A stretch of 64,000 nucleotides of DNA, taken from Dehalobacterium formicoaceticum (GTDB lineage: Bacteria; Bacillota; Dehalobacteriia; Dehalobacteriales; Dehalobacteriaceae). The stretch covers positions 3,569,501-3,633,500 of the forward strand of contig NZ_CP022121.1 of NCBI RefSeq assembly GCF_002224645.1, in the 5' to 3' direction. Both the position numbers and the translations under genes were made by a program. Of the stretch, positions 1-64,000 are shown piece after piece (the stretch's first letter is position 1; the number at the start of each line of letters is the position of its first letter). The notes beneath the pieces were generated by a model. That model saw nothing but the letters and a program-made list of their open reading frames with translations. It searched no databases and was not told the origin of the DNA.

Positions 1-218
1 TTATAGGTAGGCTAAAAACGTAATTTTATTATTGTAGATGTGACAGAAAACACCTTGTTTCAATCCCTTATAGGTAGGCTAAAAACTCAATATACTATGC
101 AATTGTCAATAGTTTTTTTCTAGTTTCAATCCCTTATAGGTAGGCTAAAAACGTATGTTGAACCCGCTCAGACGCTCCGTTATTCACTGTTTCAATCCCT
201 TATAGGTAGGCTAAAAAC
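1..218 (-). CRISPR. CRISPR array, leader-distal part, cut by the window edge
   Basis: Three full repeats (57-86, 123-152, 189-218) and the last 19 bases of a fourth (1-19). The repeat is 30 nt, starting GTTTCAATCC and ending GGCTAAAAAC on the + strand, with spacers of 36-37 nt. Read on the minus strand the repeat ends in ATTGAAAC, the 8-nt 5' crRNA handle known from I-B and III systems. I therefore infer minus-strand transcription, with this as the older, leader-distal end. The array continues beyond position 1. The next spacer is broken by the IS21 element starting at about 220. Confidence 0.98.
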
Positions 219-220
219 TT
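216..220. repeat. Target site duplication of IS21 element, left copy
   Basis: AACTT here is the last three bases of a CRISPR repeat plus the first two bases of a spacer. The same five bases flank the other end at 2894-2898. Confidence 0.85.
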
Positions 221-323
221 GTGTCTATGGTAATCTAATAGTAGGCCACCGTAGTCATTGAAAAACCGGCCACAATAGATTAACCTACTTGAGAGGAAAT
301 TCAACAGGTAGGGGCTGGGAGAG

Positions 324-1913
324 ATGATCACAATGAACATCAAGCAACAAATTTTAATGATGCATATTCATGAAGGGAAATCGCGCCGGGAAATTGCGAA
401 AATAACAGGGATCAATCGGGACACCGTAGGAAAGTACATTGGACAATATGAGGAAGGGAGACAGCAATTATTGTCGAGCGGGTCGGCAGATATCCAGGCA
501 CTAGTCGACACCCTCACTTCTGCCCCCAAGTATACTGTGGGCATTCGACCCAAAAGAAAAATGACTGACGAGGTTGTGAACAGGATCCAGTTCTATCTTG
601 ACGAGAATGAAACTAAGCGAAATCAGGGGCGGCACAAGCAGCAAAAAAAAGCCATTGATATCTTTGAAGCACTGGAAGCCGAGGGTACTCAACTAAGTTA
701 CAGTACCGTTCTTCGAACCATTAGAAGCTTGGAACGGAAACCAAAGGAAGCGTTTATTAAGGCTCTGTATGAACTTGGAGACATTTGCGAATTTGATTGG
801 GGTGAGGTTAAACTAAAAATTAATGGAAAATTTCAAGTTTTTCAGATGGCCGTATTCACAACGGCTTACGGGAACTATCGCTTTGCTTATCTGTTCACCA
901 AACAAACAACAGAGTGTTTTCAGGAAGCACACGCCCTGTTTTTCCAGCATATCGGCCAAGTGTATCGTACCATGGTGTACGATAACATGAAAGTCGCGGT
1001 GAAAAGGTTTATTGGAACGGAGAAGGAGCCGACGCAAGGATTGCTTCAATTGTCGCTCTACTATGGTTTTCAGTATCGGTTTTGCAATATTCGCAAGGGC
1101 AACGAAAAAGGTCATGTGGAGCGAAGCGTCGAGGTCGTTCGCCGAAAAGCCTTCGCTTTTCGGGACGAATTTGAATCCCTGGAGGAGGCAAATCAATATT
1201 TGCAGGATGTGTGCACTAAGCGTAATCGTAAGTCCCATGATGAGTACAACGGCCAGACGGCGGAGGAACGATTGGAAGAAGAGCGCCCCGCATTGCTGCC
1301 CACCCTTCCACCATTTGATGCAGCTCGCGTGATTTATGGACGGGTGAACAAATATTCCACCATCATCGTTGATCAGAATCGTTACTCAGTACCGGATCAT
1401 TTGGTAGGTGAATCGATCATGATTAAAGCATATGCGACCCGGGTGCGATGCTTCCATCAGGAATCCTTGGTAGCGGAGCATGTGCGATTAACCGGCAACC
1501 ACGAGTGGCGGCTTGATCTGAATCATTATTTGGATACGCTAAGGAAAAAACCTGGTGCATTTGCCGGTAGTGCGGCATGGCAGCAGGCTCCTAAAAGGAT
1601 AAAAGAAATATACGAAACATATTATACCAAACAAGACAAGGAATTTATACAGCTATTGCAATATATTCGAGACGATGTCCCATTTGCGGAAGTCGAGCAA
1701 GCTATTCGGGAGCTGGAGAAAATTCATCCGGCTCAAGTGACTACGGATAAAATTAAAGTGCTTTGTGCTAGGAATCGTGACGCGATGCCTGTTGTTCAAC
1801 CAAATCTCTCGAAAACGGGAAAAGAGATTGTAGAGCGGTCAGCACAGCAGCTTCGCATGTACGATGACATGTTTGATACCCATACACCAAAAGCAAAGGA
1901 GGACGTTGCATGA
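324..1913 (+). CDS. istA: IS21 family transposase IstA
   Basis: A 529-residue DDE transposase, a normal length for IstA. An N-terminal helix-turn-helix is visible (residues about 15-40, with KSRREIAKITGINRDTVGKY). The retroviral-integrase core follows, with FDWGEVK (about 155-165), YDNMK (about 217-221) and KGNEKGHVERSV (about 258-270), which carry the expected acidic residues. The C-terminal part has the IstA-type domain starting near VNKYSTIIVDQNRYSVP. It cuts and joins the element ends, helped by the IstB ATPase. Start chosen at the ATG after GGGAGAG. It overlaps istB by 4 bp (ATGA), so translation is coupled. No frameshift or stop is seen, so the element may be active. Confidence 0.97.
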   Translation: MITMNIKQQILMMHIHEGKSRREIAKITGINRDTVGKYIGQYEEGRQQLLSSGSADIQALVDTLTSAPKYTVGIRPKRKMTDEVVNRIQFYLDENETKRNQGRHKQQKKAIDIFEALEAEGTQLSYSTVLRTIRSLERKPKEAFIKALYELGDICEFDWGEVKLKINGKFQVFQMAVFTTAYGNYRFAYLFTKQTTECFQEAHALFFQHIGQVYRTMVYDNMKVAVKRFIGTEKEPTQGLLQLSLYYGFQYRFCNIRKGNEKGHVERSVEVVRRKAFAFRDEFESLEEANQYLQDVCTKRNRKSHDEYNGQTAEERLEEERPALLPTLPPFDAARVIYGRVNKYSTIIVDQNRYSVPDHLVGESIMIKAYATRVRCFHQESLVAEHVRLTGNHEWRLDLNHYLDTLRKKPGAFAGSAAWQQAPKRIKEIYETYYTKQDKEFIQLLQYIRDDVPFAEVEQAIRELEKIHPAQVTTDKIKVLCARNRDAMPVVQPNLSKTGKEIVERSAQQLRMYDDMFDTHTPKAKEDVA

Positions 1914-2689
1914 GTAACGCGCCGCGCAAGGCGTTTAAGGAAGCGATATTGGAATATAGCAAAGAACTGAGACTCCCTATGATTCGTAAGCATTTGGATG
2001 AGCAAGTTCGGGAGTCAACGCAGCAGGATGCCAGTTATGAAGCATTTCTGGCGCAGTTACTGGAGAAGGAATGTGATGCTCGTCGGGAAGCCTCGCGGCA
2101 TAATCGCATTCGTCTGGCTGAATTTACACATAAAAAGTACCTTGAAGATTTGGTCATCGCGGATTTGCCAGATGATGCCCAAAAGAAGTTAAAGCAGCTG
2201 AAAACATTAGAGTTTATTCAGGAGGGGCGCAACATTATTCTGGCGGGGAACCCGGGAACAGGCAAGACGCATGTGAGTATTGGGCTAGGCTTAAAGGCCT
2301 GCCTGGAGGGATATAAAGTATGGTTTACAACTGTTCCCCTCCTCATTAACCGGATTAAAGAATGCCGAGCAGAGCAAACTCTTCGAGCCTTCCAGAACCG
2401 CTTTGAAAAATATGATTTGGTTATTGCCGATGAAATGGGTTATATATCTTTTGATAAGGAAGGATCTGAATTATTGTTTACCCATTTGTCGCTGAGGGCT
2501 GGTCGCAAATCGACAATCATCACAACCAACTTATCCTTCGAACGATGGGGTGAAATTTTTCAGGATCCCGTGATGACGGCGGCCATGATTGACCGGTTGA
2601 CGCATCAGTCATACATCGTCAACATGAATGGAAACTCGTACCGCATGAAAGAAACGAAGGAGTGGTTACAACAACAGCAACTGGCATGA
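1910..2689 (+). CDS. istB: IS21 transposition helper ATPase IstB
   Basis: A 259-residue AAA+ ATPase of the DnaC/IstB type. Walker A is GNPGTGKTH (about residues 113-121) and Walker B is LVIADEMGYI (about 170-179). A sensor-like ITTNLSFERW follows (about 204-213). In the family, IstB binds target DNA and delivers it to IstA, and length and motifs are complete here. It starts inside the istA stop codon and ends 2689, just before a long hairpin (2706-2749). It is the usual partner of istA and needs no other gene to explain it. Confidence 0.97.
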   Translation: MSNAPRKAFKEAILEYSKELRLPMIRKHLDEQVRESTQQDASYEAFLAQLLEKECDARREASRHNRIRLAEFTHKKYLEDLVIADLPDDAQKKLKQLKTLEFIQEGRNIILAGNPGTGKTHVSIGLGLKACLEGYKVWFTTVPLLINRIKECRAEQTLRAFQNRFEKYDLVIADEMGYISFDKEGSELLFTHLSLRAGRKSTIITTNLSFERWGEIFQDPVMTAAMIDRLTHQSYIVNMNGNSYRMKETKEWLQQQQLA

Positions 2690-2705
2690 AGAAAAAAACA
2701 ATAAC

Positions 2706-2749
2706 CCTGTATAAAGGTTTATCATGTTTTTGATAAACATTTATACAGG
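2706..2749. terminator. Long hairpin downstream of istB, possible two-way terminator
   Basis: Arms 2706-2724 and 2731-2749 pair at 18 of 19 positions around a 6-nt loop. On the + strand no T-run follows. On the minus strand the hairpin is followed, about 7 nt on, by seven T (the A-run at 2692-2698). So it looks more like an intrinsic terminator for transcription coming through the array from the right than for istB. Confidence 0.6.
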
Positions 2750-2893
2750 ATGTAACAAGCGATAGCGCGTTAGCATTCATCGTGAAACAATGCTCTTTGA
2801 AAACTAAATATGCTTATGAAACGACTAAATTTTTTTTTCTTAGTGGCCGAAAATTAAATGACTATATGGCCTAATTTTAAGTTGACAAATACA

Positions 2894-2898
2894 AACTT
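2894..2898. repeat. Target site duplication of IS21 element, right copy
   Basis: AACTT directly after the terminal ACA. It is followed by the remaining 34 nt of the interrupted spacer (2899-2932). Confidence 0.85.
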
Positions 2899-2932
2899 GC
2901 ACTTAAGAAAAACATCGACGAAATAAAACGTG

Positions 2933-5900
2933 GTTTCAATCCCTTATAGGTAGGCTAAAAACCTAGACCTCAAGTGACGAGTGCTGCCATTTTTTGAAGT
3001 TTCAATCCCTTATAGGTAGGCTAAAAACGTAAAATTCGTCATCAAACATATGGATTCCATGTACAGTTTCAATCCCTTATAGGTAGGCTAAAAACAATAC
3101 CATATCGGCGGCATTGTCCCCGACACAGCGGTTTCAATCCCTTATAGGTAGGCTAAAAACGCAGATATTAAATACTTTACCAATGCAGAATACAGAGTTT
3201 CAATCCCTTATAGGTAGGCTAAAAACCGGACAATCCGTCCGCGGCATGAAGGTGAAGTTTAGGTTTCAATCCCTTATAGGTAGGCTAAAAACCGGCAATC
3301 TCAAAAACGCTGGCGCAAATTCAATCGTTTCAATCCCTTATAGGTAGGCTAAAAACGAATACGTGATTCCGTGTCTTGCGCGTTCATACCGTGTTTCAAT
3401 CCCTTATAGGTAGGCTAAAAACGCCGGATCACCGCAACGAACTTCTCCGCCAGCGTCAGTTTCAATCCCTTATAGGTAGGCTAAAAACTCCGTGCCATGG
3501 TAAGTCTCATAGTCGGCAGCATAGTTTCAATCCCTTATAGGTAGGCTAAAAACGCAAGGGGCTACCAATCCCCTATGGGGAGAAAGAGGTTTCAATCCCT
3601 TATAGGTAGGCTAAAAACGACGAGACGCAAATTATATTATCTTGCCGATGAGCGTTTCAATCCCTTATAGGTAGGCTAAAAACCAGGCCTAATATCTTTG
3701 CCGTGGATGTGATTTCGGCGTTTCAATCCCTTATAGGTAGGCTAAAAACCCAACAAATGCCCAACAAAAAAATCATGTTGGGCCGTTTCAATCCCTTATA
3801 GGTAGGCTAAAAACGTAGCTGAGGGGAGAGTGATAACGGCATGAGAGATATGTTTCAATCCCTTATAGGTAGGCTAAAAACCAGTAGGTTGCAAGCATAT
3901 CTTCGTCTATTCTATCCAGGTTTCAATCCCTTATAGGTAGGCTAAAAACCAGCTTTTCTCCCGGTGATGCCGGATACGGCATATCTGTTTCAATCCCTTA
4001 TAGGTAGGCTAAAAACGTTTACGGCTATATATATCATGCTCGTCCCAAATATTGTTTCAATCCCTTATAGGTAGGCTAAAAACATTTTGATCCTGATGAA
4101 ACGCCGCGCTTTCCTTTTAGTTTCAATCCCTTATAGGTAGGCTAAAAACGCAAGTGAAGCTGGTCCTTTAGCGGTATTAGATATGTTTCAATCCCTTATA
4201 GGTAGGCTAAAAACGACGAAAGAAGTGAAATGCGGCATATGTAACTATGGTTTCAATCCCTTATAGGTAGGCTAAAAACTTGGAAAGCCGCTGATTGACG
4301 ATACGGAGATTGTCGGTTTCAATCCCTTATAGGTAGGCTAAAAACCCGGATACTTCCTGCCGCTGCCCCATCATAGATATATAAGTTTCAATCCCTTATA
4401 GGTAGGCTAAAAACGTACATTTCCCTGACAGGCTGCGTCTTACCGGATATGCGTTTCAATCCCTTATAGGTAGGCTAAAAACAGCAGAAAGCAAGAAAAA
4501 ATCATTCAGGAAAAAGGTAGTTTCAATCCCTTATAGGTAGGCTAAAAACCAGTTTTACCGGGGAGACGATGCCCCTTAATGAGTTGTTTCAATCCCTTAT
4601 AGGTAGGCTAAAAACGCAGAACCACTAAGGGTTTTGAGTTGATCGGAAATAGTTTCAATCCCTTATAGGTAGGCTAAAAACAGGCCATGCTTGGCCAAAA
4701 CTGGGCGCACCGTATCAAGTTTCAATCCCTTATAGGTAGGCTAAAAACAAGATGCCATAAATAAATTAAATGAGATACTAGAGGTTTCAATCCCTTATAG
4801 GTAGGCTAAAAACACTAAACAAAAAGAAAATATAGAGCAGCTGCTGCAGTGTTTCAATCCCTTATAGGTAGGCTAAAAACGTATATAAATATATTACAGG
4901 GCAATGGAGGGAGATAGTTTCAATCCCTTATAGGTAGGCTAAAAACCTGATACTGTTGGTGCAGTAGGCGATACACTTGTCCGTTTCAATCCCTTATAGG
5001 TAGGCTAAAAACAATATGCCGCCTGATGCGAACGATCCGAAAGTTATGGTTTCAATCCCTTATAGGTAGGCTAAAAACGATGAACGATGGCTTGATAAGA
5101 TTGAGTTGGAGCGAGTTTCAATCCCTTATAGGTAGGCTAAAAACGATTAGTCATACTCTTTTGATTGTTAAGATTACGGTTTGTTTCAATCCCTTATAGG
5201 TAGGCTAAAAACGTTGAGATGGGTAGGATTACGCAAGCACAGTATGAAGTTTCAATCCCTTATAGGTAGGCTAAAAACGAGAAAGTAGCATCAGCTATTT
5301 GCAAGGGTTTTTGGTTTCAATCCCTTATAGGTAGGCTAAAAACGGAGGAACAGGCGGTTGATATGGTGCTATCTCCTGCGTTTCAATCCCTTATAGGTAG
5401 GCTAAAAACCGGGGAACGCAGACGGGAATTATATAGAAAGTATATGGTTTCAATCCCTTATAGGTAGGCTAAAAACTTTGGACAGCATGGGCTATGATGA
5501 TGAGTCCTCCGGGTTTCAATCCCTTATAGGTAGGCTAAAAACGTTTCATAATTTGAAAAGGTTCAGCATCAGGAATGTGTTTCAATCCCTTATAGGTAGG
5601 CTAAAAACTTTTTCTCCGCCAGTTTATACCCACAGGCGTATTGGTTTCAATCCCTTATAGGTAGGCTAAAAACGATACCAATGATCCGCAGAACTTTTAT
5701 GGCACGACTGTGTTTCAATCCCTTATAGGTAGGCTAAAAACGGTGTTTTAAATGGAACTAGGACACAAAAGTTTCGAGTTTCAATCCCTTATAGGTAGGC
5801 TAAAAACGTTGTCTTACGTCCAGATAGATACTCCATATGAGGCGTTTCAATCCCTTATAGGTAGGCTAAAAACGTGTAAGGGAAAAAAGGTGGTGGAGGA

Positions 5901-6541
5901 CGTGAGCAAGGTTTCAATCCCTTATAGGTAGGCTAAAAACCATATCGTCTGTGTCATAGTTGGACATAACAGCCGTGTTTCAATCCCTTATAGGTAGGCT
6001 AAAAACTCATACTTAACACCCAAATCGGGACCAGTCGATTTTGTGTTTCAATCCCTTATAGGTAGGCTAAAAACCGGCCCAGCGGTAGAGAGAATGGCCG
6101 AATTGGGAAGGTTTCAATCCCTTATAGGTAGGCTAAAAACCTAGAATAAAATCATATCCAAGTTTCATGTGCTGACGTTTCAATCCCTTATAGGTAGGCT
6201 AAAAACCAGCAAGGAATCGAACTTCTGTATTTAGCCTCTGAAAGTTTCAATCCCTTATAGGTAGGCTAAAAACGAAATAACTAATTACACAAAATACGAA
6301 ACACTCCCTGTAGTTTCAATCCCTTATAGGTAGGCTAAAAACTTTTCTCTGGCGGCGTCGGACAGGCTCTTGTAATTCTGTTTCAATCCCTTATAGGTAG
6401 GCTAAAAACGACTAAATGATGCGGGGATGGGGGTTTTAGATCCAAGTTTCAATCCCTTATAGGTAGGCTAAAAACAAACATTTCCAGTAAAGGAAACTTT
6501 TGAACCGACTTGTTTCAATCCCTTATAGGTAGGCTAAAAAC
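2933..6541 (-). CRISPR. CRISPR array, leader-proximal part, 55 repeats
   Basis: I counted 55 copies of the same 30-nt repeat, from 2933-2962 to 6512-6541, with spacers of about 34-38 nt. I saw no sequence variants among the repeats. Bases 2899-2932 are the remaining 34 nt of the spacer cut by the IS21 insertion. The last repeat abuts the AT-rich leader next to cas5, so new spacers should be added at the 6541 end. The repeat sequence and ATTGAAAC handle fit the I-B and III-B genes beside it, so one array probably feeds both complexes. Short chance ORFs run through the repeats and are not genes. Confidence 0.99.
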
Positions 6542-6825
6542 CCATTTTACCCGCATTAAATCAGTATTTATGATTAGACATTCTAATCCCAATAAATTGT
6601 ATTTTTCCTACATCCCGCTTACTAAGCCATATCTTCTGTCGTCGATCTCCAGACATTTTTACCTTATTGCACATCGACGACAGTTTAAAATAACTCAATT
6701 AAACACAAACTTTTAGGAATTGTTAAAAAAGAGTTAGCCTCTTGACAACTAATTATACCACTAAAACCTTTTAAACTATACTCTAAGATACTTTTTTCTC
6801 AAAAATTTATCTTGCTCAAAGGGGA
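6542..6825 (-). promoter_or_regulatory. CRISPR leader
   Basis: A 284-bp AT-rich gene-free stretch lies between the first repeat (6541) and the cas5 stop (6826), where a leader is expected for an array read on the minus strand. It holds an 11-bp perfect inverted repeat, CTGTCGTCGAT at 6636-6646 and its complement at 6673-6683. A TATAAT on the minus strand is at 6752-6757, but I see no convincing -35 partner, so the promoter is not placed. No degenerate repeat copy is seen in it. Confidence 0.8.
6636..6683. repeat. 11-bp perfect inverted repeat in the CRISPR leader
   Basis: CTGTCGTCGAT (6636-6646) and ATCGACGACAG (6673-6683), separated by 26 bp. It is unusually GC-rich for the surrounding leader. 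It could form a stem in the leader transcript or be a protein-binding site for adaptation or promoter control. Function unknown. Confidence 0.7.
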
Positions 6826-7521
6826 TTAAATCAGGCATATCAAATCCTCCCCAAAATGAGCTAAACTGAGATCCAGGGGTGAATCGTCTTCACATTTTTT
6901 AGGAATAAAAGCAATGGATTTCCCATCCTTTTCATAAAGAAAATCTATCGACTTTTCAAAGGTTCGCCGCCCTTTATACTTATACATAAACCCGCCTGCC
7001 CGGCAATAGTAACGATCCGCTTTGAGAACTATTTCCCGGATAAGAGCCGTAGGCACAACCGTTTTGGGCTCGATCTCCTTTCCTTCTGGCACCATATAGG
7101 ATACTTCCGGATAGACCCGGTAAAGCATCGGCTTCGTCAGGGCATAGGCAACACCTAAATAAGTAGTGTAAATCGCCCTTTCCCGGGTGAGAAATTCAAA
7201 TAACTGCTCTGTATATTCTTCTCCGGTGTAATAGATACGATAGCCGGGATTTACCAGCAGTTCAATGGTGGTCGGACGGTTAAAGGTGCTCCCCGAGTCT
7301 TTCCCCAGCATGGACATCTGTTGCGCAACCGTTCGTACCGGTCGCAGCAGTCCAATGCCTATCCGGTCATCAGTCACAAAGTCCTCAATTCCCAAAATAG
7401 CTCCTACCAACCCTTTGGCCGCCGTAGGCGTAATAAAGGGATATGTCATTTGGGTCGCCGTGGTGTCAGGACGGCGAAAATGGCCTACAGTGCCCAAGAC
7501 ATCAAATGCCAGTCCTTTCAT
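6826..7521 (-). CDS. cas5: Type I-B CRISPR protein Cas5
   Basis: A 231-residue RAMP protein of the Cas5 family. The N-terminus KGLAFDVLGTVGHFRRPDTT followed by FITPTAAKGLVGAILG (about residues 29-44) is typical of Cas5 in Cascade. In the complex Cas5 holds the 5' handle of the crRNA and contacts Cas8. A clear AAAGGAG lies before the ATG. It is the last gene of the cas operon, 41 bp after cas7, and ends 284 bp before the first repeat. Its position after cas8b and cas7 marks the I-B module. In many I-B loci cas3 comes next, but here the leader and array follow instead. Confidence 0.93.
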   Translation of the reverse strand: MKGLAFDVLGTVGHFRRPDTTATQMTYPFITPTAAKGLVGAILGIEDFVTDDRIGIGLLRPVRTVAQQMSMLGKDSGSTFNRPTTIELLVNPGYRIYYTGEEYTEQLFEFLTRERAIYTTYLGVAYALTKPMLYRVYPEVSYMVPEGKEIEPKTVVPTALIREIVLKADRYYCRAGGFMYKYKGRRTFEKSIDFLYEKDGKSIAFIPKKCEDDSPLDLSLAHFGEDLICLI

Positions 7522-7562
7522 AACTTTCTCCTTTTACTATAGTGTTTTTACATAGCGAATAC

Positions 7563-8513
7563 TTACCACAGCGGCTGTTGCCAAGGTTGGATATCGTTAT
7601 TGATGGTTACTCCGGGGTGAGTCCAAATCCGGCATTGGGCTATCTTATCTTGTCTCTCAGCAACCACTGCCAAAAGCCGGGTCAAATCAAAGGAAACATC
7701 CTGTAGGGATGAAGGCAGTTTACCGGCTGCTTTCCATTCCCCAGCATCGGGAGACATTGTGATCAGATCTTCCAGATAACCAATTCGGTAAAAGGGATCG
7801 CTGTATTCAATATGAACCAAAATCAGCGGCTGCTGTTGCCCCCTCCCTCTGGCCTGGCGGTGCTGAGTTCCCTGCCACAGTGCCCGAAGCAGCAATTCCT
7901 GATCCTCTGGAGTCATATCCGAGTGTTCCGCCGCCTTCGCGTTGATCACCGCCGGCATAGCAAAGACGGCAAAGGGTAGGGTATAGCTGGTCCAAATCGT
8001 CCCTTGGGTCTTTCCCTCCCCATCATCAGTAGTATCAGTACTGGGCATGACCACCGTCCCTTGTACATATTGGGTGTCCACAGGATGAAGGGAATGGGCC
8101 CATCCGAATTGAACCGGTCCGGTCAGATTGAATTTGGGTTTCACCGAGTAAACGATACCGAAGGTGCGCACATCAAAGCAATGTTCGATCAAGACACTCT
8201 TCATGTCTTCCTTGGCCTTTTTTTCTTTCCCCACACTTTTAGCAATCCCTGCCGCCAAACTGCCCCGGCCAAGTAGTTTCCCTTTGTCGTTTATCTTCTC
8301 TTGAACAAAGATATGGTTTTTACTGTCCTTTCCTCCGTCTGATTCCAAATCAATCACAAAATCACGAACATCCCTTTTAATGCTCACATCGCTTAAGGAG
8401 ATCCGCCCATCTTCTTCGGGAAACAACCGCCTGGCATCACTGTCATTTAAGGGATCCCTGTTGGGGATTCCATCCTTAACCGATTTGACAAACAAAATCT
8501 CGCCGCTATTCAT
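7563..8513 (-). CDS. cas7: Type I-B CRISPR backbone protein Cas7 (Csh2-like)
   Basis: Cas7 subunits form the helical backbone of Cascade along the crRNA. Visible family features are the N-terminal GEILFVKSVKDGIPNRDP, the DVRTFGIVYS segment (about residues 135-145 of the longer frame), and TGPVQFGWAHSLHPV after it, all typical of the Csh2/DevR-like I-B family. The open frame extends to 8570, but I choose the ATG at 8513. It overlaps the cas8b stop by 8 bp, has an AAGG upstream, and begins at the usual family N-terminus (about 316 residues). Expression is probably coupled to cas8b. No frameshift is seen. Confidence 0.93.
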   Translation of the reverse strand: MNSGEILFVKSVKDGIPNRDPLNDSDARRLFPEEDGRISLSDVSIKRDVRDFVIDLESDGGKDSKNHIFVQEKINDKGKLLGRGSLAAGIAKSVGKEKKAKEDMKSVLIEHCFDVRTFGIVYSVKPKFNLTGPVQFGWAHSLHPVDTQYVQGTVVMPSTDTTDDGEGKTQGTIWTSYTLPFAVFAMPAVINAKAAEHSDMTPEDQELLLRALWQGTQHRQARGRGQQQPLILVHIEYSDPFYRIGYLEDLITMSPDAGEWKAAGKLPSSLQDVSFDLTRLLAVVAERQDKIAQCRIWTHPGVTINNDIQPWQQPLW

Positions 8514-10563
8514 TATCCTTGCCCCCATCCTCTTCTCTAATTTCAGTATCGAGTTCATCTCCATCGTCATTTTTCTTATCCGATTTATAAAGTAAATAAC
8601 CGGACCAAAAGGCGGTCATAAAGGTATCTTTTTCCGAAATTAGGTTATTCTCTTTTTCCAAAAATCCCAGCAGGACTTGAGCCAGCACGGGGCGGAAATT
8701 ACTTCCCAGCTTCATAGACCATTGCTGGGCCAGTTCCTCACAACGCAGCAAACCATTCTTCCAGATCATTTCCGGGGTCAATTTGCTGCCGAATTTCATC
8801 ACCCGTTGTTTGACAAAGTCCTTGCCCGTTTTTTTGTAATAAGAGTTGGAAAACTGTTTAAGCAATAAACCGGCAGCAAAACCTAAATGTTCTGTTTTTG
8901 TCAGGTGGCATAGCTCCAGCTTGCCCTGACCATAAAGGGTTTTAAATTCATCCCAATCCGACAATGTTTTCACTCCCCCTTCCTTGTGTAAAATTTGTTT
9001 TTCATATTGTTTAAAAAAATATAAGAAACTGTAATGAAAGACCAATTCTTGGATCATTTGCCCACGGTCTTCTTTATTGGCCAATTCGTTCAGCTTCCGG
9101 GCAGTTGCCATGTACAACCGCTCTAATCTGAGTGGCTCTTTGTGAAAGACGGTCCGCAGACTTTCCCACACATAGCCCGAACCATAAACATTAGCCAAGA
9201 GTGCAGGAAGATTCTGAGTGCGATAAACGGGCTGTTCCTTCACACCAAAGACCTTCTGAATCTTACCTATTTCTCTCGCGCCTAACTGGTGCATTATTTT
9301 TTCCAGCTGACTGGCCACGCTGGGAATCACATCTTCGATCACCGCCCGAATGTGCATGTTGCCCCGGGATAAATCACCGGAGTAATAGAGGATGGTCAAG
9401 CGATGCTCATCTCCCATTTCCGGAACAATCCTGTCGATGCCCGCCAATATCTTTAAATGCAGATCACTGTCGCTTTGTTTCTCGTTGCTCTTTTTCAGCA
9501 ACTTTTTATATCTTGCAAAGAGTTGCCGGGAATCGCCGTCCGTCAGAGGCATAACCATGGGAATGCCGTAAATGGATTCAAAACTGTCCAAACTCATCAT
9601 TTTTTTTGCTTCCACACTGGTAATAGGGGCGAACATCTCTTTGAGGATAGCATTGGAAATGGGAACCTGAATTTCCTTGAGGAAATGGACACCGTATAAA
9701 TAGGCAGCATAGCTTTCCTCGTCCACTTTAATCCCCTTCGTCCATTCATCGTCCTTCCAATAGATAGAACGAGGCGATTCCCAGGTAGGAGACAGCCAAA
9801 GCCAGGATTTGTTGTAGATCGACACTACCTCATCCGCCTTCCGATTAGTGAAGGTGGATACAGCATTCTTCTCTTTACCCAATTCAGCAGCCTCGTAAAA
9901 CTTGGCTTGGCCGATTCCTTTCAGAACCGCTTCCCCATCTAAATGAAGGTGGGCTCCGGGAGTCAGCGGACTTTCATTTATCCACAGAGAATGCTCATTC
10001 TCTCTCTTTTCTTGATATTTATGAAACATCGGCAACTCTTCATCGAAGATCATCATGACTCCCAGCTGCTTCTCCTCATTGATCAGGTCAGACCCTTTGG
10101 TAGCCAGAAATTCAGCAATCCGGTCGGCCAAAGCCTCTCTCTCTATCGCCGTTCTATCCTGATAAAATAAAGTTTTTCCTAATCGGGGTAAAAGAAACTC
10201 CTTTTTAAAGGCCGCTTTATCCTTCATGGCTTTAATATGAGGGTCGTAAACCAGATAGCACGGAAGGGGATAAATTCCTTGGGCATGGAGAGGGTTCCCT
10301 CCATTGGGATAAAAAATAGGAAAGGCCACATTTCTTATAGAATTGACTTCGAAGGTTTCCTTCTTCTCCTTGGTAACCTTGTCACCCAGTTCCATCAACT
10401 GAAAGCCGATTCTTTTTTTCGCAATCTCAATCAGGAAGACATGGCGAAAGTAGTTCTTGCAGTTTTCACTGCTGACATCAGTCAACAGCCGAATTTTGTC
10501 CCGGCAAGGCATATCGCTGTTTTTGATAGGACGGCCGATGCGGATAATAGCTTCGGCAAGCAT
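8506..10563 (-). CDS. cas8b: Type I-B large subunit Cas8b (TM1802/Csh1-like)
   Basis: A 685-residue protein at the Cascade large-subunit position, just before cas7 and cas5. Sequence character fits the TM1802/Csh1 family: a YPLPCYLVYDPH segment near residue 100, and GDLSRGNMHIRAVIEDV in the middle (about residues 400-417), with a helical C-terminal half. In I-B systems Cas8 recognises the PAM and recruits Cas3. Family assignment rests on overall character and context rather than on one decisive motif. The ATG follows AAGAAGGTGATCCA, and the gene starts 38 bp after the preceding CARF gene. The acidic C-terminal tail (DDGDELDTEIREEDGG) is low complexity. Confidence 0.85.
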   Translation of the reverse strand: MLAEAIIRIGRPIKNSDMPCRDKIRLLTDVSSENCKNYFRHVFLIEIAKKRIGFQLMELGDKVTKEKKETFEVNSIRNVAFPIFYPNGGNPLHAQGIYPLPCYLVYDPHIKAMKDKAAFKKEFLLPRLGKTLFYQDRTAIEREALADRIAEFLATKGSDLINEEKQLGVMMIFDEELPMFHKYQEKRENEHSLWINESPLTPGAHLHLDGEAVLKGIGQAKFYEAAELGKEKNAVSTFTNRKADEVVSIYNKSWLWLSPTWESPRSIYWKDDEWTKGIKVDEESYAAYLYGVHFLKEIQVPISNAILKEMFAPITSVEAKKMMSLDSFESIYGIPMVMPLTDGDSRQLFARYKKLLKKSNEKQSDSDLHLKILAGIDRIVPEMGDEHRLTILYYSGDLSRGNMHIRAVIEDVIPSVASQLEKIMHQLGAREIGKIQKVFGVKEQPVYRTQNLPALLANVYGSGYVWESLRTVFHKEPLRLERLYMATARKLNELANKEDRGQMIQELVFHYSFLYFFKQYEKQILHKEGGVKTLSDWDEFKTLYGQGKLELCHLTKTEHLGFAAGLLLKQFSNSYYKKTGKDFVKQRVMKFGSKLTPEMIWKNGLLRCEELAQQWSMKLGSNFRPVLAQVLLGFLEKENNLISEKDTFMTAFWSGYLLYKSDKKNDDGDELDTEIREEDGGKDNE

Positions 10564-10601
10564 TGGATCACCTTCTTCTTATCGGTGCATTTCTCTTGAT
10601 C

Positions 10602-12407
10602 TTAGCCCTTCTCTTCTTCCAGCAGAATCATCTCGCCGATGACATAAGGGTTTTCATGCTGCTCATAGAGTGAACGCCGATCAATAAATGCCACTTGTTT
10701 TGTAGCTTTATTCTTTCTCGTAATTTGATTCAGAACATGTTGCATAACCGTTGTTCCTCCGGTTAAGTTATACACGACCTCTTCAGCTTTAGCCATCAGT
10801 GGTTCTGCTTCTGCTGAAGCCAGCTTTTTTTCCATAAACCCGGCAAAGGGATCTTCCATGCAATAAACTGCCAGCTCTCCTTGCCAATTCACTTTTTCCA
10901 ATATCTCATTAATTGCTCCCTTGGTTTTATCGGAAAGAATTACAAAAAGATAATCCGGTTCTAATGTAGCTAAGGCTGAGTACAAGGATCCTTTTGAATT
11001 TCCTAAGGCACAAATGAGGAGCATCCCTTCACCCTGTTTCTTATAGAGCTCCCACTTCTCTTGCATATATATCGAATCCTTCAATTCCTGCCACTTTTCT
11101 TTAATTTCCTCAATTGCCTTTAATGATAAATGAACATTATCTTCTTTAAAACCACAATGAGATAGACCATTACGCTTGTTAGTAATGTAATCCCACTTTT
11201 CTGCCAGCCACTTCTGCTCTTCGGTTAATGGCACCTTACCGTTTTCCTTGGCTTTACTCTGCACAAATTTCATCATCAGCCCCAGAGAATACTCTATGGG
11301 CCTCCTTTTTTTATAGGGCAGCCAATCTATACCAGCGATTATCCCTTTACCTTGCCTATGTTCCTGATGAAATAATGCAACATTTACTATCCATTCACGC
11401 ATCAGAGCTGTTGCACTATTGATATATCCTTGCCCAAAATACTCATCCACAAGTGCAGCTTGACGATTTATTTCCGTATAGTCCAAAAATAACTTCATCT
11501 TCTTATCATTGTCGTTAATTTGTGATAAAGCATAAGGCTCGATGAAAGCTTTAACTTGACCAAAAAGTTCTTCCGGAAGGGGCATCCGCTCCATAAGATG
11601 TCCAGGTAAATCCTTCTCTAATAGTTGGTGTAGTCGATTAGCTTCCAAACCAAATTCAATGGGAAGTGCCTGTTCATAGGCTGATGTTGCCTTAGAGAAG
11701 ACCTCACTCAGTTTTCTGATTTGAGAATAGGGCATACAGTCCTTCCCTTGCACACCCTCCGGTATTTTGGTGAAAGGCTCCAGCAAATTGATAATGTAAT
11801 TGGCTTGCCCTGTTTCTCGGAAAATCCGTGTCGCAAAGAACCATTCTACCATTTCAAGGATTAAGGAAAGATCGAGTAATGGCTTAGGTTCTTCTTTTAT
11901 CTCAACGTTGCCATAGAAAGTGGAAATTAACCCCACATTGCGCAGTGCTTTAAGGTAAAGTGCTGCTGTAAAATACAAAAAAGAGAAACTTCTATAGCCA
12001 TGAGTCAGGTCGAGGGTTAAATATGCGTTTTCAGGCACGCACTTCAGAATGCATCGAAGAATCTCCCAAATCTCTTCCTCGTTTTTCCCATCTGATATAT
12101 CAAGTGCTGATACGCGGATGGGTTTTGTTATATGAGTACTAAACTCTCCAGACTCAATGTGCTCCTTAAATTGGGGAAATTGCACCTTAGCTATCTCAGA
12201 TGTACAAAGAATTATGACCTCATCAGGAAGTCTATCCTCAGGTAAAAGTTGCAGCAAAGCCAAGGGAGATTGGTTGGCTTCCGCTACTTTGTCTCCCAGC
12301 GCATATTTCGTCGGTCTTGGAGTAACGCTAAGAGCAGCGATAAGTATATGTTTTTTCATATTTCTGACCATATTTTCCTCTCCGCTAATTTTTTTAACAA
12401 GTCTCAT
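10602..12407 (-). CDS. CRISPR-associated DxTHG protein, CARF-HEPN-CARF-like ribonuclease
   Basis: A 601-residue protein. The N-terminal CARF domain carries LDLTHGYRSF (about residues 132-141), the DxTHG motif of Csx1/TM1812-type proteins. A helical middle follows, with RNGLSH (about 404-409), matching the RxxxxH active site of HEPN ribonucleases. The C-terminal part (from about 457) begins a second Rossmann-like segment, MLLICALGNSKG, and carries YNLTGGTTVMQHVL, which resembles the NxTGGTK motif of another CARF type. Known biology: cyclic oligoadenylates from Cas10 bind CARF and switch on HEPN RNA cleavage. The second CARF is inference. The start could instead be 12371, which has a GGAGAGG site. 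The gene lies between cmr6 and cas8b. Confidence 0.82.
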   Translation of the reverse strand: MRLVKKISGEENMVRNMKKHILIAALSVTPRPTKYALGDKVAEANQSPLALLQLLPEDRLPDEVIILCTSEIAKVQFPQFKEHIESGEFSTHITKPIRVSALDISDGKNEEEIWEILRCILKCVPENAYLTLDLTHGYRSFSFLYFTAALYLKALRNVGLISTFYGNVEIKEEPKPLLDLSLILEMVEWFFATRIFRETGQANYIINLLEPFTKIPEGVQGKDCMPYSQIRKLSEVFSKATSAYEQALPIEFGLEANRLHQLLEKDLPGHLMERMPLPEELFGQVKAFIEPYALSQINDNDKKMKLFLDYTEINRQAALVDEYFGQGYINSATALMREWIVNVALFHQEHRQGKGIIAGIDWLPYKKRRPIEYSLGLMMKFVQSKAKENGKVPLTEEQKWLAEKWDYITNKRNGLSHCGFKEDNVHLSLKAIEEIKEKWQELKDSIYMQEKWELYKKQGEGMLLICALGNSKGSLYSALATLEPDYLFVILSDKTKGAINEILEKVNWQGELAVYCMEDPFAGFMEKKLASAEAEPLMAKAEEVVYNLTGGTTVMQHVLNQITRKNKATKQVAFIDRRSLYEQHENPYVIGEMILLEEEKG

Positions 12408-12434
12408 CGCCTCACCCTATCGAGAATTCTCTAA

Positions 12435-13574
12435 TTACATCTTCATGATTCCATAGCCCACAGCGGTTTTGGCACCTACACCATGCTCCAATAAAGCTTT
12501 CTTGATCCAGGTAGAGGCTACGTCCATAACCGATGACCCTTTAAAATAATCCTTATCTATGGCAACATTCTTTTGGGCATCAATGCCGATAACAAAGCAA
12601 AATTTAGTCTCTGCAATGGTAATGAAGGGAATAAGTTTGGTATCTCCATAATCCCTAGGTGCCTTACCTTTCGAATAGTATTCGGAATAATGAGGCGTCA
12701 TGATATCGACGATGATCTTGGGCTTTCCCTGAGGAAATGCATCATAAAAAAATACATTGCCCTTATTGCCCTGACTTCCAAAGATCAGCTTGAATCCTTG
12801 GTCGTCTAATGCCTTTTTTTCGTTGCCATCAAAACAATTACTTATTATCCATGAACGGGTAATCCCTTTTATAGCGCTGCCGGGAATATATGGTATCCCA
12901 TAAGTATGATGCAGAGTTAGCGAGGTTTCATAAACTGATGCACCTCCCAAACCAACTATCATCCGCCATTCTGGTTCCAGAGTCAAGCTTTTGGTTAAAA
13001 GGCCCAGCTCGTTTAATGCTCTTAATTGCCGCGCAGAAAACTCTTGGAAATTGATCTGCGGGAATTCATGCTTGTAATTGCCAAAAGATGATTTCATCTT
13101 TTTGTCCGCCGCCTTGTAGAAGAGAAACTTATCATCCTGAACCCTCGGAAACCGATTCAGCATGAGCTCATAATTACTGATCTCTTCAACATCACCATAA
13201 TTAATAATAAGCACACGAGTATCCCCTGGTAAATATTTAGGTAGTGGTTTTTGAGAATTATCGTTACCTTTGGACTGCGAATTATCACCTTGCCGATCAC
13301 GCTGGTTTTTAGAGTTATTTTTTCGAGCAGAAGTATTTTGTTGAGAATTTGCTCGTGCTTTTTCAGGTAGTATAATTTTTAAGTCTGTTATTGTGGCAGG
13401 ATCTTTTTGATCTGATACTTTAAACTCTACTTCAACTTCCTTAGTAAGCTGGCTGACAACTTCTGCAGAAATATCTTTTATGTTAAAAGCATATTCTTTT
13501 AAATTGTCTCCAATAATGATGCCTTTGCCCCTATTGTTTTTAAATTGAAGAACCTTTATGCGTTCAGATTTCAT
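12435..13574 (-). CDS. cmr6: Type III-B RAMP protein Cmr6 with N-terminal extension
   Basis: A 379-residue protein. The C-terminal two thirds is Cmr6 (Cas7-like): VGLGGASVYETSLTLHHTYG, then IPYIPGSAIKGITRSW (about residues 230-245), and the closing glycine loop VGAKTAVGYGIMKM. Cmr6 caps the Cmr backbone at the 3' end of the crRNA. Residues 1 to about 75 form an extra domain (KVLQFKNNRGKGIIIGD, FNIKDISAEVV) that looks like a cold-shock-type OB fold. A linker of about 40 residues rich in N, Q, S, K and D joins it to the rest. Cmr6 proteins are usually shorter. The ATG overlaps the cmr5 stop by 11 bp. Confidence 0.92.
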   Translation of the reverse strand: MKSERIKVLQFKNNRGKGIIIGDNLKEYAFNIKDISAEVVSQLTKEVEVEFKVSDQKDPATITDLKIILPEKARANSQQNTSARKNNSKNQRDRQGDNSQSKGNDNSQKPLPKYLPGDTRVLIINYGDVEEISNYELMLNRFPRVQDDKFLFYKAADKKMKSSFGNYKHEFPQINFQEFSARQLRALNELGLLTKSLTLEPEWRMIVGLGGASVYETSLTLHHTYGIPYIPGSAIKGITRSWIISNCFDGNEKKALDDQGFKLIFGSQGNKGNVFFYDAFPQGKPKIIVDIMTPHYSEYYSKGKAPRDYGDTKLIPFITIAETKFCFVIGIDAQKNVAIDKDYFKGSSVMDVASTWIKKALLEHGVGAKTAVGYGIMKM

Positions 13575-13971
13575 CTTCCACTTCTCCTTTAATCGTTCCT
13601 TCGGAGAAACGCCGTAACCAATTAAATAATGCTAAGACCTCGTTTGTGACACAACGATAAGAGGCGGAATCTAAATTAATGATTTGTTCGATTAATTCTC
13701 CTTGTCCATCAAGAAAGTTTGCATCTCGCTTTAACCACTCCCCTGTTTGCTTATAGATTAATCGATAGGCCTTCTCTTTATCTTTAGATTTAACAAAGGC
13801 GAAGGTAGGCCCCAAGCCATTGGTCTTGATATACATTGGGATTTTCTTTACATAAGCTTTGTACTTAGCTTCTTCCCCTTTAAGCTCATCTTTAGCCTCT
13901 AAAACTTTTTTATATGCAAAGGAAGCACGGCCTTGTTCAATTCCTTTAATACTATCCTCAGTGTTTTTCAT
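13564..13971 (-). CDS. cmr5: Type III-B small subunit Cmr5
   Basis: A 135-residue, mostly helical protein of the Cmr5 (Cas11) family. The N-terminal GIEQGRASFAYKKV and the IKTNGLGPTFAFVKSK segment (about residues 49-64) are characteristic. Cmr5 lines the belly of the Cmr complex beside the target RNA. The length is normal. It starts in a TAATG overlap with the cmr4 stop and overlaps the cmr6 start by 11 bp, so the three genes are translated as a coupled set. No defect seen. Confidence 0.93.
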   Translation of the reverse strand: MKNTEDSIKGIEQGRASFAYKKVLEAKDELKGEEAKYKAYVKKIPMYIKTNGLGPTFAFVKSKDKEKAYRLIYKQTGEWLKRDANFLDGQGELIEQIINLDSASYRCVTNEVLALFNWLRRFSEGTIKGEVEDEI

Positions 13972-14918
13972 TAACCCTCGACCCCCAATAGCCTTTTCTC
14001 GACACGGGTAATCCCTTTACCAATAGTGGCATCGCCGCCGATTTGTAAAATTTGCGGCAAATAAGTCTGAAAGAATTCCATTACGGCGCCTTCACCATCA
14101 CTCAGCACACTTTTTTCAGGATTAAACACAGGGGCTGCCATCGCCAAAGCATATAGAACAGTCTCTGCGGGTAAAAACTCCTCGGTAAATAAAGCCCCAT
14201 CAGCCACAGTTCCCGTTTCATTATTGATCTTAGTTCGTGTGATGACCTCCGTAGACCATTGAACAAAATCCCGAAATTCATCGTTACTTAATACAATGAT
14301 ATCTTTGCGGATTTTCTCTTTCAATGTTTTAAATTCCTTAACATCGGGAAGCAGAATTTCGGAAAGCCATTGAGTTAGAGCGGTGCATTGCTCATCTTCT
14401 TTATGGTTAACCTTGAAAGTATATTCCTCTAAAATTACTTTATCGTCACGAACAAAGAGGTTGCTGCCATGAGGGGTGGCTTTGTCTCCAGGTACCTCAA
14501 AGCTGACATTTACCCCACATAGTCCCAATTCATTGATGAATTTTTCCAATACCTGGGGACAAGTGATCCAAGCATATACACCTTTTACCGATTTTACAGG
14601 AAAAAGCAGCACCCTGGCATCTGTAATACCAAGGGCAGCGGCAAAGTCTCCTCCTTTTTCCGGCCCAAAAAGAAGATTAACACATTGACCTATCTCCTGA
14701 GCACTTAATTTTCCCCCTCGAAACTGAATATCGTATAAATCCTTACATCGCTCAAATCGCTCTCGTATACTTCCTTTAAGACTGGATCCTTCTATCTTGG
14801 GAAAGCCTGTATGTCTTTCTCTTTGAATCGGCATATCGATGATTCCTAAATCACTGCCGCTGCCGGCATGTAATGGAGTCTCGCATATTAAAAAAAACGG
14901 TTTAGCAAGTTTATACAT
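13971..14918 (-). CDS. cmr4: Type III-B RAMP protein Cmr4
   Basis: A 315-residue Cas7-family backbone subunit that cuts bound target RNA at 6-nt steps in known Cmr complexes. Visible: ETPLHAGSGSDLGIIDMPIQ (about residues 13-32), followed by RERHTGFPKIEGSSLKG (about 33-49), the canonical Cmr4 N-terminal block. It includes Asp28, in the position of the catalytic aspartate of other Cmr4 proteins. The C-terminal glycine loop is LQIGGDATIGKGITRV. An AGGAGG lies before the ATG. A 29-bp gap separates it from the CARF-RelE-like gene, and cmr5 starts at its stop. This subunit is intact, unlike cmr2 and cmr3. Confidence 0.96.
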   Translation of the reverse strand: MYKLAKPFFLICETPLHAGSGSDLGIIDMPIQRERHTGFPKIEGSSLKGSIRERFERCKDLYDIQFRGGKLSAQEIGQCVNLLFGPEKGGDFAAALGITDARVLLFPVKSVKGVYAWITCPQVLEKFINELGLCGVNVSFEVPGDKATPHGSNLFVRDDKVILEEYTFKVNHKEDEQCTALTQWLSEILLPDVKEFKTLKEKIRKDIIVLSNDEFRDFVQWSTEVITRTKINNETGTVADGALFTEEFLPAETVLYALAMAAPVFNPEKSVLSDGEGAVMEFFQTYLPQILQIGGDATIGKGITRVEKRLLGVEG

Positions 14919-14947
14919 ATCATGTTCCTCCTATCGTATTAGGTCAG

Positions 14948-16126
14948 CTACCGGCTAATAGCAACTGAGATAAGCTCACGATCTTTCAAGTTTTCGTATT
15001 CCTCTTTTAGTTTGCGTGGATAATTTTTATCAATTGTATCATCAGTAATGAAATAATAGTTATAAATTACCAACTTATTGCTTTTAATATCATACCAGTA
15101 CTGAATCCGAATCTGTTGAGGATTTGTGTGTTTATAGACATAGGGCTCTTTATCATTTAAATGGTTGAGATCTCCATTATTTTTAATCCCTGAAAAATCG
15201 TTGATTTCACGCAATCGTCTTAAAAGTTCTATGATGGCTTCTTCTAAATGCTTTTTCTTAGTTTGTTCTTCTTTTGAATACTTGCCTTTATAAGGAAAAT
15301 AAACTATATCGTATTTACTATTGTACTCTACCCAAAGCATAGTCCCGATACCATTTAAGTAGATGATATTTTCACCATCGATTATGTCCTCGGTGATGCA
15401 GTTTTTAAAGTCATCCCCAATATTATTTTTTCGGCGATAATCTTCCCAGCTCTCAATGATACCATCGTAAAGTTCTTGAAATCGCAGATGGTATTTCTCA
15501 AAGAGGCCTTTGTCCAGGTTGATAGGCGCCTGGGGGATGCGAATGAGTTCTTCTGTATCCTCAAATATGTAGTAAATTGGTACATTATTGATTTGACTTA
15601 GAATAGATAAATAGGGAATCACCCCCTTATATCCGCCTGTCACATTCATGATCACGTTTTCTGTATAGCCTCCGGTTATCTCGCTAAAGCGTTTGACCAG
15701 ATTGACAATTCCCTCTTGCTCGAAACGTTTGCGATCTTCTACCTGTAAGCCTTTTATTCTATCTTCTCTTTCATAATCAAAGTGCACCGTGATTGGACTA
15801 CCTGGCCGATTATTAAAGTACTGGGTGATAATATCCGCAGCTAACCGGGAAAGAATCGTTTCTGTACAAATCAAGTAAACTTCCAGGTCTTCATTGACCT
15901 GCTCATAAATCTTCCACAGACTTTTTATCTCAGCAGATGCATCTTTATTATCTTCAGCCCAACTTATAAGCTCATTTTGAACCGGTGTGATTCGGGTACC
16001 CAGCAACTTATCCCAATTCTCTGCTTTTTCACCTTTCAAGACCTGAAGCGTAATTTTAAGTTTATTTGATTCTTCTTCATAATTTTTAAAAATCGATGTC
16101 CCAACGGGTGTGATCACCTTCTTCAT
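14948..16126 (-). CDS. CARF-domain effector with a RelE-like C-terminal domain
   Basis: A 392-residue protein. The N-terminal CARF domain (about 1-190) has ITPVGTSIFKNY at the start and IMNVTGGYKGVIPYLSI (about residues 158-174), as in the APE2256/Csm6 type. The C-terminal part (about 290-392) has two helices (KKKHLEEAIIELLRRLREIN), then strands YVYKHTNPQQIRIQYWYD and KLVIYNYYFI, and ends with a helix. This is the order and spacing of RelE/HigB mRNA-interferase toxins. CARF-RelE proteins (Cami1) are known to cut mRNA on ribosomes once cyclic oligoadenylate binds. The RelE call is inference from pattern. The ATG overlaps the cmr3 stop by 4 bp, so it is made together with the Cmr complex. Confidence 0.75.
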   Translation of the reverse strand: MKKVITPVGTSIFKNYEEESNKLKITLQVLKGEKAENWDKLLGTRITPVQNELISWAEDNKDASAEIKSLWKIYEQVNEDLEVYLICTETILSRLAADIITQYFNNRPGSPITVHFDYEREDRIKGLQVEDRKRFEQEGIVNLVKRFSEITGGYTENVIMNVTGGYKGVIPYLSILSQINNVPIYYIFEDTEELIRIPQAPINLDKGLFEKYHLRFQELYDGIIESWEDYRRKNNIGDDFKNCITEDIIDGENIIYLNGIGTMLWVEYNSKYDIVYFPYKGKYSKEEQTKKKHLEEAIIELLRRLREINDFSGIKNNGDLNHLNDKEPYVYKHTNPQQIRIQYWYDIKSNKLVIYNYYFITDDTIDKNYPRKLKEEYENLKDRELISVAISR

Positions 16127-17216
16127 TCATCCATTCCTCCTACTAATCCAATGCCATACCCTTCCATAGCGTAAGGAGTATTCTCAAACGGCTGATAATG
16201 AAAGACCTCTTTCACCTTTTCAGCCTCGCCTTCAAGGAGTTCAAAATAATATACACTCCCGGCAGGTACAGCCCGGTGCATAGGCTTAGGCTTCCGTTTT
16301 TTAATATCAAATCCACCGATAAAGAGATGTTTTCCTAGTGCTGCTGTTAGCAATTTAACTTTCAACCCCTGGTAATGGCCAAAAAAAGTATCCGGATTTA
16401 TCCAGTCCGGAAGCCATCCGTTATTCAAAATGGCCGGAGTTAAGAGGTAAATTTTAAAAACTTGGTGCTTAGGAGCCGAATAAGCCGGTATCAGGGAATT
16501 TTTATCTAACTCATGGATATGCTTGTAATGAGTGGCTTTCCCTTCCCCACCAAGTTTTAAAAACCCCTGTTCCGGTAAATTAATTCCCTCATAGTCAATG
16601 ATAAAGGAACATTCCTGGTGCGCTTTTCCTTTATCTTGTCGTGGCGAAAGTCTTAGCATGCCGGCACGATAGAGCATCTGATCCTCTGCTGAACGACCAG
16701 GAGTAAGCTTTATCCCAATTTTCGCTTCTTCTGTAACAAAATCTTTGAGATCAGAGAAATAAAATTGCTTGCTGCTATTGGCAAGATATTCACTAAGCGT
16801 CACCTGATCAATCCACCCATCGCCTATCGTCTCAGCAATAAGATCCGGCGGGGAGGCCAATACCTTCGGCAGGGAACAATTGGATAAAGAAGGGGTATCC
16901 AGAAGCTGCAAAGGAAAGGCGCAATTATCACCTGCGTTTTTTTCCTGGATCAAGTCCCGGGGCAGTGGAAAGTAATAGCTGTCGCCCCAGGCTTTTAAGA
17001 ACATGCCTCGGATCCTTAAGGATGATGTTGGATCATCTGATGTTCCGGCAAGGGGGAAATATTGGGGATTTTGCGCAAAAAAGGCCGTTCGTAAGGCACC
17101 ATAGAATACTGACGGATACGGCGGAAAAAGACTTTCACCCCAATTATTTTCTCCCCTGTTAAATGGTTTTCCATTACGAAAAAAAGAGTATCCAATGGTT
17201 CAGTCTGCAACAGCAC
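16123..17216 (-). pseudogene. cmr3: Type III-B RAMP protein Cmr3, frameshifted near its start
   Basis: Two reading frames together make one Cmr3 of about 364 residues. Frame one starts at GTG 17216 and reads LLQTEPLDTLFF. The second frame then carries on with FRNGKPFNRGENNWGESLFP, then GALRTAFFA, and runs to the glycine loop GYGIGLVGG. The switch is at a run of seven T on the minus strand (17179-17185), and eight T would restore the frame. Downstream, HRAVPAGSVYYFEL is typical of Cmr3. Cmr3 is Cas5-like and holds the crRNA 5' tag next to Cmr2. As written only an N-truncated protein (ATG at 17004, 293 residues) could be made. The start overlaps the cmr2 stop by 17 bp. Confidence 0.9.
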
Positions 17217-18959
17217 GAATTTCCACCCCCTTAGCCAAAAAAGAAATAATCTCTAATAATCCAAGAAAATCTTCCAGATTATTTTCGATATATAAATTAT
17301 TCAACACCTTTTTCATCTCCGCAATTTTTTGCTCCTTATCCTGTTTCATCCTGGTTGAAGCTTCTCCGGCCGAAAGATCAAGATAAGACCGAGTAAGAAG
17401 TCTCCCCAACTCGCTATCTACCATCCCATCAAGATTCTTAATCTTCATATTTCCTTCAAAATGGATAAACTCAGCGCAAAATTGGTTTATAAAGTTAGTG
17501 GTAAAATGATCTCTCAACCCATCTAAGAGAAATTTAAGCTGGTCCGCAAACCAACCATGGGAGTTTAGCCATTGCGTTTTAAATTTGATGATCTCTCCTG
17601 AACGTTTCAGCACGGCAAGGCTTAAGGCATCTTTGCCTCCCATATTCTTCGCCTCTTTTTCCATGCGTCTTGCCCATTGAAGCGCAACACTTAAAGGGGT
17701 CATAAAGTGGCTGACTGCCACTCCAGCCGAGAAAGTCAGCTTTTTTGAACTAAACTGGGATACGTCGATTTTATCAAATTCTGCCCTTAGTTCCTTTAAG
17801 ATACCGGGCAGATAATTCAGGTTTACAAACCCTAAGAAATCATCGCCGCCTGCATACACTGTCACTCCTTTGGGAGCCGTTAAAATCTTTTCCGCCGCCT
17901 TACGGGCAAATTGTGCTAACTCCTGACTTAGATGTTTATGGAAAGCTGTCAATTGTTCTTTATTCTGCTCACTGAGCATTTTCCCAGAGAGCCACTTCCC
18001 CATATTGTCTCCGTCGAAGATTATGACTGCGTAATATGATGTGACCTGAAAATGATTCTTTTTTATTGCCCGGTAAATCTGATCGACAATTTTCAACTCC
18101 TGCTCTGTTCCTCTTCCTGCCAGGTCTTGGTTATTAAGGTGTGCATAGACTAATTCTTCATCAAATTCCTGTTCAAGCAGAATGGCGAGTTCGAGATTGT
18201 CTTTGGCTATTTTATCTAAAATATCTGCCAGTGCAATACGAGCTGTTGAAGGAAAGGATTCTTGATAGAGCAGATCTTCTTCCTTGTGGTCTAAGAAATA
18301 CTTTGGTGCGGTTCTTTTCAAGAAAGCCACGGCACCCAATGCTTCACCCTGCGCCATGTACTTTAAGGGAATTCTGTTGTTTAATTCCACCGCATTTTCG
18401 GCCATATCCGCCGATTTATGCCCATATCGATTTTTCCTATAAAAAAGAGCATTATGTTCTCCAGTCAGTGTGCATTTTCTTCCCCGTCCTCCCGGAGAGG
18501 AGAAAAGGAGCGAATCTTGGTTTGCCCCAAGTGACTTTCAATCGTTTTATAGGCCTGCGTATAACCTGCGTCCATGGGATCAAAAACCCAATAAAAATGG
18601 AAGTAGCTTTTGATCTGCTGCCATGATCCCGAGGGCTTGGGAATACCGAAAATTCCAAGACAATACTCAAAAACTTCTTCAAGTTTCTTATAAATTTCTT
18701 TCTCTAAAGCAAGGCCCAGCTCTTTCAAATTTTCTTCCGTATCCTCTTGAACAATAGCTAAAAAGCGATTAGGCAGTGATCGTGACTTCACATTGGGAAA
18801 TACGATCTCTCCTTGCCACTTCTCTTTTACTATCATGATAGCCTGACGGCAAAGATAGGAAAGAATCGCACTTCCAGAATATAAATCCTGCGTTTTTCTT
18901 GATTGTTCAATAAACCCCTGCACAGGCGTAATTGAAAAAATAAATAGATACCTTCTCAT
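17200..18959 (-). pseudogene. cmr2: Type III-B signature protein Cas10/Cmr2, frameshifted, no HD domain
   Basis: Two open frames form one Cas10. 18959-18465 encodes the N-terminal palm (YLFIFSITPVQGFIEQSRKT, DLYSGSAILSYL). 18405-17200, extended upstream in frame, encodes KCTLTGEHNALF, VIIFDGDNMGKWLSGKML and the cyclase motif YAGGDDFLGF. The switch falls at four A on the minus strand (18475-18478), where one more A gives REDGEE-KCTLTGEH in one frame, about 586 residues in all. There is no N-terminal HD nuclease domain, so DNA cleavage is not expected, while GGDD predicts cyclic oligoadenylate synthesis. The zinc knuckle seems reduced (one Cys in CTLTGEH). The start shares ATGA with the cmr1 stop. 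Confidence 0.92.
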
Positions 18960-19897
18960 GATAAAATCGCCTCTCTAAACGCTTTTCTCGTGTCATTTCT
19001 CCTTAAAGTAAAGCCCGGCTCTAAAGCCAGGTGCAAAGAAGTATTAATGGGCCAAACTTTCCCTTGCTCACCTTTTATGATGGATACATATTCCGGCGAA
19101 GATAATCGTTTGCGTTCACCATAGCTACCATAGCCGGTATAGTCGCTGTTATTCTCATGAGAGATATTACTAATTTTGCGAAGAAGCGGCCGAAAATCTT
19201 GCTCCGGCTTTCCCAATGCGATGGTTTCGATATAGGGATAAGAAGCGTTTTTGTTATTTTCCAGTTGAATCATTTCATTTTTTAGGGTGAATTTATTTTT
19301 AGATAGGAAATTAAGTCTGCTTAAAATCTGAGGTAGTATGTCTTCCTGCTTTAGTTCAGCAATCTCTGATTTCAGGTTATTGCAGCGCAAAATACGAAAG
19401 CTCCCAAACCCTCTTCGGCTACGTCCGCCCATACCTCCAAGTAAAGAGGTTAGTTCGAACAGCGTCTGCAAATGGGCTGGAGAGAATTCATCCGGCATAC
19501 GGATAAATGAGAATTCTACTCCAAAATTGGTATACATCACTATTGCATTGGCATTAGCCTTGGCTTTATATTCTTTTTTATGAGGCAACATTGCCTCTTT
19601 TCTTATATCAACTTTTTTATGTGTCATTCTTATCGCAAAACAGCTTCTTCCTTCTTGTTTAGTACTTTTTTCTCCTTCTGCCTTCCCGTTCAGATCAGCT
19701 TTAGTATTTGTCCCGCCGAAAATCCGCCCTTCCAGTGATCTTAGGGCGGATATATTCGCTTCAGCTTGCGCAGCACGCCACCAATAGCGTAGAACACCCT
19801 TCATGGACGGTGCTCTGAACTCCGGGTTATTTTGATCCGCTCCATACTGGAACAATGGAGAAATAAGTTCACATTCGAAACTCAGCTTTTCCAACAC
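18956..19897 (-). CDS. cmr1: Type III-B RAMP protein Cmr1
   Basis: A 313-residue Cas7-like protein. The N-terminus ELISPLFQYGADQ with EFRAPSMKGVLRYWWRAAQA (about residues 26-45) is the Cmr1 hallmark. The glycine-rich loop LLGGMGGRSRRGFGSF (about 150-165) follows. Cmr1 sits at the far end of the Cmr complex, where it helps target RNA binding. The start is GTG at 19897, behind GGGGAGGAGTA. It overlaps cmr2 by 4 bp. A 181-bp gap separates it from cas6, longer than any other gap in the operon. I see no convincing gene or terminator in that gap. No frameshift. Confidence 0.95.
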   Translation of the reverse strand: MLEKLSFECELISPLFQYGADQNNPEFRAPSMKGVLRYWWRAAQAEANISALRSLEGRIFGGTNTKADLNGKAEGEKSTKQEGRSCFAIRMTHKKVDIRKEAMLPHKKEYKAKANANAIVMYTNFGVEFSFIRMPDEFSPAHLQTLFELTSLLGGMGGRSRRGFGSFRILRCNNLKSEIAELKQEDILPQILSRLNFLSKNKFTLKNEMIQLENNKNASYPYIETIALGKPEQDFRPLLRKISNISHENNSDYTGYGSYGERKRLSSPEYVSIIKGEQGKVWPINTSLHLALEPGFTLRRNDTRKAFREAILS

Positions 19898-20078
19898 TAC
19901 TCCTCCCCATATATTTTCAGGCTAGGTTCAGCCCCCAGCCTTCTACAATAGAAATTTTCTACGGTATTTCTACAGTAAAATGCAGTAACTAACATATTCC
20001 ACAAACTACTTAATTTACCTCTACATAATTTGTAAAATTTACTTGATTTCGCTATAAAATTGTTTAATGTTGGATAAA

Positions 20079-20819
20079 TCAAACGTCTGCAGCCTCCACA
20101 CATCCGAACCCTTGACTGTTCTTACTTCCGATTCCTCCATCCACTGCCAGTTGAAGCAGTTCATTTGCTCCCATTAAAAGCAACTTACCGGCATACCCTT
20201 TGATTACCGTGTTTTTAAAACTGACAATCTTCATCCTTTGTATTCCGACCGGTTTGATTTCCACTTCCCCTTCCGGTCCTTCTGCTGCATAAAGAGCCCG
20301 GTATTTCTTACGCAGATTTTCATTGAATAAGCGGGTATAATCTGTCTCCCCCGGTTGAAAATATACTGTATACTTTTTGCCGTCAGCTCTAAGCAGTGTG
20401 CTATACAATACCACTGGGGAAAGGGTTCTAACCATAACCTTATTTTGCTGCACCTCATATTGACGGACATTTATCCTGTCAATCGCAAGTTCCCGAGCAC
20501 CTATACGCATAACCCCCTTTGAGAGCAAGACATTGACTAATGACTGACAAAAATCTTGTAAAGGAGAGGATACGGTAAGCTTTATCTCTCCTTCAAAAGC
20601 TATGGTCTTTTTAATCCTGTCCATTTGATACGCACCTTGGATTAAAGAAAAGCAGAACATTTTAAAGGTGCGGGTTCCGTCTCGATAGCCCTTATTATGC
20701 AAAAAGGACGCCAGTTCCTGGTCGATAGAATTATAAAGGGCTGCTTGTATCAATTGATTATAATGAATTGGCAATACAACGGGTTCCCTTAGGGGTTTAA
20801 AATAAATCTCTAAATTCAT
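20079..20819 (-). CDS. cas6: CRISPR repeat endoribonuclease Cas6
   Basis: About 246 residues with the two-RAMP layout of Cas6. The C-terminal glycine-rich loop GGIGSKNSQGFGCVE (near the end) is diagnostic. A His near the N-terminus (PIHYNQLI) is a candidate catalytic residue. Cas6 cuts pre-crRNA inside the repeat to leave the ATTGAAAC handle and is the only processing enzyme in view, so it should serve both I-B and III-B modules. A frame with GTG at 20831 exists, but I prefer the ATG at 20819, with GGGAG upstream. It is the first gene of the cas operon. The 280-bp region upstream is shared with a divergent gene and must hold the operon promoter, though I cannot place it. Confidence 0.94.
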   Translation of the reverse strand: MNLEIYFKPLREPVVLPIHYNQLIQAALYNSIDQELASFLHNKGYRDGTRTFKMFCFSLIQGAYQMDRIKKTIAFEGEIKLTVSSPLQDFCQSLVNVLLSKGVMRIGARELAIDRINVRQYEVQQNKVMVRTLSPVVLYSTLLRADGKKYTVYFQPGETDYTRLFNENLRKKYRALYAAEGPEGEVEIKPVGIQRMKIVSFKNTVIKGYAGKLLLMGANELLQLAVDGGIGSKNSQGFGCVEAADV

Positions 20820-21034
20820 TTTCCTTACCACTCCCTATGTTTATCCTCTATTATCTTGATAATATATACAGTATTTGACACCAGAGCCCTCACTCCTCTT
20901 TTCAATAAGATAGCTATTTAATTAAAAAATGGACGAATATGGCAGCAATATACTTGGTTATAAAATGGACACCAAGATGAAAGCCGAACCAATATTGACG
21001 ACTCCAATTACAAACTATTAATTGGAATTTATTT

Positions 21035-21061
21035 TAAACAATGATTGTTTAGTGCTATAAT
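21035..21061 (+). promoter_or_regulatory. Extended -10 promoter with a perfect palindrome
   Basis: TGCTATAAT (21053-21061) is an extended -10 box. Immediately upstream is TAAACAAT-G-ATTGTTTA (21035-21051), a perfect 8-bp palindrome with one central base, lying where a repressor would block the polymerase. It serves the divergent gene at 21099 and could also affect cas6. Confidence 0.6.
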
Positions 21062-21098
21062 ATAGATAATAATTAATATGGGCGGGAGGAGAGATCGG

Positions 21099-21536
21099 AT
21101 GGATGATAAGATACTTGGATTTTTAGAAAAGATGTATATAGAAATTGAAAATATTAAATCAATTATGGCAACCAAAGAAGATTTGTCTAATATGGCAACT
21201 AAAGAAGATTTGTCTAATATGGCAACTAAAGAAGATTTGTCTAATATGGCAACTAAAGAAGATTTGTCTAATATGGCAACTAAAGAAGATTTGTCTAATA
21301 TGGCAACTAAAGAAGATTTGTCTAATATGGCAACCAAAGAGGATTTATTTAAAATAGAACAAAAATTAGTTTTGATGGAAGATAAAATGGAGCAAAATCA
21401 TAAGGCCTTATATGACGGTTATAGATTAACCTATGAAAAATTAGAGATTTTGAATAAGAAGGTTAATGAAATTGAAAGAAATGTTGAGAAACATGATATT
21501 GCAATCAGGGCCATAAGAAGAGAAGTGAGTAATTAG
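21099..21536 (+). CDS. Coiled-coil protein with seven tandem 9-residue repeats
   Basis: A 145-residue protein, start ATG at 21099 with GGGAGGAG upstream. After a short helix it has seven units of MATKEDLSN (residues about 23-85, the last one varied to MATKEDLFK). A long charged helix follows (KIEQKLVLMEDKMEQNHKAL, YEKLEILNKKVNEIERNVEKH). The whole protein looks like an elongated coiled coil. Proteins with ATKEDL repeats are common in Clostridia and often uncharacterised. There is no signal peptide or membrane segment. It is divergent from the cas operon and I do not assign a function or a CRISPR role. Confidence 0.8.
   Translation: MDDKILGFLEKMYIEIENIKSIMATKEDLSNMATKEDLSNMATKEDLSNMATKEDLSNMATKEDLSNMATKEDLSNMATKEDLFKIEQKLVLMEDKMEQNHKALYDGYRLTYEKLEILNKKVNEIERNVEKHDIAIRAIRREVSN
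21165..21353 (+). repeat. Seven tandem 27-bp repeats in coding sequence
   Basis: Seven units starting ATGGCAAC, differing at only a few bases (C/T in the Thr codon, changes in the last unit). The unit is 9 codons, so slippage changes protein length without breaking the frame. Confidence 0.95.
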
Positions 21537-21626
21537 CAATAAAGTACAAAATATCAAACCGCAAAAACCGGAACATAAAATTGGTCAAAAAGACAATCTT
21601 TAAAACTTATCCTTACTGAGAACACA

Positions 21627-21650
21627 AAAAGGACGGCTAACCGTCCTTTT
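21627..21650. terminator. Bidirectional terminator between the repeat protein and yerC
   Basis: AAAAGGACGG (21627-21636), loop CTAA, CCGTCCTTTT (21641-21650). The yerC stop codon lies in the loop. T-rich ends on both strands suit both converging genes. Confidence 0.9.
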
Positions 21651-21945
21651 CCTTGCTCTCCATTTTTTCCAAGGCTAATTTATAACCGTCAGCTCCGTAA
21701 AACAAGCAGCGTTTTACCCTGCTGATCGTTGCGGTACTCGCCCCGGTTACTTCAACAATTTTGCTGTATGTTTCATCCTGGGCCAACATTTTAGCTACTT
21801 CCCAGCGCTGTGCCAGGGATTTAATCTCCCCGATCGTGGCCAGATCTTCAAAAAAGCGAAAACAATCTTCTTTGTTTTCCAAGGATAGAATTGCATCAAA
21901 TAAGGAATCGACAAAAGGATCCTTCCATATATTACTTCCGGGCAT
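21637..21945 (-). CDS. YerC/YecD family TrpR-like regulator
   Basis: 102 residues from an ATG at 21945 preceded by GAGGGG. The frame continues upstream to 22026, but the family N-terminus (PGSNIWKDPFVDSLFDAI) and the ribosome site favour the shorter form. The helix-turn-helix is WEVAKMLAQDETYSKI then VTGASTATISRVKRCL, as in Trp-repressor-like YerC proteins. The effector and targets of this family are not settled. It is the last gene after lplA on the minus strand and ends in a strong terminator. A direct role in glycine or lipoate metabolism is only suggested by position. Confidence 0.85.
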   Translation of the reverse strand: MPGSNIWKDPFVDSLFDAILSLENKEDCFRFFEDLATIGEIKSLAQRWEVAKMLAQDETYSKIVEVTGASTATISRVKRCLFYGADGYKLALEKMESKEKDG

Positions 21946-22028
21946 GTTTTCCCCTCCTCTGAAACCTTTTGTATATTCCATAAAGCAGGGCAATTTACCT
22001 GCTTTTTTAAAAAAACTTTCTTCCAAGG

Positions 22029-23030
22029 TTAGAGATCAAGGCTTCCTAACCATAGCTTTATTTCATCAATGACGGTACTGTCCTGTACCTCTCGAGCCAA
22101 AGGATCCAAGGCACGAACCAAATTTTCTTTTTCCAGCAGGCAACCTGTCAATAAAGGGGAAATCCTGCGAATCATTTCTTCATCCATGGCATCGGAATAA
22201 ACGGCGCAGGAATCGATTCTGCCATTGATCGTGTGCAGCTTCAAATCAATTTCACCCCAAGGAAAACGTTCTGTTAATGAAATATCAAAGAGAGGACTTT
22301 GACCAAATCTCCAATCCCATGAGGCAAACTTCTCATACAACCCCATTACCTCCGAGGCCTCCTCATGAATATGCACCTCATCTGAAGGCTCTTGGTAAAG
22401 CTCACTGAAGCTCTCTATAAAGCTCTCCGTTACCGACGATATGGTAATTTCCTTTGAGTTCTCCCCAATATTTGTGACTCGGGAGCGAACGGACTCAACC
22501 CCTTTGGCCGCTATTTTCTTTTTTGAGGGATTCAGATACTTACTTAGCTTTTCCAACTGGGAATGTACCATGATTGTCCCATGATGATAAGCAGCTTGGC
22601 TTTGATAATAATAGGCATGTCCCGAGAATTTTTTCCCGTCCAACAGGAGATCATTGCGTCCCGAGAACTCTGCATTTACCCCCAGCTTTTTCAAGGCTGC
22701 TAAAATTACCGATAACTGCTTTTCGATATCATAGTATTTGCGGGGCGCCAGAAAGGTAAAATTTAAGTTGCCCAAATCATGATAAACCGCTCCGCCGCCG
22801 GATAAGCGCCGGGCTAATTTACCTCCGTCTTTTTCCAACTGCTCCCAGGCACATTCCTTCCAGGCATTTTGGTTACGTCCGATGACAACCGTATTATCAT
22901 TTTGCCATAGATAGAGAATGATTTCGTTTGCCAAAAGATCAGCGAGCAATTTTTCTTCCAGAGCAATATTAAACCAGGGATCAAAGGAATGTGAGCGGAC
23001 AATTTTTGTCTGTATTCCACCGTCAACCAT
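22029..23030 (-). CDS. lplA: Lipoate-protein ligase A
   Basis: A 333-residue ligase that activates lipoate with ATP and attaches it to lysine of carrier proteins. Here the obvious carrier is GcvH in the same gene cluster. Visible: ARRLSGGGAVYHDLGNLNFT (about residues 73-92), the lipoate/biotin ligase motif, GRNDLLLDGKKFSGHAYY, the lysine region, and HHGTIMV. A C-terminal accessory domain is present (to residue 333). AAGGAGG precedes the ATG. It lies 20 bp after lpdA. Complete and ordinary. Confidence 0.95.
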   Translation of the reverse strand: MVDGGIQTKIVRSHSFDPWFNIALEEKLLADLLANEIILYLWQNDNTVVIGRNQNAWKECAWEQLEKDGGKLARRLSGGGAVYHDLGNLNFTFLAPRKYYDIEKQLSVILAALKKLGVNAEFSGRNDLLLDGKKFSGHAYYYQSQAAYHHGTIMVHSQLEKLSKYLNPSKKKIAAKGVESVRSRVTNIGENSKEITISSVTESFIESFSELYQEPSDEVHIHEEASEVMGLYEKFASWDWRFGQSPLFDISLTERFPWGEIDLKLHTINGRIDSCAVYSDAMDEEMIRRISPLLTGCLLEKENLVRALDPLAREVQDSTVIDEIKLWLGSLDL

Positions 23031-23050
23031 GCTCCCGCCTCCTTTTTTGA

Positions 23051-24445
23051 TTATTTATTCAGCATATGAATTGCCCTTCCCTCAACGCCAAGCACGGCTT
23101 CCTGGAAGCTCTCCGCTAAGGTGGGATGGGCATGAATGGTACAGATAATATCAGCTGTCGTCAAACCATTGGTAACTGCCAAAGCCCCTTCATGGATCAG
23201 GTCACTGGCATGGGGGCCCAAAATATGCACCCCCAATATTTTATGGGTGGCTTCATTGGCGATGATCTTCACCAAACCGTCACCTTCCCCCAAGGTTAAG
23301 GCCTTACCATTGGCAGCAAACATAAATTTGCTTACCTTATAGGATATGCCCCGCTTCTTTGTTTCTTCTTCCGTCAACCCTACAGATGCGATTTCCGGGA
23401 AGGAAAACACACAAGTAGGGACCGCATCATAATTGATTTGAGTCTCGATACCAAATATATGTTCTATCACAGTCTTGCCTTCATCCGAGGCCACATGGGC
23501 CAGCATCTGCCCGCCAATAACATCCCCGATGGCATAAATCCCCGGCACGGAGGTTTCATAGTGACTGTTTACCTTTATGCCAAACTCGTCATAAGCCACG
23601 CCGATTCCATCTAAATTAAGACCGTCCACGTTGATGGATCTGCCCGCCGAAAGCAGAACCATTTCTCCTGCAAAATCCTGGGGACCTTTTTTCCCTTCAG
23701 CTAGAACTTTCAGTCCTGTTTCACTTTGAACAATTTCCTTTATTTTAATTCCTGTTTCAATTTTGAAACCCAGTTTCCGGAAAGAAATCAGTGCCCTCTT
23801 GATCACTTCTTCATCGATCGGCGGCAAAATGCGCGGTGAATATTTCACAACAGTTACCTGGGTGCCTAAAGATTGGAGGATGGAAGCAAATTCAATTCCG
23901 GTCACTCCGCCCCCAATGATAACCATGGATTTCGGCAGCTCCTCAAGCTCCAAAGCTTCATTAGTGGTGATCACCCCCGGCAAATCTACGCCGGGATTAG
24001 TAATTCTTTTAGGAATGGAACCGGTGGCCAGCAAAATATTTTTTCCTTGCACTGATTGGGTATTCCCATCTCCATCGGTAACCAAAACCGTATGGGAGTC
24101 TACCAAACTGCCTTTACCGGAAATCACTTCAACCCCATTTCCTTCCAGAAGTTTGTCAACTCCGGTGCGCAGACGCGTCACCACTTCCCGTTTTCGCTCT
24201 TGGGCTTTTTCCATCTTCAATTGAAAACCATCTAATTGAAAGCCAAAATCTGCGGATTTATTTAATGTTTGCATGATTTCAGCAGTTTTATACAAAGCTT
24301 TCGTGGGAATACATCCTCGGTTTAGACAGGTGCCGCCTATTTGATCCGCTTCAATTAAAGCAACTTTTGCGCCCAATTGAGCTGCTCGAATGGCAGCAAC
24401 ATATCCTCCCGGGCCACCACCAATAATAATGATATCCTTTTCCAT
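23051..24445 (-). CDS. lpdA: Dihydrolipoyl dehydrogenase (L protein)
   Basis: A 464-residue FAD flavoenzyme that reoxidises dihydrolipoyl-GcvH with NAD. The FAD-binding GGGPGGYVAAIRAAQLG is at the start (about 8-24). The redox-active disulfide is in GGTCLNRGCIPTKALYKT (about 37-54), the NAD-binding site in IIGGGVTGIEFASIL (about 175-189), and the catalytic HAHPTLAESFQEAVLG near the end. It follows gcvPB after a 182-bp gap with two hairpins, and precedes lplA. Its placement marks it as the dedicated L protein of the glycine cleavage system. GAGGAG precedes the ATG. Confidence 0.97.
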   Translation of the reverse strand: MEKDIIIIGGGPGGYVAAIRAAQLGAKVALIEADQIGGTCLNRGCIPTKALYKTAEIMQTLNKSADFGFQLDGFQLKMEKAQERKREVVTRLRTGVDKLLEGNGVEVISGKGSLVDSHTVLVTDGDGNTQSVQGKNILLATGSIPKRITNPGVDLPGVITTNEALELEELPKSMVIIGGGVTGIEFASILQSLGTQVTVVKYSPRILPPIDEEVIKRALISFRKLGFKIETGIKIKEIVQSETGLKVLAEGKKGPQDFAGEMVLLSAGRSINVDGLNLDGIGVAYDEFGIKVNSHYETSVPGIYAIGDVIGGQMLAHVASDEGKTVIEHIFGIETQINYDAVPTCVFSFPEIASVGLTEEETKKRGISYKVSKFMFAANGKALTLGEGDGLVKIIANEATHKILGVHILGPHASDLIHEGALAVTNGLTTADIICTIHAHPTLAESFQEAVLGVEGRAIHMLNK

Positions 24446-24500
24446 GCAAACATCTCCTCACAGTTCTGTTTCAAATGTTCCTGATCAACAGAGTTCTTGG

Positions 24501-24530
24501 CATCAGATGGAGTTTTTACTCCATCTGATG
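24501..24530. terminator. Perfect 13-bp hairpin between gcvPB and lpdA
   Basis: CATCAGATGGAGT, loop TTTT, then its exact complement. On the minus strand no T-run follows, so it may act as an mRNA processing or partial termination site rather than a full terminator. It lies just upstream of lpdA. Confidence 0.65.
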
Positions 24531-24597
24531 TTTAAAAATCTTTATCTGAGAAATCTTCATCAATCTAATTTACCATTAAACATGCTTGATTATGAAA

Positions 24598-24623
24598 GAA
24601 TCCCCCTCGGGAAAGGGGGGTTC
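24598..24623 (-). terminator. Hairpin directly after gcvPB
   Basis: GAATCCCCC pairs with GGGGGGTTC (one G-T pair) around an 8-nt loop, 4 bp after the gcvPB stop. Only a short TTT follows on the minus strand, so termination may be partial and lpdA may be expressed at a lower level. Confidence 0.6.
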
Positions 24624-24627
24624 ATAA

Positions 24628-26085
24628 CTAATTTTTCGGTTTCCAGCGTAATACAGGATTGCGCGCGGCAGCGGCTTCGTCAAGGCGGCCCACCACTGTG
24701 TTATGGGGCGCGGATTTCACCATTTCAGGATCCGTATCCACCTCATGGGCGATTTGGCGCATCACATCAATAAATTCATCCAGGGTTTCCTTGCTCTCCG
24801 ATTCCGTAGGCTCAATCATTAAGGCCTCATGTACAATCAAAGGAAAATAGATTGTCGGCGGATGATAGCCGAAATCTAAAAGACGTTTGGCGATATCCAA
24901 AGTGGATACCCCCTTATTCTTCTGGTTTTGTCCCGATAGTACACACTCATGCATACAAATCCGATCATAGGGCAAAAGATAAAGATCTTTTAGCTTCGCG
25001 GCAATATAATTGGCATTGAGCACAGCAACTTCGGACATATGCTTCAGATCATCACCGCCCATGCTCATAATATAAGCAAAGGCCTTAACCATGACATTAA
25101 AATTACCGTAAAAAGCTTTTACCTTACCGATGGATAAAGGACGATCATCATCCAGAAAATACCTGCCGTCCCGATATTCTACGAGTGGCTTGGGTAAAAA
25201 TGGCACCAAATCCTTTTTTACACCCACAGGACCGGAACCGGGACCGCCGCCGCCATGGGGCGTACTAAAGGTTTTATGGATATTAAGGTGAACCACATCA
25301 AAACCCATGTCCCCGGGCCTGGTAATACCCACAATCGCGTTGGCATTAGCACCGTCATAGTAGAGGAGTCCTCCGGCCTCATGGATCATCCGGGAAATTT
25401 CCTGAATATTTTCTTCAAAGAGACCTAAGGTGTTGGGATTGGTCAGCATCAAACCGGCAATCTCATCACTCATCAGCTCTTTTAAAGCGTTCAAATCCAC
25501 TCCGCCTCTGGCATCGGATTTAACTTCAACGACATCGAACCCAACAACTGTTGCGGAAGCGGGATTGGTACCATGAGCAGCATCGGGAATAATCATTTTG
25601 GTACGCTTCGCATCGCCCCGATGCTGATGATAGGCTTTAATAATCATCAGTCCGGTCATCTCTCCATGGGCTCCTGCTGCCGGCTGGAGCGAAACTCTTT
25701 CCATCCCGGTGATCTCTGATAACATTTGATCCAAATTATACATCAGCTCTAAGGAACCTTGCACCGTTTCTTCCGGTTGATAGGGATGGGTTTTTAGAAA
25801 TCCGTCCATGCGGGATACGTATTCATTCAGCTTTGGATTATATTTCATGGTACAGCTGCCTAAAGGATAAAAACCGGAGTCCACGCCATGGTTCCGTTGG
25901 GATAATTGGGTAAAGTGACGTACGGCATCCAATTCACTGACTTCCGGAAGTTCCGGAGGAGCGTCACGCAGCAGATCTCCAGGAATCATCTCTGTAATTT
26001 TCCCTTCCGGTACATCGCATGCAGGGAGAGAATAAGCAATACGCCCTGGCCTGCTGATCTCAAAAATTAATGCTTTGTCTTTCAT
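24628..26085 (-). CDS. gcvPB: Glycine dehydrogenase (decarboxylating) subunit 2
   Basis: A 485-residue PLP-binding half of the split P protein, which decarboxylates glycine and passes aminomethyl to lipoyl-GcvH. The PLP lysine is in [20 protein letters not shown] (about residues 263-282). [17 protein letters not shown] near residue 75 is another family signature. Bacteria of this type have the P protein as two genes, each about 450-490 residues. The start ATG overlaps the gcvPA stop by 4 bp (ATGA). Complete. Confidence 0.97.
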
Positions 26086-27428
26086 GCTATTTCCCCCCCC
26101 GCCTTTCCTGCCAGAAGATCAATTTCTTCTTTCGTTCTCTTTTCTGTGACAGCGATTAACCATCCATCTGTCAAATCAGGATAATCTTTACCTAAGGCAT
26201 AGCCGCCAATGATTTTTTCATCCAAAAGCTTTTTATTAAGTTGTTCCACAGGGGTCAGGCTCTTCAGAGCAAATTCCTTAAAGAACGGTGCATTGAACAA
26301 GGGTTGGAAATTTCCTGTTGCTACCAGCTGATTAAAAGCATAATGAGCCTTGTTCAGGCAAAGTTCGGCAACTTCCTTCAAGCCTTCCTTACCCAATAAA
26401 GTAAGATAGATCGTAGCTGCCAAGGCATTTAAGGCCTGATTGGAACAAATATTGGAAGTGGCCTTTTCCCGGCGGATATGCTGTTCTCTAGTCTGAATGG
26501 TGAGTACAAATCCTCGATTGCCAAAGGTATCCTTCGTTTCCCCCACAATTCGTCCCGGCATTTTTCTCATTAATTTATCCTTGGCAGCAAAGAATCCCAG
26601 ATACGGTCCGCCAAAGCTAATAGCATTACCCAAAGGCTGACCTTCACCCACGACAATGTCTGCCCCTAACTCTCCAGGGGATTTAAGCAAAGCTAAGGAA
26701 ATAGGATCCGCTGAAACAATAAAAAGGCTTTTATTTTGATGTGCTAAATCACTGATTTGCTGCAAGGATTCAATGATCCCAAAAAAGTTGGGACTTTGAA
26801 CGACCACCGCAGCGGTATCCGGCGAGATTTTTTCCGCCAAATCTTTCAGATCAATCTGACCGTTATCATACCCTATTTCTACTACTTTGATGTCACGAAA
26901 TTTTGCGTATGTATTCAGCACGACTCGACTTTCCGGATGAACGGTCTTGGCCACTAAGATTTCAGATCTCTTTACCGCTTGACAAGCCATAATCCCTGCC
27001 TCCGCCAAAGCGCTGGCTCCATCATACATGGAAGCATTTGCTACGTCCATTCCTGTCAACTCACAGATCATGGTTTGATACTCAAAGATGGATTGCAAAG
27101 TTCCCTGGCTGATTTCCGGTTGATAAGGAGTATAAGCGGTATAGAATTCTTGTCGGGAAAGGATATGATCAATCACAGAGGGCACAAAATGGTCATAGGC
27201 ACCTGCTCCCAGAAAACATGAATAATCATCCAGATTGAAATTTTTTCCTGCTTTCCCGGCCATGAGTTTCACCAATTCCATTTCCGAAAGGGCGGAAGGC
27301 AGATTCAATGCCCTCTTTAAACGCACTTCTTGAGGAATATCCTGAAAAAGATCCTCGGTGGAATTTAGTCCCAGGTCATTTAACATCCCCAACTGCTGTT
27401 GGGGTGTATTTGAGATGTATCTGGACAC
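26082..27428 (-). CDS. gcvPA: Glycine dehydrogenase (decarboxylating) subunit 1
   Basis: A 448-residue subunit that pairs with GcvPB to form the P protein. Family features: [19 protein letters not shown] (about residues 52-70), [20 protein letters not shown], and the [10 protein letters not shown] segment. The start is GTG at 27428 with GAGGACTAAAC upstream. It follows gcvH after 2 bp. No insertion or truncation seen. Confidence 0.97.
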
Positions 27429-27430
27429 GT

Positions 27431-27814
27431 TTAGTCCTCCTCTTGGCAGAGTTTTTCATAAGCTGCATCATCCAACAGTCCATCCAATTCCGAAGAATCA
27501 TTAAATTCAATGGCCACAAGCCAGCTTTCCGAGGCTTGCTCATTGATTTTCCCCGGTTCATACAATAAGTCTTCATTTATTTCCACTACTTTCCCGGATA
27601 CAGGCGCATACACATCTGAAGCTGCTTTAACCGATTCAATAACTCCCAAAGGGCCTCCGCTGCTTAATTCATCTCCCACCTGGGGTAATTCCACAAAAAC
27701 GATTTCACCCAGATGTTCTTGGGCAAAATCTGTGATGCCCACGTAAGCTTTATTTCCTTCAACTCTTACCCATTCATGAGTTTCTGTGAATTTAAATTCA
27801 TTGCTATTGGCCAT
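27431..27814 (-). CDS. gcvH: Glycine cleavage system H protein
   Basis: A 127-residue lipoyl carrier. The lipoylated lysine lies in [20 protein letters not shown] (about residues 58-77, Lys 63). The N-terminal [20 protein letters not shown] is typical. It carries the aminomethyl intermediate from P to T protein and electrons to the L protein. LplA in this cluster probably loads it. It sits between gcvT and gcvPA with short gaps. Complete. Confidence 0.98.
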
Positions 27815-27850
27815 GATAAACCCTCCTGATATATATTTTATATTTTCCCC

Positions 27851-28957
27851 TTATTTAGCTCCTTTAACGCTCTTTTTAACAAATGGTTTTTTAATGATCT
27901 TTCCCTTCAAGGCCTTGTTGCGCACCAAGATCTCAATCTCCCCGCCCTCATCGGCATACTTGGCATCTATTAAGGCTAAGCCAATGTTTTTTTTCAAACT
28001 GGGAGAAAAGCTGCCCGTGGTGACAAAACCAATTTTTTCTCCATCTGCCTGCACTTCATAATGGCTTCTGGCAATGCCCCGATCGATCATTTCAAATCCT
28101 ACCAATTTCCGCGGGATGCCCATTTCCTTTTGTTTCATTAAAGCATCTTTCCCGATAAAGTCATTCTTATCCAACTTAACAAAATATCCTAGGCCAGCCT
28201 CCAAAGGAGTGATATCCCGGTCAATTTCCTGTCCATATAAAGGGAGACAAACCTCAAAACGCAGCGTATCTCTGGCACCTAATCCACAAGGTATCAATCC
28301 TTCTTCTTTACCTGCTGCCAACAGTTTGTCCCAAAGGAAGGAAGCATCCTTCGGATCCAGATAAATTTCAAAACCATCCTCACCGGTATATCCTGTGCGG
28401 GAAATCAATGCAGTTACGCCTGATATGTTCACTTCCGGTAAAAAATGATAATAATCAAGCATTGATAAATTGGCATCCGTAAGTTTCTGCAGGATGACTT
28501 CAGCTTTTGGGCCCTGCAAAGCCAATTCGGCACATTGGTCAGATATATTATTTATTTCCACATCACCTTCCAAATGTTCCTGCAACCATTGAAAGTCTTT
28601 GTCCGTATTAGAAGCGTTAATCACCAATAGATACTCTTCCTGATGATACTTATAGACCAGGAGATCATCTACCACTCCACCCTCGGGATAGCACATGGGG
28701 GAGTAATAAATCTGAAAATTTGACATGGGGGAAATATCATTGACAATCATTTTTTGGATAAATTTTTCCGCATCCGGGCCTTTCACCGTAACTTCTCCCA
28801 TATGAGAAACATCAAAGAGCCCGGCAGCGGTTCTCACTGCTTCATGCTCAACGAGAATGCCTTGTCCCTGATACTCAATTGGCAAAGCCCAACCACCAAA
28901 ATCAACCACCTTGCCCTTAAGATTTACGTGTTGTTCATATAATGGTGTTTTCTTCAT
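27851..28957 (-). CDS. gcvT: Glycine cleavage system T protein (aminomethyltransferase)
   Basis: A 368-residue folate-dependent aminomethyltransferase. It releases ammonia and makes 5,10-methylene-tetrahydrofolate, which also feeds the purine genes to the right. Family motifs: GVFDVSHMGE-like GLFDVSHMGEVTVKGPDA (about residues 47-64), SRTGYTGEDGFEIYLDP (about 192-208), and PCGLGARDTLRFEVCLPLYG. First gene of the gcv operon, with AAAGGAG before the ATG. The 90 bp between the purD terminator and this gene is too short and has no pattern of a glycine riboswitch. Confidence 0.97.
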   Translation of the reverse strand: MKKTPLYEQHVNLKGKVVDFGGWALPIEYQGQGILVEHEAVRTAAGLFDVSHMGEVTVKGPDAEKFIQKMIVNDISPMSNFQIYYSPMCYPEGGVVDDLLVYKYHQEEYLLVINASNTDKDFQWLQEHLEGDVEINNISDQCAELALQGPKAEVILQKLTDANLSMLDYYHFLPEVNISGVTALISRTGYTGEDGFEIYLDPKDASFLWDKLLAAGKEEGLIPCGLGARDTLRFEVCLPLYGQEIDRDITPLEAGLGYFVKLDKNDFIGKDALMKQKEMGIPRKLVGFEMIDRGIARSHYEVQADGEKIGFVTTGSFSPSLKKNIGLALIDAKYADEGGEIEILVRNKALKGKIIKKPFVKKSVKGAK

Positions 28958-29042
28958 GCTTATGCTCCTTTAGACAATTTAGAGAATATTATTCCCTTTT
29001 ACCTTTTGTCTCAACCTAAGAATCAAAAATTAATGTTTAATT

Positions 29043-29083
29043 AAAAAAAACAGGGCGCATGACACCTCGTCAATACCCTGTTT
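29043..29083 (-). terminator. Terminator of the purine operon
   Basis: AAACAGGG (29048-29055) pairs with CCCTGTTT (29076-29083). On the minus strand it is followed by a run of T (the A-run starting at 29043). It lies about 100 bp after the purD stop, separating the pur and gcv operons. Confidence 0.85.
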
Positions 29084-29179
29084 ATTGACCCTCTCATCCA
29101 GCTATATCATTGCGTTTATTTAAATGAATTTTAATTTATTTAATTTTACATGAAGCAGTTCTATTTGTCAATATTTTTA

Positions 29180-30445
29180 TCATCTATCCAGGGCTTTTTT
29201 CCCTATATCGGTGCGATAATGCATGCCTTGAAAACTAATTTTGTCCACTTCCCTGTAGGCATTTTTAATGGCTTCCGCTACCGAATTGCCTTTTGCCGTA
29301 ACGCCCAGGACGCGTCCGCCGGATGTCACAATATCATTTCCCGCAAAGGATGTTCCGGCATGAAAAACCATGCTCTCCGACTGGGCAGAGCCTAACCCTT
29401 GAATCTTCATGCCTTTCTCATAGGATCCCGGATAACCCCCGGAGGCCAGTACCACACATACCGCAGCCTCATCATACCATAAGATTTCCTGTCGGGACAG
29501 CTCGCCCGCCAAAATTGCCTGGATAATATCAACCAGATCTGTTTTTAAAAGCATCATGACCGGCTGGGTTTCCGGATCCCCAAAACGGGCATTATATTCC
29601 AACACCTTGGGCCCCGATCCCGTTAACATTAACCCCACATAAAGCACGCCTTGATAAGTTCTGCCTTCAGACTTTAATCCTGCCACCGTGGGTTTAATAA
29701 TCCTTTCCAGTACATCTTCAGCAAGCTCCGGGGTATAAACGGGAGCAGGGGCATAAGCGCCCATTCCACCGGTATTCGGCCCCTGATCATCATTAAAGAC
29801 CCTCTTATGATCTTGGGCAGAGATCATCGGTATCACATGCTCCCCATCGGTAAAAGCCAAAATACTGACTTCTTCTCCCTCTAAAAATTCCTCGATCACC
29901 ACCCTGGTCCCCGCTTGTCCAAAAACCTTGTTTTCCATAATTTCCTGGACCGCATTGACAGCAGTCTCCTCATCGGGAGCCACGATTACACCTTTTCCTG
30001 CAGCTAAGCCATCCGCTTTCACCACAATGGGGGCGCCTTGCTTACGAATATAATCAATGGCGGGGGCTGCCTCTTCAAAAACCTGGTATTGGGCAGTGGG
30101 GATTTGATATTTTCCCATAATGCGTTTGGCTAAAGCCTTACTGCCTTCGATTTCTGCTGCTTCCTTCGAGGGGCCAAATATCTTCAGCCCAGCTGCCTGA
30201 AACTGATTGACAATCCCATTTGTCAGAGGAATTTCCGGGCCGACCACTGTCAGATCAATCTTTTCCTTTTTGGCAAATGATAAGAGTCCTTCAATATCTT
30301 CGGCATTAATCTCAATGCATTCCGCCATTTGGGAAATACCCGCATTTCCCGGTGCGCAAAATACTTTATTCACCTTTGGACTTTGGATCAGTTTCCATAC
30401 CAAAGCATGTTCCCGTCCACCGCCACCGACAACCAGTACCTTCAT
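29180..30445 (-). CDS. purD: Phosphoribosylamine-glycine ligase
   Basis: About 421 residues, an ATP-grasp enzyme joining glycine to phosphoribosylamine (second step of IMP synthesis). The start MKVLVVGGGGREHALVWKL fits the family. An upstream ATG at 30469 with AAAAGGGG is possible and would add 8 residues. The ATP-grasp core includes PIVVKADGLAAGKGVIVA (about 138-155), the NTGGMGAYAPAP segment, and EYNARFGDPETQ near residue 285. Last gene of the pur operon. Complete. Confidence 0.96.
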   Translation of the reverse strand: MKVLVVGGGGREHALVWKLIQSPKVNKVFCAPGNAGISQMAECIEINAEDIEGLLSFAKKEKIDLTVVGPEIPLTNGIVNQFQAAGLKIFGPSKEAAEIEGSKALAKRIMGKYQIPTAQYQVFEEAAPAIDYIRKQGAPIVVKADGLAAGKGVIVAPDEETAVNAVQEIMENKVFGQAGTRVVIEEFLEGEEVSILAFTDGEHVIPMISAQDHKRVFNDDQGPNTGGMGAYAPAPVYTPELAEDVLERIIKPTVAGLKSEGRTYQGVLYVGLMLTGSGPKVLEYNARFGDPETQPVMMLLKTDLVDIIQAILAGELSRQEILWYDEAAVCVVLASGGYPGSYEKGMKIQGLGSAQSESMVFHAGTSFAGNDIVTSGGRVLGVTAKGNSVAEAIKNAYREVDKISFQGMHYRTDIGKKALDR

Positions 30446-30481
30446 CTCCTCAAAGCACTCCTTTCCCATAGGTTTCCCCTT

Positions 30482-32023
30482 TTAGTGTTTAAAATGCCTT
30501 ATCCCGGTAAAAACCATCGCGATGTTATGTTCATCCGCAGCAAGAATAGATTCTTCATCTTTAAGGGAGCCCCCCGGCTGAATGATGGCAGTAATGCCTG
30601 CCTGACCGGCCTGATCAACTGTATCCCGAAAAGGGAAAAAAGCATCCGAGGCCAGGACTGCTCCCCGGCACTCCTGTCCGCCCTGGGTCAAAGCAATTTG
30701 AGCCGCACCAACCCGGTTCATTTGTCCTGCTCCTACTCCCAAGGTTTGGTGATTTTTTGAGACCACAATCCCGTTGGATTTCACATGTTTGACCACGCGC
30801 CAGGAAAAGAGCAGTTCTGTCAGTTCCTCATCTGTTGGCTTCCTTTTCGTTACAACCTTTAAGTCAGCGGCCGACAGCTTTCCTCCATCTATATCTTGAA
30901 GCAGTATCCCGCCATGAACCTTCTTCACATCAAACCTGCTCACATCTTCCGAAGTAAATACACCTGTTTCCAATAATCGAATGTTCGCTTTGTTCGTCAA
31001 AACCGCCAAAGCTTCCTTGGTAAAGGAAGGGGCGATCACGGCTTCTAAAAATGTTTCCGTCATTTTTTGCGCCGTTTCCAGGTCAACTTCCCGGTTTAAG
31101 CCCACAATGCCGCCAAAAGCAGACACGGGGTCAGCCTGAAAAGCCCGCTCATAAGCCATGGCGAGACTCTCCCCTAAGGCAGTGCCACAGGGATTCGTAT
31201 GCTTTATGATCACCGCTGCCGCTTCCGGAAATTCCTTGACCAATTCCAAGGCCGCATTTAAGTCCACAATATTGTTAAAAGAGAGCTCTTTACCATGGAT
31301 TTGCCGGGCTGTTCCAATTCCTGCACCATGAGCGCCTATTTCACGATAAAAGGCCGCTTTTTGATGGGGATTTTCCCCGTAGCGCAGTTCCTGAATTTTT
31401 TCTCCCCGGAGACATAAATGGTCAGGAAAGGATCCTTGCTCGTCCTTCACCTGAGCCAAATAAGCTGCAATATGGGTATCATAATCAGCCGTATGGGCAA
31501 AAGCTTCCTGAGCCAGGCTAAACCTGGTTTCTTCCTTAATTGTCCCTGTTGACTTCAGCTGTTCAAGGATTTCCCGGTATCTTTTGGGGTTAACCACTAC
31601 GGCCACCCCTTGGTAATTTTTGGCTGCTGCCCGCACCATGGCAGGGCCTCCGATATCAATATTTTCAATGGCTTCTGCCAGGGTGACATTTTCCCGGGCG
31701 ATGGTTTCTTTAAATGGATATAAGTTAACAACCACCAAGTCGATGGGTACAATGTCCAGCTCTGCCAGCTGGGCTAAATGTTCCGGCGTTCTCTTGGCTA
31801 GAATGCCTGCATGAACATGGGGATGTAAAGTTTTTACCCGTCCTTCCAATATTTCCGGAAAACCGGTGATGTCTGTCACATATGTAGCAGCGACGCCCTC
31901 TTGGGTGATGGTTTTAAAAGTTCCCCCCGTAGAAACGATTTCGTAACCTAATTGCACCAATTCACGAGCCAATTCCACCACACCGGTTTTATCCGAGACA
32001 CTGATCATCGCTCTTTTCTTCAC
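30482..32023 (-). CDS. purH: Bifunctional AICAR transformylase/IMP cyclohydrolase
   Basis: About 513 residues, catalysing the last two steps of IMP synthesis. The N-terminal cyclohydrolase starts [18 protein letters not shown], with [20 protein letters not shown] near residue 65. The transformylase core holds [15 protein letters not shown] and [13 protein letters not shown] prefer GTG at 32023, with AAAGGAT upstream. An ATG at 32035 sits too close to that site. It follows purN by 37 bp. Complete. Confidence 0.96.
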
Positions 32024-32060
32024 TTTAAAACACATCCTTTATTCAGTGAATTTACTTCCC

Positions 32061-32693
32061 TTAAGAGAGTTCGGCGTCCTGTCCTTGATGCACCTTGACC
32101 CTTCTACCCAGAATTTCAACCCGTCCTTCCGCGATCCACTGTATCACTTGGGAATACAATTCATGTTCCTTTGCTAAAATGCGTCGGGCCAGATTTTCCT
32201 CCGTATCATCCTCTTCCACAGGTACGGAGCATTGGGCAATAATCGGGCCGGAATCTACTCCTGGATCCACAAAATGAACCGTGCAGCCGGAGATCTTAAC
32301 CCCATAATCCAAGGCCTGCTTTTGCCCATGGGTTCCGGGAAAAGAAGGTAATAAAGCAGGATGAATATTAATCACTCTTTGGGGAAATTTGGTTAAGAAA
32401 TCTTCTCCCAAGATCCGCATAAATCCGGCCAGTACCACCAGTTCCCCTTGATACTGCCGAACCAGCTTCCCTAATGCCAGATCATACTCCTTGCGCTGGG
32501 GGAAGCTTTTCGGATCAAGAAAGATGCCGGTGATCCCTTCTTCCTCCGCTTTCTTTAATGCCGGTGCATCCTCATGATCGCTGATGACCACATTGATTTG
32601 AGCCTGGAGATTTCCGTTTTTAATTTGTTCGATAATTGCCAGCAAATTAGAACCTCTGCCGGAAGCCAGCACAGCTAATTTCAGAGGTGCCAT
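32061..32693 (-). CDS. purN: Phosphoribosylglycinamide formyltransferase (folate-dependent)
   Basis: A 210-residue GART enzyme using 10-formyl-tetrahydrofolate. The N-terminal LAVLASGRGSNLLAIIEQ binds the substrate phosphate. INIHPALLPSFPGTHGQKQA (about residues 108-127) contains the catalytic Asn-His pair, and VDSGPIIAQ the nearby Asp. It starts 1 bp after the purM stop. Complete. Confidence 0.97.
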   Translation of the reverse strand: MAPLKLAVLASGRGSNLLAIIEQIKNGNLQAQINVVISDHEDAPALKKAEEEGITGIFLDPKSFPQRKEYDLALGKLVRQYQGELVVLAGFMRILGEDFLTKFPQRVINIHPALLPSFPGTHGQKQALDYGVKISGCTVHFVDPGVDSGPIIAQCSVPVEEDDTEENLARRILAKEHELYSQVIQWIAEGRVEILGRRVKVHQGQDAELS

Positions 32694-32694
32694 T

Positions 32695-33723
32695 TTATTT
32701 TTCCCTTACGGTGAAATGGACTTTTCCATCACCCGCCGTGATTTTTCCCATGATAAAAGCGCCGGCACAATCAGCTAGAATTCCCGATACCTGAGAGGGA
32801 TCACAAATAATACAATATCCTACGCCCATATTAAAGACCCGAAACATTTCTTCTTCCGTCACCTGCCCTAATTTTTGGATCAAACGAAAAACTGGCGGAG
32901 TTTCCCACGTTGTGAGATCAATATCAGCCTGTACACCCTCCGGAAAAACCCGGGGCAGATTTTCTGTCAGGCCGCCTCCGGTAATATGAGCCATGCCTTT
33001 AATCTCGTATTTGGCGATTAAAGGCAGCATATCCTGGACATAGATACGAGTTGGTTTCAACATTGCCTCCCCAAGGGTACAATCAAGCTCAGGGATAAAT
33101 TCGTCCATTTTTAAAGCAGCCAGCTCCAAAAGCACTTTACGAGCCAAAGAAAAGCCATTGGAATGCAGACCGGAAGAAGGAAGGCCAATGATCACATCTC
33201 CGGGAACAATGGCAGAGCCGTTGATGATTTTATCTTTGTTGACCACGCCTACGGCAAATCCCGCAATATCATACTCATCCTCAGCATAAAAGCCGGGCAT
33301 TTCTGCCGTTTCCCCGCCAATTAAAGCACATCCCGCCTGAAGGCAGCCGGCGGCAACTCCTTTGACAATTTCCTCAACTTTAGGCGGATTTAATTTCCCC
33401 ACGGCTAAGTAATCTAAAAAGAAAAGGGGTTCTGCTCCCTGGACTAAGATATCATTGACACACATCGCTACTGCATCAATACCGATGGTATCGTGCCTGT
33501 CTGTGATCATGGCAATTTTTAATTTCGTCCCCACTCCATCGGTACCGGATACCAAGACCGGTTGATGATATTTGTCAATATCCAAGGCGAATAACCCGGC
33601 AAAACTGCCCAGATCTGTCAAAACCTCCGGTCGGAAAGTTTTCTTAACATGATGCTTCATACGCTGTACGGCCTCATCCCCCGCTGTAATATCTACACCG
33701 GCATCCTGATAGGTTGTCCCCAT
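32695..33723 (-). CDS. purM: Phosphoribosylformylglycinamidine cyclo-ligase (AIR synthetase)
   Basis: A 342-residue enzyme closing the imidazole ring with ATP. Visible family signatures: [20 protein letters not shown] (about residues 59-78), [14 protein letters not shown], and [17 protein letters not shown] (about 247-263). It follows purF by 1 bp. Complete and ordinary. Confidence 0.97.
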
Positions 33724-33724
33724 A

Positions 33725-35146
33725 TTACTCTACCTCCTGCTCCATCGGGTATTCACCCACACGTTTTGAAATACCTAAAGGGTATTCGCCGGTAAAACAA
33801 GCGGCACAAAAACTATCCTTGGATGAACCGGTGGCCTCAACCATACCCTCCAGACTCAGAAAATGCAAACCGTCTGCCCCAATATATTCCCTTATTTCTT
33901 CAATTGATTGTTTTACCGCAATCAGCTGATTTCTTTCTTGAGTATCAATACCATAATAACAGGGGTACTTGACCGTCGGCGAGCTCACCATTAAGTGGAC
34001 CTCTTTCGCGCCTGCATTCCGGATCATCTGTACGATCTGCTTGCTGGTGGTGCCTCGTACCACGGAATCATCCACCATCACCACTCTTTTTCCTTCAATA
34101 ATATCCCGAATGGGGTTTAGTTTCAGCCTGACTGCAGTCTCCCGCATCTTTTGCGTCGGTTTGATGAAAGTTCGCCCAATATAACGGTTTTTCATTAAAC
34201 CTTCCATGTAGGGAATCCCGGATGCTTCCGCATACCCTAAGGCTGCCGGCACGCCGGAGTCCGGTACCGGTATCACAATATCCGCATCTATCGGATATTC
34301 CTGAGCTAATTGCCGTCCCATAGCACGCCGTACCAATGTTACATTCCTGCCGTCAAAATTAGAATCCGGCCGGGCTAAATAAACAAATTCGAAAATACAA
34401 AAAGCTTGTTCAGAGCTTTTCATGGCATGGATGCTTCTCAGCCCATCATTATCAATGATGACAATTTCCCCCGGATCAACATCCCGAATAAATTCAGCAC
34501 CAACCGTATCTAAGGCACAGGTCTCCGAAGCTAGGATATATGATTTGCCCTTTTTTCCAATACACAGAGGTCGCACCCCATGTGGATCCCGGACACCGAT
34601 CAATTGATCCTCCGTCATCACCAGCAGAGAGTAGGCGCCTTTAATATCGATCATCATTTTCATCAACGCCTCTTCAATGGAGCTTTGTCCATAGCGGGCA
34701 ATAAGTTTTACAATCACTTCTGTATCGGAAGTAGTTTGAAAAACCGAGCCGTTTAAAGCTAAGCGTTGACGAATTTCATTGGCATTAATCAAGCTCCCAT
34801 TGTGTGCCAAAGAAATTAAACCCTTTAAATATCTGAAATCCAAGGGTTGGGTATTTACCGCCAAACCGGAATCGACTGTAGAATACCGTACATGGCCAAT
34901 GGCCAGATGGCCTTTCAAGGGTGCCAGTATTTTTTCGTTGAAAACCTCTCCCACCAAACCCATGTCTTTATGATTCTTAAACTCTTTACCATCAGAAACA
35001 GTAATCCCGGTACTCTCTTGCCCTCTGTGCTGCAAGGCATATAGCCCATAATAGGTCATGGTAGCCACATCCATGTTGTGCCCATAAATCCCAAAAAGAC
35101 CGCATTCGTCTTTTGGTTTTTCATCTGTATTCAGCAAATCGATCAT
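33725..35146 (-). CDS. purF: Amidophosphoribosyltransferase
   Basis: A 473-residue enzyme for the first committed step of purine synthesis. A short propeptide (13 residues) precedes the catalytic Cys in [10 protein letters not shown], as in the Bacillus type. The PRPP-binding motif is [18 protein letters not shown] (about residues 356-373). Cysteines in [16 protein letters not shown] and [10 protein letters not shown] are placed for the iron-sulfur cluster of this class, which makes the enzyme oxygen sensitive. It begins 44 bp after purB. Confidence 0.97.
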
Positions 35147-35190
35147 ACAATGACCCCCCTTGGCTTTTATTTAAAAGAATTTGATCATTT

Positions 35191-36486
35191 CTATAAGCCG
35201 GCCCGTTGAAAGATGTAATCAATATATCGGGTATGGTAATCATAATCAAATAGGCTATCCACCTCTTCATGGGAAAGATAACTCATAATATCCTTATCTT
35301 GTAAAATAAGATATTCAAAATCTGTTTTGGTCTGCCATGCAATCATTGCATTTCTTTGAACCCATTCATAAGCGGTCTCCCTCAAAAGCCCTTTGTCTAC
35401 CAAAGTCAGGAGCACCCGCTGAGAGAAGACTAACCCAAGGGTTTTATTGAGATTGGTGCGCATATTTTCCTCATAAACATTTAAATGCTCCATTACATTA
35501 ATAAAAAGATGCAGCATATAATCCAATAAAATACAGCTATCCGGTATGATTACTCTTTCTACGGAAGAATGGGTAATATCCCTTTCATGCCACAAAGCGA
35601 CATTCTCCATGGCAGCAAGGGCATTTCCCCGGAGCACTCGGGATAAACCGGTTACGCGCTCCGCAGTAATCGGGTTTTTCTTATGGGGCATCGCGGAAGA
35701 TCCCTTTTGCCCTTTGGCAAAAGCTTCCTCAACCTCCAGAATATCTGTACGCTGCAGATTCCTGATTTCCGTGGAAAACTTTTCTAATGAACTGCCAATG
35801 AGGGCTAATGTGGTTAAAAATTCTGCATGGCGGTCTCTTTGAATGATTTGTGTCGATACCTGAGCTGGTTTCAGTCCCATTTTACGGCAAACATGTTCTT
35901 CGATCTGGGGATCAACATTAGCAAAAGTTCCTACCGCACCTGATATTTTCCCAACAGAGATCACTTCTTTTGCTTTCAGCATACGTTCAATACATCGATC
36001 AATCTCCATCGTCCAAAGAGCCATTTTTAATCCGAAGGTAACAGGTTCCGCATGAATGCCGTGGGTTCGTCCTACTTCCAAGGTGTATTTATATTTTTTT
36101 GCTTTTTCAGCCAGCACACTACGCAGTTTGCGCAAGCGGGCGATCAGAAGATCCGCTGCTTCCCTCATTTGTGCGGAGAGAGCTGTATCCAACACATCAG
36201 AAGAAGTCATACCCATATGAATATATTTGGAGGCCTCCCCTACCTTTTCTCCCACCGCAGTTAAAAAAGCGATGACATCATGTCTGGTAACTTTTTCAAT
36301 TTCTTCAATCCTGGGGATATCAAAACTGGCTTTCGTTTTGATATCCTGAAAAGCTTCCTGAGGAATCAATCCTAAATCAGCCATCGCTTCACAAGCAAAA
36401 ATCTCCGCATCCAGCATCTTTTGAAAGCGATTTTCAGATTCCCACACGCTGCCCATTTCAGGCAGGGTATAGCGGTCAATCATCAC
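35191..36486 (-). CDS. purB: Adenylosuccinate lyase
   Basis: A 431-residue fumarase/aspartase-superfamily enzyme acting twice in purine synthesis (SAICAR and adenylosuccinate cleavage). The signature loop is GSSAMPHKKNPITAERV (about residues 263-279), with HMGMTSSDVLDTALS near residue 88 and GRTHGIHAEPVTFG near residue 140. Two adjacent ATGs exist at the start, and the second gives the usual MIDRYTLPEMG. It follows purE by 23 bp. Complete. Confidence 0.97.
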   Translation of the reverse strand: MMIDRYTLPEMGSVWESENRFQKMLDAEIFACEAMADLGLIPQEAFQDIKTKASFDIPRIEEIEKVTRHDVIAFLTAVGEKVGEASKYIHMGMTSSDVLDTALSAQMREAADLLIARLRKLRSVLAEKAKKYKYTLEVGRTHGIHAEPVTFGLKMALWTMEIDRCIERMLKAKEVISVGKISGAVGTFANVDPQIEEHVCRKMGLKPAQVSTQIIQRDRHAEFLTTLALIGSSLEKFSTEIRNLQRTDILEVEEAFAKGQKGSSAMPHKKNPITAERVTGLSRVLRGNALAAMENVALWHERDITHSSVERVIIPDSCILLDYMLHLFINVMEHLNVYEENMRTNLNKTLGLVFSQRVLLTLVDKGLLRETAYEWVQRNAMIAWQTKTDFEYLILQDKDIMSYLSHEEVDSLFDYDYHTRYIDYIFQRAGL

Positions 36487-36509
36487 ACATCCTCCTCATA
36501 TTCAACTTA

Positions 36510-37031
36510 TTACTTCATATTTGCTAAGTAAGCATCCACTCCGATTTCCTGCAAACGATCATCTTTCCCGGCTACCTGCTCAGCCATTTCCTTTCTGAAG
36601 GCCTTGAGTTTTTCTTGAACCACAGGATATTTCAAGGCCAAAATTTGGGCCGCCAAAATACCTGCATTTTTGGCCCCATTTATGGAGACGGTGGCCACAG
36701 GAATACCTGGCGGCATCTGGACAATGGAATATAAAGAATCCACACCATTGAGGGTAGCTGTTTTAATCGGTACGCCAATCACCGGTATGGTGGTAAAAGC
36801 GGCGATGACCCCGGGCAAATGAGCAGCTCCCCCGGCACCGGCAATAATCACTTCAATTCCTTTTTCTTCGGCAGTTTCCGCAATTTGAGCTGTCTTATGA
36901 GGCACTCGGTGCGCAGACGAAATATACACCTGACATGAAATCCCCATTTGTTCTAAAAATTGTATTGCATCCTTCATAATCGGCAGATCCGAATCACTAC
37001 CCATAACAACTGCCACTTTGAATTCACTCAT
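36510..37031 (-). CDS. purE: N5-carboxyaminoimidazole ribonucleotide mutase
   Basis: A 173-residue class I PurE. VVMGSDSDLPIMKDAI at the start, SSAHRVPHKTAQ (about residues 39-50) and AGAGGAAHLPGVIAAFT are the active-site blocks. Class I PurE normally works with PurK, which is not in this cluster. It is the first gene of the operon and lies about 95 bp downstream of a strong promoter with a PurBox-like site. Complete. Confidence 0.96.
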   Translation of the reverse strand: MSEFKVAVVMGSDSDLPIMKDAIQFLEQMGISCQVYISSAHRVPHKTAQIAETAEEKGIEVIIAGAGGAAHLPGVIAAFTTIPVIGVPIKTATLNGVDSLYSIVQMPPGIPVATVSINGAKNAGILAAQILALKYPVVQEKLKAFRKEMAEQVAGKDDRLQEIGVDAYLANMK

Positions 37032-37131
37032 TTTTATGCCCGCCTTTCCGATTTATTGATACCTTAGCTTCCTGCTTTAGGTGCAAAAATATGTATTTTT
37101 CGACCTGGAGCTTCATTGATTTCTTGCTTAA

Positions 37132-37178
37132 AATATATCAATCCCGCACCTCAATGTCAAGAAAATGCGAACATTAAT
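37132..37178 (-). promoter_or_regulatory. purE operon promoter with PurBox-like operator
   Basis: On the minus strand: TTGACA (37155-37160), a 17-bp spacer, then TATATT (37132-37137). Just upstream is a site (37162-37178) that on the + strand reads AAAATGCGAACATTAAT, very close to the PurR PurBox with its CGAAC core. The untranslated leader also has an imperfect hairpin at 37079-37106. The inference is PurR/PRPP control, though only one half-site is seen. Confidence 0.8.
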
Positions 37179-38320
37179 ATCTGTTTATTGATTTTTATTC
37201 GTCTTTCTTAAACTTCTTATCCCTTGCAGCCGGCAAAAAAATCTTTTTGGTGCGCTAAAATAAGGTTTCGAGTTTTCTGAACCGGCTAAAGTACAAATCA
37301 ACGAAGAAAAAACCATACATAATAAACCGATTTGCGGAGACATGATCGAAAAATCAAATACGCCATGCCCCCAGAAAAAAGCCTGAACTGCAACCAAGAG
37401 GGGCATCAAGGGACATTTTTCCTTAAATAATTGCCAAAGACTGCCCCATAAATGCCACTCCATCCAGAGAAGAAGGAATAATCCCACTAAGCCTAACATT
37501 ACTACCCAGGATAGGAGCATATTATGAGCATGTAAAACTCGCAGATACTGATAGACGTTATCATCCGCAAAATAAATCCCCATAATTCCCCAACCCGTCA
37601 CCGGTTTCTTTAAAAACATATTGAAACAATTTTCCCAAATCGCCCATCTAAGATCGATGGTAGAAGACAATAAATCGCCCCTGGGAAACCAATCTGAAGA
37701 ACCGATAAAGGCTCCCATTCCGATAAGAAATGATAACATGCGAATCGTAACATGAAACATTTTTCCTGCCGCTAAATCATACACTACAAAACCAATCATC
37801 AGACCAATCATCGCGCCTCTGGAACCAGTCAACACCAAAGCTGTGATCAAAAGCAGGATCCCATAGAAAAAAATGCGGTGCTCATTTTTCGGTGTCTTTT
37901 CATAAAAGTAATACCCTACCAAAATCATCACAGCATACCAGGAAGCGGCCAGGTTTGGATTACCAAAGGTGCCGGTAATGCGAAAAAGGGTATCATCATT
38001 TGAGACCACCGTGGTGAGACCAAAGCAGATCTTCCACCAAGCTGCCTCACGGGTGATAAAATTAAAATTCTCCAACAGTCCTATAAGAGCAGAAGCCAGG
38101 GTCAAAAAAAAGATATAACGCAGCAGCCGCTCCACCAATTCTACCGTATGCATTTTTTGGTCCAAATAAAGACAGATGCCATAAAAGCCCAGGAAAACAA
38201 ATCCGGCACCAAAAGAAAGCCATTGTTGATTTACAACGCCGACAATCAAGGACCAGAAAAACAAAAGTAAAACGCCGCCGGTCCACGGGGTACCTGCATT
38301 CAGTTTTCTGTTTTTTATCA

Positions 38321-39846
38321 ACTCAACTTTCGCACTAGAAAAATGTCCTCAAACCCTTGGTAAATATGAAATTTAACAGCAAAAACACCCCCTCGATATG
38401 GTAAAATTGAAGTGACAAAACCCAATTATTCCATAGAAAGAAGGGTGTTCTTGTGACTTCTATATTACCAAAAAAAATAGCTTCTGAAAAGGAGTCAGCC
38501 AATTACGTTGCAAACTTTTTCAAGGAACATAAAATTGGCCAAACATTAAAGCAGTCGAACTTTTTTAAACAGAAGGGCTTTCCTTGCAAAGACCTACTAC
38601 AGTTTCTCGTGACGCTGATCTTTATGGGCAAAAACCTATGGCGCTATCTGAACACCGATGCCAACAACGCCCCATTTCAAAAAGATGCTGTCTACCGATT
38701 TCTGAACAACTGCTACTACAACTGGCGTAAGTTCTTGCTGCTGCTCAGCTCCCAGATCATTCAAAACCACATCGTACCGCTCACTGACGAGAAGCGAGTC
38801 AATGTCTTTATCATCGATGACTCCCTTTTCAGTCGATCCCGAAGCAAGGCAGTAGAACTTCTGGCTAGGGTCTACGACCATGTGGAACACAAATACGTCC
38901 GAGGCTTCCGAATGCTAACCTTGGGTTGGTCAGACGGCAACACCTTTTTGCCTCTAGCCTTCTCCCTGCTTAGCTCAGAGAAGGAATCGAACCGACTACA
39001 AGGCATGAATGCTATGGACAAACGGACAAACGGCTATAAGAGACGTAAAGAGGCTATCCACAAGAGCACTGAAGTGTTGTTGGAACTGCTAAAACAAGCC
39101 AAGGCGTACATGGTTCCGGCCAGCTACCTCCTGTTTGACAGTTGGTTTTCCTTTCCCGTCGTGATCAGAAAGGTATTGGAACAGCAACTTCACACCATCT
39201 GTATGCTTAAGTCGATGCCCACAGTCAAATATGAATACCAGGGACAAAATCTCACCCTGAACAAGCTGTATGCCGCAGTCAAAAAGAAACGGGGTCGGGC
39301 CAAAGTCCTTGCCTCTATCATTGTAGAAATTGGCCAGATGTCAAGCGGCGAACCAGTACAAGCTAAGATCGTATTTGTCAGGGACAGAAGAGCCAAGAAG
39401 AAATGGCTAGCGCTCCTCACCACCGATACTGAACTTCCGGATGAAGAGGTCATCCGCATTTATGGGAAGCGTTGGAACATCGAGGTTTTCTTCAAGATGT
39501 CCAAGTCCTATCTCGGGTTGTCCAAAGAGTTTCAGGGACGTTCTTATGATTCCATGGTGGCGCACGTTACCATCGTGTTTATCCGATACATCATGCTGGC
39601 TTTGGAGAGCCGAAACGGTGAAGACCCGAGAACCATTGGCAACCTTTTCTACATCTGTTGCGACGAGTTACAGGATATCAGCTTAGTGGAGGCGCTACAG
39701 AGAATCTTCTTCCTAATGGAACAATTTTTACAAGAGCAACTACAACTGGCAGAGGCAGAAATCCGCAAACTGATTGACTTCTTAATCAGCAATTTACCCT
39801 CGTTTTTCAAGGAACGACTGGCTGTTTCTTTCTGCGAAAGTTGAGT
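38321..39846 (+). mobile_element. IS4-family insertion sequence
   Basis: Terminal inverted repeats ACTCAACTTTCGCA (38321-38334) and its complement (39833-39846) flank one transposase gene. TATCA lies on both sides (38316-38320 and 39847-39851), a 5-bp target duplication. Removing it restores the reading frame of the host gene. Length about 1.53 kb. The transposase is intact, so this is a recent and possibly active copy. Confidence 0.95.
38453..39844 (+). CDS. IS4 family DDE transposase
   Basis: A 463-residue transposase, start GTG at 38453 behind GAAGGGTG. The catalytic residues fit D-D-E: VFIIDDSLFSRS (first Asp), LLFDSWFSFP (second Asp), and YGKRWNIEVFFKMSK (Glu), which also matches the Y-R-E-K signature of IS4 elements. 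Its stop codon TGA (39842-39844) lies within the right terminal repeat. It cuts and pastes the element. It is transcribed against the interrupted gene. Confidence 0.95.
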   Translation: MTSILPKKIASEKESANYVANFFKEHKIGQTLKQSNFFKQKGFPCKDLLQFLVTLIFMGKNLWRYLNTDANNAPFQKDAVYRFLNNCYYNWRKFLLLLSSQIIQNHIVPLTDEKRVNVFIIDDSLFSRSRSKAVELLARVYDHVEHKYVRGFRMLTLGWSDGNTFLPLAFSLLSSEKESNRLQGMNAMDKRTNGYKRRKEAIHKSTEVLLELLKQAKAYMVPASYLLFDSWFSFPVVIRKVLEQQLHTICMLKSMPTVKYEYQGQNLTLNKLYAAVKKKRGRAKVLASIIVEIGQMSSGEPVQAKIVFVRDRRAKKKWLALLTTDTELPDEEVIRIYGKRWNIEVFFKMSKSYLGLSKEFQGRSYDSMVAHVTIVFIRYIMLALESRNGEDPRTIGNLFYICCDELQDISLVEALQRIFFLMEQFLQEQLQLAEAEIRKLIDFLISNLPSFFKERLAVSFCES

Positions 39847-39927
39847 TATCAATTGATAAATCGCAGCTATTTGCGGAAGGAAAACTAGAAATGGCGAAAA
39901 AACAATTAAAAATCCGCTGATACCCAA

Positions 39928-40191
39928 GCAAATCCCTCAGTCCATTTATATTGATCAATAATTACCCTAAGATGCGTACTTAATCTAGTCCCCATTATAA
40001 AGCACTTCCGGAAAATATAAAACACTTTTAAAAATGGTGCATTTTTTCCCGGTTTTAAATATTTTTTTATGAATTGTGTCAAAACATGTCTCTCCTTCAT
40101 AACATGTACTAAGACAATCAGCTAACCACCTTCGTAGGGTTCATCACTTGAAGCGGATGGTGGTGCGTGATTAGGAAAGGAGAAATGCATA
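39928..40191. other. Gene-free stretch upstream of the small Cys-rich genes
   Basis: About 260 bp (345 bp counting the stub of the interrupted gene) with no supportable ORF. It must carry the promoter of the interrupted membrane-protein gene (minus) and that of the small genes at 40192 (plus). I cannot place either with confidence. An ACATGT pair occurs near 40084-40107. Confidence 0.5.
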
Positions 40192-40401
40192 ATGGGTAAA
40201 AGACATCGAAGAGAATGTTGTGAGCGGGAAGAGCGCTGTGAACGGGAAGAACGTTGCGAACGGGAAAGAGTAGATTGCCACCGCAATGAAGGTATGTTCG
40301 ACAACATAGTCTGCTTAATTATCATCTTGATCGTGCTGCAATTCCTATGCTCCCTGCTGATGGAAGAAGAAGAAGAAGAACATGAAAAGTGCTGCTGCTA
40401 A
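40192..40401 (+). CDS. Small Cys-rich protein with one hydrophobic segment
   Basis: 69 residues: a highly charged N-terminal half with repeated CEREER units and five of the protein's Cys, then a hydrophobic stretch IVCLIIILIVLQFLCSLLM (about residues 39-57). A poly-Glu run follows, and the end is KCCC. AAAGGAG stands 8 bp before the ATG. The hydrophobic part is shared with the next small gene, so the two are paralogs. The charged, Cys-rich character resembles small spore-coat or exosporium proteins of Firmicutes, but this is only a suggestion. No known family recognised. Confidence 0.7.
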   Translation: MGKRHRRECCEREERCEREERCERERVDCHRNEGMFDNIVCLIIILIVLQFLCSLLMEEEEEEHEKCCC

Positions 40402-40451
40402 AGAAAATGAATAACAGGTACGATTAATCTCTGAAGAAAGGAGGGTATCCT

Positions 40452-40589
40452 ATGAGTCTCCTTGGTTGTTTTGGTGGAGGTAATATGTGCGGTGGTTTTG
40501 ATGATATCGTAGATCTGATCATCGTATTAATCGTGCTGCAATTCCTTTGCACCTGTGTACTTGGACAGCAAAATCATCGTTGCTGCTAA
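40452..40589 (+). CDS. Small Cys-rich hydrophobic protein, paralog of the preceding gene
   Basis: A 45-residue protein starting SLLGCFGGGNMCGGFDD, then IVDLIIVLIVLQFLCTCV and an end in HRCC. A strong AAAGGAGGG precedes the ATG. Its hydrophobic segment shares LIVLQFLC with the upstream neighbour at both protein and DNA level, so one arose from the other by duplication. It resembles short Gly/hydrophobic proteins made in spores (YjcZ-like), without firm homology. It ends 25 bp before a clean terminator. Confidence 0.72.
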   Translation: MSLLGCFGGGNMCGGFDDIVDLIIVLIVLQFLCTCVLGQQNHRCC

Positions 40590-40613
40590 ACTGATCTAAA
40601 CACCCTTAAATAC

Positions 40614-40646
40614 GCTGCATCCGATTTTCGGATGCAGCATTATTTT
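40614..40646 (+). terminator. Terminator after the small Cys-rich genes
   Basis: GCTGCATCCG, loop ATTTT, CGGATGCAGC (40614-40638), followed by ATTATTTT. Confidence 0.9.
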
Positions 40647-40721
40647 CCCCGGGTAAACATTCGTGAGCAGGCACCAATAGGGCAGCATATACATATTATT
40701 AAACGGGAAGGAAGTGAGCAT

Positions 40722-41129
40722 ATGAGTCGCCGTCGAAGAAGAAGGCATCAAACAAGAGAACGGGAAGAAGCACAACGAAGACCTCAGGAGCAACCCAAAA
40801 ACAGCGGAAGAATCAATTCCTTATCTTCACTGATTACCAATGTGGATTTAAGAACTTTATCCGGCCAGTTAAAAAACGTAGCAGGGTATATGGATAAGTT
40901 TAATCAGATATCAGAGCTATTTCAGTTAGCCGACGTATTTGTCAATCCCAAGCAAGGGGGAGGAAAAGGGCAGAACTTTAATCTGATGCATATGCTAAAG
41001 GACAAAGATTCTCTCGATCAGCTTTTGCAAATGGTCTCCCCCAACATGCGTGAGTCGATGACCGATACAAAATTTGAGAAGAGAGTAGATCCGATCCATG
41101 TGGAAACCCATGATCCCCAAAAAGATTAA
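40722..41129 (+). CDS. Hypothetical basic protein, possibly spore-related
   Basis: About 135 residues from the ATG at 40722, preceded by GGAAGGAAGTGAGC. The N-terminus is very basic (SRRRRRRHQTREREEAQRR). Helical segments follow (SLITNVDLRTLSGQLKNVAG and QISELFQLADVFVN), and the end is acidic. No signal peptide or membrane segment. I do not recognise the family. Its neighbours are small Cys-rich proteins and a spore hydrolase, and a strong bidirectional terminator follows. Confidence 0.7.
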   Translation: MSRRRRRRHQTREREEAQRRPQEQPKNSGRINSLSSLITNVDLRTLSGQLKNVAGYMDKFNQISELFQLADVFVNPKQGGGKGQNFNLMHMLKDKDSLDQLLQMVSPNMRESMTDTKFEKRVDPIHVETHDPQKD

Positions 41130-41159
41130 GAAAGCCTTCGGGCTTTCTTAATCTTTTTT
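41119..41159. terminator. Strong bidirectional terminator
   Basis: An 18-bp perfect stem with a TTCG loop (41137-41140) and A-rich and T-rich flanks. It serves the converging genes ending at 41129 and 41164. Confidence 0.95.
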
Positions 41160-41163
41160 GATA

Positions 41164-41379
41164 TTATCTTTTAGGAACTTTAACGTGGTTTTTCTGAGCC
41201 AGCTGATTCATGAGTTGCTTTAATCTATCACGATTATTGTCGTTTACTCCTCCTGATCTTTCCATCTCGCGGATAATTTCATTAATGATGCGCACATTAC
41301 CCTCCGATAAAGCGCCTTGATGATTGTTGATTAAAGATTTCAAATCTGCCAGAGATTTTACTTTGGGCATCGATTTCAT
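41164..41379 (-). CDS. Hypothetical small helical protein
   Basis: 71 residues with AAAGGGGGG before the ATG. Reads KSMPKVKSLADLKSLINNHQ, then helical, charged sequence (IINEIIREMERSGG, RLKQLMNQLAQKN). No membrane segment or Cys. I do not recognise a family. It stands alone on the minus strand between a shared terminator and a 225-bp gap. Confidence 0.65.
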   Translation of the reverse strand: MKSMPKVKSLADLKSLINNHQGALSEGNVRIINEIIREMERSGGVNDNNRDRLKQLMNQLAQKNHVKVPKR

Positions 41380-41604
41380 CTATATCCCCCCTTTTGTCAT
41401 GCCTGTCACCTTATCTTATGCATGACTGAGATCACTGTGTGTCTGAATAAGAAAAAATTTAAGGATCCTATCAAGATTGCACCATAAACATAGTTCTCAT
41501 AAAAGACAGGCACAGAGGCTTCTGTTCTTATTTTTCTCACCAAATTCTTTATTTTGAATAACCTGATAAGGCAATAAGATTCTTAAAAAGGGGAGGGGAA
41601 AATT

Positions 41605-42756
41605 TTGATTATTCATGTCGTACAGATGGGAGAGACTCTGTGGACTATTTCTCGTATCTACCAGGTCAGCTACCTGGAAATCGCAGAAATCAATGAGCTG
41701 CCTGATCCCAATAGATTAGTACCCGGCCTGGCCCTATTAATCCCAACGGAGCAAGGAAGCAATAATTTTATGTCTTCTGCATCCCTTGGGAATATCGAAG
41801 TAAACGGCTATCTTGTCCGTATGCAGTCAAATGCAGTCTTGAATGTAGGAGCCGGACTTACTTACTTAAGTCCCTTCAGTTATCATACAGAAGAAGATGG
41901 CAACCTGGTACCGCTAAATGATGCCGCTGTTCTGGCTGCGGCTGAAACCACAGGTGCCGCCCCCCTGATGGTCATCACCAATTTCTTCGAGGACGGGTTC
42001 AGTTCTGATTTGGCCCATGCTCTTTTATCAAGTCCGGAAGTTCAAAATCAATTAATTCGAAACGTTTTAACCATCATGGATGAAAAGGGTTATTACGGTC
42101 TTAACATTGATTTCGAATACGTTTACCCAAGTGATCGGGAACTCTATAATGACTTTCTGATTCGGGTTACAGATCAATTGAGACCCCGGGGCTATCTGAC
42201 CTCAAGTGCTTTGGCACCCAAGACCAGTGCGAATCAACCTGGGCTCCTTTATGAGGCTCACGACTACCGGGCTCATGGAGAAATTTTGGATTTTGTTGTG
42301 CTGATGACCTATGAATGGGGCTGGTCGGGCGGACCTCCGATGGCCGTGGCTCCATTGCATCAGGTGAGAGCGGTGCTCAATTATGCTTTAACGGAAATGC
42401 CCCCGGAAAGAATCCTTATGGGCATGCCATTATATGGTTATGATTGGACTTTACCTTACGTTGCGGGAGGGCCTCCGGCTCGCGTCCTCAGTCCCCAGGA
42501 GGCAGTAAGATTGGCTCTGACTTATTATGCACCAATTCAGTATGACATAAATGCCCAGGCACCCTTTTTTTATTATGTAGACAGTCAGCAAAGAAGTCAT
42601 GTGGTTTGGTTTGAGGATGCCCGCAGCGTGCAGGCAAAATTCAATCTGGTTAAAGAATTGAACTTGCGTGGTATCAGTTACTGGGAGTTAAGCAATTCCT
42701 TTCCTCAGAATTGGCTGTTGCTGCAAGAAAATTTTCGCATTAAAAAATTAAGGTAA
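41605..42756 (+). CDS. LysM-GH18 spore peptidoglycan hydrolase, YaaH/SleL-like
   Basis: 383 residues. One LysM domain (about 1-47: HVVQMGETLWTISRIYQ to GLALLIP), which binds peptidoglycan. A glycoside hydrolase family 18 barrel follows, with YYGLNIDFEYV (about residues 166-176), carrying the catalytic Glu of DxxDxE-type sites. MTYEWGWSGGPP and GMPLYGYDW are also typical of YaaH/SleL. In Bacillus these enzymes cut cortex fragments during spore germination. There is no signal peptide, as in those coat-located proteins. GGGGAGGGG precedes the TTG start. It suggests a spore former. Confidence 0.92.
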   Translation: MIIHVVQMGETLWTISRIYQVSYLEIAEINELPDPNRLVPGLALLIPTEQGSNNFMSSASLGNIEVNGYLVRMQSNAVLNVGAGLTYLSPFSYHTEEDGNLVPLNDAAVLAAAETTGAAPLMVITNFFEDGFSSDLAHALLSSPEVQNQLIRNVLTIMDEKGYYGLNIDFEYVYPSDRELYNDFLIRVTDQLRPRGYLTSSALAPKTSANQPGLLYEAHDYRAHGEILDFVVLMTYEWGWSGGPPMAVAPLHQVRAVLNYALTEMPPERILMGMPLYGYDWTLPYVAGGPPARVLSPQEAVRLALTYYAPIQYDINAQAPFFYYVDSQQRSHVVWFEDARSVQAKFNLVKELNLRGISYWELSNSFPQNWLLLQENFRIKKLR

Positions 42757-42764
42757 ACTTTGAC

Positions 42765-43469
42765 TCAAATCCTTTTTATGGAAGTAATAGCACCATAAAT
42801 TAAAATCGGCAGAGCACAGATCCAGGGAATGGCCGCCCCTAAAAATTCTCCTGTGTATTGGATTAAATGAAAGGCCTTTTCACGAAAAATCATGTTAACA
42901 GCCGTATGAGCAAGCACCGTGGCGCCTATATAAATAATGATCGGATGTTTCCCCATCATCGTAGCCAGCCAGGTAGAGCCCCAGACCAGAATAGGGATGG
43001 AAAGAAAAAGCCCAAAAACCACCAGCCATACTTCTCCATGGGCGGCACCTGCCACACCCATCACATTGTCAAAAGCCATAGATATATCAGCAATAATGAT
43101 GGTTCCCACCGCGCTCCAGAATTTATTTGAAGACTTGATATGGGCCCCTTCCGAGATATCTGCCGACAATAACTTAAAGGTAATAAAAATTAAGATTACG
43201 CCCCCAATCGCGCTTAAATACTTAACAGAAAGTAAATAAACAGCAAAAATTGTAAAGGTAATGCGTAAAACGATGGCACCGCCGGCTCCAAAAATTGCCG
43301 CTTTTTTTTGCATGTAATAGGGTAGGCCCCGAATAGCCAGCCCAATCACGGCAGCATTGTCACCGCTTAATACCAAATCAATGATCGTAATGGATAAAAT
43401 GGCCGTTAAAGTTTGCCATAACCATCTAATATCCGTTAAATGCAGCAGTGTGTTTTCCAAAACAGTCAC
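42765..43469 (-). CDS. TerC family integral membrane protein (YjbE-like)
   Basis: 234 residues with about seven membrane helices. The two conserved acidic blocks are ITIIDLVLSGDNAAVIGLAI (about 29-48) and IADISMAFDNVMGVAGAAHG (about 125-144). Both are typical of TerC/YjbE-YceF proteins, several of which export manganese or metallate exported proteins. The upstream 170 bp shows no yybP-ykoY manganese riboswitch pattern. It converges with the hydrolase gene, 8 bp apart with no visible terminator. Confidence 0.9.
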   Translation of the reverse strand: MTVLENTLLHLTDIRWLWQTLTAILSITIIDLVLSGDNAAVIGLAIRGLPYYMQKKAAIFGAGGAIVLRITFTIFAVYLLSVKYLSAIGGVILIFITFKLLSADISEGAHIKSSNKFWSAVGTIIIADISMAFDNVMGVAGAAHGEVWLVVFGLFLSIPILVWGSTWLATMMGKHPIIIYIGATVLAHTAVNMIFREKAFHLIQYTGEFLGAAIPWICALPILIYGAITSIKRI

Positions 43470-43548
43470 CTCTTTTACAACCTCAGCTAAATTTTATCAT
43501 ATCATCTCATCATATGAAAGCTTAAAAATTCTTATACCTTTTAAACAG

Positions 43549-43580
43549 AAAGAGAATCCTGGGGATCCGGGATTCTTTTT
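43549..43580 (-). terminator. Hairpin downstream of the coiled-coil gene
   Basis: AGAATCC (43553-43559) pairs with GGATTCT (43570-43576). A T-run follows on the + strand, and T-rich sequence also lies on the minus side, which is where the gene ending at 43638 would need it. Confidence 0.55.
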
Positions 43581-43637
43581 CATCTCAATTGCCTTCGCAG
43601 TCGCATGAGCTATTATCTTTATTTTTTGCCGCTATAT

Positions 43638-44168
43638 TTAGCTATTTGTATTCATCAAAAGATCTATCTTTTCTTCCACACCTTTGAGGTGAGAAATAAT
43701 TGAGTCTTCATTGACCATCAAGCGCCAGCGTTGTGCCCGCGATAAATTACAAAACCCGGACAAACCGTGTTTAATTTCTTTCAGCAAGCTGTCTTTTTCT
43801 GTAATTTCATTACGAACTGCCCCTACTTCCTGACTTTTGGTTGCGGCAATCTGCTGTGCTGCTTCTTGGATTTCCTTTATTTGACTTTCCCGTTGACAAA
43901 TCATCTCTTTTTGTTCCGTAATTCTCTCTTCCAAAACACCCTTCGCTTCAATCTCCGACAAGCTAAAGAGCATAGTTTCCGTTAATTCCTGCAGCAGTCT
44001 TAAATGATTTGGCTGAGCTGCATGCTGTTGTTGAGCAACGTTCTCTTTTAGTTGATCTACATCAGAATACAGCTTGTCCATTAATTCAAACATTTTTAGC
44101 AGACCAGGTTTTTTTTCGATCATAGAACATATCTCATCAATGATTTTTCCCTTTATTTCCTCATCCAT
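43638..44168 (-). CDS. Hypothetical coiled-coil protein
   Basis: About 176 residues from an ATG at 44168 with GGGAGGG seven bases upstream. The frame stays open to 44219 but without a better site. Mostly helical: KIIDEICSMIEKKPGLLKMF at the start, a long coiled coil (LEERITEQKEMICQRESQIK), and a C-terminal part with LSGFCNLSRAQRWRLMVNED. No signal peptide or membrane helix. I do not recognise the family. Confidence 0.7.
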   Translation of the reverse strand: MDEEIKGKIIDEICSMIEKKPGLLKMFELMDKLYSDVDQLKENVAQQQHAAQPNHLRLLQELTETMLFSLSEIEAKGVLEERITEQKEMICQRESQIKEIQEAAQQIAATKSQEVGAVRNEITEKDSLLKEIKHGLSGFCNLSRAQRWRLMVNEDSIISHLKGVEEKIDLLMNTNS

Positions 44169-44305
44169 TAAAGAACCCTCCCTATCTCTCAATACTAAAA
44201 TCATATCAAATTCAAGCATGAGAAAATGGCGAAAAAACTTGTCTTGAATGGGAAATAATTCTACCTATAGTGAAAGATATCGCTAAATAAACCGAAAATT
44301 CTCGT

Positions 44306-44977
44306 CTATTGATCTTGATAAGGAATAGGATCTGTAAAACCAGCCTCGCGAAATCCTTTTAGTCTTAATACACAGCTATCACATACCCCACAGGCTAACG
44401 CTCCTCCCTGATAGCAACTGGTGGTTAAATGAAGAGGAGCTCCGTTTTTGATACCTAGAGCAACTATTTCACCCTTCGTTAAATACTGCAAAGGGTTTTC
44501 AATGATAATCCGATGATTTTCAACACTGGCCTTGGTTGCGTAATCTGCAATACTTTGAAATTTTTCAATAAACTCTGCCCGACAATCCGGATAGCCGGAA
44601 TAATCCACGGCATTGACGCCAATATAAATCTTTACTGCGTTTTCTACCTCTGCCAAACCCAGAGCATAGCTGAGAAAAATTAAGTTTCGCGCCGGCACAT
44701 AGGTTACCGGAACATGCTCTCGTTCTTCCTGGCCTTGGGGCACCTCAATATCTGCAGTTAAAGCACTGCCGCCAATGGCTCGCATATTGGTTTCAATGAC
44801 CACGTGTTTTTTCACCTGATAAAAATCAGCTACTTGCTTGGCACATGCCAGTTCCCGGTGGTGTCTTTGTCCATAATCAAAGCTTATGGGGATAATATCC
44901 ACCCCTGATTGTTGAGCGATACTCATACAGACGGTAGAATCCAATCCGCCGGACAACAATACTACAGCTTTCATTTC
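44306..44977 (-). CDS. queC: 7-cyano-7-deazaguanine synthase
   Basis: About 223 residues from ATG 44977, giving MKAVVLLSGGLDSTVC with its PP-loop at the very start. SFDYGQRHHRELACAKQV (about 34-51) and the zinc-binding Cys cluster ACGVCDSCVLRLKGF near the C-terminus complete the family pattern. It turns 7-carboxy-7-deazaguanine into preQ0, the precursor of queuosine. The other preQ0 genes (queD, queE, folE) are not adjacent. The stop of the hemerythrin-like gene lies just upstream. Confidence 0.95.
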   Translation of the reverse strand, partial: EMKAVVLLSGGLDSTVCMSIAQQSGVDIIPISFDYGQRHHRELACAKQVADFYQVKKHVVIETNMRAIGGSALTADIEVPQGQEEREHVPVTYVPARNLIFLSYALGLAEVENAVKIYIGVNAVDYSGYPDCRAEFIEKFQSIADYATKASVENHRIIIENPLQYLTKGEIVALGIKNGAPLHLTTSCYQGGALACGVCDSCVLRLKGFREAGFTDPIPYQDQ

Positions 44978-44994
44978 CCCACTTCCTCTTTCCC

Positions 44995-45429
44995 TCATTT
45001 TGCAGAATTCGCTTCCCATAGTTTAAAAAGTTCGTCTTCTTCACTGTCAATCCGTTTCGAAATCGCATTTAATATTTGTTCTGTCTCCTGAATAAATTGT
45101 TTCAGATCTTTTCTGATGATTTCGGGATTACGAATATATTTTTCCTGATATTCTTTAAACACAGCAGCCAGGTTACCCATCTCCGTGACAAACTTTTGGG
45201 CAATTTCCTTTATTTCAACATTTTCGTTGTTATTCAACAGAGCTGGGTACAAAAAATCATCCTCATGTTTCAGGTGCATTTGCATAATCCCGTTTAAGGT
45301 GCCGATCTTGAGGGCGACCAAAAGGATATTTCCGGAAGCTAAGCTTTCCAAATCATAAATATCTTCCCTTAATTCTTTAATTACCTGCCTGATCTCCTGG
45401 TGTTGTTTTTTTACGATTTGATTAATCAT
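44995..45429 (-). CDS. Hemerythrin-like domain protein
   Basis: 144 residues, four-helix type. KKQHQEIRQVIKEL at the start (first His) and MQMHLKHEDDFLYPALL (about 52-68) match the HHE motif that binds a di-iron centre. The usual third HxxxE near the end is replaced by RIDSEEDELFKLWE, with no His, so one iron ligand may be missing. Such proteins sense or store oxygen or NO, and the role here is unknown. It lies 17 bp before queC on the same strand. Confidence 0.82.
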   Translation of the reverse strand: MINQIVKKQHQEIRQVIKELREDIYDLESLASGNILLVALKIGTLNGIMQMHLKHEDDFLYPALLNNNENVEIKEIAQKFVTEMGNLAAVFKEYQEKYIRNPEIIRKDLKQFIQETEQILNAISKRIDSEEDELFKLWEANSAK

Positions 45430-45463
45430 ATTTACACCGCCTCAAATTTATTTTAGAAATTTA

Positions 45464-46384
45464 TTAAATTAACTCCCCAATGACTTTCACTTCCGTTTCC
45501 AGTTCCACCTGAAAGCGCTGTTTTACTACCTGCTGAATATGGGAAATTAGATTTAAAACATCCTCCGTAGCAGCCTGGCCGGTATTGATGATGAAGCCTG
45601 CGTGCTTCATGGAAACCTGGGCTCCACCGATGCTATACCCTTGTAAATTGGCATCTTGGATCAGTTTACCCGTAAAATGGCCTTCCGGTCTTTTAAAAAT
45701 ACTTCCGGCACTGGGGTAATCCAGGGGCTGTTTATCAGCCCTATTCCTGGTTAGTTCATCCATAGTCTTTTTAATCTCCATTTGATCCCCGGATTTTAAG
45801 CGGAACTTGGCTTTTAAAACCATGTCACCATTTTTTTGGATCAAGCTGGAGCGATACGCCAGTTCCAATTCATCTGCTTTACGAACTAACCGTTTCCCTT
45901 CAGCCGTTAAAACCTGCACTTCTTCTAAAACGTCCTTGATCTCCCCCCCATAGGCACCGGCATTCATGACCACGGCACCCCCGACCGTCCCGGGAATACC
46001 GCAAACAAACTCCAACCCAGTGAGACCATGCTCCTTGGCCTCTTGGGCAAGATCTGCCAACAGTAAACCCGCTTCCACTTCAATTTCTTCGCCTTTAACG
46101 ATCATCTTTTTTAAATTATCTTCGATCAGGACAACCACTTCCCGAATTCCTTTATCCCCCACAAGGGTATTACTGCCATGCCCTAAGATATGATAGGAGA
46201 TCTTCTCTTTAATAAGATATTGCATTAATCCTTCCAATTCGGCCATATCCTTGGGTATTACCATTAAATCAGCCCTGCCCCCGGTATTAAAGGTTGTATA
46301 TTTTCTCATATCCTCATCGGTATGAAATTCTGTCATCTTCATGTTTTCTTTGATAAAGTCAATGATCTTGCTATGATCATTCAT
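45464..46384 (-). CDS. murB: UDP-N-acetylenolpyruvoylglucosamine reductase
   Basis: A 306-residue FAD/NADPH enzyme making UDP-MurNAc for peptidoglycan. Motifs: TTFNTGGRADLMVIP (about residues 30-44), GIPGTVGGAVVMNAGAYGGE (about 129-148), YPSAGSIFKRPEGHFTGKLI with the catalytic Ser, and MKHAGFIINTGQA. This is the short type II layout common in Firmicutes. It stands alone with about 200 bp of gene-free DNA upstream. Confidence 0.97.
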   Translation of the reverse strand: MNDHSKIIDFIKENMKMTEFHTDEDMRKYTTFNTGGRADLMVIPKDMAELEGLMQYLIKEKISYHILGHGSNTLVGDKGIREVVVLIEDNLKKMIVKGEEIEVEAGLLLADLAQEAKEHGLTGLEFVCGIPGTVGGAVVMNAGAYGGEIKDVLEEVQVLTAEGKRLVRKADELELAYRSSLIQKNGDMVLKAKFRLKSGDQMEIKKTMDELTRNRADKQPLDYPSAGSIFKRPEGHFTGKLIQDANLQGYSIGGAQVSMKHAGFIINTGQAATEDVLNLISHIQQVVKQRFQVELETEVKVIGELI

Positions 46385-46585
46385 GGTATTTTCCTCCAGT
46401 GCAATATTATGATTTTCTTTTAATTCAGCATGCGCTAATCATAACATTTTTTCTTAATCTTATTCACCCTCTTTTTGATTAGACCTTAAGAAGGCTGCTT
46501 CTCCCCTCAGGATTTTTGCCCCTTTCGGCTTTATCCTATTGCTGCTTATCATTGCCTATTTCATCCCTGGAAATCATCTATTGAT

Positions 46586-47260
46586 TTAAAGATTGGGGAT
46601 TTGCCAATCTATTTCCGATTGGCCATGTTCCCCCAGCCATGTGTTAGCCTGGGAAAATGGTTTACTGCCGAAAAACCCCCTGTGCGCAGAAAGCGGACTG
46701 GGATGCACGGATTTTAATACCAAGTGTTGCGGATTTGTTAAGTATTGAGCTTTGCTCTTGGCATTATTACCCCACAAAAAAAATACAATCGGCGCATTTT
46801 TCTGATTTAATAATTGAATAATGGCATCAGTCAAGGTTTCCCAGCCAATGTTTTTATGGGAATTGGCTTTGTGGGCAACGACAGTTAAACTGGTATTAAG
46901 GAGCAGCACCCCCTGCTTTGCCCAAGGTTCCAGATAACCGTTGTTGGGTATAAAACATCCCAAATCTGTCTGCAATTCCTGGAAAATATTGATCAATGAT
47001 GGAGGGATCCCCGTCCCTTTTTGCACAGAAAAAGCCAATCCATGGGCTTGATTTTCCCCATGGTAAGGATCCTGACCCAGTAATACCACTTTCACATCCT
47101 GATAAGAGGTTAATTTTAAAGCTTCAAAAATCATGTACATATCAGGAAATATGCACTTCGTTTTATATTCCCGGGCCAGGAACTTCCGTAATTTTAGATA
47201 ATAATCCTTTTGGAATTCATCCTTTAATAAGTGATCCCAATCATTATGTAGTATGACCAA
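46586..47260 (-). CDS. ung: Uracil-DNA glycosylase
   Basis: A 224-residue family 1 enzyme removing uracil from DNA. VVLLGQDPYHGENQAHGLAF (about residues 58-77) holds the catalytic Asp in GQDPYH. VLKSVHPSPLSAHRGFFGSK (about 182-201) holds the DNA-intercalating loop. The length matches the family. It is divergent from glgP with about 165 bp between. Confidence 0.98.
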   Translation of the reverse strand: MVILHNDWDHLLKDEFQKDYYLKLRKFLAREYKTKCIFPDMYMIFEALKLTSYQDVKVVLLGQDPYHGENQAHGLAFSVQKGTGIPPSLINIFQELQTDLGCFIPNNGYLEPWAKQGVLLLNTSLTVVAHKANSHKNIGWETLTDAIIQLLNQKNAPIVFFLWGNNAKSKAQYLTNPQHLVLKSVHPSPLSAHRGFFGSKPFSQANTWLGEHGQSEIDWQIPNL

Positions 47261-47426
47261 TGATGTACACCATCCTTCTTCCTTTAGTTTAACATTTTAA
47301 TCCTCGGAAGAAAATACTGTAAAAGTATGTGTTCCTTGCTGTCTTGGGTTCCCTTGTTGCCCATATACATAATCCCCTCCTCTGATGAATAAATTCTAAA
47401 TAGAAGAAACCACAAGGAGGCTGGAA

Positions 47427-49502
47427 ATGGATATTCCCCAAAGGATTTCCCGTATTAGGGAAATCGCATACAACATATGGTTCAGTTGGCAGCCGGAAAC
47501 GCATCAATTATTTTCCCTGATGGATCGGCAATTATGGGAGGAAATAAACCATAATCCGGTAAAATTTCTTCTCTATTTATATCCCAAAAGGTTAGACGAA
47601 GCCGCCCATAATTCTGTCTTTTTGGAACTTTATGATCATTTAGTGGAAAAATATGACCGGTATCTCCATAAAAAGACCTGGTATCAGAGGCAAGCTCCTT
47701 CTCCAGGTCTATTAGTTGCCTATTTTTCTGCCGAACTGGGTATTCATGAATCTTTACCTGTCTATGGCGGAGGCTTAGGTGTTCTGGCCGGTGACCACTG
47801 CAAGTCCTGTGAAAATCTAGGCATTCCCCTGGTAGGGGTCAGTATCCTCTATAAAAACGGGTATTTTACGCAAAAAATTGATCATGAAGGGCGTCAGAAG
47901 GCTGCTTACCCCGAGACGAATTTTAATGAAATTCCCATATCCGTGTGCCGCAATCAAGACGGAACTCCCCTGATCCTGCCGGTACCCATCAAAGAAAGCA
48001 TCATTTATGTGCAGGTTTGGTGCCAAATAATTGGGCGGACCCATATTTACCTTTTAGACACAGACATACCCCTCAATAATCCGGATGACCGCAAAATAAC
48101 GAAACAATTGTATGGAGGGGTTCGGGATACCAGAATTGCCCAGGAAATTGTTTTAGGAATTGGCGGCGTTAGGGCATTAAGAAAGTTAGGAATTACCCCT
48201 TCCGTATGGCATATCAACGAAGGTCATGCTGCTTTTTTAATCCTGGAACGTATCAGGGAAAAAATAAAGGAAGGGGCTTCCTTACAGTCCGCTTTACATG
48301 AGGTGAAAGCCAGGACAGTATTTACTACACATACCGCCGTTCCCGCCGGTCATGATTTGTTCCCTAAAGATTTTGTACTGCCAAATCTTGGCCAGATGGT
48401 TGTCCAATTTGCCATCTCTTGTGAAGCGTTTCTTTCCTTAGGTTGGGATCATGAGCATCAATCATTTAGTATGACACAACTGGCTATGAAAAACGCCGTC
48501 CGTACCAATGGTGTCAGTAAACTCCATGGAGAGGTCAGCCGTAAAATTTTAAACAATGATGATATCACCTTGATTACCAACGGCGTCCACTTGCCGACCT
48601 GGATCGCACCTGAAATGTCCAGTCTTTTTGCCCAATACTTAGGCTGGGATTGGATGGAAGATTATACAAATCAGCATCGTTGGAAAAAAATTAAACTGAT
48701 CCCGGATCAATTACTTTGGCAGACCCATCAGACTTTAAAAAAGAAAATGATCTCATATGTCAGATACAATCTCTATCAACGCTTGAAACGAAATCTGGCG
48801 CCACCCTCGGTCATTTTAGAAAGTCTGAATAAATTAAACCCGGAGACCTTTACCATCGGATTTGCCCGGCGCTTTGCAACTTACAAAAGAGCCGACCTGC
48901 TCTTAAAAGATCCAGATCGGCTTGCTCGATTATTGAATAACCCTAAACAACCGGTAAATATTATTTTTGCCGGTAAAGCCCACCCTGCGGATCATCCCGG
49001 TCAAGAAATCATCAAGAGGATCTGGCATCTGAGTCAAGAAAAGAAATTTCAAGGCAGGATTATCCTGGCAGAAAATTATGATATTCATCTGGCCCGTTAC
49101 CTTCTTCAAGGGGTAGATCTATGGCTGAATACGCCCCGCCGTCCCATGGAAGCATGCGGCACCAGCGGTCAAAAAGCTGCCCTAAATGGAGTTATCAATT
49201 GCAGCGTTTCCGACGGCTGGTGGCCGGAAGCCTTCAATGGGAAAAATGGATTCACCATCGGAGGGGATCAGGATTTCTCCAATGAATGCATTCAGGATCA
49301 AGAAGATGAACGCTCATTATTCCATCTGCTGGAGCAGGAAATCATTCCATGCTATTACAATCAAAAAGACCATGTGCCCGAGCAATGGATCTGCCATATG
49401 AAGGAAAACCTGATTTCTATTCCCCACTATTATAACTCAGAAAGAATGGTCCAGGATTATTATAAAAAACTATATCTTCCTGCTTTTCGGGGTTATAATT
49501 GA
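47427..49502 (+). CDS. glgP: Alpha-glucan (glycogen) phosphorylase, short GT35 type
   Basis: A 691-residue enzyme releasing glucose-1-phosphate from glycogen. It starts MDIPQRISRIREIAYNIWFS, as in the divergent TIGR02094-type phosphorylases, which are shorter than the muscle-type enzyme. GGGLGVLAGDHCKSCENLGI (about residues 112-131), VWHINEGHAAF (about 258-268), and the PLP region near PRRPMEACGTSGQKAALNG (about 571-589) are visible. AAGGAGG precedes the ATG. Its end overlaps the opposite-strand glgD end by 10 bp. It joins the glgC/glgD genes as a glycogen cluster. Confidence 0.95.
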   Translation: MDIPQRISRIREIAYNIWFSWQPETHQLFSLMDRQLWEEINHNPVKFLLYLYPKRLDEAAHNSVFLELYDHLVEKYDRYLHKKTWYQRQAPSPGLLVAYFSAELGIHESLPVYGGGLGVLAGDHCKSCENLGIPLVGVSILYKNGYFTQKIDHEGRQKAAYPETNFNEIPISVCRNQDGTPLILPVPIKESIIYVQVWCQIIGRTHIYLLDTDIPLNNPDDRKITKQLYGGVRDTRIAQEIVLGIGGVRALRKLGITPSVWHINEGHAAFLILERIREKIKEGASLQSALHEVKARTVFTTHTAVPAGHDLFPKDFVLPNLGQMVVQFAISCEAFLSLGWDHEHQSFSMTQLAMKNAVRTNGVSKLHGEVSRKILNNDDITLITNGVHLPTWIAPEMSSLFAQYLGWDWMEDYTNQHRWKKIKLIPDQLLWQTHQTLKKKMISYVRYNLYQRLKRNLAPPSVILESLNKLNPETFTIGFARRFATYKRADLLLKDPDRLARLLNNPKQPVNIIFAGKAHPADHPGQEIIKRIWHLSQEKKFQGRIILAENYDIHLARYLLQGVDLWLNTPRRPMEACGTSGQKAALNGVINCSVSDGWWPEAFNGKNGFTIGGDQDFSNECIQDQEDERSLFHLLEQEIIPCYYNQKDHVPEQWICHMKENLISIPHYYNSERMVQDYYKKLYLPAFRGYN

Positions 49503-50617
49503 TCATTTTTCCTGATAACTACCGGATGCTCTTTGCTGCCCTTAATCGTTTTTCCTTTAGTAATATGAACGCCTTTATCCAGAATTGCATACTCCAGCTC
49601 CACACCTTCTTCGATGGTGCATTTTGGCAAAATAACGCTGTTTTTGATGACCGATCCCCGGTCTGCTTTAATACTTCGGAAGATAACACTGTTTTCAATT
49701 TCACCGGCAATAATACAATCATTGGATACTAAGGAATTATGCACCGAAGAATCCTTCGTATACCTGGTAGGGGCGCTGTCTTTTGCCTTGGTAAGAATAG
49801 GACCGGCTTGATAGAATAATTCCCGCCACACATCAAGATTCAATAAATCCATATGATGATTAAAATAATTAGAGATGGAATTAATCTTGGCTAAATAACC
49901 GGTAAAAGGATAGGCGACAACTTTTAAATTTCTGGAATTCCTGATAAAGCCATCCTGAACCAGATCCCACTTATTTTGTTTGGCACATTCATCGATAATC
50001 TCCAACAGCAAGTCCCGGGATAAAAAAAACATATCCAGACACAAATGTTCATGATCCATTGATTGTTCGTTTGCGGCTTTAAACTGATGCACCTGCTGAT
50101 CTTCGTTGACATCCATCAATAAACATGGCTCAAATTTTTTCCGTTCCTCAGGAGATATCCTCTTGCAGACAATGGTAATGTCCGCACCTCGTTCTTCGTG
50201 AAAATCACGTACCTTGTGGTAATCAATATTACAGATCATGTTGCACCCGGAGATTAAAACATATTTGCGCGTACTGGATTGAATGTAACCCAGGCGGCTG
50301 GTAAAATGACTTATATCCCATTTGTTGGGGCTAAAAATATATTTGGAGAAGTCCGGGGAAAGGAAAAAAAGTCCCCGCCTTTTTGTATCCAGGTTCCATT
50401 CCCGGCCATTCTTAAGGTGTGCAATAAGCGAACCCATCTTATAATGAGTAAAAATGCCCACGCTTTTGATCCCGGCATTAACCATATTCGACAGAGGAAA
50501 ATCGATGATACGATAACGACCGTCAATTGGTACCGCAGCAAATGGCCTACTTTCCGATACTTCACCCAAAACTTGATCATTTTCAATCACATTAATGATG
50601 CCCAGGGCGTTTAACAT
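49493..50617 (-). CDS. glgD: Glucose-1-phosphate adenylyltransferase-like subunit GlgD
   Basis: About 374 residues from ATG 50617, behind AAAGGGGG. It has the GlgC fold but a degenerate N-terminal nucleotide loop (LGIINVIENDQVLGEV in place of the glycine-rich one). It keeps IDGRYRIIDFPLSNMVNAGI and the left-handed beta-helix C-terminus (GSVIKNSVILPKCTIEEGVE). In Firmicutes GlgD pairs with GlgC and modulates it. It lies 23 bp after glgC. Complete. Confidence 0.94.
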   Translation of the reverse strand: MLNALGIINVIENDQVLGEVSESRPFAAVPIDGRYRIIDFPLSNMVNAGIKSVGIFTHYKMGSLIAHLKNGREWNLDTKRRGLFFLSPDFSKYIFSPNKWDISHFTSRLGYIQSSTRKYVLISGCNMICNIDYHKVRDFHEERGADITIVCKRISPEERKKFEPCLLMDVNEDQQVHQFKAANEQSMDHEHLCLDMFFLSRDLLLEIIDECAKQNKWDLVQDGFIRNSRNLKVVAYPFTGYLAKINSISNYFNHHMDLLNLDVWRELFYQAGPILTKAKDSAPTRYTKDSSVHNSLVSNDCIIAGEIENSVIFRSIKADRGSVIKNSVILPKCTIEEGVELEYAILDKGVHITKGKTIKGSKEHPVVIRKNDQL

Positions 50618-50640
50618 ATTCTTTACCCCCTTTCTCATTT

Positions 50641-51707
50641 TTAAGATATCAACGTCACTCCGTCCTCATCCACAATCGACCGCTCAATTTGCGCATTGGG
50701 GGGGATGATCACATTGGGTAAAATAATGGAGTCTTTCACCGTCGCTCCTTGCCCTACCGTAACAGAATGGAACAAAACAGAATGATCTACAGCACCATGA
50801 ATCACACAACCTTCATTGACCAGGGAACAGGTGATTTTAGCTGAAGACCCCACAAATTGGGGTGGCAAATTCGGATTCTCAGAATAAATGCGCCAGTTGG
50901 AATCATTGAGGTTCAAGGCAGGTTCCGGTTCCAGCAGATCCATGTGCGCCTGCCAATAGCTGTCAATGGTACCTACATCCCGCCAATAACCCTGGAAACG
51001 GTAGGCATAAATTTTTTCTTTTGCCCGCACCATTGCGGGAATCACGTTTTTACCAAAATCATGGGCTGAATTGGGATCCGACTCATCATTTTCCAAATAT
51101 TTTTGAAGGAAAGATCGGCTAAAAAGATAGACGCCCATGGAAGCCAAATTGCTTTTTGGCTCTTTTGGTTTTTCCTCAAATTCAACAATCCGACCCTCTT
51201 CATTGCAAGCCATGATACCAAAATCACTGGCATCTTCCCACGGGACCTGGAGCACCGCCACCGTTGCATCAGCACCTTTTTCCTTATGATATTCCAACAT
51301 CAGAGAATAATCCATTTTATATACATGATCTCCGGATAAAACCATCAGATAATCCGGATCATAAAGATCAATAAACTCCATATTCTGATATACCGAGTTT
51401 GCTGTTCCTTTATACCATTCTCCTCCCTGTTGCTTTACATAAGGAGGCAGCACCATCACACCGCCCGTCGAGTGATGCAAATCCCAATGCCAGCCAATTC
51501 CGATATATGCATTTAGCACCATAGGTTGGTATTGAGTTAAGACACCGACAGTGTCAATGCCGGAATGGCTGCAGTTGCTTAAAGTAAAGTCGATAATGCG
51601 ATATTTTCCACCAAAAGGTACGGCCGGTTTCGCCAAGGTTTTAGTTAAAAACCCTAACCGTGATCCTGTCCTCCTGCCATGACTAAAGCTATCCATTCCT
51701 TTTTCAT
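50641..51707 (-). pseudogene. glgC: Glucose-1-phosphate adenylyltransferase GlgC, frameshifted at codon 14
   Basis: The true start is the ATG at 51707 with GGAGTGGTG upstream, reading [14 protein letters not shown]. The frame then runs into a stop. Continuing as [20 protein letters not shown] in the next frame needs one extra G in the minus-strand GG at 51665-51666. With it, the protein is about 355 residues and starts with the proper nucleotide loop GGQGSRLG. Downstream family blocks are intact: [20 protein letters not shown] and [19 protein letters not shown]. Without it, the ATP-binding start of this committed glycogen enzyme is lost. The remainder is open. Confidence 0.93.
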
Positions 51708-51879
51708 TTTCACCACTCCTTTACATAAAATTTTGCTGAAAATTTCTGCCTCCTTTTCTGCTCATTTTTAGTTTGTATATAAATACATTTCTCCATATAT
51801 GTGGTTTTTCCTTCCCAAGAAAAAGGGGAAATTAGGTAAAAAAATGTTTGAAATGTACGAATAAATGATCCCTGTTATG

Positions 51880-51888
51880 TGCTATAAT
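51880..51888 (+). promoter_or_regulatory. Candidate extended -10 box upstream of cls
   Basis: TG-n-TATAAT arrangement (TGCTATAAT). A second TATAAT follows at 51902-51907. No good -35 box is seen, which an extended -10 can tolerate. Confidence 0.4.
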
Positions 51889-51917
51889 TCTGGTAGTTGG
51901 GTATAATGATTAAAAAA

Positions 51918-51955
51918 CTTGGCTTACGCCAAGCCGAAGGCTGAACTTGAGCCTT
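51918..51955. repeat. Pair of adjacent short hairpins upstream of cls
   Basis: CTTGGC-TTAC-GCCAAG (51918-51933) and AAGGCT-7 nt-AGCCTT (51937-51955). They lie in the 317-bp gap between glgC and cls, downstream of two TATAAT boxes, so they would be in the 5' untranslated RNA. Function unknown. Confidence 0.55.
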
Positions 51956-52024
51956 AGTTGCGCTTATACTTTTAACCTTAAAATTAATACTTTCTGAAAG
52001 CATAAAAAACTATGAGGTAAAAAC

Positions 52025-53490
52025 ATGTCTCCATTTATTTTAATCTATCGTGACTTTTCTTTCTTTATTACTCTGCTACTCATTATCAACTTGCTTCTGG
52101 CCATCGTAATGGCTTTATTTGAAAGGCGCAATCCCATGAGCACTTTGGTTTGGTTGATGGTTATTTTTTTCTTTCCCATTATTGGATTTGTACTCTATCT
52201 TTTTCTGGGGCAAGACTTAAGGAAGCGAAAACTTTTTATTCTGAAGCATCAGGAGGAAGACAAATTAATCCGGACCGTGCACTATCAAAAAACGCTTTTC
52301 AGCGGTAACCAATATAAATTTAAGGATGAACGCATCAAACAATATACGGATATGATTACGCTCCATTTAAACAGCAGCGATGCGCCCTTTAGTGATAATA
52401 ACCTGGTGCAGATTTATAACAACGGCCAGGATAAATTTACTGACCTGATGGAATCCATCAGACAAGCCCAAAAATTTATCCATATCGAATACTATATTAT
52501 CAGAAATGATTCCTTGGGGTCTGAAATCATTGCCCTTTTAAGCCAAAAAGCAAAGAAAGGTGTCGAGGTAAGGTTTCTGTATGACGGTATGGGCGGCATC
52601 CGCCTGCCCAAAGATTTCTTTGATCCTCTGGTACAGGCTGGGGGAAAGTCGCTGTCTTCTATCCCCCTTTTATTCCCTATATTAACCTCCGGGTCAATTA
52701 CCGAAACCACAGGAAAATCTGTGTTTTTGATGGTATCGTCGGATACGTAGGAGGATTTAATATCGGCAACGAATATTTGGGTTTGTCAAAAAGATTTGGT
52801 TTTTGGCGAGATATGCATTTGAAGATTGCAGGCAGTGCCGTCAATGATCTGGAGCTTCGATTTCTTTTGGACTGGCGTTTCGCCTCCGGTGAAGAAATCA
52901 TCTTTGACGATAGCTATTTTGCCCATGAAGAAGTCCAGGGAGATACAGCCATTCAAATTGTCTCCAGCGGGCCGGATTCCAAATGGCGTACCATTCGCAA
53001 CGGTTATTTAAAAATCATTAACAGTGCCCGGGACCATGTCTATATCGAAACACCTTACTTTGTGCCTGATGAAGAAATCCTCAGCGCTTTAAAAATGTCC
53101 GCCCTCTCCGGGGTCGATATCAGAGTAATCGTACCCGAAAAACCCGACCATCCTTTTGTCCATTGGGCCGCCATGTCCTATATCGGGGAGCTTTTAGAAT
53201 CAGGGGTACGCTTCTTTGCCTATCATAAAGGGTTTATCCACAGTAAAATGTTCACTTCAGACGGTTTTGTCAGCTCAGTGGGCACTGCCAATCTGGACAT
53301 CAGGAGCTTTCGGGTTAATTTTGAAGTAAACGCTTTTATTTATAATGAAGAAACCGCTCAAAAACTGGATGAAATGTTTATTTATGATATGCATGATGCA
53401 ACAGAGATAACCTTGAAAAAATTTAATGAGCGTCCCTTTAGCGCTCAAACGAAAGATGCCATATGCAGGCTTTTATCGCCCCTGCTTTAA
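52025..53490 (+). pseudogene. cls: Cardiolipin synthase, frameshifted
   Basis: One gene in two frames, about 488 residues when joined, a normal Cls length. Two N-terminal membrane helices (about 1-65) are followed by FIHIEYYIIRNDSLGSEI and VRFLYDGMGG. The frame breaks in GGGGGAAA at 52640-52647. With one more base it reads KVAVFYPPFIPYINLRVNYR and then NHRKICVFDG, the first HKD motif, and GYVGGFNIGNEYLG. The second HKD motif is HSKMFTSDGF (about 53240-53270). Without correction HKD1 is lost. The enzyme joins phosphatidylglycerols into cardiolipin in the membrane. Confidence 0.93.
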
Positions 53491-53556
53491 ATGCAATCCC
53501 TATCCAGATCAAATATTTTAGCAGGAGAATTATTTTTTTAGCGAAATCTTATCTTT

Positions 53557-54486
53557 ATGTTTGGATATGTGAGAATTATCAAAGATGAATTAAAAATTAG
53601 AGAATACAATCATTTTCGTTCCTATTATTGCGGACTTTGCCAGGAGTTAAAAAAAGGGTACGGCCGCTTAAGTACCCTTTTACTTAATTATGATGTGACA
53701 TTTTTATCTCTCTTTCTCACATCCCTTACGGATACTTCGGAAGAGACCGCCTCCCGTAGGTGTATGGTCCACCCCGGGAAAAAACGTACCATCCTGATGG
53801 ATAATAAATGGCTGTCCTATGGGGCCGATATTAACCTCTTGTTAGCCTATCATAATCTACAGGATAATTGGCAGGATGAACATTCACCCTTAGCCTTAGC
53901 AGGTTTAGTTTTCTTGTCCGGGAAATATAAAAAAGCCGCCCGACTCCATCCGGCTTTGGATCAATTAATCTCAGAAAAAACCCGGGAATTAGCCGGATTG
54001 GAAAAAGAAAAAAGTCCCTCTCTTGATGAGACAGCAGATACCTTTGCTAAGATTTTGGAAAATATTTGTCCAGTCTTGGATTTTCCTCCCGCCACTCAAA
54101 AGGCCATTAAATGGTTCTGCTATAATCTGGGTAAATGGATTTATCTCATTGATGCTTTAGACGATCTGGCAGAAGACCATAAAAAGAATCAATACAACCC
54201 TTTTATTGCTGCCTGCTATCAGCCGGGGGAAGATTTTGAATCCTTTCGGAAGCGAGCTTGCAGCAAGGCAGATTTTATTTTGAGGTATACTTTAAGTCAA
54301 GTGGCCCAGTCATACGAGCTATTGGATATCAAGACTAATCGAGGCATCCTGGACAATATTATCTATCTGGGTATGAATAAACAAACAGAACAGGTTTTAA
54401 ATCAGAGGAGTTGTGCCAAAAGTGAAGAAAAATTATTACGAAATACTTGGTGTCCGGGAAAATGCTTCCAAAGAAGAAATCCGTAA
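53557..54486 (+). CDS. DUF5685-like protein
   Basis: 309 residues. The N-terminal [20 protein letters not shown] then [14 protein letters not shown] (about residues 24-37, two Cys) is the pattern of the DUF5685 family. A mostly helical middle follows, with [20 protein letters not shown] (about 209-228), reminiscent of an all-alpha enzyme fold. Function unknown. The last 25 residues are encoded in DNA that also codes for the start of the J-domain protein in another frame. That tail is likely not conserved and may reflect a missed stop. The neighbouring J-domain gene suggests a shared role in this order. Confidence 0.8.
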
Positions 54487-55033
54487 CGCTTATCGGGAGT
54501 TGGTAAAAAAATATCACCCGGATAAATATATGGATAATCCTTTGGCAGATTTAGCAGAAGAAAAATTAAAAGAAATCAATGAGGCCTATGATTATTTGAT
54601 GAATAATACCACGGCGCACCAAAATTCCTCTTCCGGGTATGAACGACACAGCTATCAAAAAAGTCCGGGTAACGAAGGTTTTTTGAGAGTGCGGTCTTTT
54701 ATTCAATCAGGCAATTATGATGCTGCCTTCAACCTTTTACAAACCATGGACCGCAATCATCCGGACTGGCATTATTTAAGCGGGCTGATTTCTTTACACA
54801 GGGGATGGTATCAACAGGCCATCAATCAAATTCAAACTGCCATGAGAATGGATCCCATGAATCAGGAATATGCAGCTGCCTGGAACAATATGCGCCAGGC
54901 TACTTACCATTATCAGGGGGCCGCCCGGCAAAAAGGATACAACGATGCCAGTTTATGTCAAATATGCAGCTGTCTTTATTGCAGCGACTGCTGCTGCGAA
55001 TGCTCTGGAGGAGATTTAATTGAGTGCTGCTGA
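54413..55033 (+). CDS. J-domain protein with Cys-rich tail
   Basis: About 206 residues. The J domain is at the start ([20 protein letters not shown] and [14 protein letters not shown] with the HPD motif), so it should stimulate a DnaK-type chaperone. A central TPR-like helical part follows ([20 protein letters not shown] and [12 protein letters not shown]). The end is unusually Cys-rich ([17 protein letters not shown], then IECC). The start is uncertain: GTG at 54413 sits too close to GAGGAG, and GTG at 54422 is better spaced. It overlaps the upstream gene by about 70 bp and the downstream one by 14 bp. Confidence 0.87.
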
Positions 55034-55541
55034 CCAAAATCCTGCCAAAAGAATCGCCCTCAGCGGAATCCTGGGCGCCTTGTGTTTGATCACCTTGTTT
55101 TTGGCAACTACCTTACCCACCAACCGCCTTTTTTTTTATGGATTAAGCACGGTATTCTGCGCCTTGATCATTATTGAGCACGGTATCAGGGCCGGAATCC
55201 TTTTCTATTTTGCCACCCTGCTCCTCGCTCTTGTTTTAATCCCCAACAAACTGCGTCTCATCCCCTACATCTTTATTTTAGGTCATTATCCCCTTTGGAA
55301 AACATGGATCGAAAAAATAAACCATCCGATTCAGGAAGTTTTTCTGAAACTTTTGGTGCTGAATTTTTTCACCGGGATTGCCTATTACCTTTTTGCTTCT
55401 TTGCTATTAATCCAACTAGTAATTCCCCTTGCTCCTATCTTGATTTTCATCCTGCTCCAAGTCATTTTTCTGATTTATGATTACGCCTTTACATTAATCA
55501 TCAGTTTCTATCTCAAAAAATTAAGAAAACTCCTCAACTAA
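55020..55541 (+). CDS. Hypothetical membrane protein
   Basis: 173 residues with about five membrane helices ([39 protein letters not shown] and others) and a basic end. No recognised transporter signature. The start overlaps the J-domain gene by 14 bp, so the two are translated together. Together with the DUF5685 gene this looks like a conserved three-gene set of unknown function. Confidence 0.75.
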
Positions 55542-55741
55542 TCTCATCTCTGCATAAAAATTGCCTGAAGCACAAAAAGTAACTCCATGCCGATCTTAAA
55601 CAAACTCTGAAAAGGCTGATAATCAACTCCTCTAAGGCTATTTCTACCAACAAATACTTGCGTCCATATGGACAGAACACTTGTCTTCCGTTATACTGGC
55701 AATAAGAACAATTGCTTTTCTTCAAGAAAGAGGGTGAAAAG

Positions 55742-56206
55742 ATGCAAGCAAAGGATATTATGTCGAAAAATGTGGTGACAATTAAAAAGGATACCAAAAT
55801 TGAAGACATTGCCACAATATTAATCGAAAATCATATTTCCGGCGTACCTGTGGTGGATGATGACAACCACCTAATCGGAATCGTGACTGAAGGAGATTTA
55901 CTGCACCAGGAAACTGCACCAAGATTACCAGGCGTGTTCTCACTGCTGGGCGGATTTATTTATTATAATGGACTAGATCGCTATCGGGATGATTTTAAAA
56001 AGCTTTCAGCGACCATTGCAGAAGAAATCATGACCAAAGATGTGCTGACCATTCGGGAAGATATGGATGTTGCTGACATCGCATCAATTTTTGTCAACAA
56101 AAATGTGAACCGGGTCCCTGTACTCAGAAATAAAAAACTTATAGGTATTGTCAGCCGGGCAGATATTTTAAAGACTTTCCTGCCCAGGGGAGAAAAGGAA
56201 GAGTGA
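55742..56206 (+). CDS. CBS-domain pair protein
   Basis: About 154 residues from ATG 55742, behind AGAGGGTG. Two CBS domains: first QAKDIMSKNVVTIKKDTKIE with VVDDDNHLIGIVTEGDLL, second AEEIMTKDVLTIREDMDVAD with VNRVPVLRNKKLIGIVSRAD. Between them is a short insert (FSLLGGFIYYNGLDRYRDD). CBS pairs bind adenine nucleotides and act as energy sensors, often in trans. The partner is not evident here. A terminator follows directly. Confidence 0.93.
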   Translation: MQAKDIMSKNVVTIKKDTKIEDIATILIENHISGVPVVDDDNHLIGIVTEGDLLHQETAPRLPGVFSLLGGFIYYNGLDRYRDDFKKLSATIAEEIMTKDVLTIREDMDVADIASIFVNKNVNRVPVLRNKKLIGIVSRADILKTFLPRGEKEE

Positions 56207-56217
56207 ACTAAATGCAG

Positions 56218-56257
56218 AAAGGTGTGTGAAGGAAGCTGTTCATCCGCACACCTTTTT
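56218..56257 (+). terminator. Terminator after the CBS protein
   Basis: AAAGGTGTG (56218-56226) pairs with CACACCTTT (56247-56255), followed by TT and AT-rich sequence. Confidence 0.85.
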
Positions 56258-56297
56258 ATGTTTTTCTTATGATATGAGTACTGATTTCCTGAGCAAT

Positions 56298-56540
56298 CTA
56301 TTGACCCTTCAATAATTCCCCTTTTTCCTTACGAGACATTTGTTTAATCAAATATTCCCGGCGCATAGCTTCCTCCTTCGTCTCAAATTCCTCATGATAT
56401 TTTAAAAGAACCGGACCCCGTCCCCTGGTGTACTTAGCCCCTTTTCCCTGATTATGCTCTTCTAATCTTTTTTCTAAATTTGTGGTCCAACCGGTATAAT
56501 AGCTGCCGTCCCGACACTGTATCATATAGACATAATTCAT
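56298..56540 (-). CDS. GIY-YIG nuclease superfamily protein (YhbQ/YazA type)
   Basis: 80 residues, a complete single-domain GIY-YIG protein. NYVYMIQCRDGSYYTGWTTN holds the Tyr pair (VYM and YTG in place of GIY and YIG). RLEEHNQGKGAKYTRGRGPV holds the catalytic Arg and a His region, and the Glu lies in KEEAMRREYLIKQMSRKEK. Small proteins of this family (UPF0213) are common, and a few cut DNA, but their role is unclear. Confidence 0.9.
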   Translation of the reverse strand: MNYVYMIQCRDGSYYTGWTTNLEKRLEEHNQGKGAKYTRGRGPVLLKYHEEFETKEEAMRREYLIKQMSRKEKGELLKGQ

Positions 56541-57082
56541 TTTTATTTCTCCTGTTTTTTATAATTAGCTACTGCTTATGTCTATCCTTCTTTAACGGGA
56601 GCAAAAGCAGTGCATGCTGCTGCAACTCTGCTAATCCTACCACTCAAAAAACTGATAATCAAGTTCATATCAGCCTATTTCTATTTTCTATTATTGATCA
56701 AATTCCAAGACTCCCACTTCTATAAGTGTGAGTTCCTATTTTACTTCAGGTGGGGTAGATTCCCCATCTGAAGCCCCGATGTTCAGCTTTAGCTGAACGA
56801 GTTCACTGTCTGTTGATGTTAGGCATCCAGCGATTTCGTGCTCGATGTGCTATTAGTCCTTGTCATTATTATCTTTTAATAAATATTGAAACTTTCTCTT
56901 TGTTAGGTTAAAATTAGGTAAGAGTATCCAATTTTTTCGTCCTTCTTTATTACAAGCAAATACAATTTAAAATAAGCAAAAATCATGTTGAGGATGACAT
57001 TTTTGCGATACTTATGGAAATTGTATCTATTTTATCAACATTTCAGATGCAATTTCTAAAAACCGAGAAAGGAGGGAGAAAT
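56541..57082. other. Gene-free region with structured repeat remnant
   Basis: About 540 bp between the GIY-YIG gene and the surface protein. It holds three hairpins in a row (56710-56806, separate entry) and AT-rich DNA that must carry the promoter for the surface-protein genes, which I cannot place. A short frame runs to 56725 but lacks a ribosome site and family features. Confidence 0.6.
56710..56806 (+). repeat. Three-hairpin block resembling an IS200/IS605-type right end
   Basis: Hairpin A: ACTCCCACTT with AAGTGTGAGT (56710-56733, one mismatch). Hairpin B: CTTCAGGTGGGG with CCCCATCTGAAG (56744-56773, one G-T pair). Hairpin C: GTTCAGCT-TT-AGCTGAAC (56781-56798), then GAGTTCAC. Subterminal hairpins ending in TTCAC are a feature of some IS200/IS605 right ends and of RNA from tnpB-type elements. 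No tnpA or tnpB lies beside it, so at most it is a remnant. Confidence 0.5.
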
Positions 57083-59059
57083 ATGCGTACTTCTAAAATC
57101 ATTAAAAAAATGCAAGGGAAAGGAGTGGTAATCGTAAAGAAACACGGGTTAAGAACAGGATTGATTGCATCGTTGGTCGTGATCAATTTGCTTCTGACAG
57201 GTTTTCTGATCCCCAGCCCTATTTACGGTGATGAGGAAAGTGAACCCAACCAAGCGCCACAAGCAACTAATGATACATATGAGTATGAATCAGGCAGCAA
57301 ACATCTGTACATAAAAGCACCCGGCGTATTGGAAAATGACACAGATTCTAATGGGGACGAACTTACCGTCAATACCACCCCGGTGAAGCAGCCCAAATAC
57401 GGTACCGTGAAATTATATGCAGATGGCGGCTTTACCTATTATCGCGACGGAAGTGGCACCTGCTTTACTTGCCCGGACAGCTTTACCTATGAAGTGAGCG
57501 ATGGCGAACTGACCGCAGAAGCAAAAGTAACTATTCTGGTAATCAACGATGATGACATGGCTCCGGTGGCAGGGGACGACTCTTTTGAAACAAAGATGAA
57601 TGAAGCTTTGGTGATTGCCCCCGAAGACTACCAGGACAACGATTATGATGAAGATGGTGATGAGCTGACCTTTGCCTTGGTAAACCAACCGGCAAAAGGC
57701 ACAGCCAGCATGGCTTCCGACGGTACTATCACTTACACCCCGAATACTGGCTTTGTCGGTAAAGACAAATTCGATTACTCCGTAAGCGACGGTCATTGCA
57801 CTGTTGAGGCTACCATTACTATCACAGTCAAAGCTGCGGATCCCGGTGACAAGAATCTTCCCCCCGTGGCCAAAGATGACGAGTACACCACGGACAAGAA
57901 TAAGCCCATTGACATCACCGACTACTTGGATAATGACAGTGATCCCGAAGGAGACGAACTCACATCCGAGCGTACCGGCGACCCGGAACACGGCACTGTT
58001 ACAGACAATGAGGACGGAACCTTCACCTACACTCCGGATCAGGACTTTGTAGGCAGAGACTGCTTTACCTATCAGATTTCCGATGGTGAATTTACTTCTC
58101 AAGCTAACATCTGCATCACCATCAAAGATCCGGGCCAAGGTGACGAGAATCTTCCCCCCGTGGCCAATGATGACGAATACACCACGGACAAGAATAAGCC
58201 CATTGACATTACCAACTACCTGGATAATGACAGCGATCCCGAAGAAGACGAGCTTACAGTTGAGCGCACAAGCAACCCGGAACACGGCACTGTTACCGAC
58301 AATGAAGACGGTTCCTACACCTACACTCCGGATCAGGACTTTGTAGGCAGAGACTGCTTTACCTATCGGATTTTCGATGGGGAATTTTATGATGAAGCTA
58401 ACATCTGCATCACCATCAAAGACCCGAATAGCGATGATGACAATCCCCCCGTGGCCAAAGATGATCGCTACACGACGCGAAAAAACAGAACACTTACCGT
58501 TGACCTGCCTGGGATTTTAGTCAATGACAGTGATCCCGACGGAGATACCATTATAGTTGATGTTGATACCGTAAGCGACCCCGACCATGGCACCTTAACG
58601 CAAAATGAAGACGGGTCCTTTACCTACAAGCCGGACACCGGCTACACAGGAAAAGACACCTATACCTACCGGGTTTTTGACGGCAAATATTACAGTGAAT
58701 TTGCCACAGTAACGATTACGATCAGATCCAGCAGCAGTGGCGGCGGCGGTTCCTCTAACAACAGGGATGATGATCCCCGAGATAACACGCCGACTCCGGA
58801 AGTTCCTGCTGAACCAGGTCCGCAGAATCCGCCGGTAGTTACCCCGGAACCGGAACCAGTGCCTCCTGTGCAACCCGCACCGGCACCGACACCTGCTCCG
58901 GCACCAACACCAACACCAACACCGACACCAGGCCCCACACCGGTAGCACAGGCTAAGCCTCCGGTTCATGAATTACCGAAAACTGGTGCCAATCCCCTGC
59001 CCTTGGCTGGACTGGGCACAATGTTAGTTGGACTGGGAATCTATCTCAAGAGATCGTAA
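57083..59059 (+). CDS. LPXTG-anchored surface protein with five cadherin-like repeats
   Basis: About 658 residues from ATG 57083, after AAAGGAGGGAG. A long basic N-terminus and hydrophobic signal segment (LIASLVVINLLLTGFLIPSP) are followed by five repeats of about 90 residues of the tandem-95/cadherin-like (VCBS-related) type. Each has NDxDxxGD-like acidic loops, probably binding calcium (LDNDSDPEGDELT). Repeats 3 and 4 are nearly identical. Several repeats carry Cys (GRDCFTYQISDG, ANICITI). A Gly/Ser segment, a Pro-rich stalk, and the sorting signal LPKTG with a hydrophobic span and short basic tail follow. It should be linked to peptidoglycan by the sortase encoded next. Confidence 0.92.
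   Translation: MRTSKIIKKMQGKGVVIVKKHGLRTGLIASLVVINLLLTGFLIPSPIYGDEESEPNQAPQATNDTYEYESGSKHLYIKAPGVLENDTDSNGDELTVNTTPVKQPKYGTVKLYADGGFTYYRDGSGTCFTCPDSFTYEVSDGELTAEAKVTILVINDDDMAPVAGDDSFETKMNEALVIAPEDYQDNDYDEDGDELTFALVNQPAKGTASMASDGTITYTPNTGFVGKDKFDYSVSDGHCTVEATITITVKAADPGDKNLPPVAKDDEYTTDKNKPIDITDYLDNDSDPEGDELTSERTGDPEHGTVTDNEDGTFTYTPDQDFVGRDCFTYQISDGEFTSQANICITIKDPGQGDENLPPVANDDEYTTDKNKPIDITNYLDNDSDPEEDELTVERTSNPEHGTVTDNEDGSYTYTPDQDFVGRDCFTYRIFDGEFYDEANICITIKDPNSDDDNPPVAKDDRYTTRKNRTLTVDLPGILVNDSDPDGDTIIVDVDTVSDPDHGTLTQNEDGSFTYKPDTGYTGKDTYTYRVFDGKYYSEFATVTITIRSSSSGGGGSSNNRDDDPRDNTPTPEVPAEPGPQNPPVVTPEPEPVPPVQPAPAPTPAPAPTPTPTPTPGPTPVAQAKPPVHELPKTGANPLPLAGLGTMLVGLGIYLKRS
57845..58436 (+). repeat. 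Two near-identical tandem coding repeats of about 297 bp
   Basis: Repeats 3 and 4 of the surface protein share long identical DNA blocks, such as the segments encoding DKNKPIDIT and TYTPDQDFVGRDCFTY. This suggests a recent duplication and possible length variation. Confidence 0.8.
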
Positions 59060-59063
59060 AGAG

Positions 59064-59675
59064 ATGAATCTTAAAAAGAAAAGACTTATATCAATTTTTG
59101 CTACTTTATGCATTTTAGGAGGGATACTGCTCATGCTGTATCCCTTCTTTACCTCTATTTACTCCCGAATCGGACAATGGTATTTGACGGAAGAAGATGT
59201 TCCCTTCCAAGATACAGAATACCCAGGCCTGATTGATTCCGGTCAGGAGCCTCCAGCCATTGAAGAAAAAGAGCCTACCCAGCTGGAAAAACAGATGATC
59301 ATGAAACTGGAAATCCCAGCCATCAACCTGGCTGTGGGAGTGGTTCAGGGAACCAGGCCAAAAGATCTCCGCATCGGCCCAGGTTGGTATCAGGAATCAG
59401 CCTTGCCTGGGAAGGGAAACACGGCTATTGCCGGACATTTGAACATCTATGGATCTTGGTTTCGCAACCTTGACAAGCTGCAAGAGGGTGATGTGATCAA
59501 CCTTACCTATCAAGGGAACACCTATGTTTATCAGACAGAAAAGGTATTCTCCATCGCCAGCGATGACTGGACAGTGATTCAGCCCCGCGGTTATAACGCT
59601 TTAACCTTAACAACCTGTGATAGCCAAGGTCGTGATCAGCTCAGACTGGCTGTGCAAGCCCGACTGATTGATTGA
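59064..59675 (+). CDS. Class D sortase
   Basis: About 203 residues from ATG 59064, just after the surface-protein stop. One N-terminal membrane anchor (LISIFATLCILGGILLMLYP), then the sortase barrel. The catalytic His is in TAIAGHLNIYGSWFRNLD, Cys in LTLTTCDSQGR and Arg in QLRLAV. It cuts LPXTG between Thr and Gly and attaches the protein to the cell wall. The pairing with one substrate gene immediately upstream and the strong terminator downstream make this a dedicated sortase-substrate unit. Class D is chosen by sequence pattern and by the context in Firmicutes. Confidence 0.9.
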   Translation: MNLKKKRLISIFATLCILGGILLMLYPFFTSIYSRIGQWYLTEEDVPFQDTEYPGLIDSGQEPPAIEEKEPTQLEKQMIMKLEIPAINLAVGVVQGTRPKDLRIGPGWYQESALPGKGNTAIAGHLNIYGSWFRNLDKLQEGDVINLTYQGNTYVYQTEKVFSIASDDWTVIQPRGYNALTLTTCDSQGRDQLRLAVQARLID

Positions 59676-59686
59676 TTGAACTCGAA

Positions 59687-59722
59687 AAAAAAACAAGGAA
59701 GAAATATTCTCCCTTGTTTTTT
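59687..59722. terminator. Terminator after the sortase gene
   Basis: AAAAACAAGG (59689-59698) pairs with CCTTGTTTTT (59712-59721). A-rich and T-rich flanks suit both the sortase gene and the rubrerythrin gene coming from the other side. Confidence 0.85.
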
Positions 59723-59767
59723 ATATTTATCTGCTATCTTAAATCCTTGATCCCACGGTGCTGAACC

Positions 59768-60304
59768 TTAGTAGTTTTTGCACAGGATTTCGAAATGAGC
59801 CTGGGGATGGTCGCAAACGGGACAAACCTCCGGTGCCGCGTCTCCTTCATGAATATGACCGCAGTTGCGGCACTTCCAATAGACTTTACCGTCCTTTTTG
59901 AAGACTTTTCCTTCCTCCAGGTTGGCAAGAAGTTTCAGGTAACGTTCCTCATGCTTTTGCTCCACTCCTGCGACACCGTCAAACAATTGGGCCAATTCCT
60001 CAAAGCCTTCTTCCCGGGCGTCAGCAGCCATTCGTTTATACATTTCGGTCCATTCCCCGTTTTCACCGGCAGCTGCAGCCTTCAGGTTTTCTGCCGTGTT
60101 GCCGATTCCCTGGAGTTTTTTAAACCACAGCTTGGCATGTTCTTTTTCATTATCGGCCGTTTCCAGAAAATATCCGGCTATTTGCTCATAGCCTTCTTTT
60201 TTGGCAGTGGAAGCAAAATAGGTATACTTATTTCGAGCCATCGATTCCCCCGCAAAAGCTTCCCATAAATTCTTTTCAGTTTTTGTTCCTTTCAAATCCT
60301 TCAT
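59768..60304 (-). CDS. Rubrerythrin
   Basis: 178 residues. An N-terminal di-iron four-helix domain with [20 protein letters not shown] (about 13-32) and a second glutamate pair in [15 protein letters not shown] is followed by a rubredoxin domain ([20 protein letters not shown] and VCDHPQ). It reduces hydrogen peroxide in the cytoplasm of anaerobes. It is the last gene of the oxygen-defence operon, 21 bp after desulfoferrodoxin. The full length is present. Confidence 0.96.
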
Positions 60305-60325
60305 GATAAAACCCCCATGTCAATA

Positions 60326-60712
60326 TTATTTATTCGTCCAAAGACCGTGGATGTTGCAATATTCCCTGACTTCAACCACCTGATCCAAATCTGTGCAGAA
60401 CTCTGCTTCCGGTTTCTGACCAGGTTTCAACTCCGCCCGCAGCACCCGATCTTTTGTTAACACCTCAATAAATGCAATATAGTGTTTTTCTTCCATCGGA
60501 TGTGCTACACTGCCCACTTTAACGAGAATCCCTCCATCAGGATGAGCTTCCACCACGGGCACATGTTTTTCATTGCCGGTATCTTCAGACTTCGCCTCCA
60601 TTTTGGTCATGGAATCACCACAACAAACCAAGGGGGATCCGTCGGTAAAAACAACTTCAATCAGGTTGGCACAAGTAGTGCATTTATAAATCTCCCTTAA
60701 ATTGGTCATCAT
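60326..60712 (-). CDS. Desulfoferrodoxin (superoxide reductase, 2Fe type)
   Basis: 128 residues. The N-terminal desulforedoxin centre has IYKCTTCANLIEVVF and PLVCCGDSM (four Cys). The catalytic iron site has the His residues of EKHVPVVE and GSVAHPMEEKHYIAFIEV, and the Cys-His pair in EYCNIHGLW. It reduces superoxide to peroxide without making oxygen, then rubrerythrin disposes of the peroxide. Two adjacent ATGs fit behind AGGAGGGAAT. The start overlaps the fprA stop by 4 bp. Confidence 0.97.
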   Translation of the reverse strand: MMTNLREIYKCTTCANLIEVVFTDGSPLVCCGDSMTKMEAKSEDTGNEKHVPVVEAHPDGGILVKVGSVAHPMEEKHYIAFIEVLTKDRVLRAELKPGQKPEAEFCTDLDQVVEVREYCNIHGLWTNK

Positions 60713-61869
60713 ATTCCCTCCTCAATTTTTCTGGTAATTGCCTCTAATTGATCAGCAGTAGGAACGTAATTTAATTTGGCCTGCTCCATGATCTGAAAAC
60801 CGGCTCCTTGCAGCACCTCTTCCACTTGACCAACACTCTGACCTCCCCAGCCGTAAGAACCAAAGGCTAAGCCTATTCTATTCTTAGGTGCCAGCCCTTT
60901 CATATAGGTTAGGAAGGCTGCAACCGTGGGCATCATATTATTATTCAAGGTAGGCGAACCCACACATATATATTTAGCAGTGAGGACCTCCGGTATCACT
61001 TCGGAAATATGATCTACCTTCAGGTTCATGACCCTGGTTTTTACCCCTTTAGCTTCAAAGGCCCGATAGATAGCATAGGCCATCTTTTCTGTGGATCCCC
61101 ACATACTATCGTATACAATGACCGCTTTATTCTCCGTCTCATTACCGGCCCATTTCTTGTATTCTTCTAAAATTGCCGGAATCTGAGAACGCCAAATGAT
61201 CCCATGACTGGGTGCAATGATCTCAATATCTAAAGTGGCCACTGCTTCTAAAGCCTTTTGGACCTGGCTGCCGTAAGGGAAAACAATATTGGCATAATAT
61301 TTACCAGCCTCTTCCAGCAGAATCCCCAATTTCATCTCGTCGTCAAAGCGTTCCGGAGAGGCAATATGCTGGCCAAAAGCATCGTTGGAAAAAAGAATTC
61401 GATCCTCTCCCAAATAAGTGACCATATTATCCGGCCAATGAACCATAGGGGTTTGCACAAAGGTCAAATTACGGCTGCCCAGATTCAGTGTATCTCCTGA
61501 CTTAACCACCATGTAATCCCAATCCCCGCTATAATGAGCCTTTAGGCCTTTCTCTCCGCTGGCTGAGGTCACAAGCTTCGCCTTAGGGAGAAGAGCCATG
61601 GTCTTAGGCAAACCCCCCGAATGATCCATTTCCACATGGTTGGATACCACATAATCGATTTTCTGAGGATCAATCACCGAGGAAATCCGCTCCAGCATCT
61701 CATCAAATAAATAATGTTTTACGGTATCTACTAAGGTTATTTTTTCGTCAATAATCAAATAAGCATTGTAAGTAGATCCTCTGGGAGTAAGATAACCATG
61801 GAAATTGCGGATATCCCAGTCAATTCCCCCCACCCAATATATATTATCTTTCACCTTAACAGCTTTCAT
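60709..61869 (-). CDS. fprA: FprA family flavodiiron protein (A-type)
   Basis: 386 residues. The N-terminal metallo-beta-lactamase-like di-iron domain has VSNHVEMDHSGGLPKTM (about 82-98; HxExDH ligands), TPMVHWPDNMVTYLG and APSHGIIWRS. The C-terminal flavodoxin domain is VIVYDSMWGSTEKMAYAIYR (about 254-273). In Moorella and relatives these proteins reduce oxygen or NO with electrons from Hrb, whose gene lies 37 bp upstream. The stop is translationally coupled to desulfoferrodoxin. Confidence 0.97.
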   Translation of the reverse strand: MKAVKVKDNIYWVGGIDWDIRNFHGYLTPRGSTYNAYLIIDEKITLVDTVKHYLFDEMLERISSVIDPQKIDYVVSNHVEMDHSGGLPKTMALLPKAKLVTSASGEKGLKAHYSGDWDYMVVKSGDTLNLGSRNLTFVQTPMVHWPDNMVTYLGEDRILFSNDAFGQHIASPERFDDEMKLGILLEEAGKYYANIVFPYGSQVQKALEAVATLDIEIIAPSHGIIWRSQIPAILEEYKKWAGNETENKAVIVYDSMWGSTEKMAYAIYRAFEAKGVKTRVMNLKVDHISEVIPEVLTAKYICVGSPTLNNNMMPTVAAFLTYMKGLAPKNRIGLAFGSYGWGGQSVGQVEEVLQGAGFQIMEQAKLNYVPTADQLEAITRKIEEGI

Positions 61870-61906
61870 TCTACCACCTCAAAAAGTGTTTTTTCCTTTA
61901 ACCGAT

Positions 61907-62626
61907 TTATTCTTCCACCTCAAACTGATCTTTACCTACCCCGCAGACCGGACATACCCAATCATCAGGAATGTCTTCGAAGGCAGTTCCCGGGGCGACG
62001 CCGGAATCCGGATCCCCTTCTGCGGGATCATAAACATAACCACAAACAGAACATACATATTTTTTCATACCTTTACCCTCCTTGTTATCTGTTGTTTCCG
62101 TTTTACTCTTAGGTTCTTCATTCTTTTGAGCAGGTGCACCGGAAGGTGCTGATCCTCGCTTCACCTGATGATAATAAGCATAAGTCATCGGATCTTCCTG
62201 GCTTAACACTTCCGCATCTACAACTTTCCCGATAAAAATCGTATGGGTTTCTACTTCCAAGCTGTTTATTACTTCACATTCTATATAACCCACCGAATTT
62301 TCCAGGAGTATCGGAGCACCCGCAACACCTTTTTTGTATGAAATGGATTGATATTTATCAAACTCCCGACCGGACTTAAAGCCAAAATGTCCAATCAAAT
62401 TTAAAGGAACTGTTTTTGGTAAAATCGAAACAGAAAAAACTTTGCTGGCTTTGATGAACTCATTGGTTAAATTATTCTTGTTGATGCTAATAGCCACTGT
62501 GGCTGGGTCAGAGGAAATTTGGAAAACAGTATTGGCGATTTGTCCGTTCATTGCTCCATCTTTGGTGGAACCAATAACGTATAACCCATAACTTAATTTA
62601 TGAAAAATCTTTGTGTCCATGTTCAC
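61907..62626 (-). CDS. High-molecular-weight rubredoxin (flavin reductase-rubredoxin fusion, Hrb)
   Basis: 239 residues. The N-terminal flavin reductase-like domain (about 1-155: [40 protein letters not shown]) is joined by a K/E/T-rich linker to a rubredoxin domain at the end ([20 protein letters not shown] and [16 protein letters not shown]). This fusion is known as Hrb and passes NADH electrons to FprA. Start at GTG 62626 (5 bp after AAAGGAG) or ATG 62620 (11 bp). It is the first gene of the operon, downstream of a Fur/PerR-like operator. Confidence 0.95.
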
Positions 62627-62721
62627 AAAATCTCCTTTCGTCTTTTATCATTTCATATACTATTATCTTCACCAATTTTCCATAAAATCCTGCATAGAAT
62701 TGGCAAATTCCTTTAAATTTT

Positions 62722-62736
62722 TAATAATAATTATCA
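62722..62736 (-). promoter_or_regulatory. Fur/PerR-like operator upstream of the oxygen-defence operon
   Basis: TGATAATTATTATTA on the minus strand matches the 7-1-7 palindrome TGATAATnATTATCA of the Fur family at all but one base. It lies in the 110-bp gap upstream of hrb, right after the cobK stop. PerR is the likely user because the genes are peroxide and oxygen defences. Fur or Zur are alternatives. Confidence 0.75.
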
Positions 62737-63510
62737 TTAATATTGTTTATGTGGCCTTAGGTTTTTGAAATATTCTCCAATTTCATCAATATTAGAAAAT
62801 TTATTAGGATAAATCAGATCTGGTCTGCGGATTAGGATTACCTGCATACCCAGGCGCTCAGCAGCCCTTAACTTATTATCAGTTCCCCCCTGAATACCGC
62901 TGTCCTTACAAATCAAAATCGCCGACTGGGTCTCCTGAAACATCAGAGTATTCATCTCTTCAGAAAAGGGACCCTTCATAGCGATAATATGATCCGGATT
63001 TAAGCCTAGATCTTCCAATTTTTTAATAGAATCTGATTGGGGAAGAACCCGCACCGTAAGGCGTTTTTTATCCGTGATCCGAGAAATCATCTGATCAATA
63101 TTATTGATCCCGGTGGTGATAAATATTCTGCCCGGTAAATTTTCCGCAACGGCGCCTGCTTCTGCCAAATTTGCACAAAGAATTCTTTCTTTTCGTCCCT
63201 CTTCGATCGTCGAGCGTTCGAAACGAAGATAGTTCACCCCTAAATCCTGACAAACAGCAATAGCATTGCGGGAAAGATTCTCAGCATAGGGATGGGAGGC
63301 ATCCACCACATAATCGATGGCCTGATCCAGAATAAATTTTTTTAGAGCCTCCCGATCCATCTTTCCATGAACTATTTTTCCGGGAAAGCGCTCCTGGGAG
63401 ACCTCAAAACCATATGCCGTTGCCGTGCTGATGATCACATTCGAGGTTATCCGGTAAAGAGCACATGCAATATCCAGGGCATCACCGGTTCCTCCCAGGA
63501 CTAATATCAT
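62737..63510 (-). CDS. cobK: Precorrin-6A (cobalt-precorrin-6A) reductase
   Basis: 257 residues of the CobK/CbiJ family. ILVLGGTGDALDIACALYRI at the start is the nucleotide-binding loop. DYVVDASHPYAENLSRNAIA (about 84-103) and ICKDSGIQGGTDNKLRAAER (about 199-218) are family signatures. It reduces the corrin ring in B12 synthesis. It overlaps cobJ by 4 bp and shares its operon. Since the neighbouring genes are anaerobic, the cobalt-first pathway (CbiJ) is more likely than the aerobic one. Confidence 0.94.
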   Translation of the reverse strand: MILVLGGTGDALDIACALYRITSNVIISTATAYGFEVSQERFPGKIVHGKMDREALKKFILDQAIDYVVDASHPYAENLSRNAIAVCQDLGVNYLRFERSTIEEGRKERILCANLAEAGAVAENLPGRIFITTGINNIDQMISRITDKKRLTVRVLPQSDSIKKLEDLGLNPDHIIAMKGPFSEEMNTLMFQETQSAILICKDSGIQGGTDNKLRAAERLGMQVILIRRPDLIYPNKFSNIDEIGEYFKNLRPHKQY

Positions 63511-64000
63511 ATCCGATACCCTCTGGGTGTAATCATTACACCATTGGCAATATAGGTTCTGCTATTGCCGACAATGATGGTACAGAACATATCCACCACT
63601 TCCGGATCAAACTCCTTCAACGTGGTTAAGATGATCGATTGATCCTCCCGATAGGCATTGCGCACAATCCCAACCGGGGTATCCTCTGTGTGGTGTTTTT
63701 TGATCACATCCATGGCCAGTCCTAAATAGTCCGGCCGTGCCAGACTTCTCGGATTATAAATGGCCAAAGTGAAATCTCCTTCACAGGCCTTTTCCAATCG
63801 GGTAATAATCTTTTCCCAAGGAGTCATATAATCACTTAAGCTAATGGTGCAAAAATCTTCTACAATCGGTGCACCTAAAAGGGAAGAGCAAGACAAGGCC
63901 GCGGTGATGCCCGGAATCACTTCCCAGGCAATATCCTCCCGTGCCGGATGATCCTTAAGCAATTCCAAAATAAGTCCTGCCATCCCATAGGCACCGCCGT
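63507..64000 (-). CDS. cobJ: Precorrin-3B C17-methyltransferase, 5' end beyond the window
   Basis: The visible C-terminal part begins GGAYGMAGLILELLKD in frame up to the window edge, where the family has its GxYGMA block. IPGITAALSCSSLLGAPIVE, LAIYNPRSLARPDYLG and PVGIVRNAYREDQSIILTTL are typical of CobJ/CbiH. It transfers methyl from S-adenosylmethionine to C17 and contracts the ring. The upstream part, probably the first third, is not in the window. An internal Met at 63983 is not the true start. Confidence 0.94.
   Translation of the reverse strand, partial: GGAYGMAGLILELLKDHPAREDIAWEVIPGITAALSCSSLLGAPIVEDFCTISLSDYMTPWEKIITRLEKACEGDFTLAIYNPRSLARPDYLGLAMDVIKKHHTEDTPVGIVRNAYREDQSIILTTLKEFDPEVVDMFCTIIVGNSRTYIANGVMITPRGYRI

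Follow-up and report, generated by a model that had tools for sequence, protein, structure and literature searches.

The window analysed here is a stretch of 64,000 nucleotides from Dehalobacterium formicoaceticum (RefSeq contig NZ_CP022121.1, positions 3,569,501 to 3,633,500). It contains a combined type III-B/I-B CRISPR locus with the gene order Cas6, Cmr1, Cas10, Cmr3, CARF-RelE, Cmr4, Cmr5, Cmr6, a CARF-HEPN-CARF effector, Cas8b, Cas7 and Cas5, followed by a CRISPR array (Table 1). The order from Cmr1 to the effector is the same in Peptococcaceae bacterium CEB3 (locus L001), where all genes are intact. In D. formicoaceticum, two of these genes carry one-base frameshifts: Cas10, which is split in a run of G, and Cmr3, which is interrupted in a run of T. 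The frameshifts reflect either homopolymer sequencing errors or an operon in decay. Another type III-like operon lies ∼14 kb outside the window (L097 1515-12702, genome G000). It encodes a Cas10-like protein with a GGDD motif, so that the messenger could still be made. Also present are a CARF protein, perhaps Can2-like, whose motifs include LLVGTNPLPNYVV and TGGTKAM, several RAMP-like genes, and probable Cas1, Cas4 and Cas3 genes. The neighbouring CARF-RelE protein carries a motif I (VGTS) and a motif II (TGGYK) that are both Crn1-like; judged from these motifs, it could be a RelE RNase that limits its own activity, and the messenger might already be degraded by it. Elsewhere in the window, a 259-aa ORF between segments of the CRISPR array (1910-2686) matches DrmD of DISARM (E=4.5e-38), an ORF at 21078-21536 contains nine-residue tandem repeats (MATKEDLSN), and tandem ∼294-bp repeats of 98 aa each at 57787-58545 perhaps belong to a repetitive surface protein.

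Table 1. Features of the type III-B/I-B locus, with positions in the window.
Feature	Position	Strand	Basis and remarks
CRISPR array	2932..6550		30-bp repeats GTTTCAATCCCTTATAGGTAGGCTAAAAAC, about 66-bp period
Cas5b	6826..7521	-	TIGR02592 E=1.9e-22
Cas7 of type I-B module	7563..8570	-	matches gene after Cas8b in L056 and L059, E=3e-114 and 2e-117
Cas8b (type I-B)	8506..10563	-	PDLC01483 E=1.3e-298; 38 bp downstream of effector
CARF-HEPN-CARF effector, Csx1 family, CARF2 clade	10602..12407	-	601 aa ORF
C-terminal CARF, predicted ring nuclease or sponge	10614..11030	-	residues 460-598; AlphaFold2, Foldseek, stand-alone homologues
C-terminal signature DRRxxxEQxxNPYVxGE	10632..10682	-	residues 576-592; D, R, R, Q, P, G at least 90% conserved
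Motif II NLTGGTTVM of C-terminal CARF	10743..10769	-	residues 547-555; GGTT invariant
DP motif (EDPFAGF) after β3 of C-terminal CARF	10836..10856	-	residues 518-524; D and P invariant
Motif I LGNSKG of C-terminal CARF	10989..11006	-	alignment; GxSxG invariant in 12/12
HEPN RNase domain	11073..11510	-	about residues 300-445; PADLOC CARF_HEPN profiles
HEPN active-site motif RNGLSH	11157..11174	-	residues 412-417; sequence
N-terminal CARF2 domain, predicted cA4 sensor	11772..12359	-	about residues 17-212; TIGR02221, TIGR02549
DLTHG motif of N-terminal CARF	11997..12011	-	residues 133-137; sequence
Cmr6	12435..13574	-	TIGR01898 E=1.2e-39; 27 bp upstream of effector
Cmr5	13564..13971	-	PADLOC Cmr5 E=6.5e-34
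Cmr4	13971..14918	-	TIGR02580 E=3.7e-67
CARF-RelE effector	14948..16126	-	PDLC01936 E=3.9e-123; PF09651
Cmr3, frameshifted near start	16123..17220	-	tblastn with CEB3 homologue and reading frames
Cas10/Cmr2, GGDD cyclase motif, split	17200..18959	-	tblastn with CEB3 homologue and reading frames
Cmr1	18956..19897	-	tblastn with CEB3 Cmr1, E=9e-57
Cas6	20079..20831	-	PADLOC Cas6b E=3.8e-81

The effector ORF has an ATG start with a GAGG ribosome-binding-like site upstream. Its gene shows a Csx1-type location, between Cmr6 and Cas8b and in an operon with Cmr1, Cas10, Cmr3-6 and Cas6. Residues 16-599 are covered by the PADLOC profile PDLC01840 (CARF2--CARF_HEPN_CARF) with E=1.2e-264, which at the level of sequence excludes a chance match, and two separate CARF folds are evident from AlphaFold2 models (full-length pLDDT 90.7) and Foldseek comparisons. 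A preliminary description of the locus had read CARF-HEPN-CARF in one chain, and this profile, together with the CARF fold modelled for the C-terminal domain, bears it out. The DxTHG pattern that it assigned to the N-terminal CARF is likewise present, as DLTHG at residues 133-137: the domain matches TIGR02221 (NCBIfam, E=1.4e-20) and exceeds the cut-off of the DxTHG domain TIGR02549, and D133, T135 and R139 are invariant across 13 relatives. Relatives of the csx2/TIGR02221 type also occur on plasmids. The HEPN domain is supported by Foldseek matches of the full model to Csx1-Crn2 and SisCsx1, and its R-x(4-6)-H motif is intact, with RN...H retained in the aligned relatives. The RNGLSH active site had been recognised correctly but placed at residues 404-409, eight residues ahead of its actual position at 412-417. 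The layout is already catalogued in PADLOC and is not new, which limits the surprise. A literature search for the CARF2-type CARF-HEPN-CARF architecture returned no functional study, the phrase matching only Csm6-2.

The AlphaFold2 model of the C-terminal domain has a CARF-like Rossmannoid fold (pLDDT 90.9, pTM 0.87), as the earlier reading of a Rossmann start and of an NLTGGTTVM motif had implied; the motif lies at residues 547-555. The best 50 matches of this domain in a Foldseek search of the PDB are essentially all CARF proteins (E 1e-6 to 2e-4), among them Cdn1, Cam1, Can2, Csm6, Cad1, Can1, Card1 and Crn1/Sis0455. By sequence, phmmer with the single sequence gave zero matches against the PDB, and profiles were required. 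The C-terminal end had also been proposed for profile searching, and this revealed stand-alone homologues outside HEPN proteins. Neither the domain nor these free homologues match any NCBIfam or Pfam family above cut-off, and the Crn1, Csx14 and Cas_APE2256 models give no profile match to them. PADLOC sees the free proteins only as the tail of CARF_HEPN_CARF, with weak matches to other CARF profiles in addition, and none of Pfam, NCBIfam and PADLOC has a model dedicated to the family.

In profile searches of 398 genomes from the phylum, the fused form is present in seven, to which CEB3 can be added; the CEB3 locus is also the sole relative recovered by a contig search with the full protein. 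The free form, of ∼140 aa, occurs in G059, G089 and G127, and in G204, where it is clipped at the contig end. A decayed free copy, a pseudogene, is found in G161 (L050, about 2600-3300), in which no Cas10 was found, whereas its congeners G089 and G127 keep both an intact C-terminal-type CARF and Cas10. In type III loci the free protein adjoins a CARF2-HEPN effector (L047, L049), a CARF9-HEPN effector (L048, a locus that also has WYL regulators) or a CARF4-PD-(D/E)xK nuclease (L051). No effector domain is attached to it, and for a free CARF of this kind the removal of messenger is a more fitting role than sensing. Because the same domain stands free beside several effector classes, a role as messenger remover is favoured for the fused domain too, and the free proteins may well represent a ring-nuclease family that is not yet described. 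The possibility of an anti-CRISPR was considered: no match was found in viral contigs, phages or plasmids, and Foldseek of the domain against viral models gave none at E≤0.001.

The two CARF domains of the effector are of different families. PADLOC assigns the N-terminal domain to CARF2 and places the C-terminal domain nearest to CARF1/CARF4, and each is found without the other, in CARF-HEPN proteins and as the stand-alone form, respectively. It had been proposed that the two CARFs of one chain form an internal pseudo-dimer, which would make the effector a monomeric enzyme like Can1, where two CARFs in a single chain form a monomer (PMC9704534). Such pairing is disfavoured by sequence comparison: the domains share 14% identity in an hhalign alignment, occur apart and are separated by the HEPN domain. 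Moreover, a monomer would contain one HEPN domain without the partner that HEPN RNases need, a partner which Csm6-2 supplies by two HEPN domains per chain (PMC11229360). The pseudo-dimer is therefore regarded as the most improbable arrangement of those considered.

Across 12 fused and free copies of the C-terminal CARF, residues G469, S471, G473, S492, D519, P520 and G550-T553 are invariant, and D576, R577, R578, Q583, P587 and G591 are nearly so. The invariant GxSxG, DP, GGTT and DRR elements are located in loops at the C-terminal edges of the strands, which is the ligand face of CARF domains. The mean conservation of these loops is 0.73, versus 0.47 elsewhere (p=7e-7), a contrast that is descriptive, as the loops were picked from the model and the alignment. 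A degenerate or purely structural dimerisation module that binds no ligand could be imagined from the departure of motif II from the Lys-bearing consensus, yet it is very improbable, given that conservation within the domain is highest in the ligand-face loops, which it has in common with the free proteins.

Comparison with Crn1 gives a divided picture. In motif I of Crn1 (Sso2081), G-T-S, Ser11 is critical and Thr10 is dispensable (PMC10018336), and the GTS motif is also seen in TtCsm6 (PMC10897365); the C-terminal CARF has GxS in 12/12 copies, with a variable middle position. In motif II, where K137 of TtCsm6 is needed for cA4 binding (PMC10897365), a threonine is found in 12/12 copies. The domain is not classified as Crn1 because this lysine is absent, and because the residue required in TtCsm6 is a threonine here, Crn1-type chemistry cannot simply carry over. 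The missing lysine would suit a non-catalytic sponge, which competes with the sensor CARF for the messenger without cutting it. However, the GxS of motif I positions the scissile phosphate in Crn1, and a pure sponge would have no need to keep it invariant.

A further indication of function comes from the distribution of Csx15/20-type genes. In a set of 32 CARF2-HEPN genomes including CEB3, these genes occur in 0 of the 10 genomes with the C-terminal-type CARF (8 fused and 2 free) and in 18 of the 22 without it (Fisher p=1.6e-5; p=2e-4 with one genome per family), p-values that are not to be read as those of independent trials. Only 3 supported phylogenetically independent contrasts emerge from a tree-aware test, none of them in the opposite direction, and the sign test is not significant. 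Ring nucleases seldom co-occur, more than one being present in 10 of 242 loci (PMC12409355), and the C-terminal CARF behaves in the same way, though over few independent contrasts; the exclusion is suggestive rather than proven. The whole-genome searches behind these counts, directed at Csx15/20-type genes, replace a first co-occurrence test that was restricted to neighbourhoods and gave p=0.002 to 0.06 depending on the choice of loci. A search for Csx16 had no positive control and its result is not used. Csx15/20-type genes were searched for and are absent from G127, G161 and G204 as well, and neither these nor Csx3 were found in a search of the effector's own genome.

In five CARF2-HEPN loci that lack the C-terminal CARF (L059, L060, L061, L067 and L068), a Csx15/20-type gene directly follows the effector gene. 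On the tree of the CARF-HEPN core, the fused proteins fall in a single supported half, inside which one Csx20-bearing subclade is nested, and this suggests that off-switch modules were swapped. Three CARF2-HEPN genomes (G356, G179, G049) have neither the C-terminal CARF nor Csx15/20, so that off-switches of these kinds are not present throughout. In a separate type III neighbourhood (L062 18471-19364), a Csx15-like domain is fused behind a domain resembling Schlafen/AlbA.

The exclusion also bears on the non-catalytic sponge. The C-terminal CARF apparently takes the place of proteins of the Csx15 type, and that family comprises both ring nucleases and cA4 sponges without enzymatic activity (PMC13148439). 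Since it has members of both kinds, the sponge is the closest rival of a ring nuclease, although it is still considered unlikely. Rather more doubtful is a role of the domain in sensing a second, different cyclic nucleotide, by which the RNase would gain another input. The two CARFs are of different families, the nearest families of the C-terminal one include CARF1, with cA6-using Csm6, and EiCsm6 depends on Thr114 in motif II (PMC7101355). Nevertheless, proteins that consist of this domain and no effector part are found next to several classes of effector, and exclusion with cA4-removing proteins suggests a shared role and not an added input. Among the functions offered in the preliminary description, the evidence speaks most for self-limiting ring cleavage. 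No positive evidence was found for two different ring ligands; these, like the pseudo-dimer, are made less likely by the distant relationship of the two CARFs and by their separate occurrence.

If the cell is to be spared, a type III CRISPR system needs an off-switch, and in many type III loci no ring nuclease is, to our knowledge, recognised. The effector is best explained, with a probability of roughly 0.58, as a self-limiting Csx1-type RNase of the type III-B system. This explanation is based on the observed domain make-up, the fold, the conserved active-site face, the free form of the domain and the exclusion with Csx15/20. In the proposed mechanism the effector would form a homodimer, in which the paired N-terminal CARF2 domains bind a cyclic oligoadenylate made by Cas10, probably cA4. 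Binding would activate the paired HEPN domains for non-specific RNA cutting. The C-terminal CARFs would pair on the far side of the HEPN domains and create a second, independent pocket, in which the same messenger would be cleaved, or perhaps merely sequestered, thereby switching the RNase off.

An off-switch at this position is in line with related architectures. PADLOC lists C-terminal fusions of CARF2-HEPN to Csx3, Csx16, Csx20, Unk_f1 and CARF, of which Csx3/Crn3, Csx16 and Csx20 are reported as ring nucleases (PMC12409355, PMC12830947), as is Crn2, which is likewise found at that end of CARF2-HEPN proteins. These known ring nucleases at the same end favour such a function for the C-terminal CARF. 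One relative (L071) carries a Csx3 domain at the same C-terminal end, and in G351 a Csx20-type match lies inside the CARF-HEPN reading frame. More tentatively, with odds slightly short of even, the C-terminal CARF and its free ∼140-aa homologues may constitute an undescribed CARF-type family of ring nucleases (or sponges), which lacks the motif-II lysine, has the DRRxxxEQxxNPYVxGE signature, replaces Csx15/20 in type III systems and was fused to Csx1 in one lineage. If the domain is a ring nuclease, this would explain why these effectors have no separate off-switch, and assays could be applied directly to a CARF family that lacks the usual lysine and whose members are small and easy to express.

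Compared with known systems, the effector is a member of the PADLOC group CARF2--CARF_HEPN_CARF (PDLC01838-01840), with the same domain order over the whole chain and no structural difference. Csm6-2 (CARF-HEPN-CARF-HEPN, PMC11229360) also has two CARFs and HEPN in one chain, but there the whole CARF-HEPN unit is doubled, whereas in the effector a different CARF is appended. A layout like that of Csm6-2, but of CARF2 type, is seen in an 833-aa protein with two CARF2-HEPN units per chain (L072 8204-10705). Can1 (PMC9704534) is similar in having two CARFs per chain, but is a PD-(D/E)xK DNase and a pseudo-dimeric monomer, unlike the effector with its one HEPN domain and two unlike CARFs. Crn1 (Sso2081, Sis0455) shares with the C-terminal domain the small CARF fold (Sis0455 match E=3e-5) and the GxS of motif I; the C-terminal domain differs in its GGTT without the motif-II lysine, in the DRRxxxEQxxNPYVxGE tail and in the absence of a Crn1 profile match. 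A further parallel is Csx1-Crn2 from Marinitoga (8y6z, 8y7g), in which CARF2-HEPN is likewise followed by a C-terminal messenger-handling domain. It is the best solved match of the full effector model (8y7g, E=1.9e-16) and the best profile match for CARF-HEPN (E=5e-37). Its C-terminal Crn2 is unrelated to CARF, in contrast to the CARF at that position in the effector. The Csx1-Crn2 fusion is a proven self-limiting RNase-ring nuclease (PMC7293037), and the effector, if the proposed function is correct, would be a second natural fusion of an RNase with its off-switch to set beside it.
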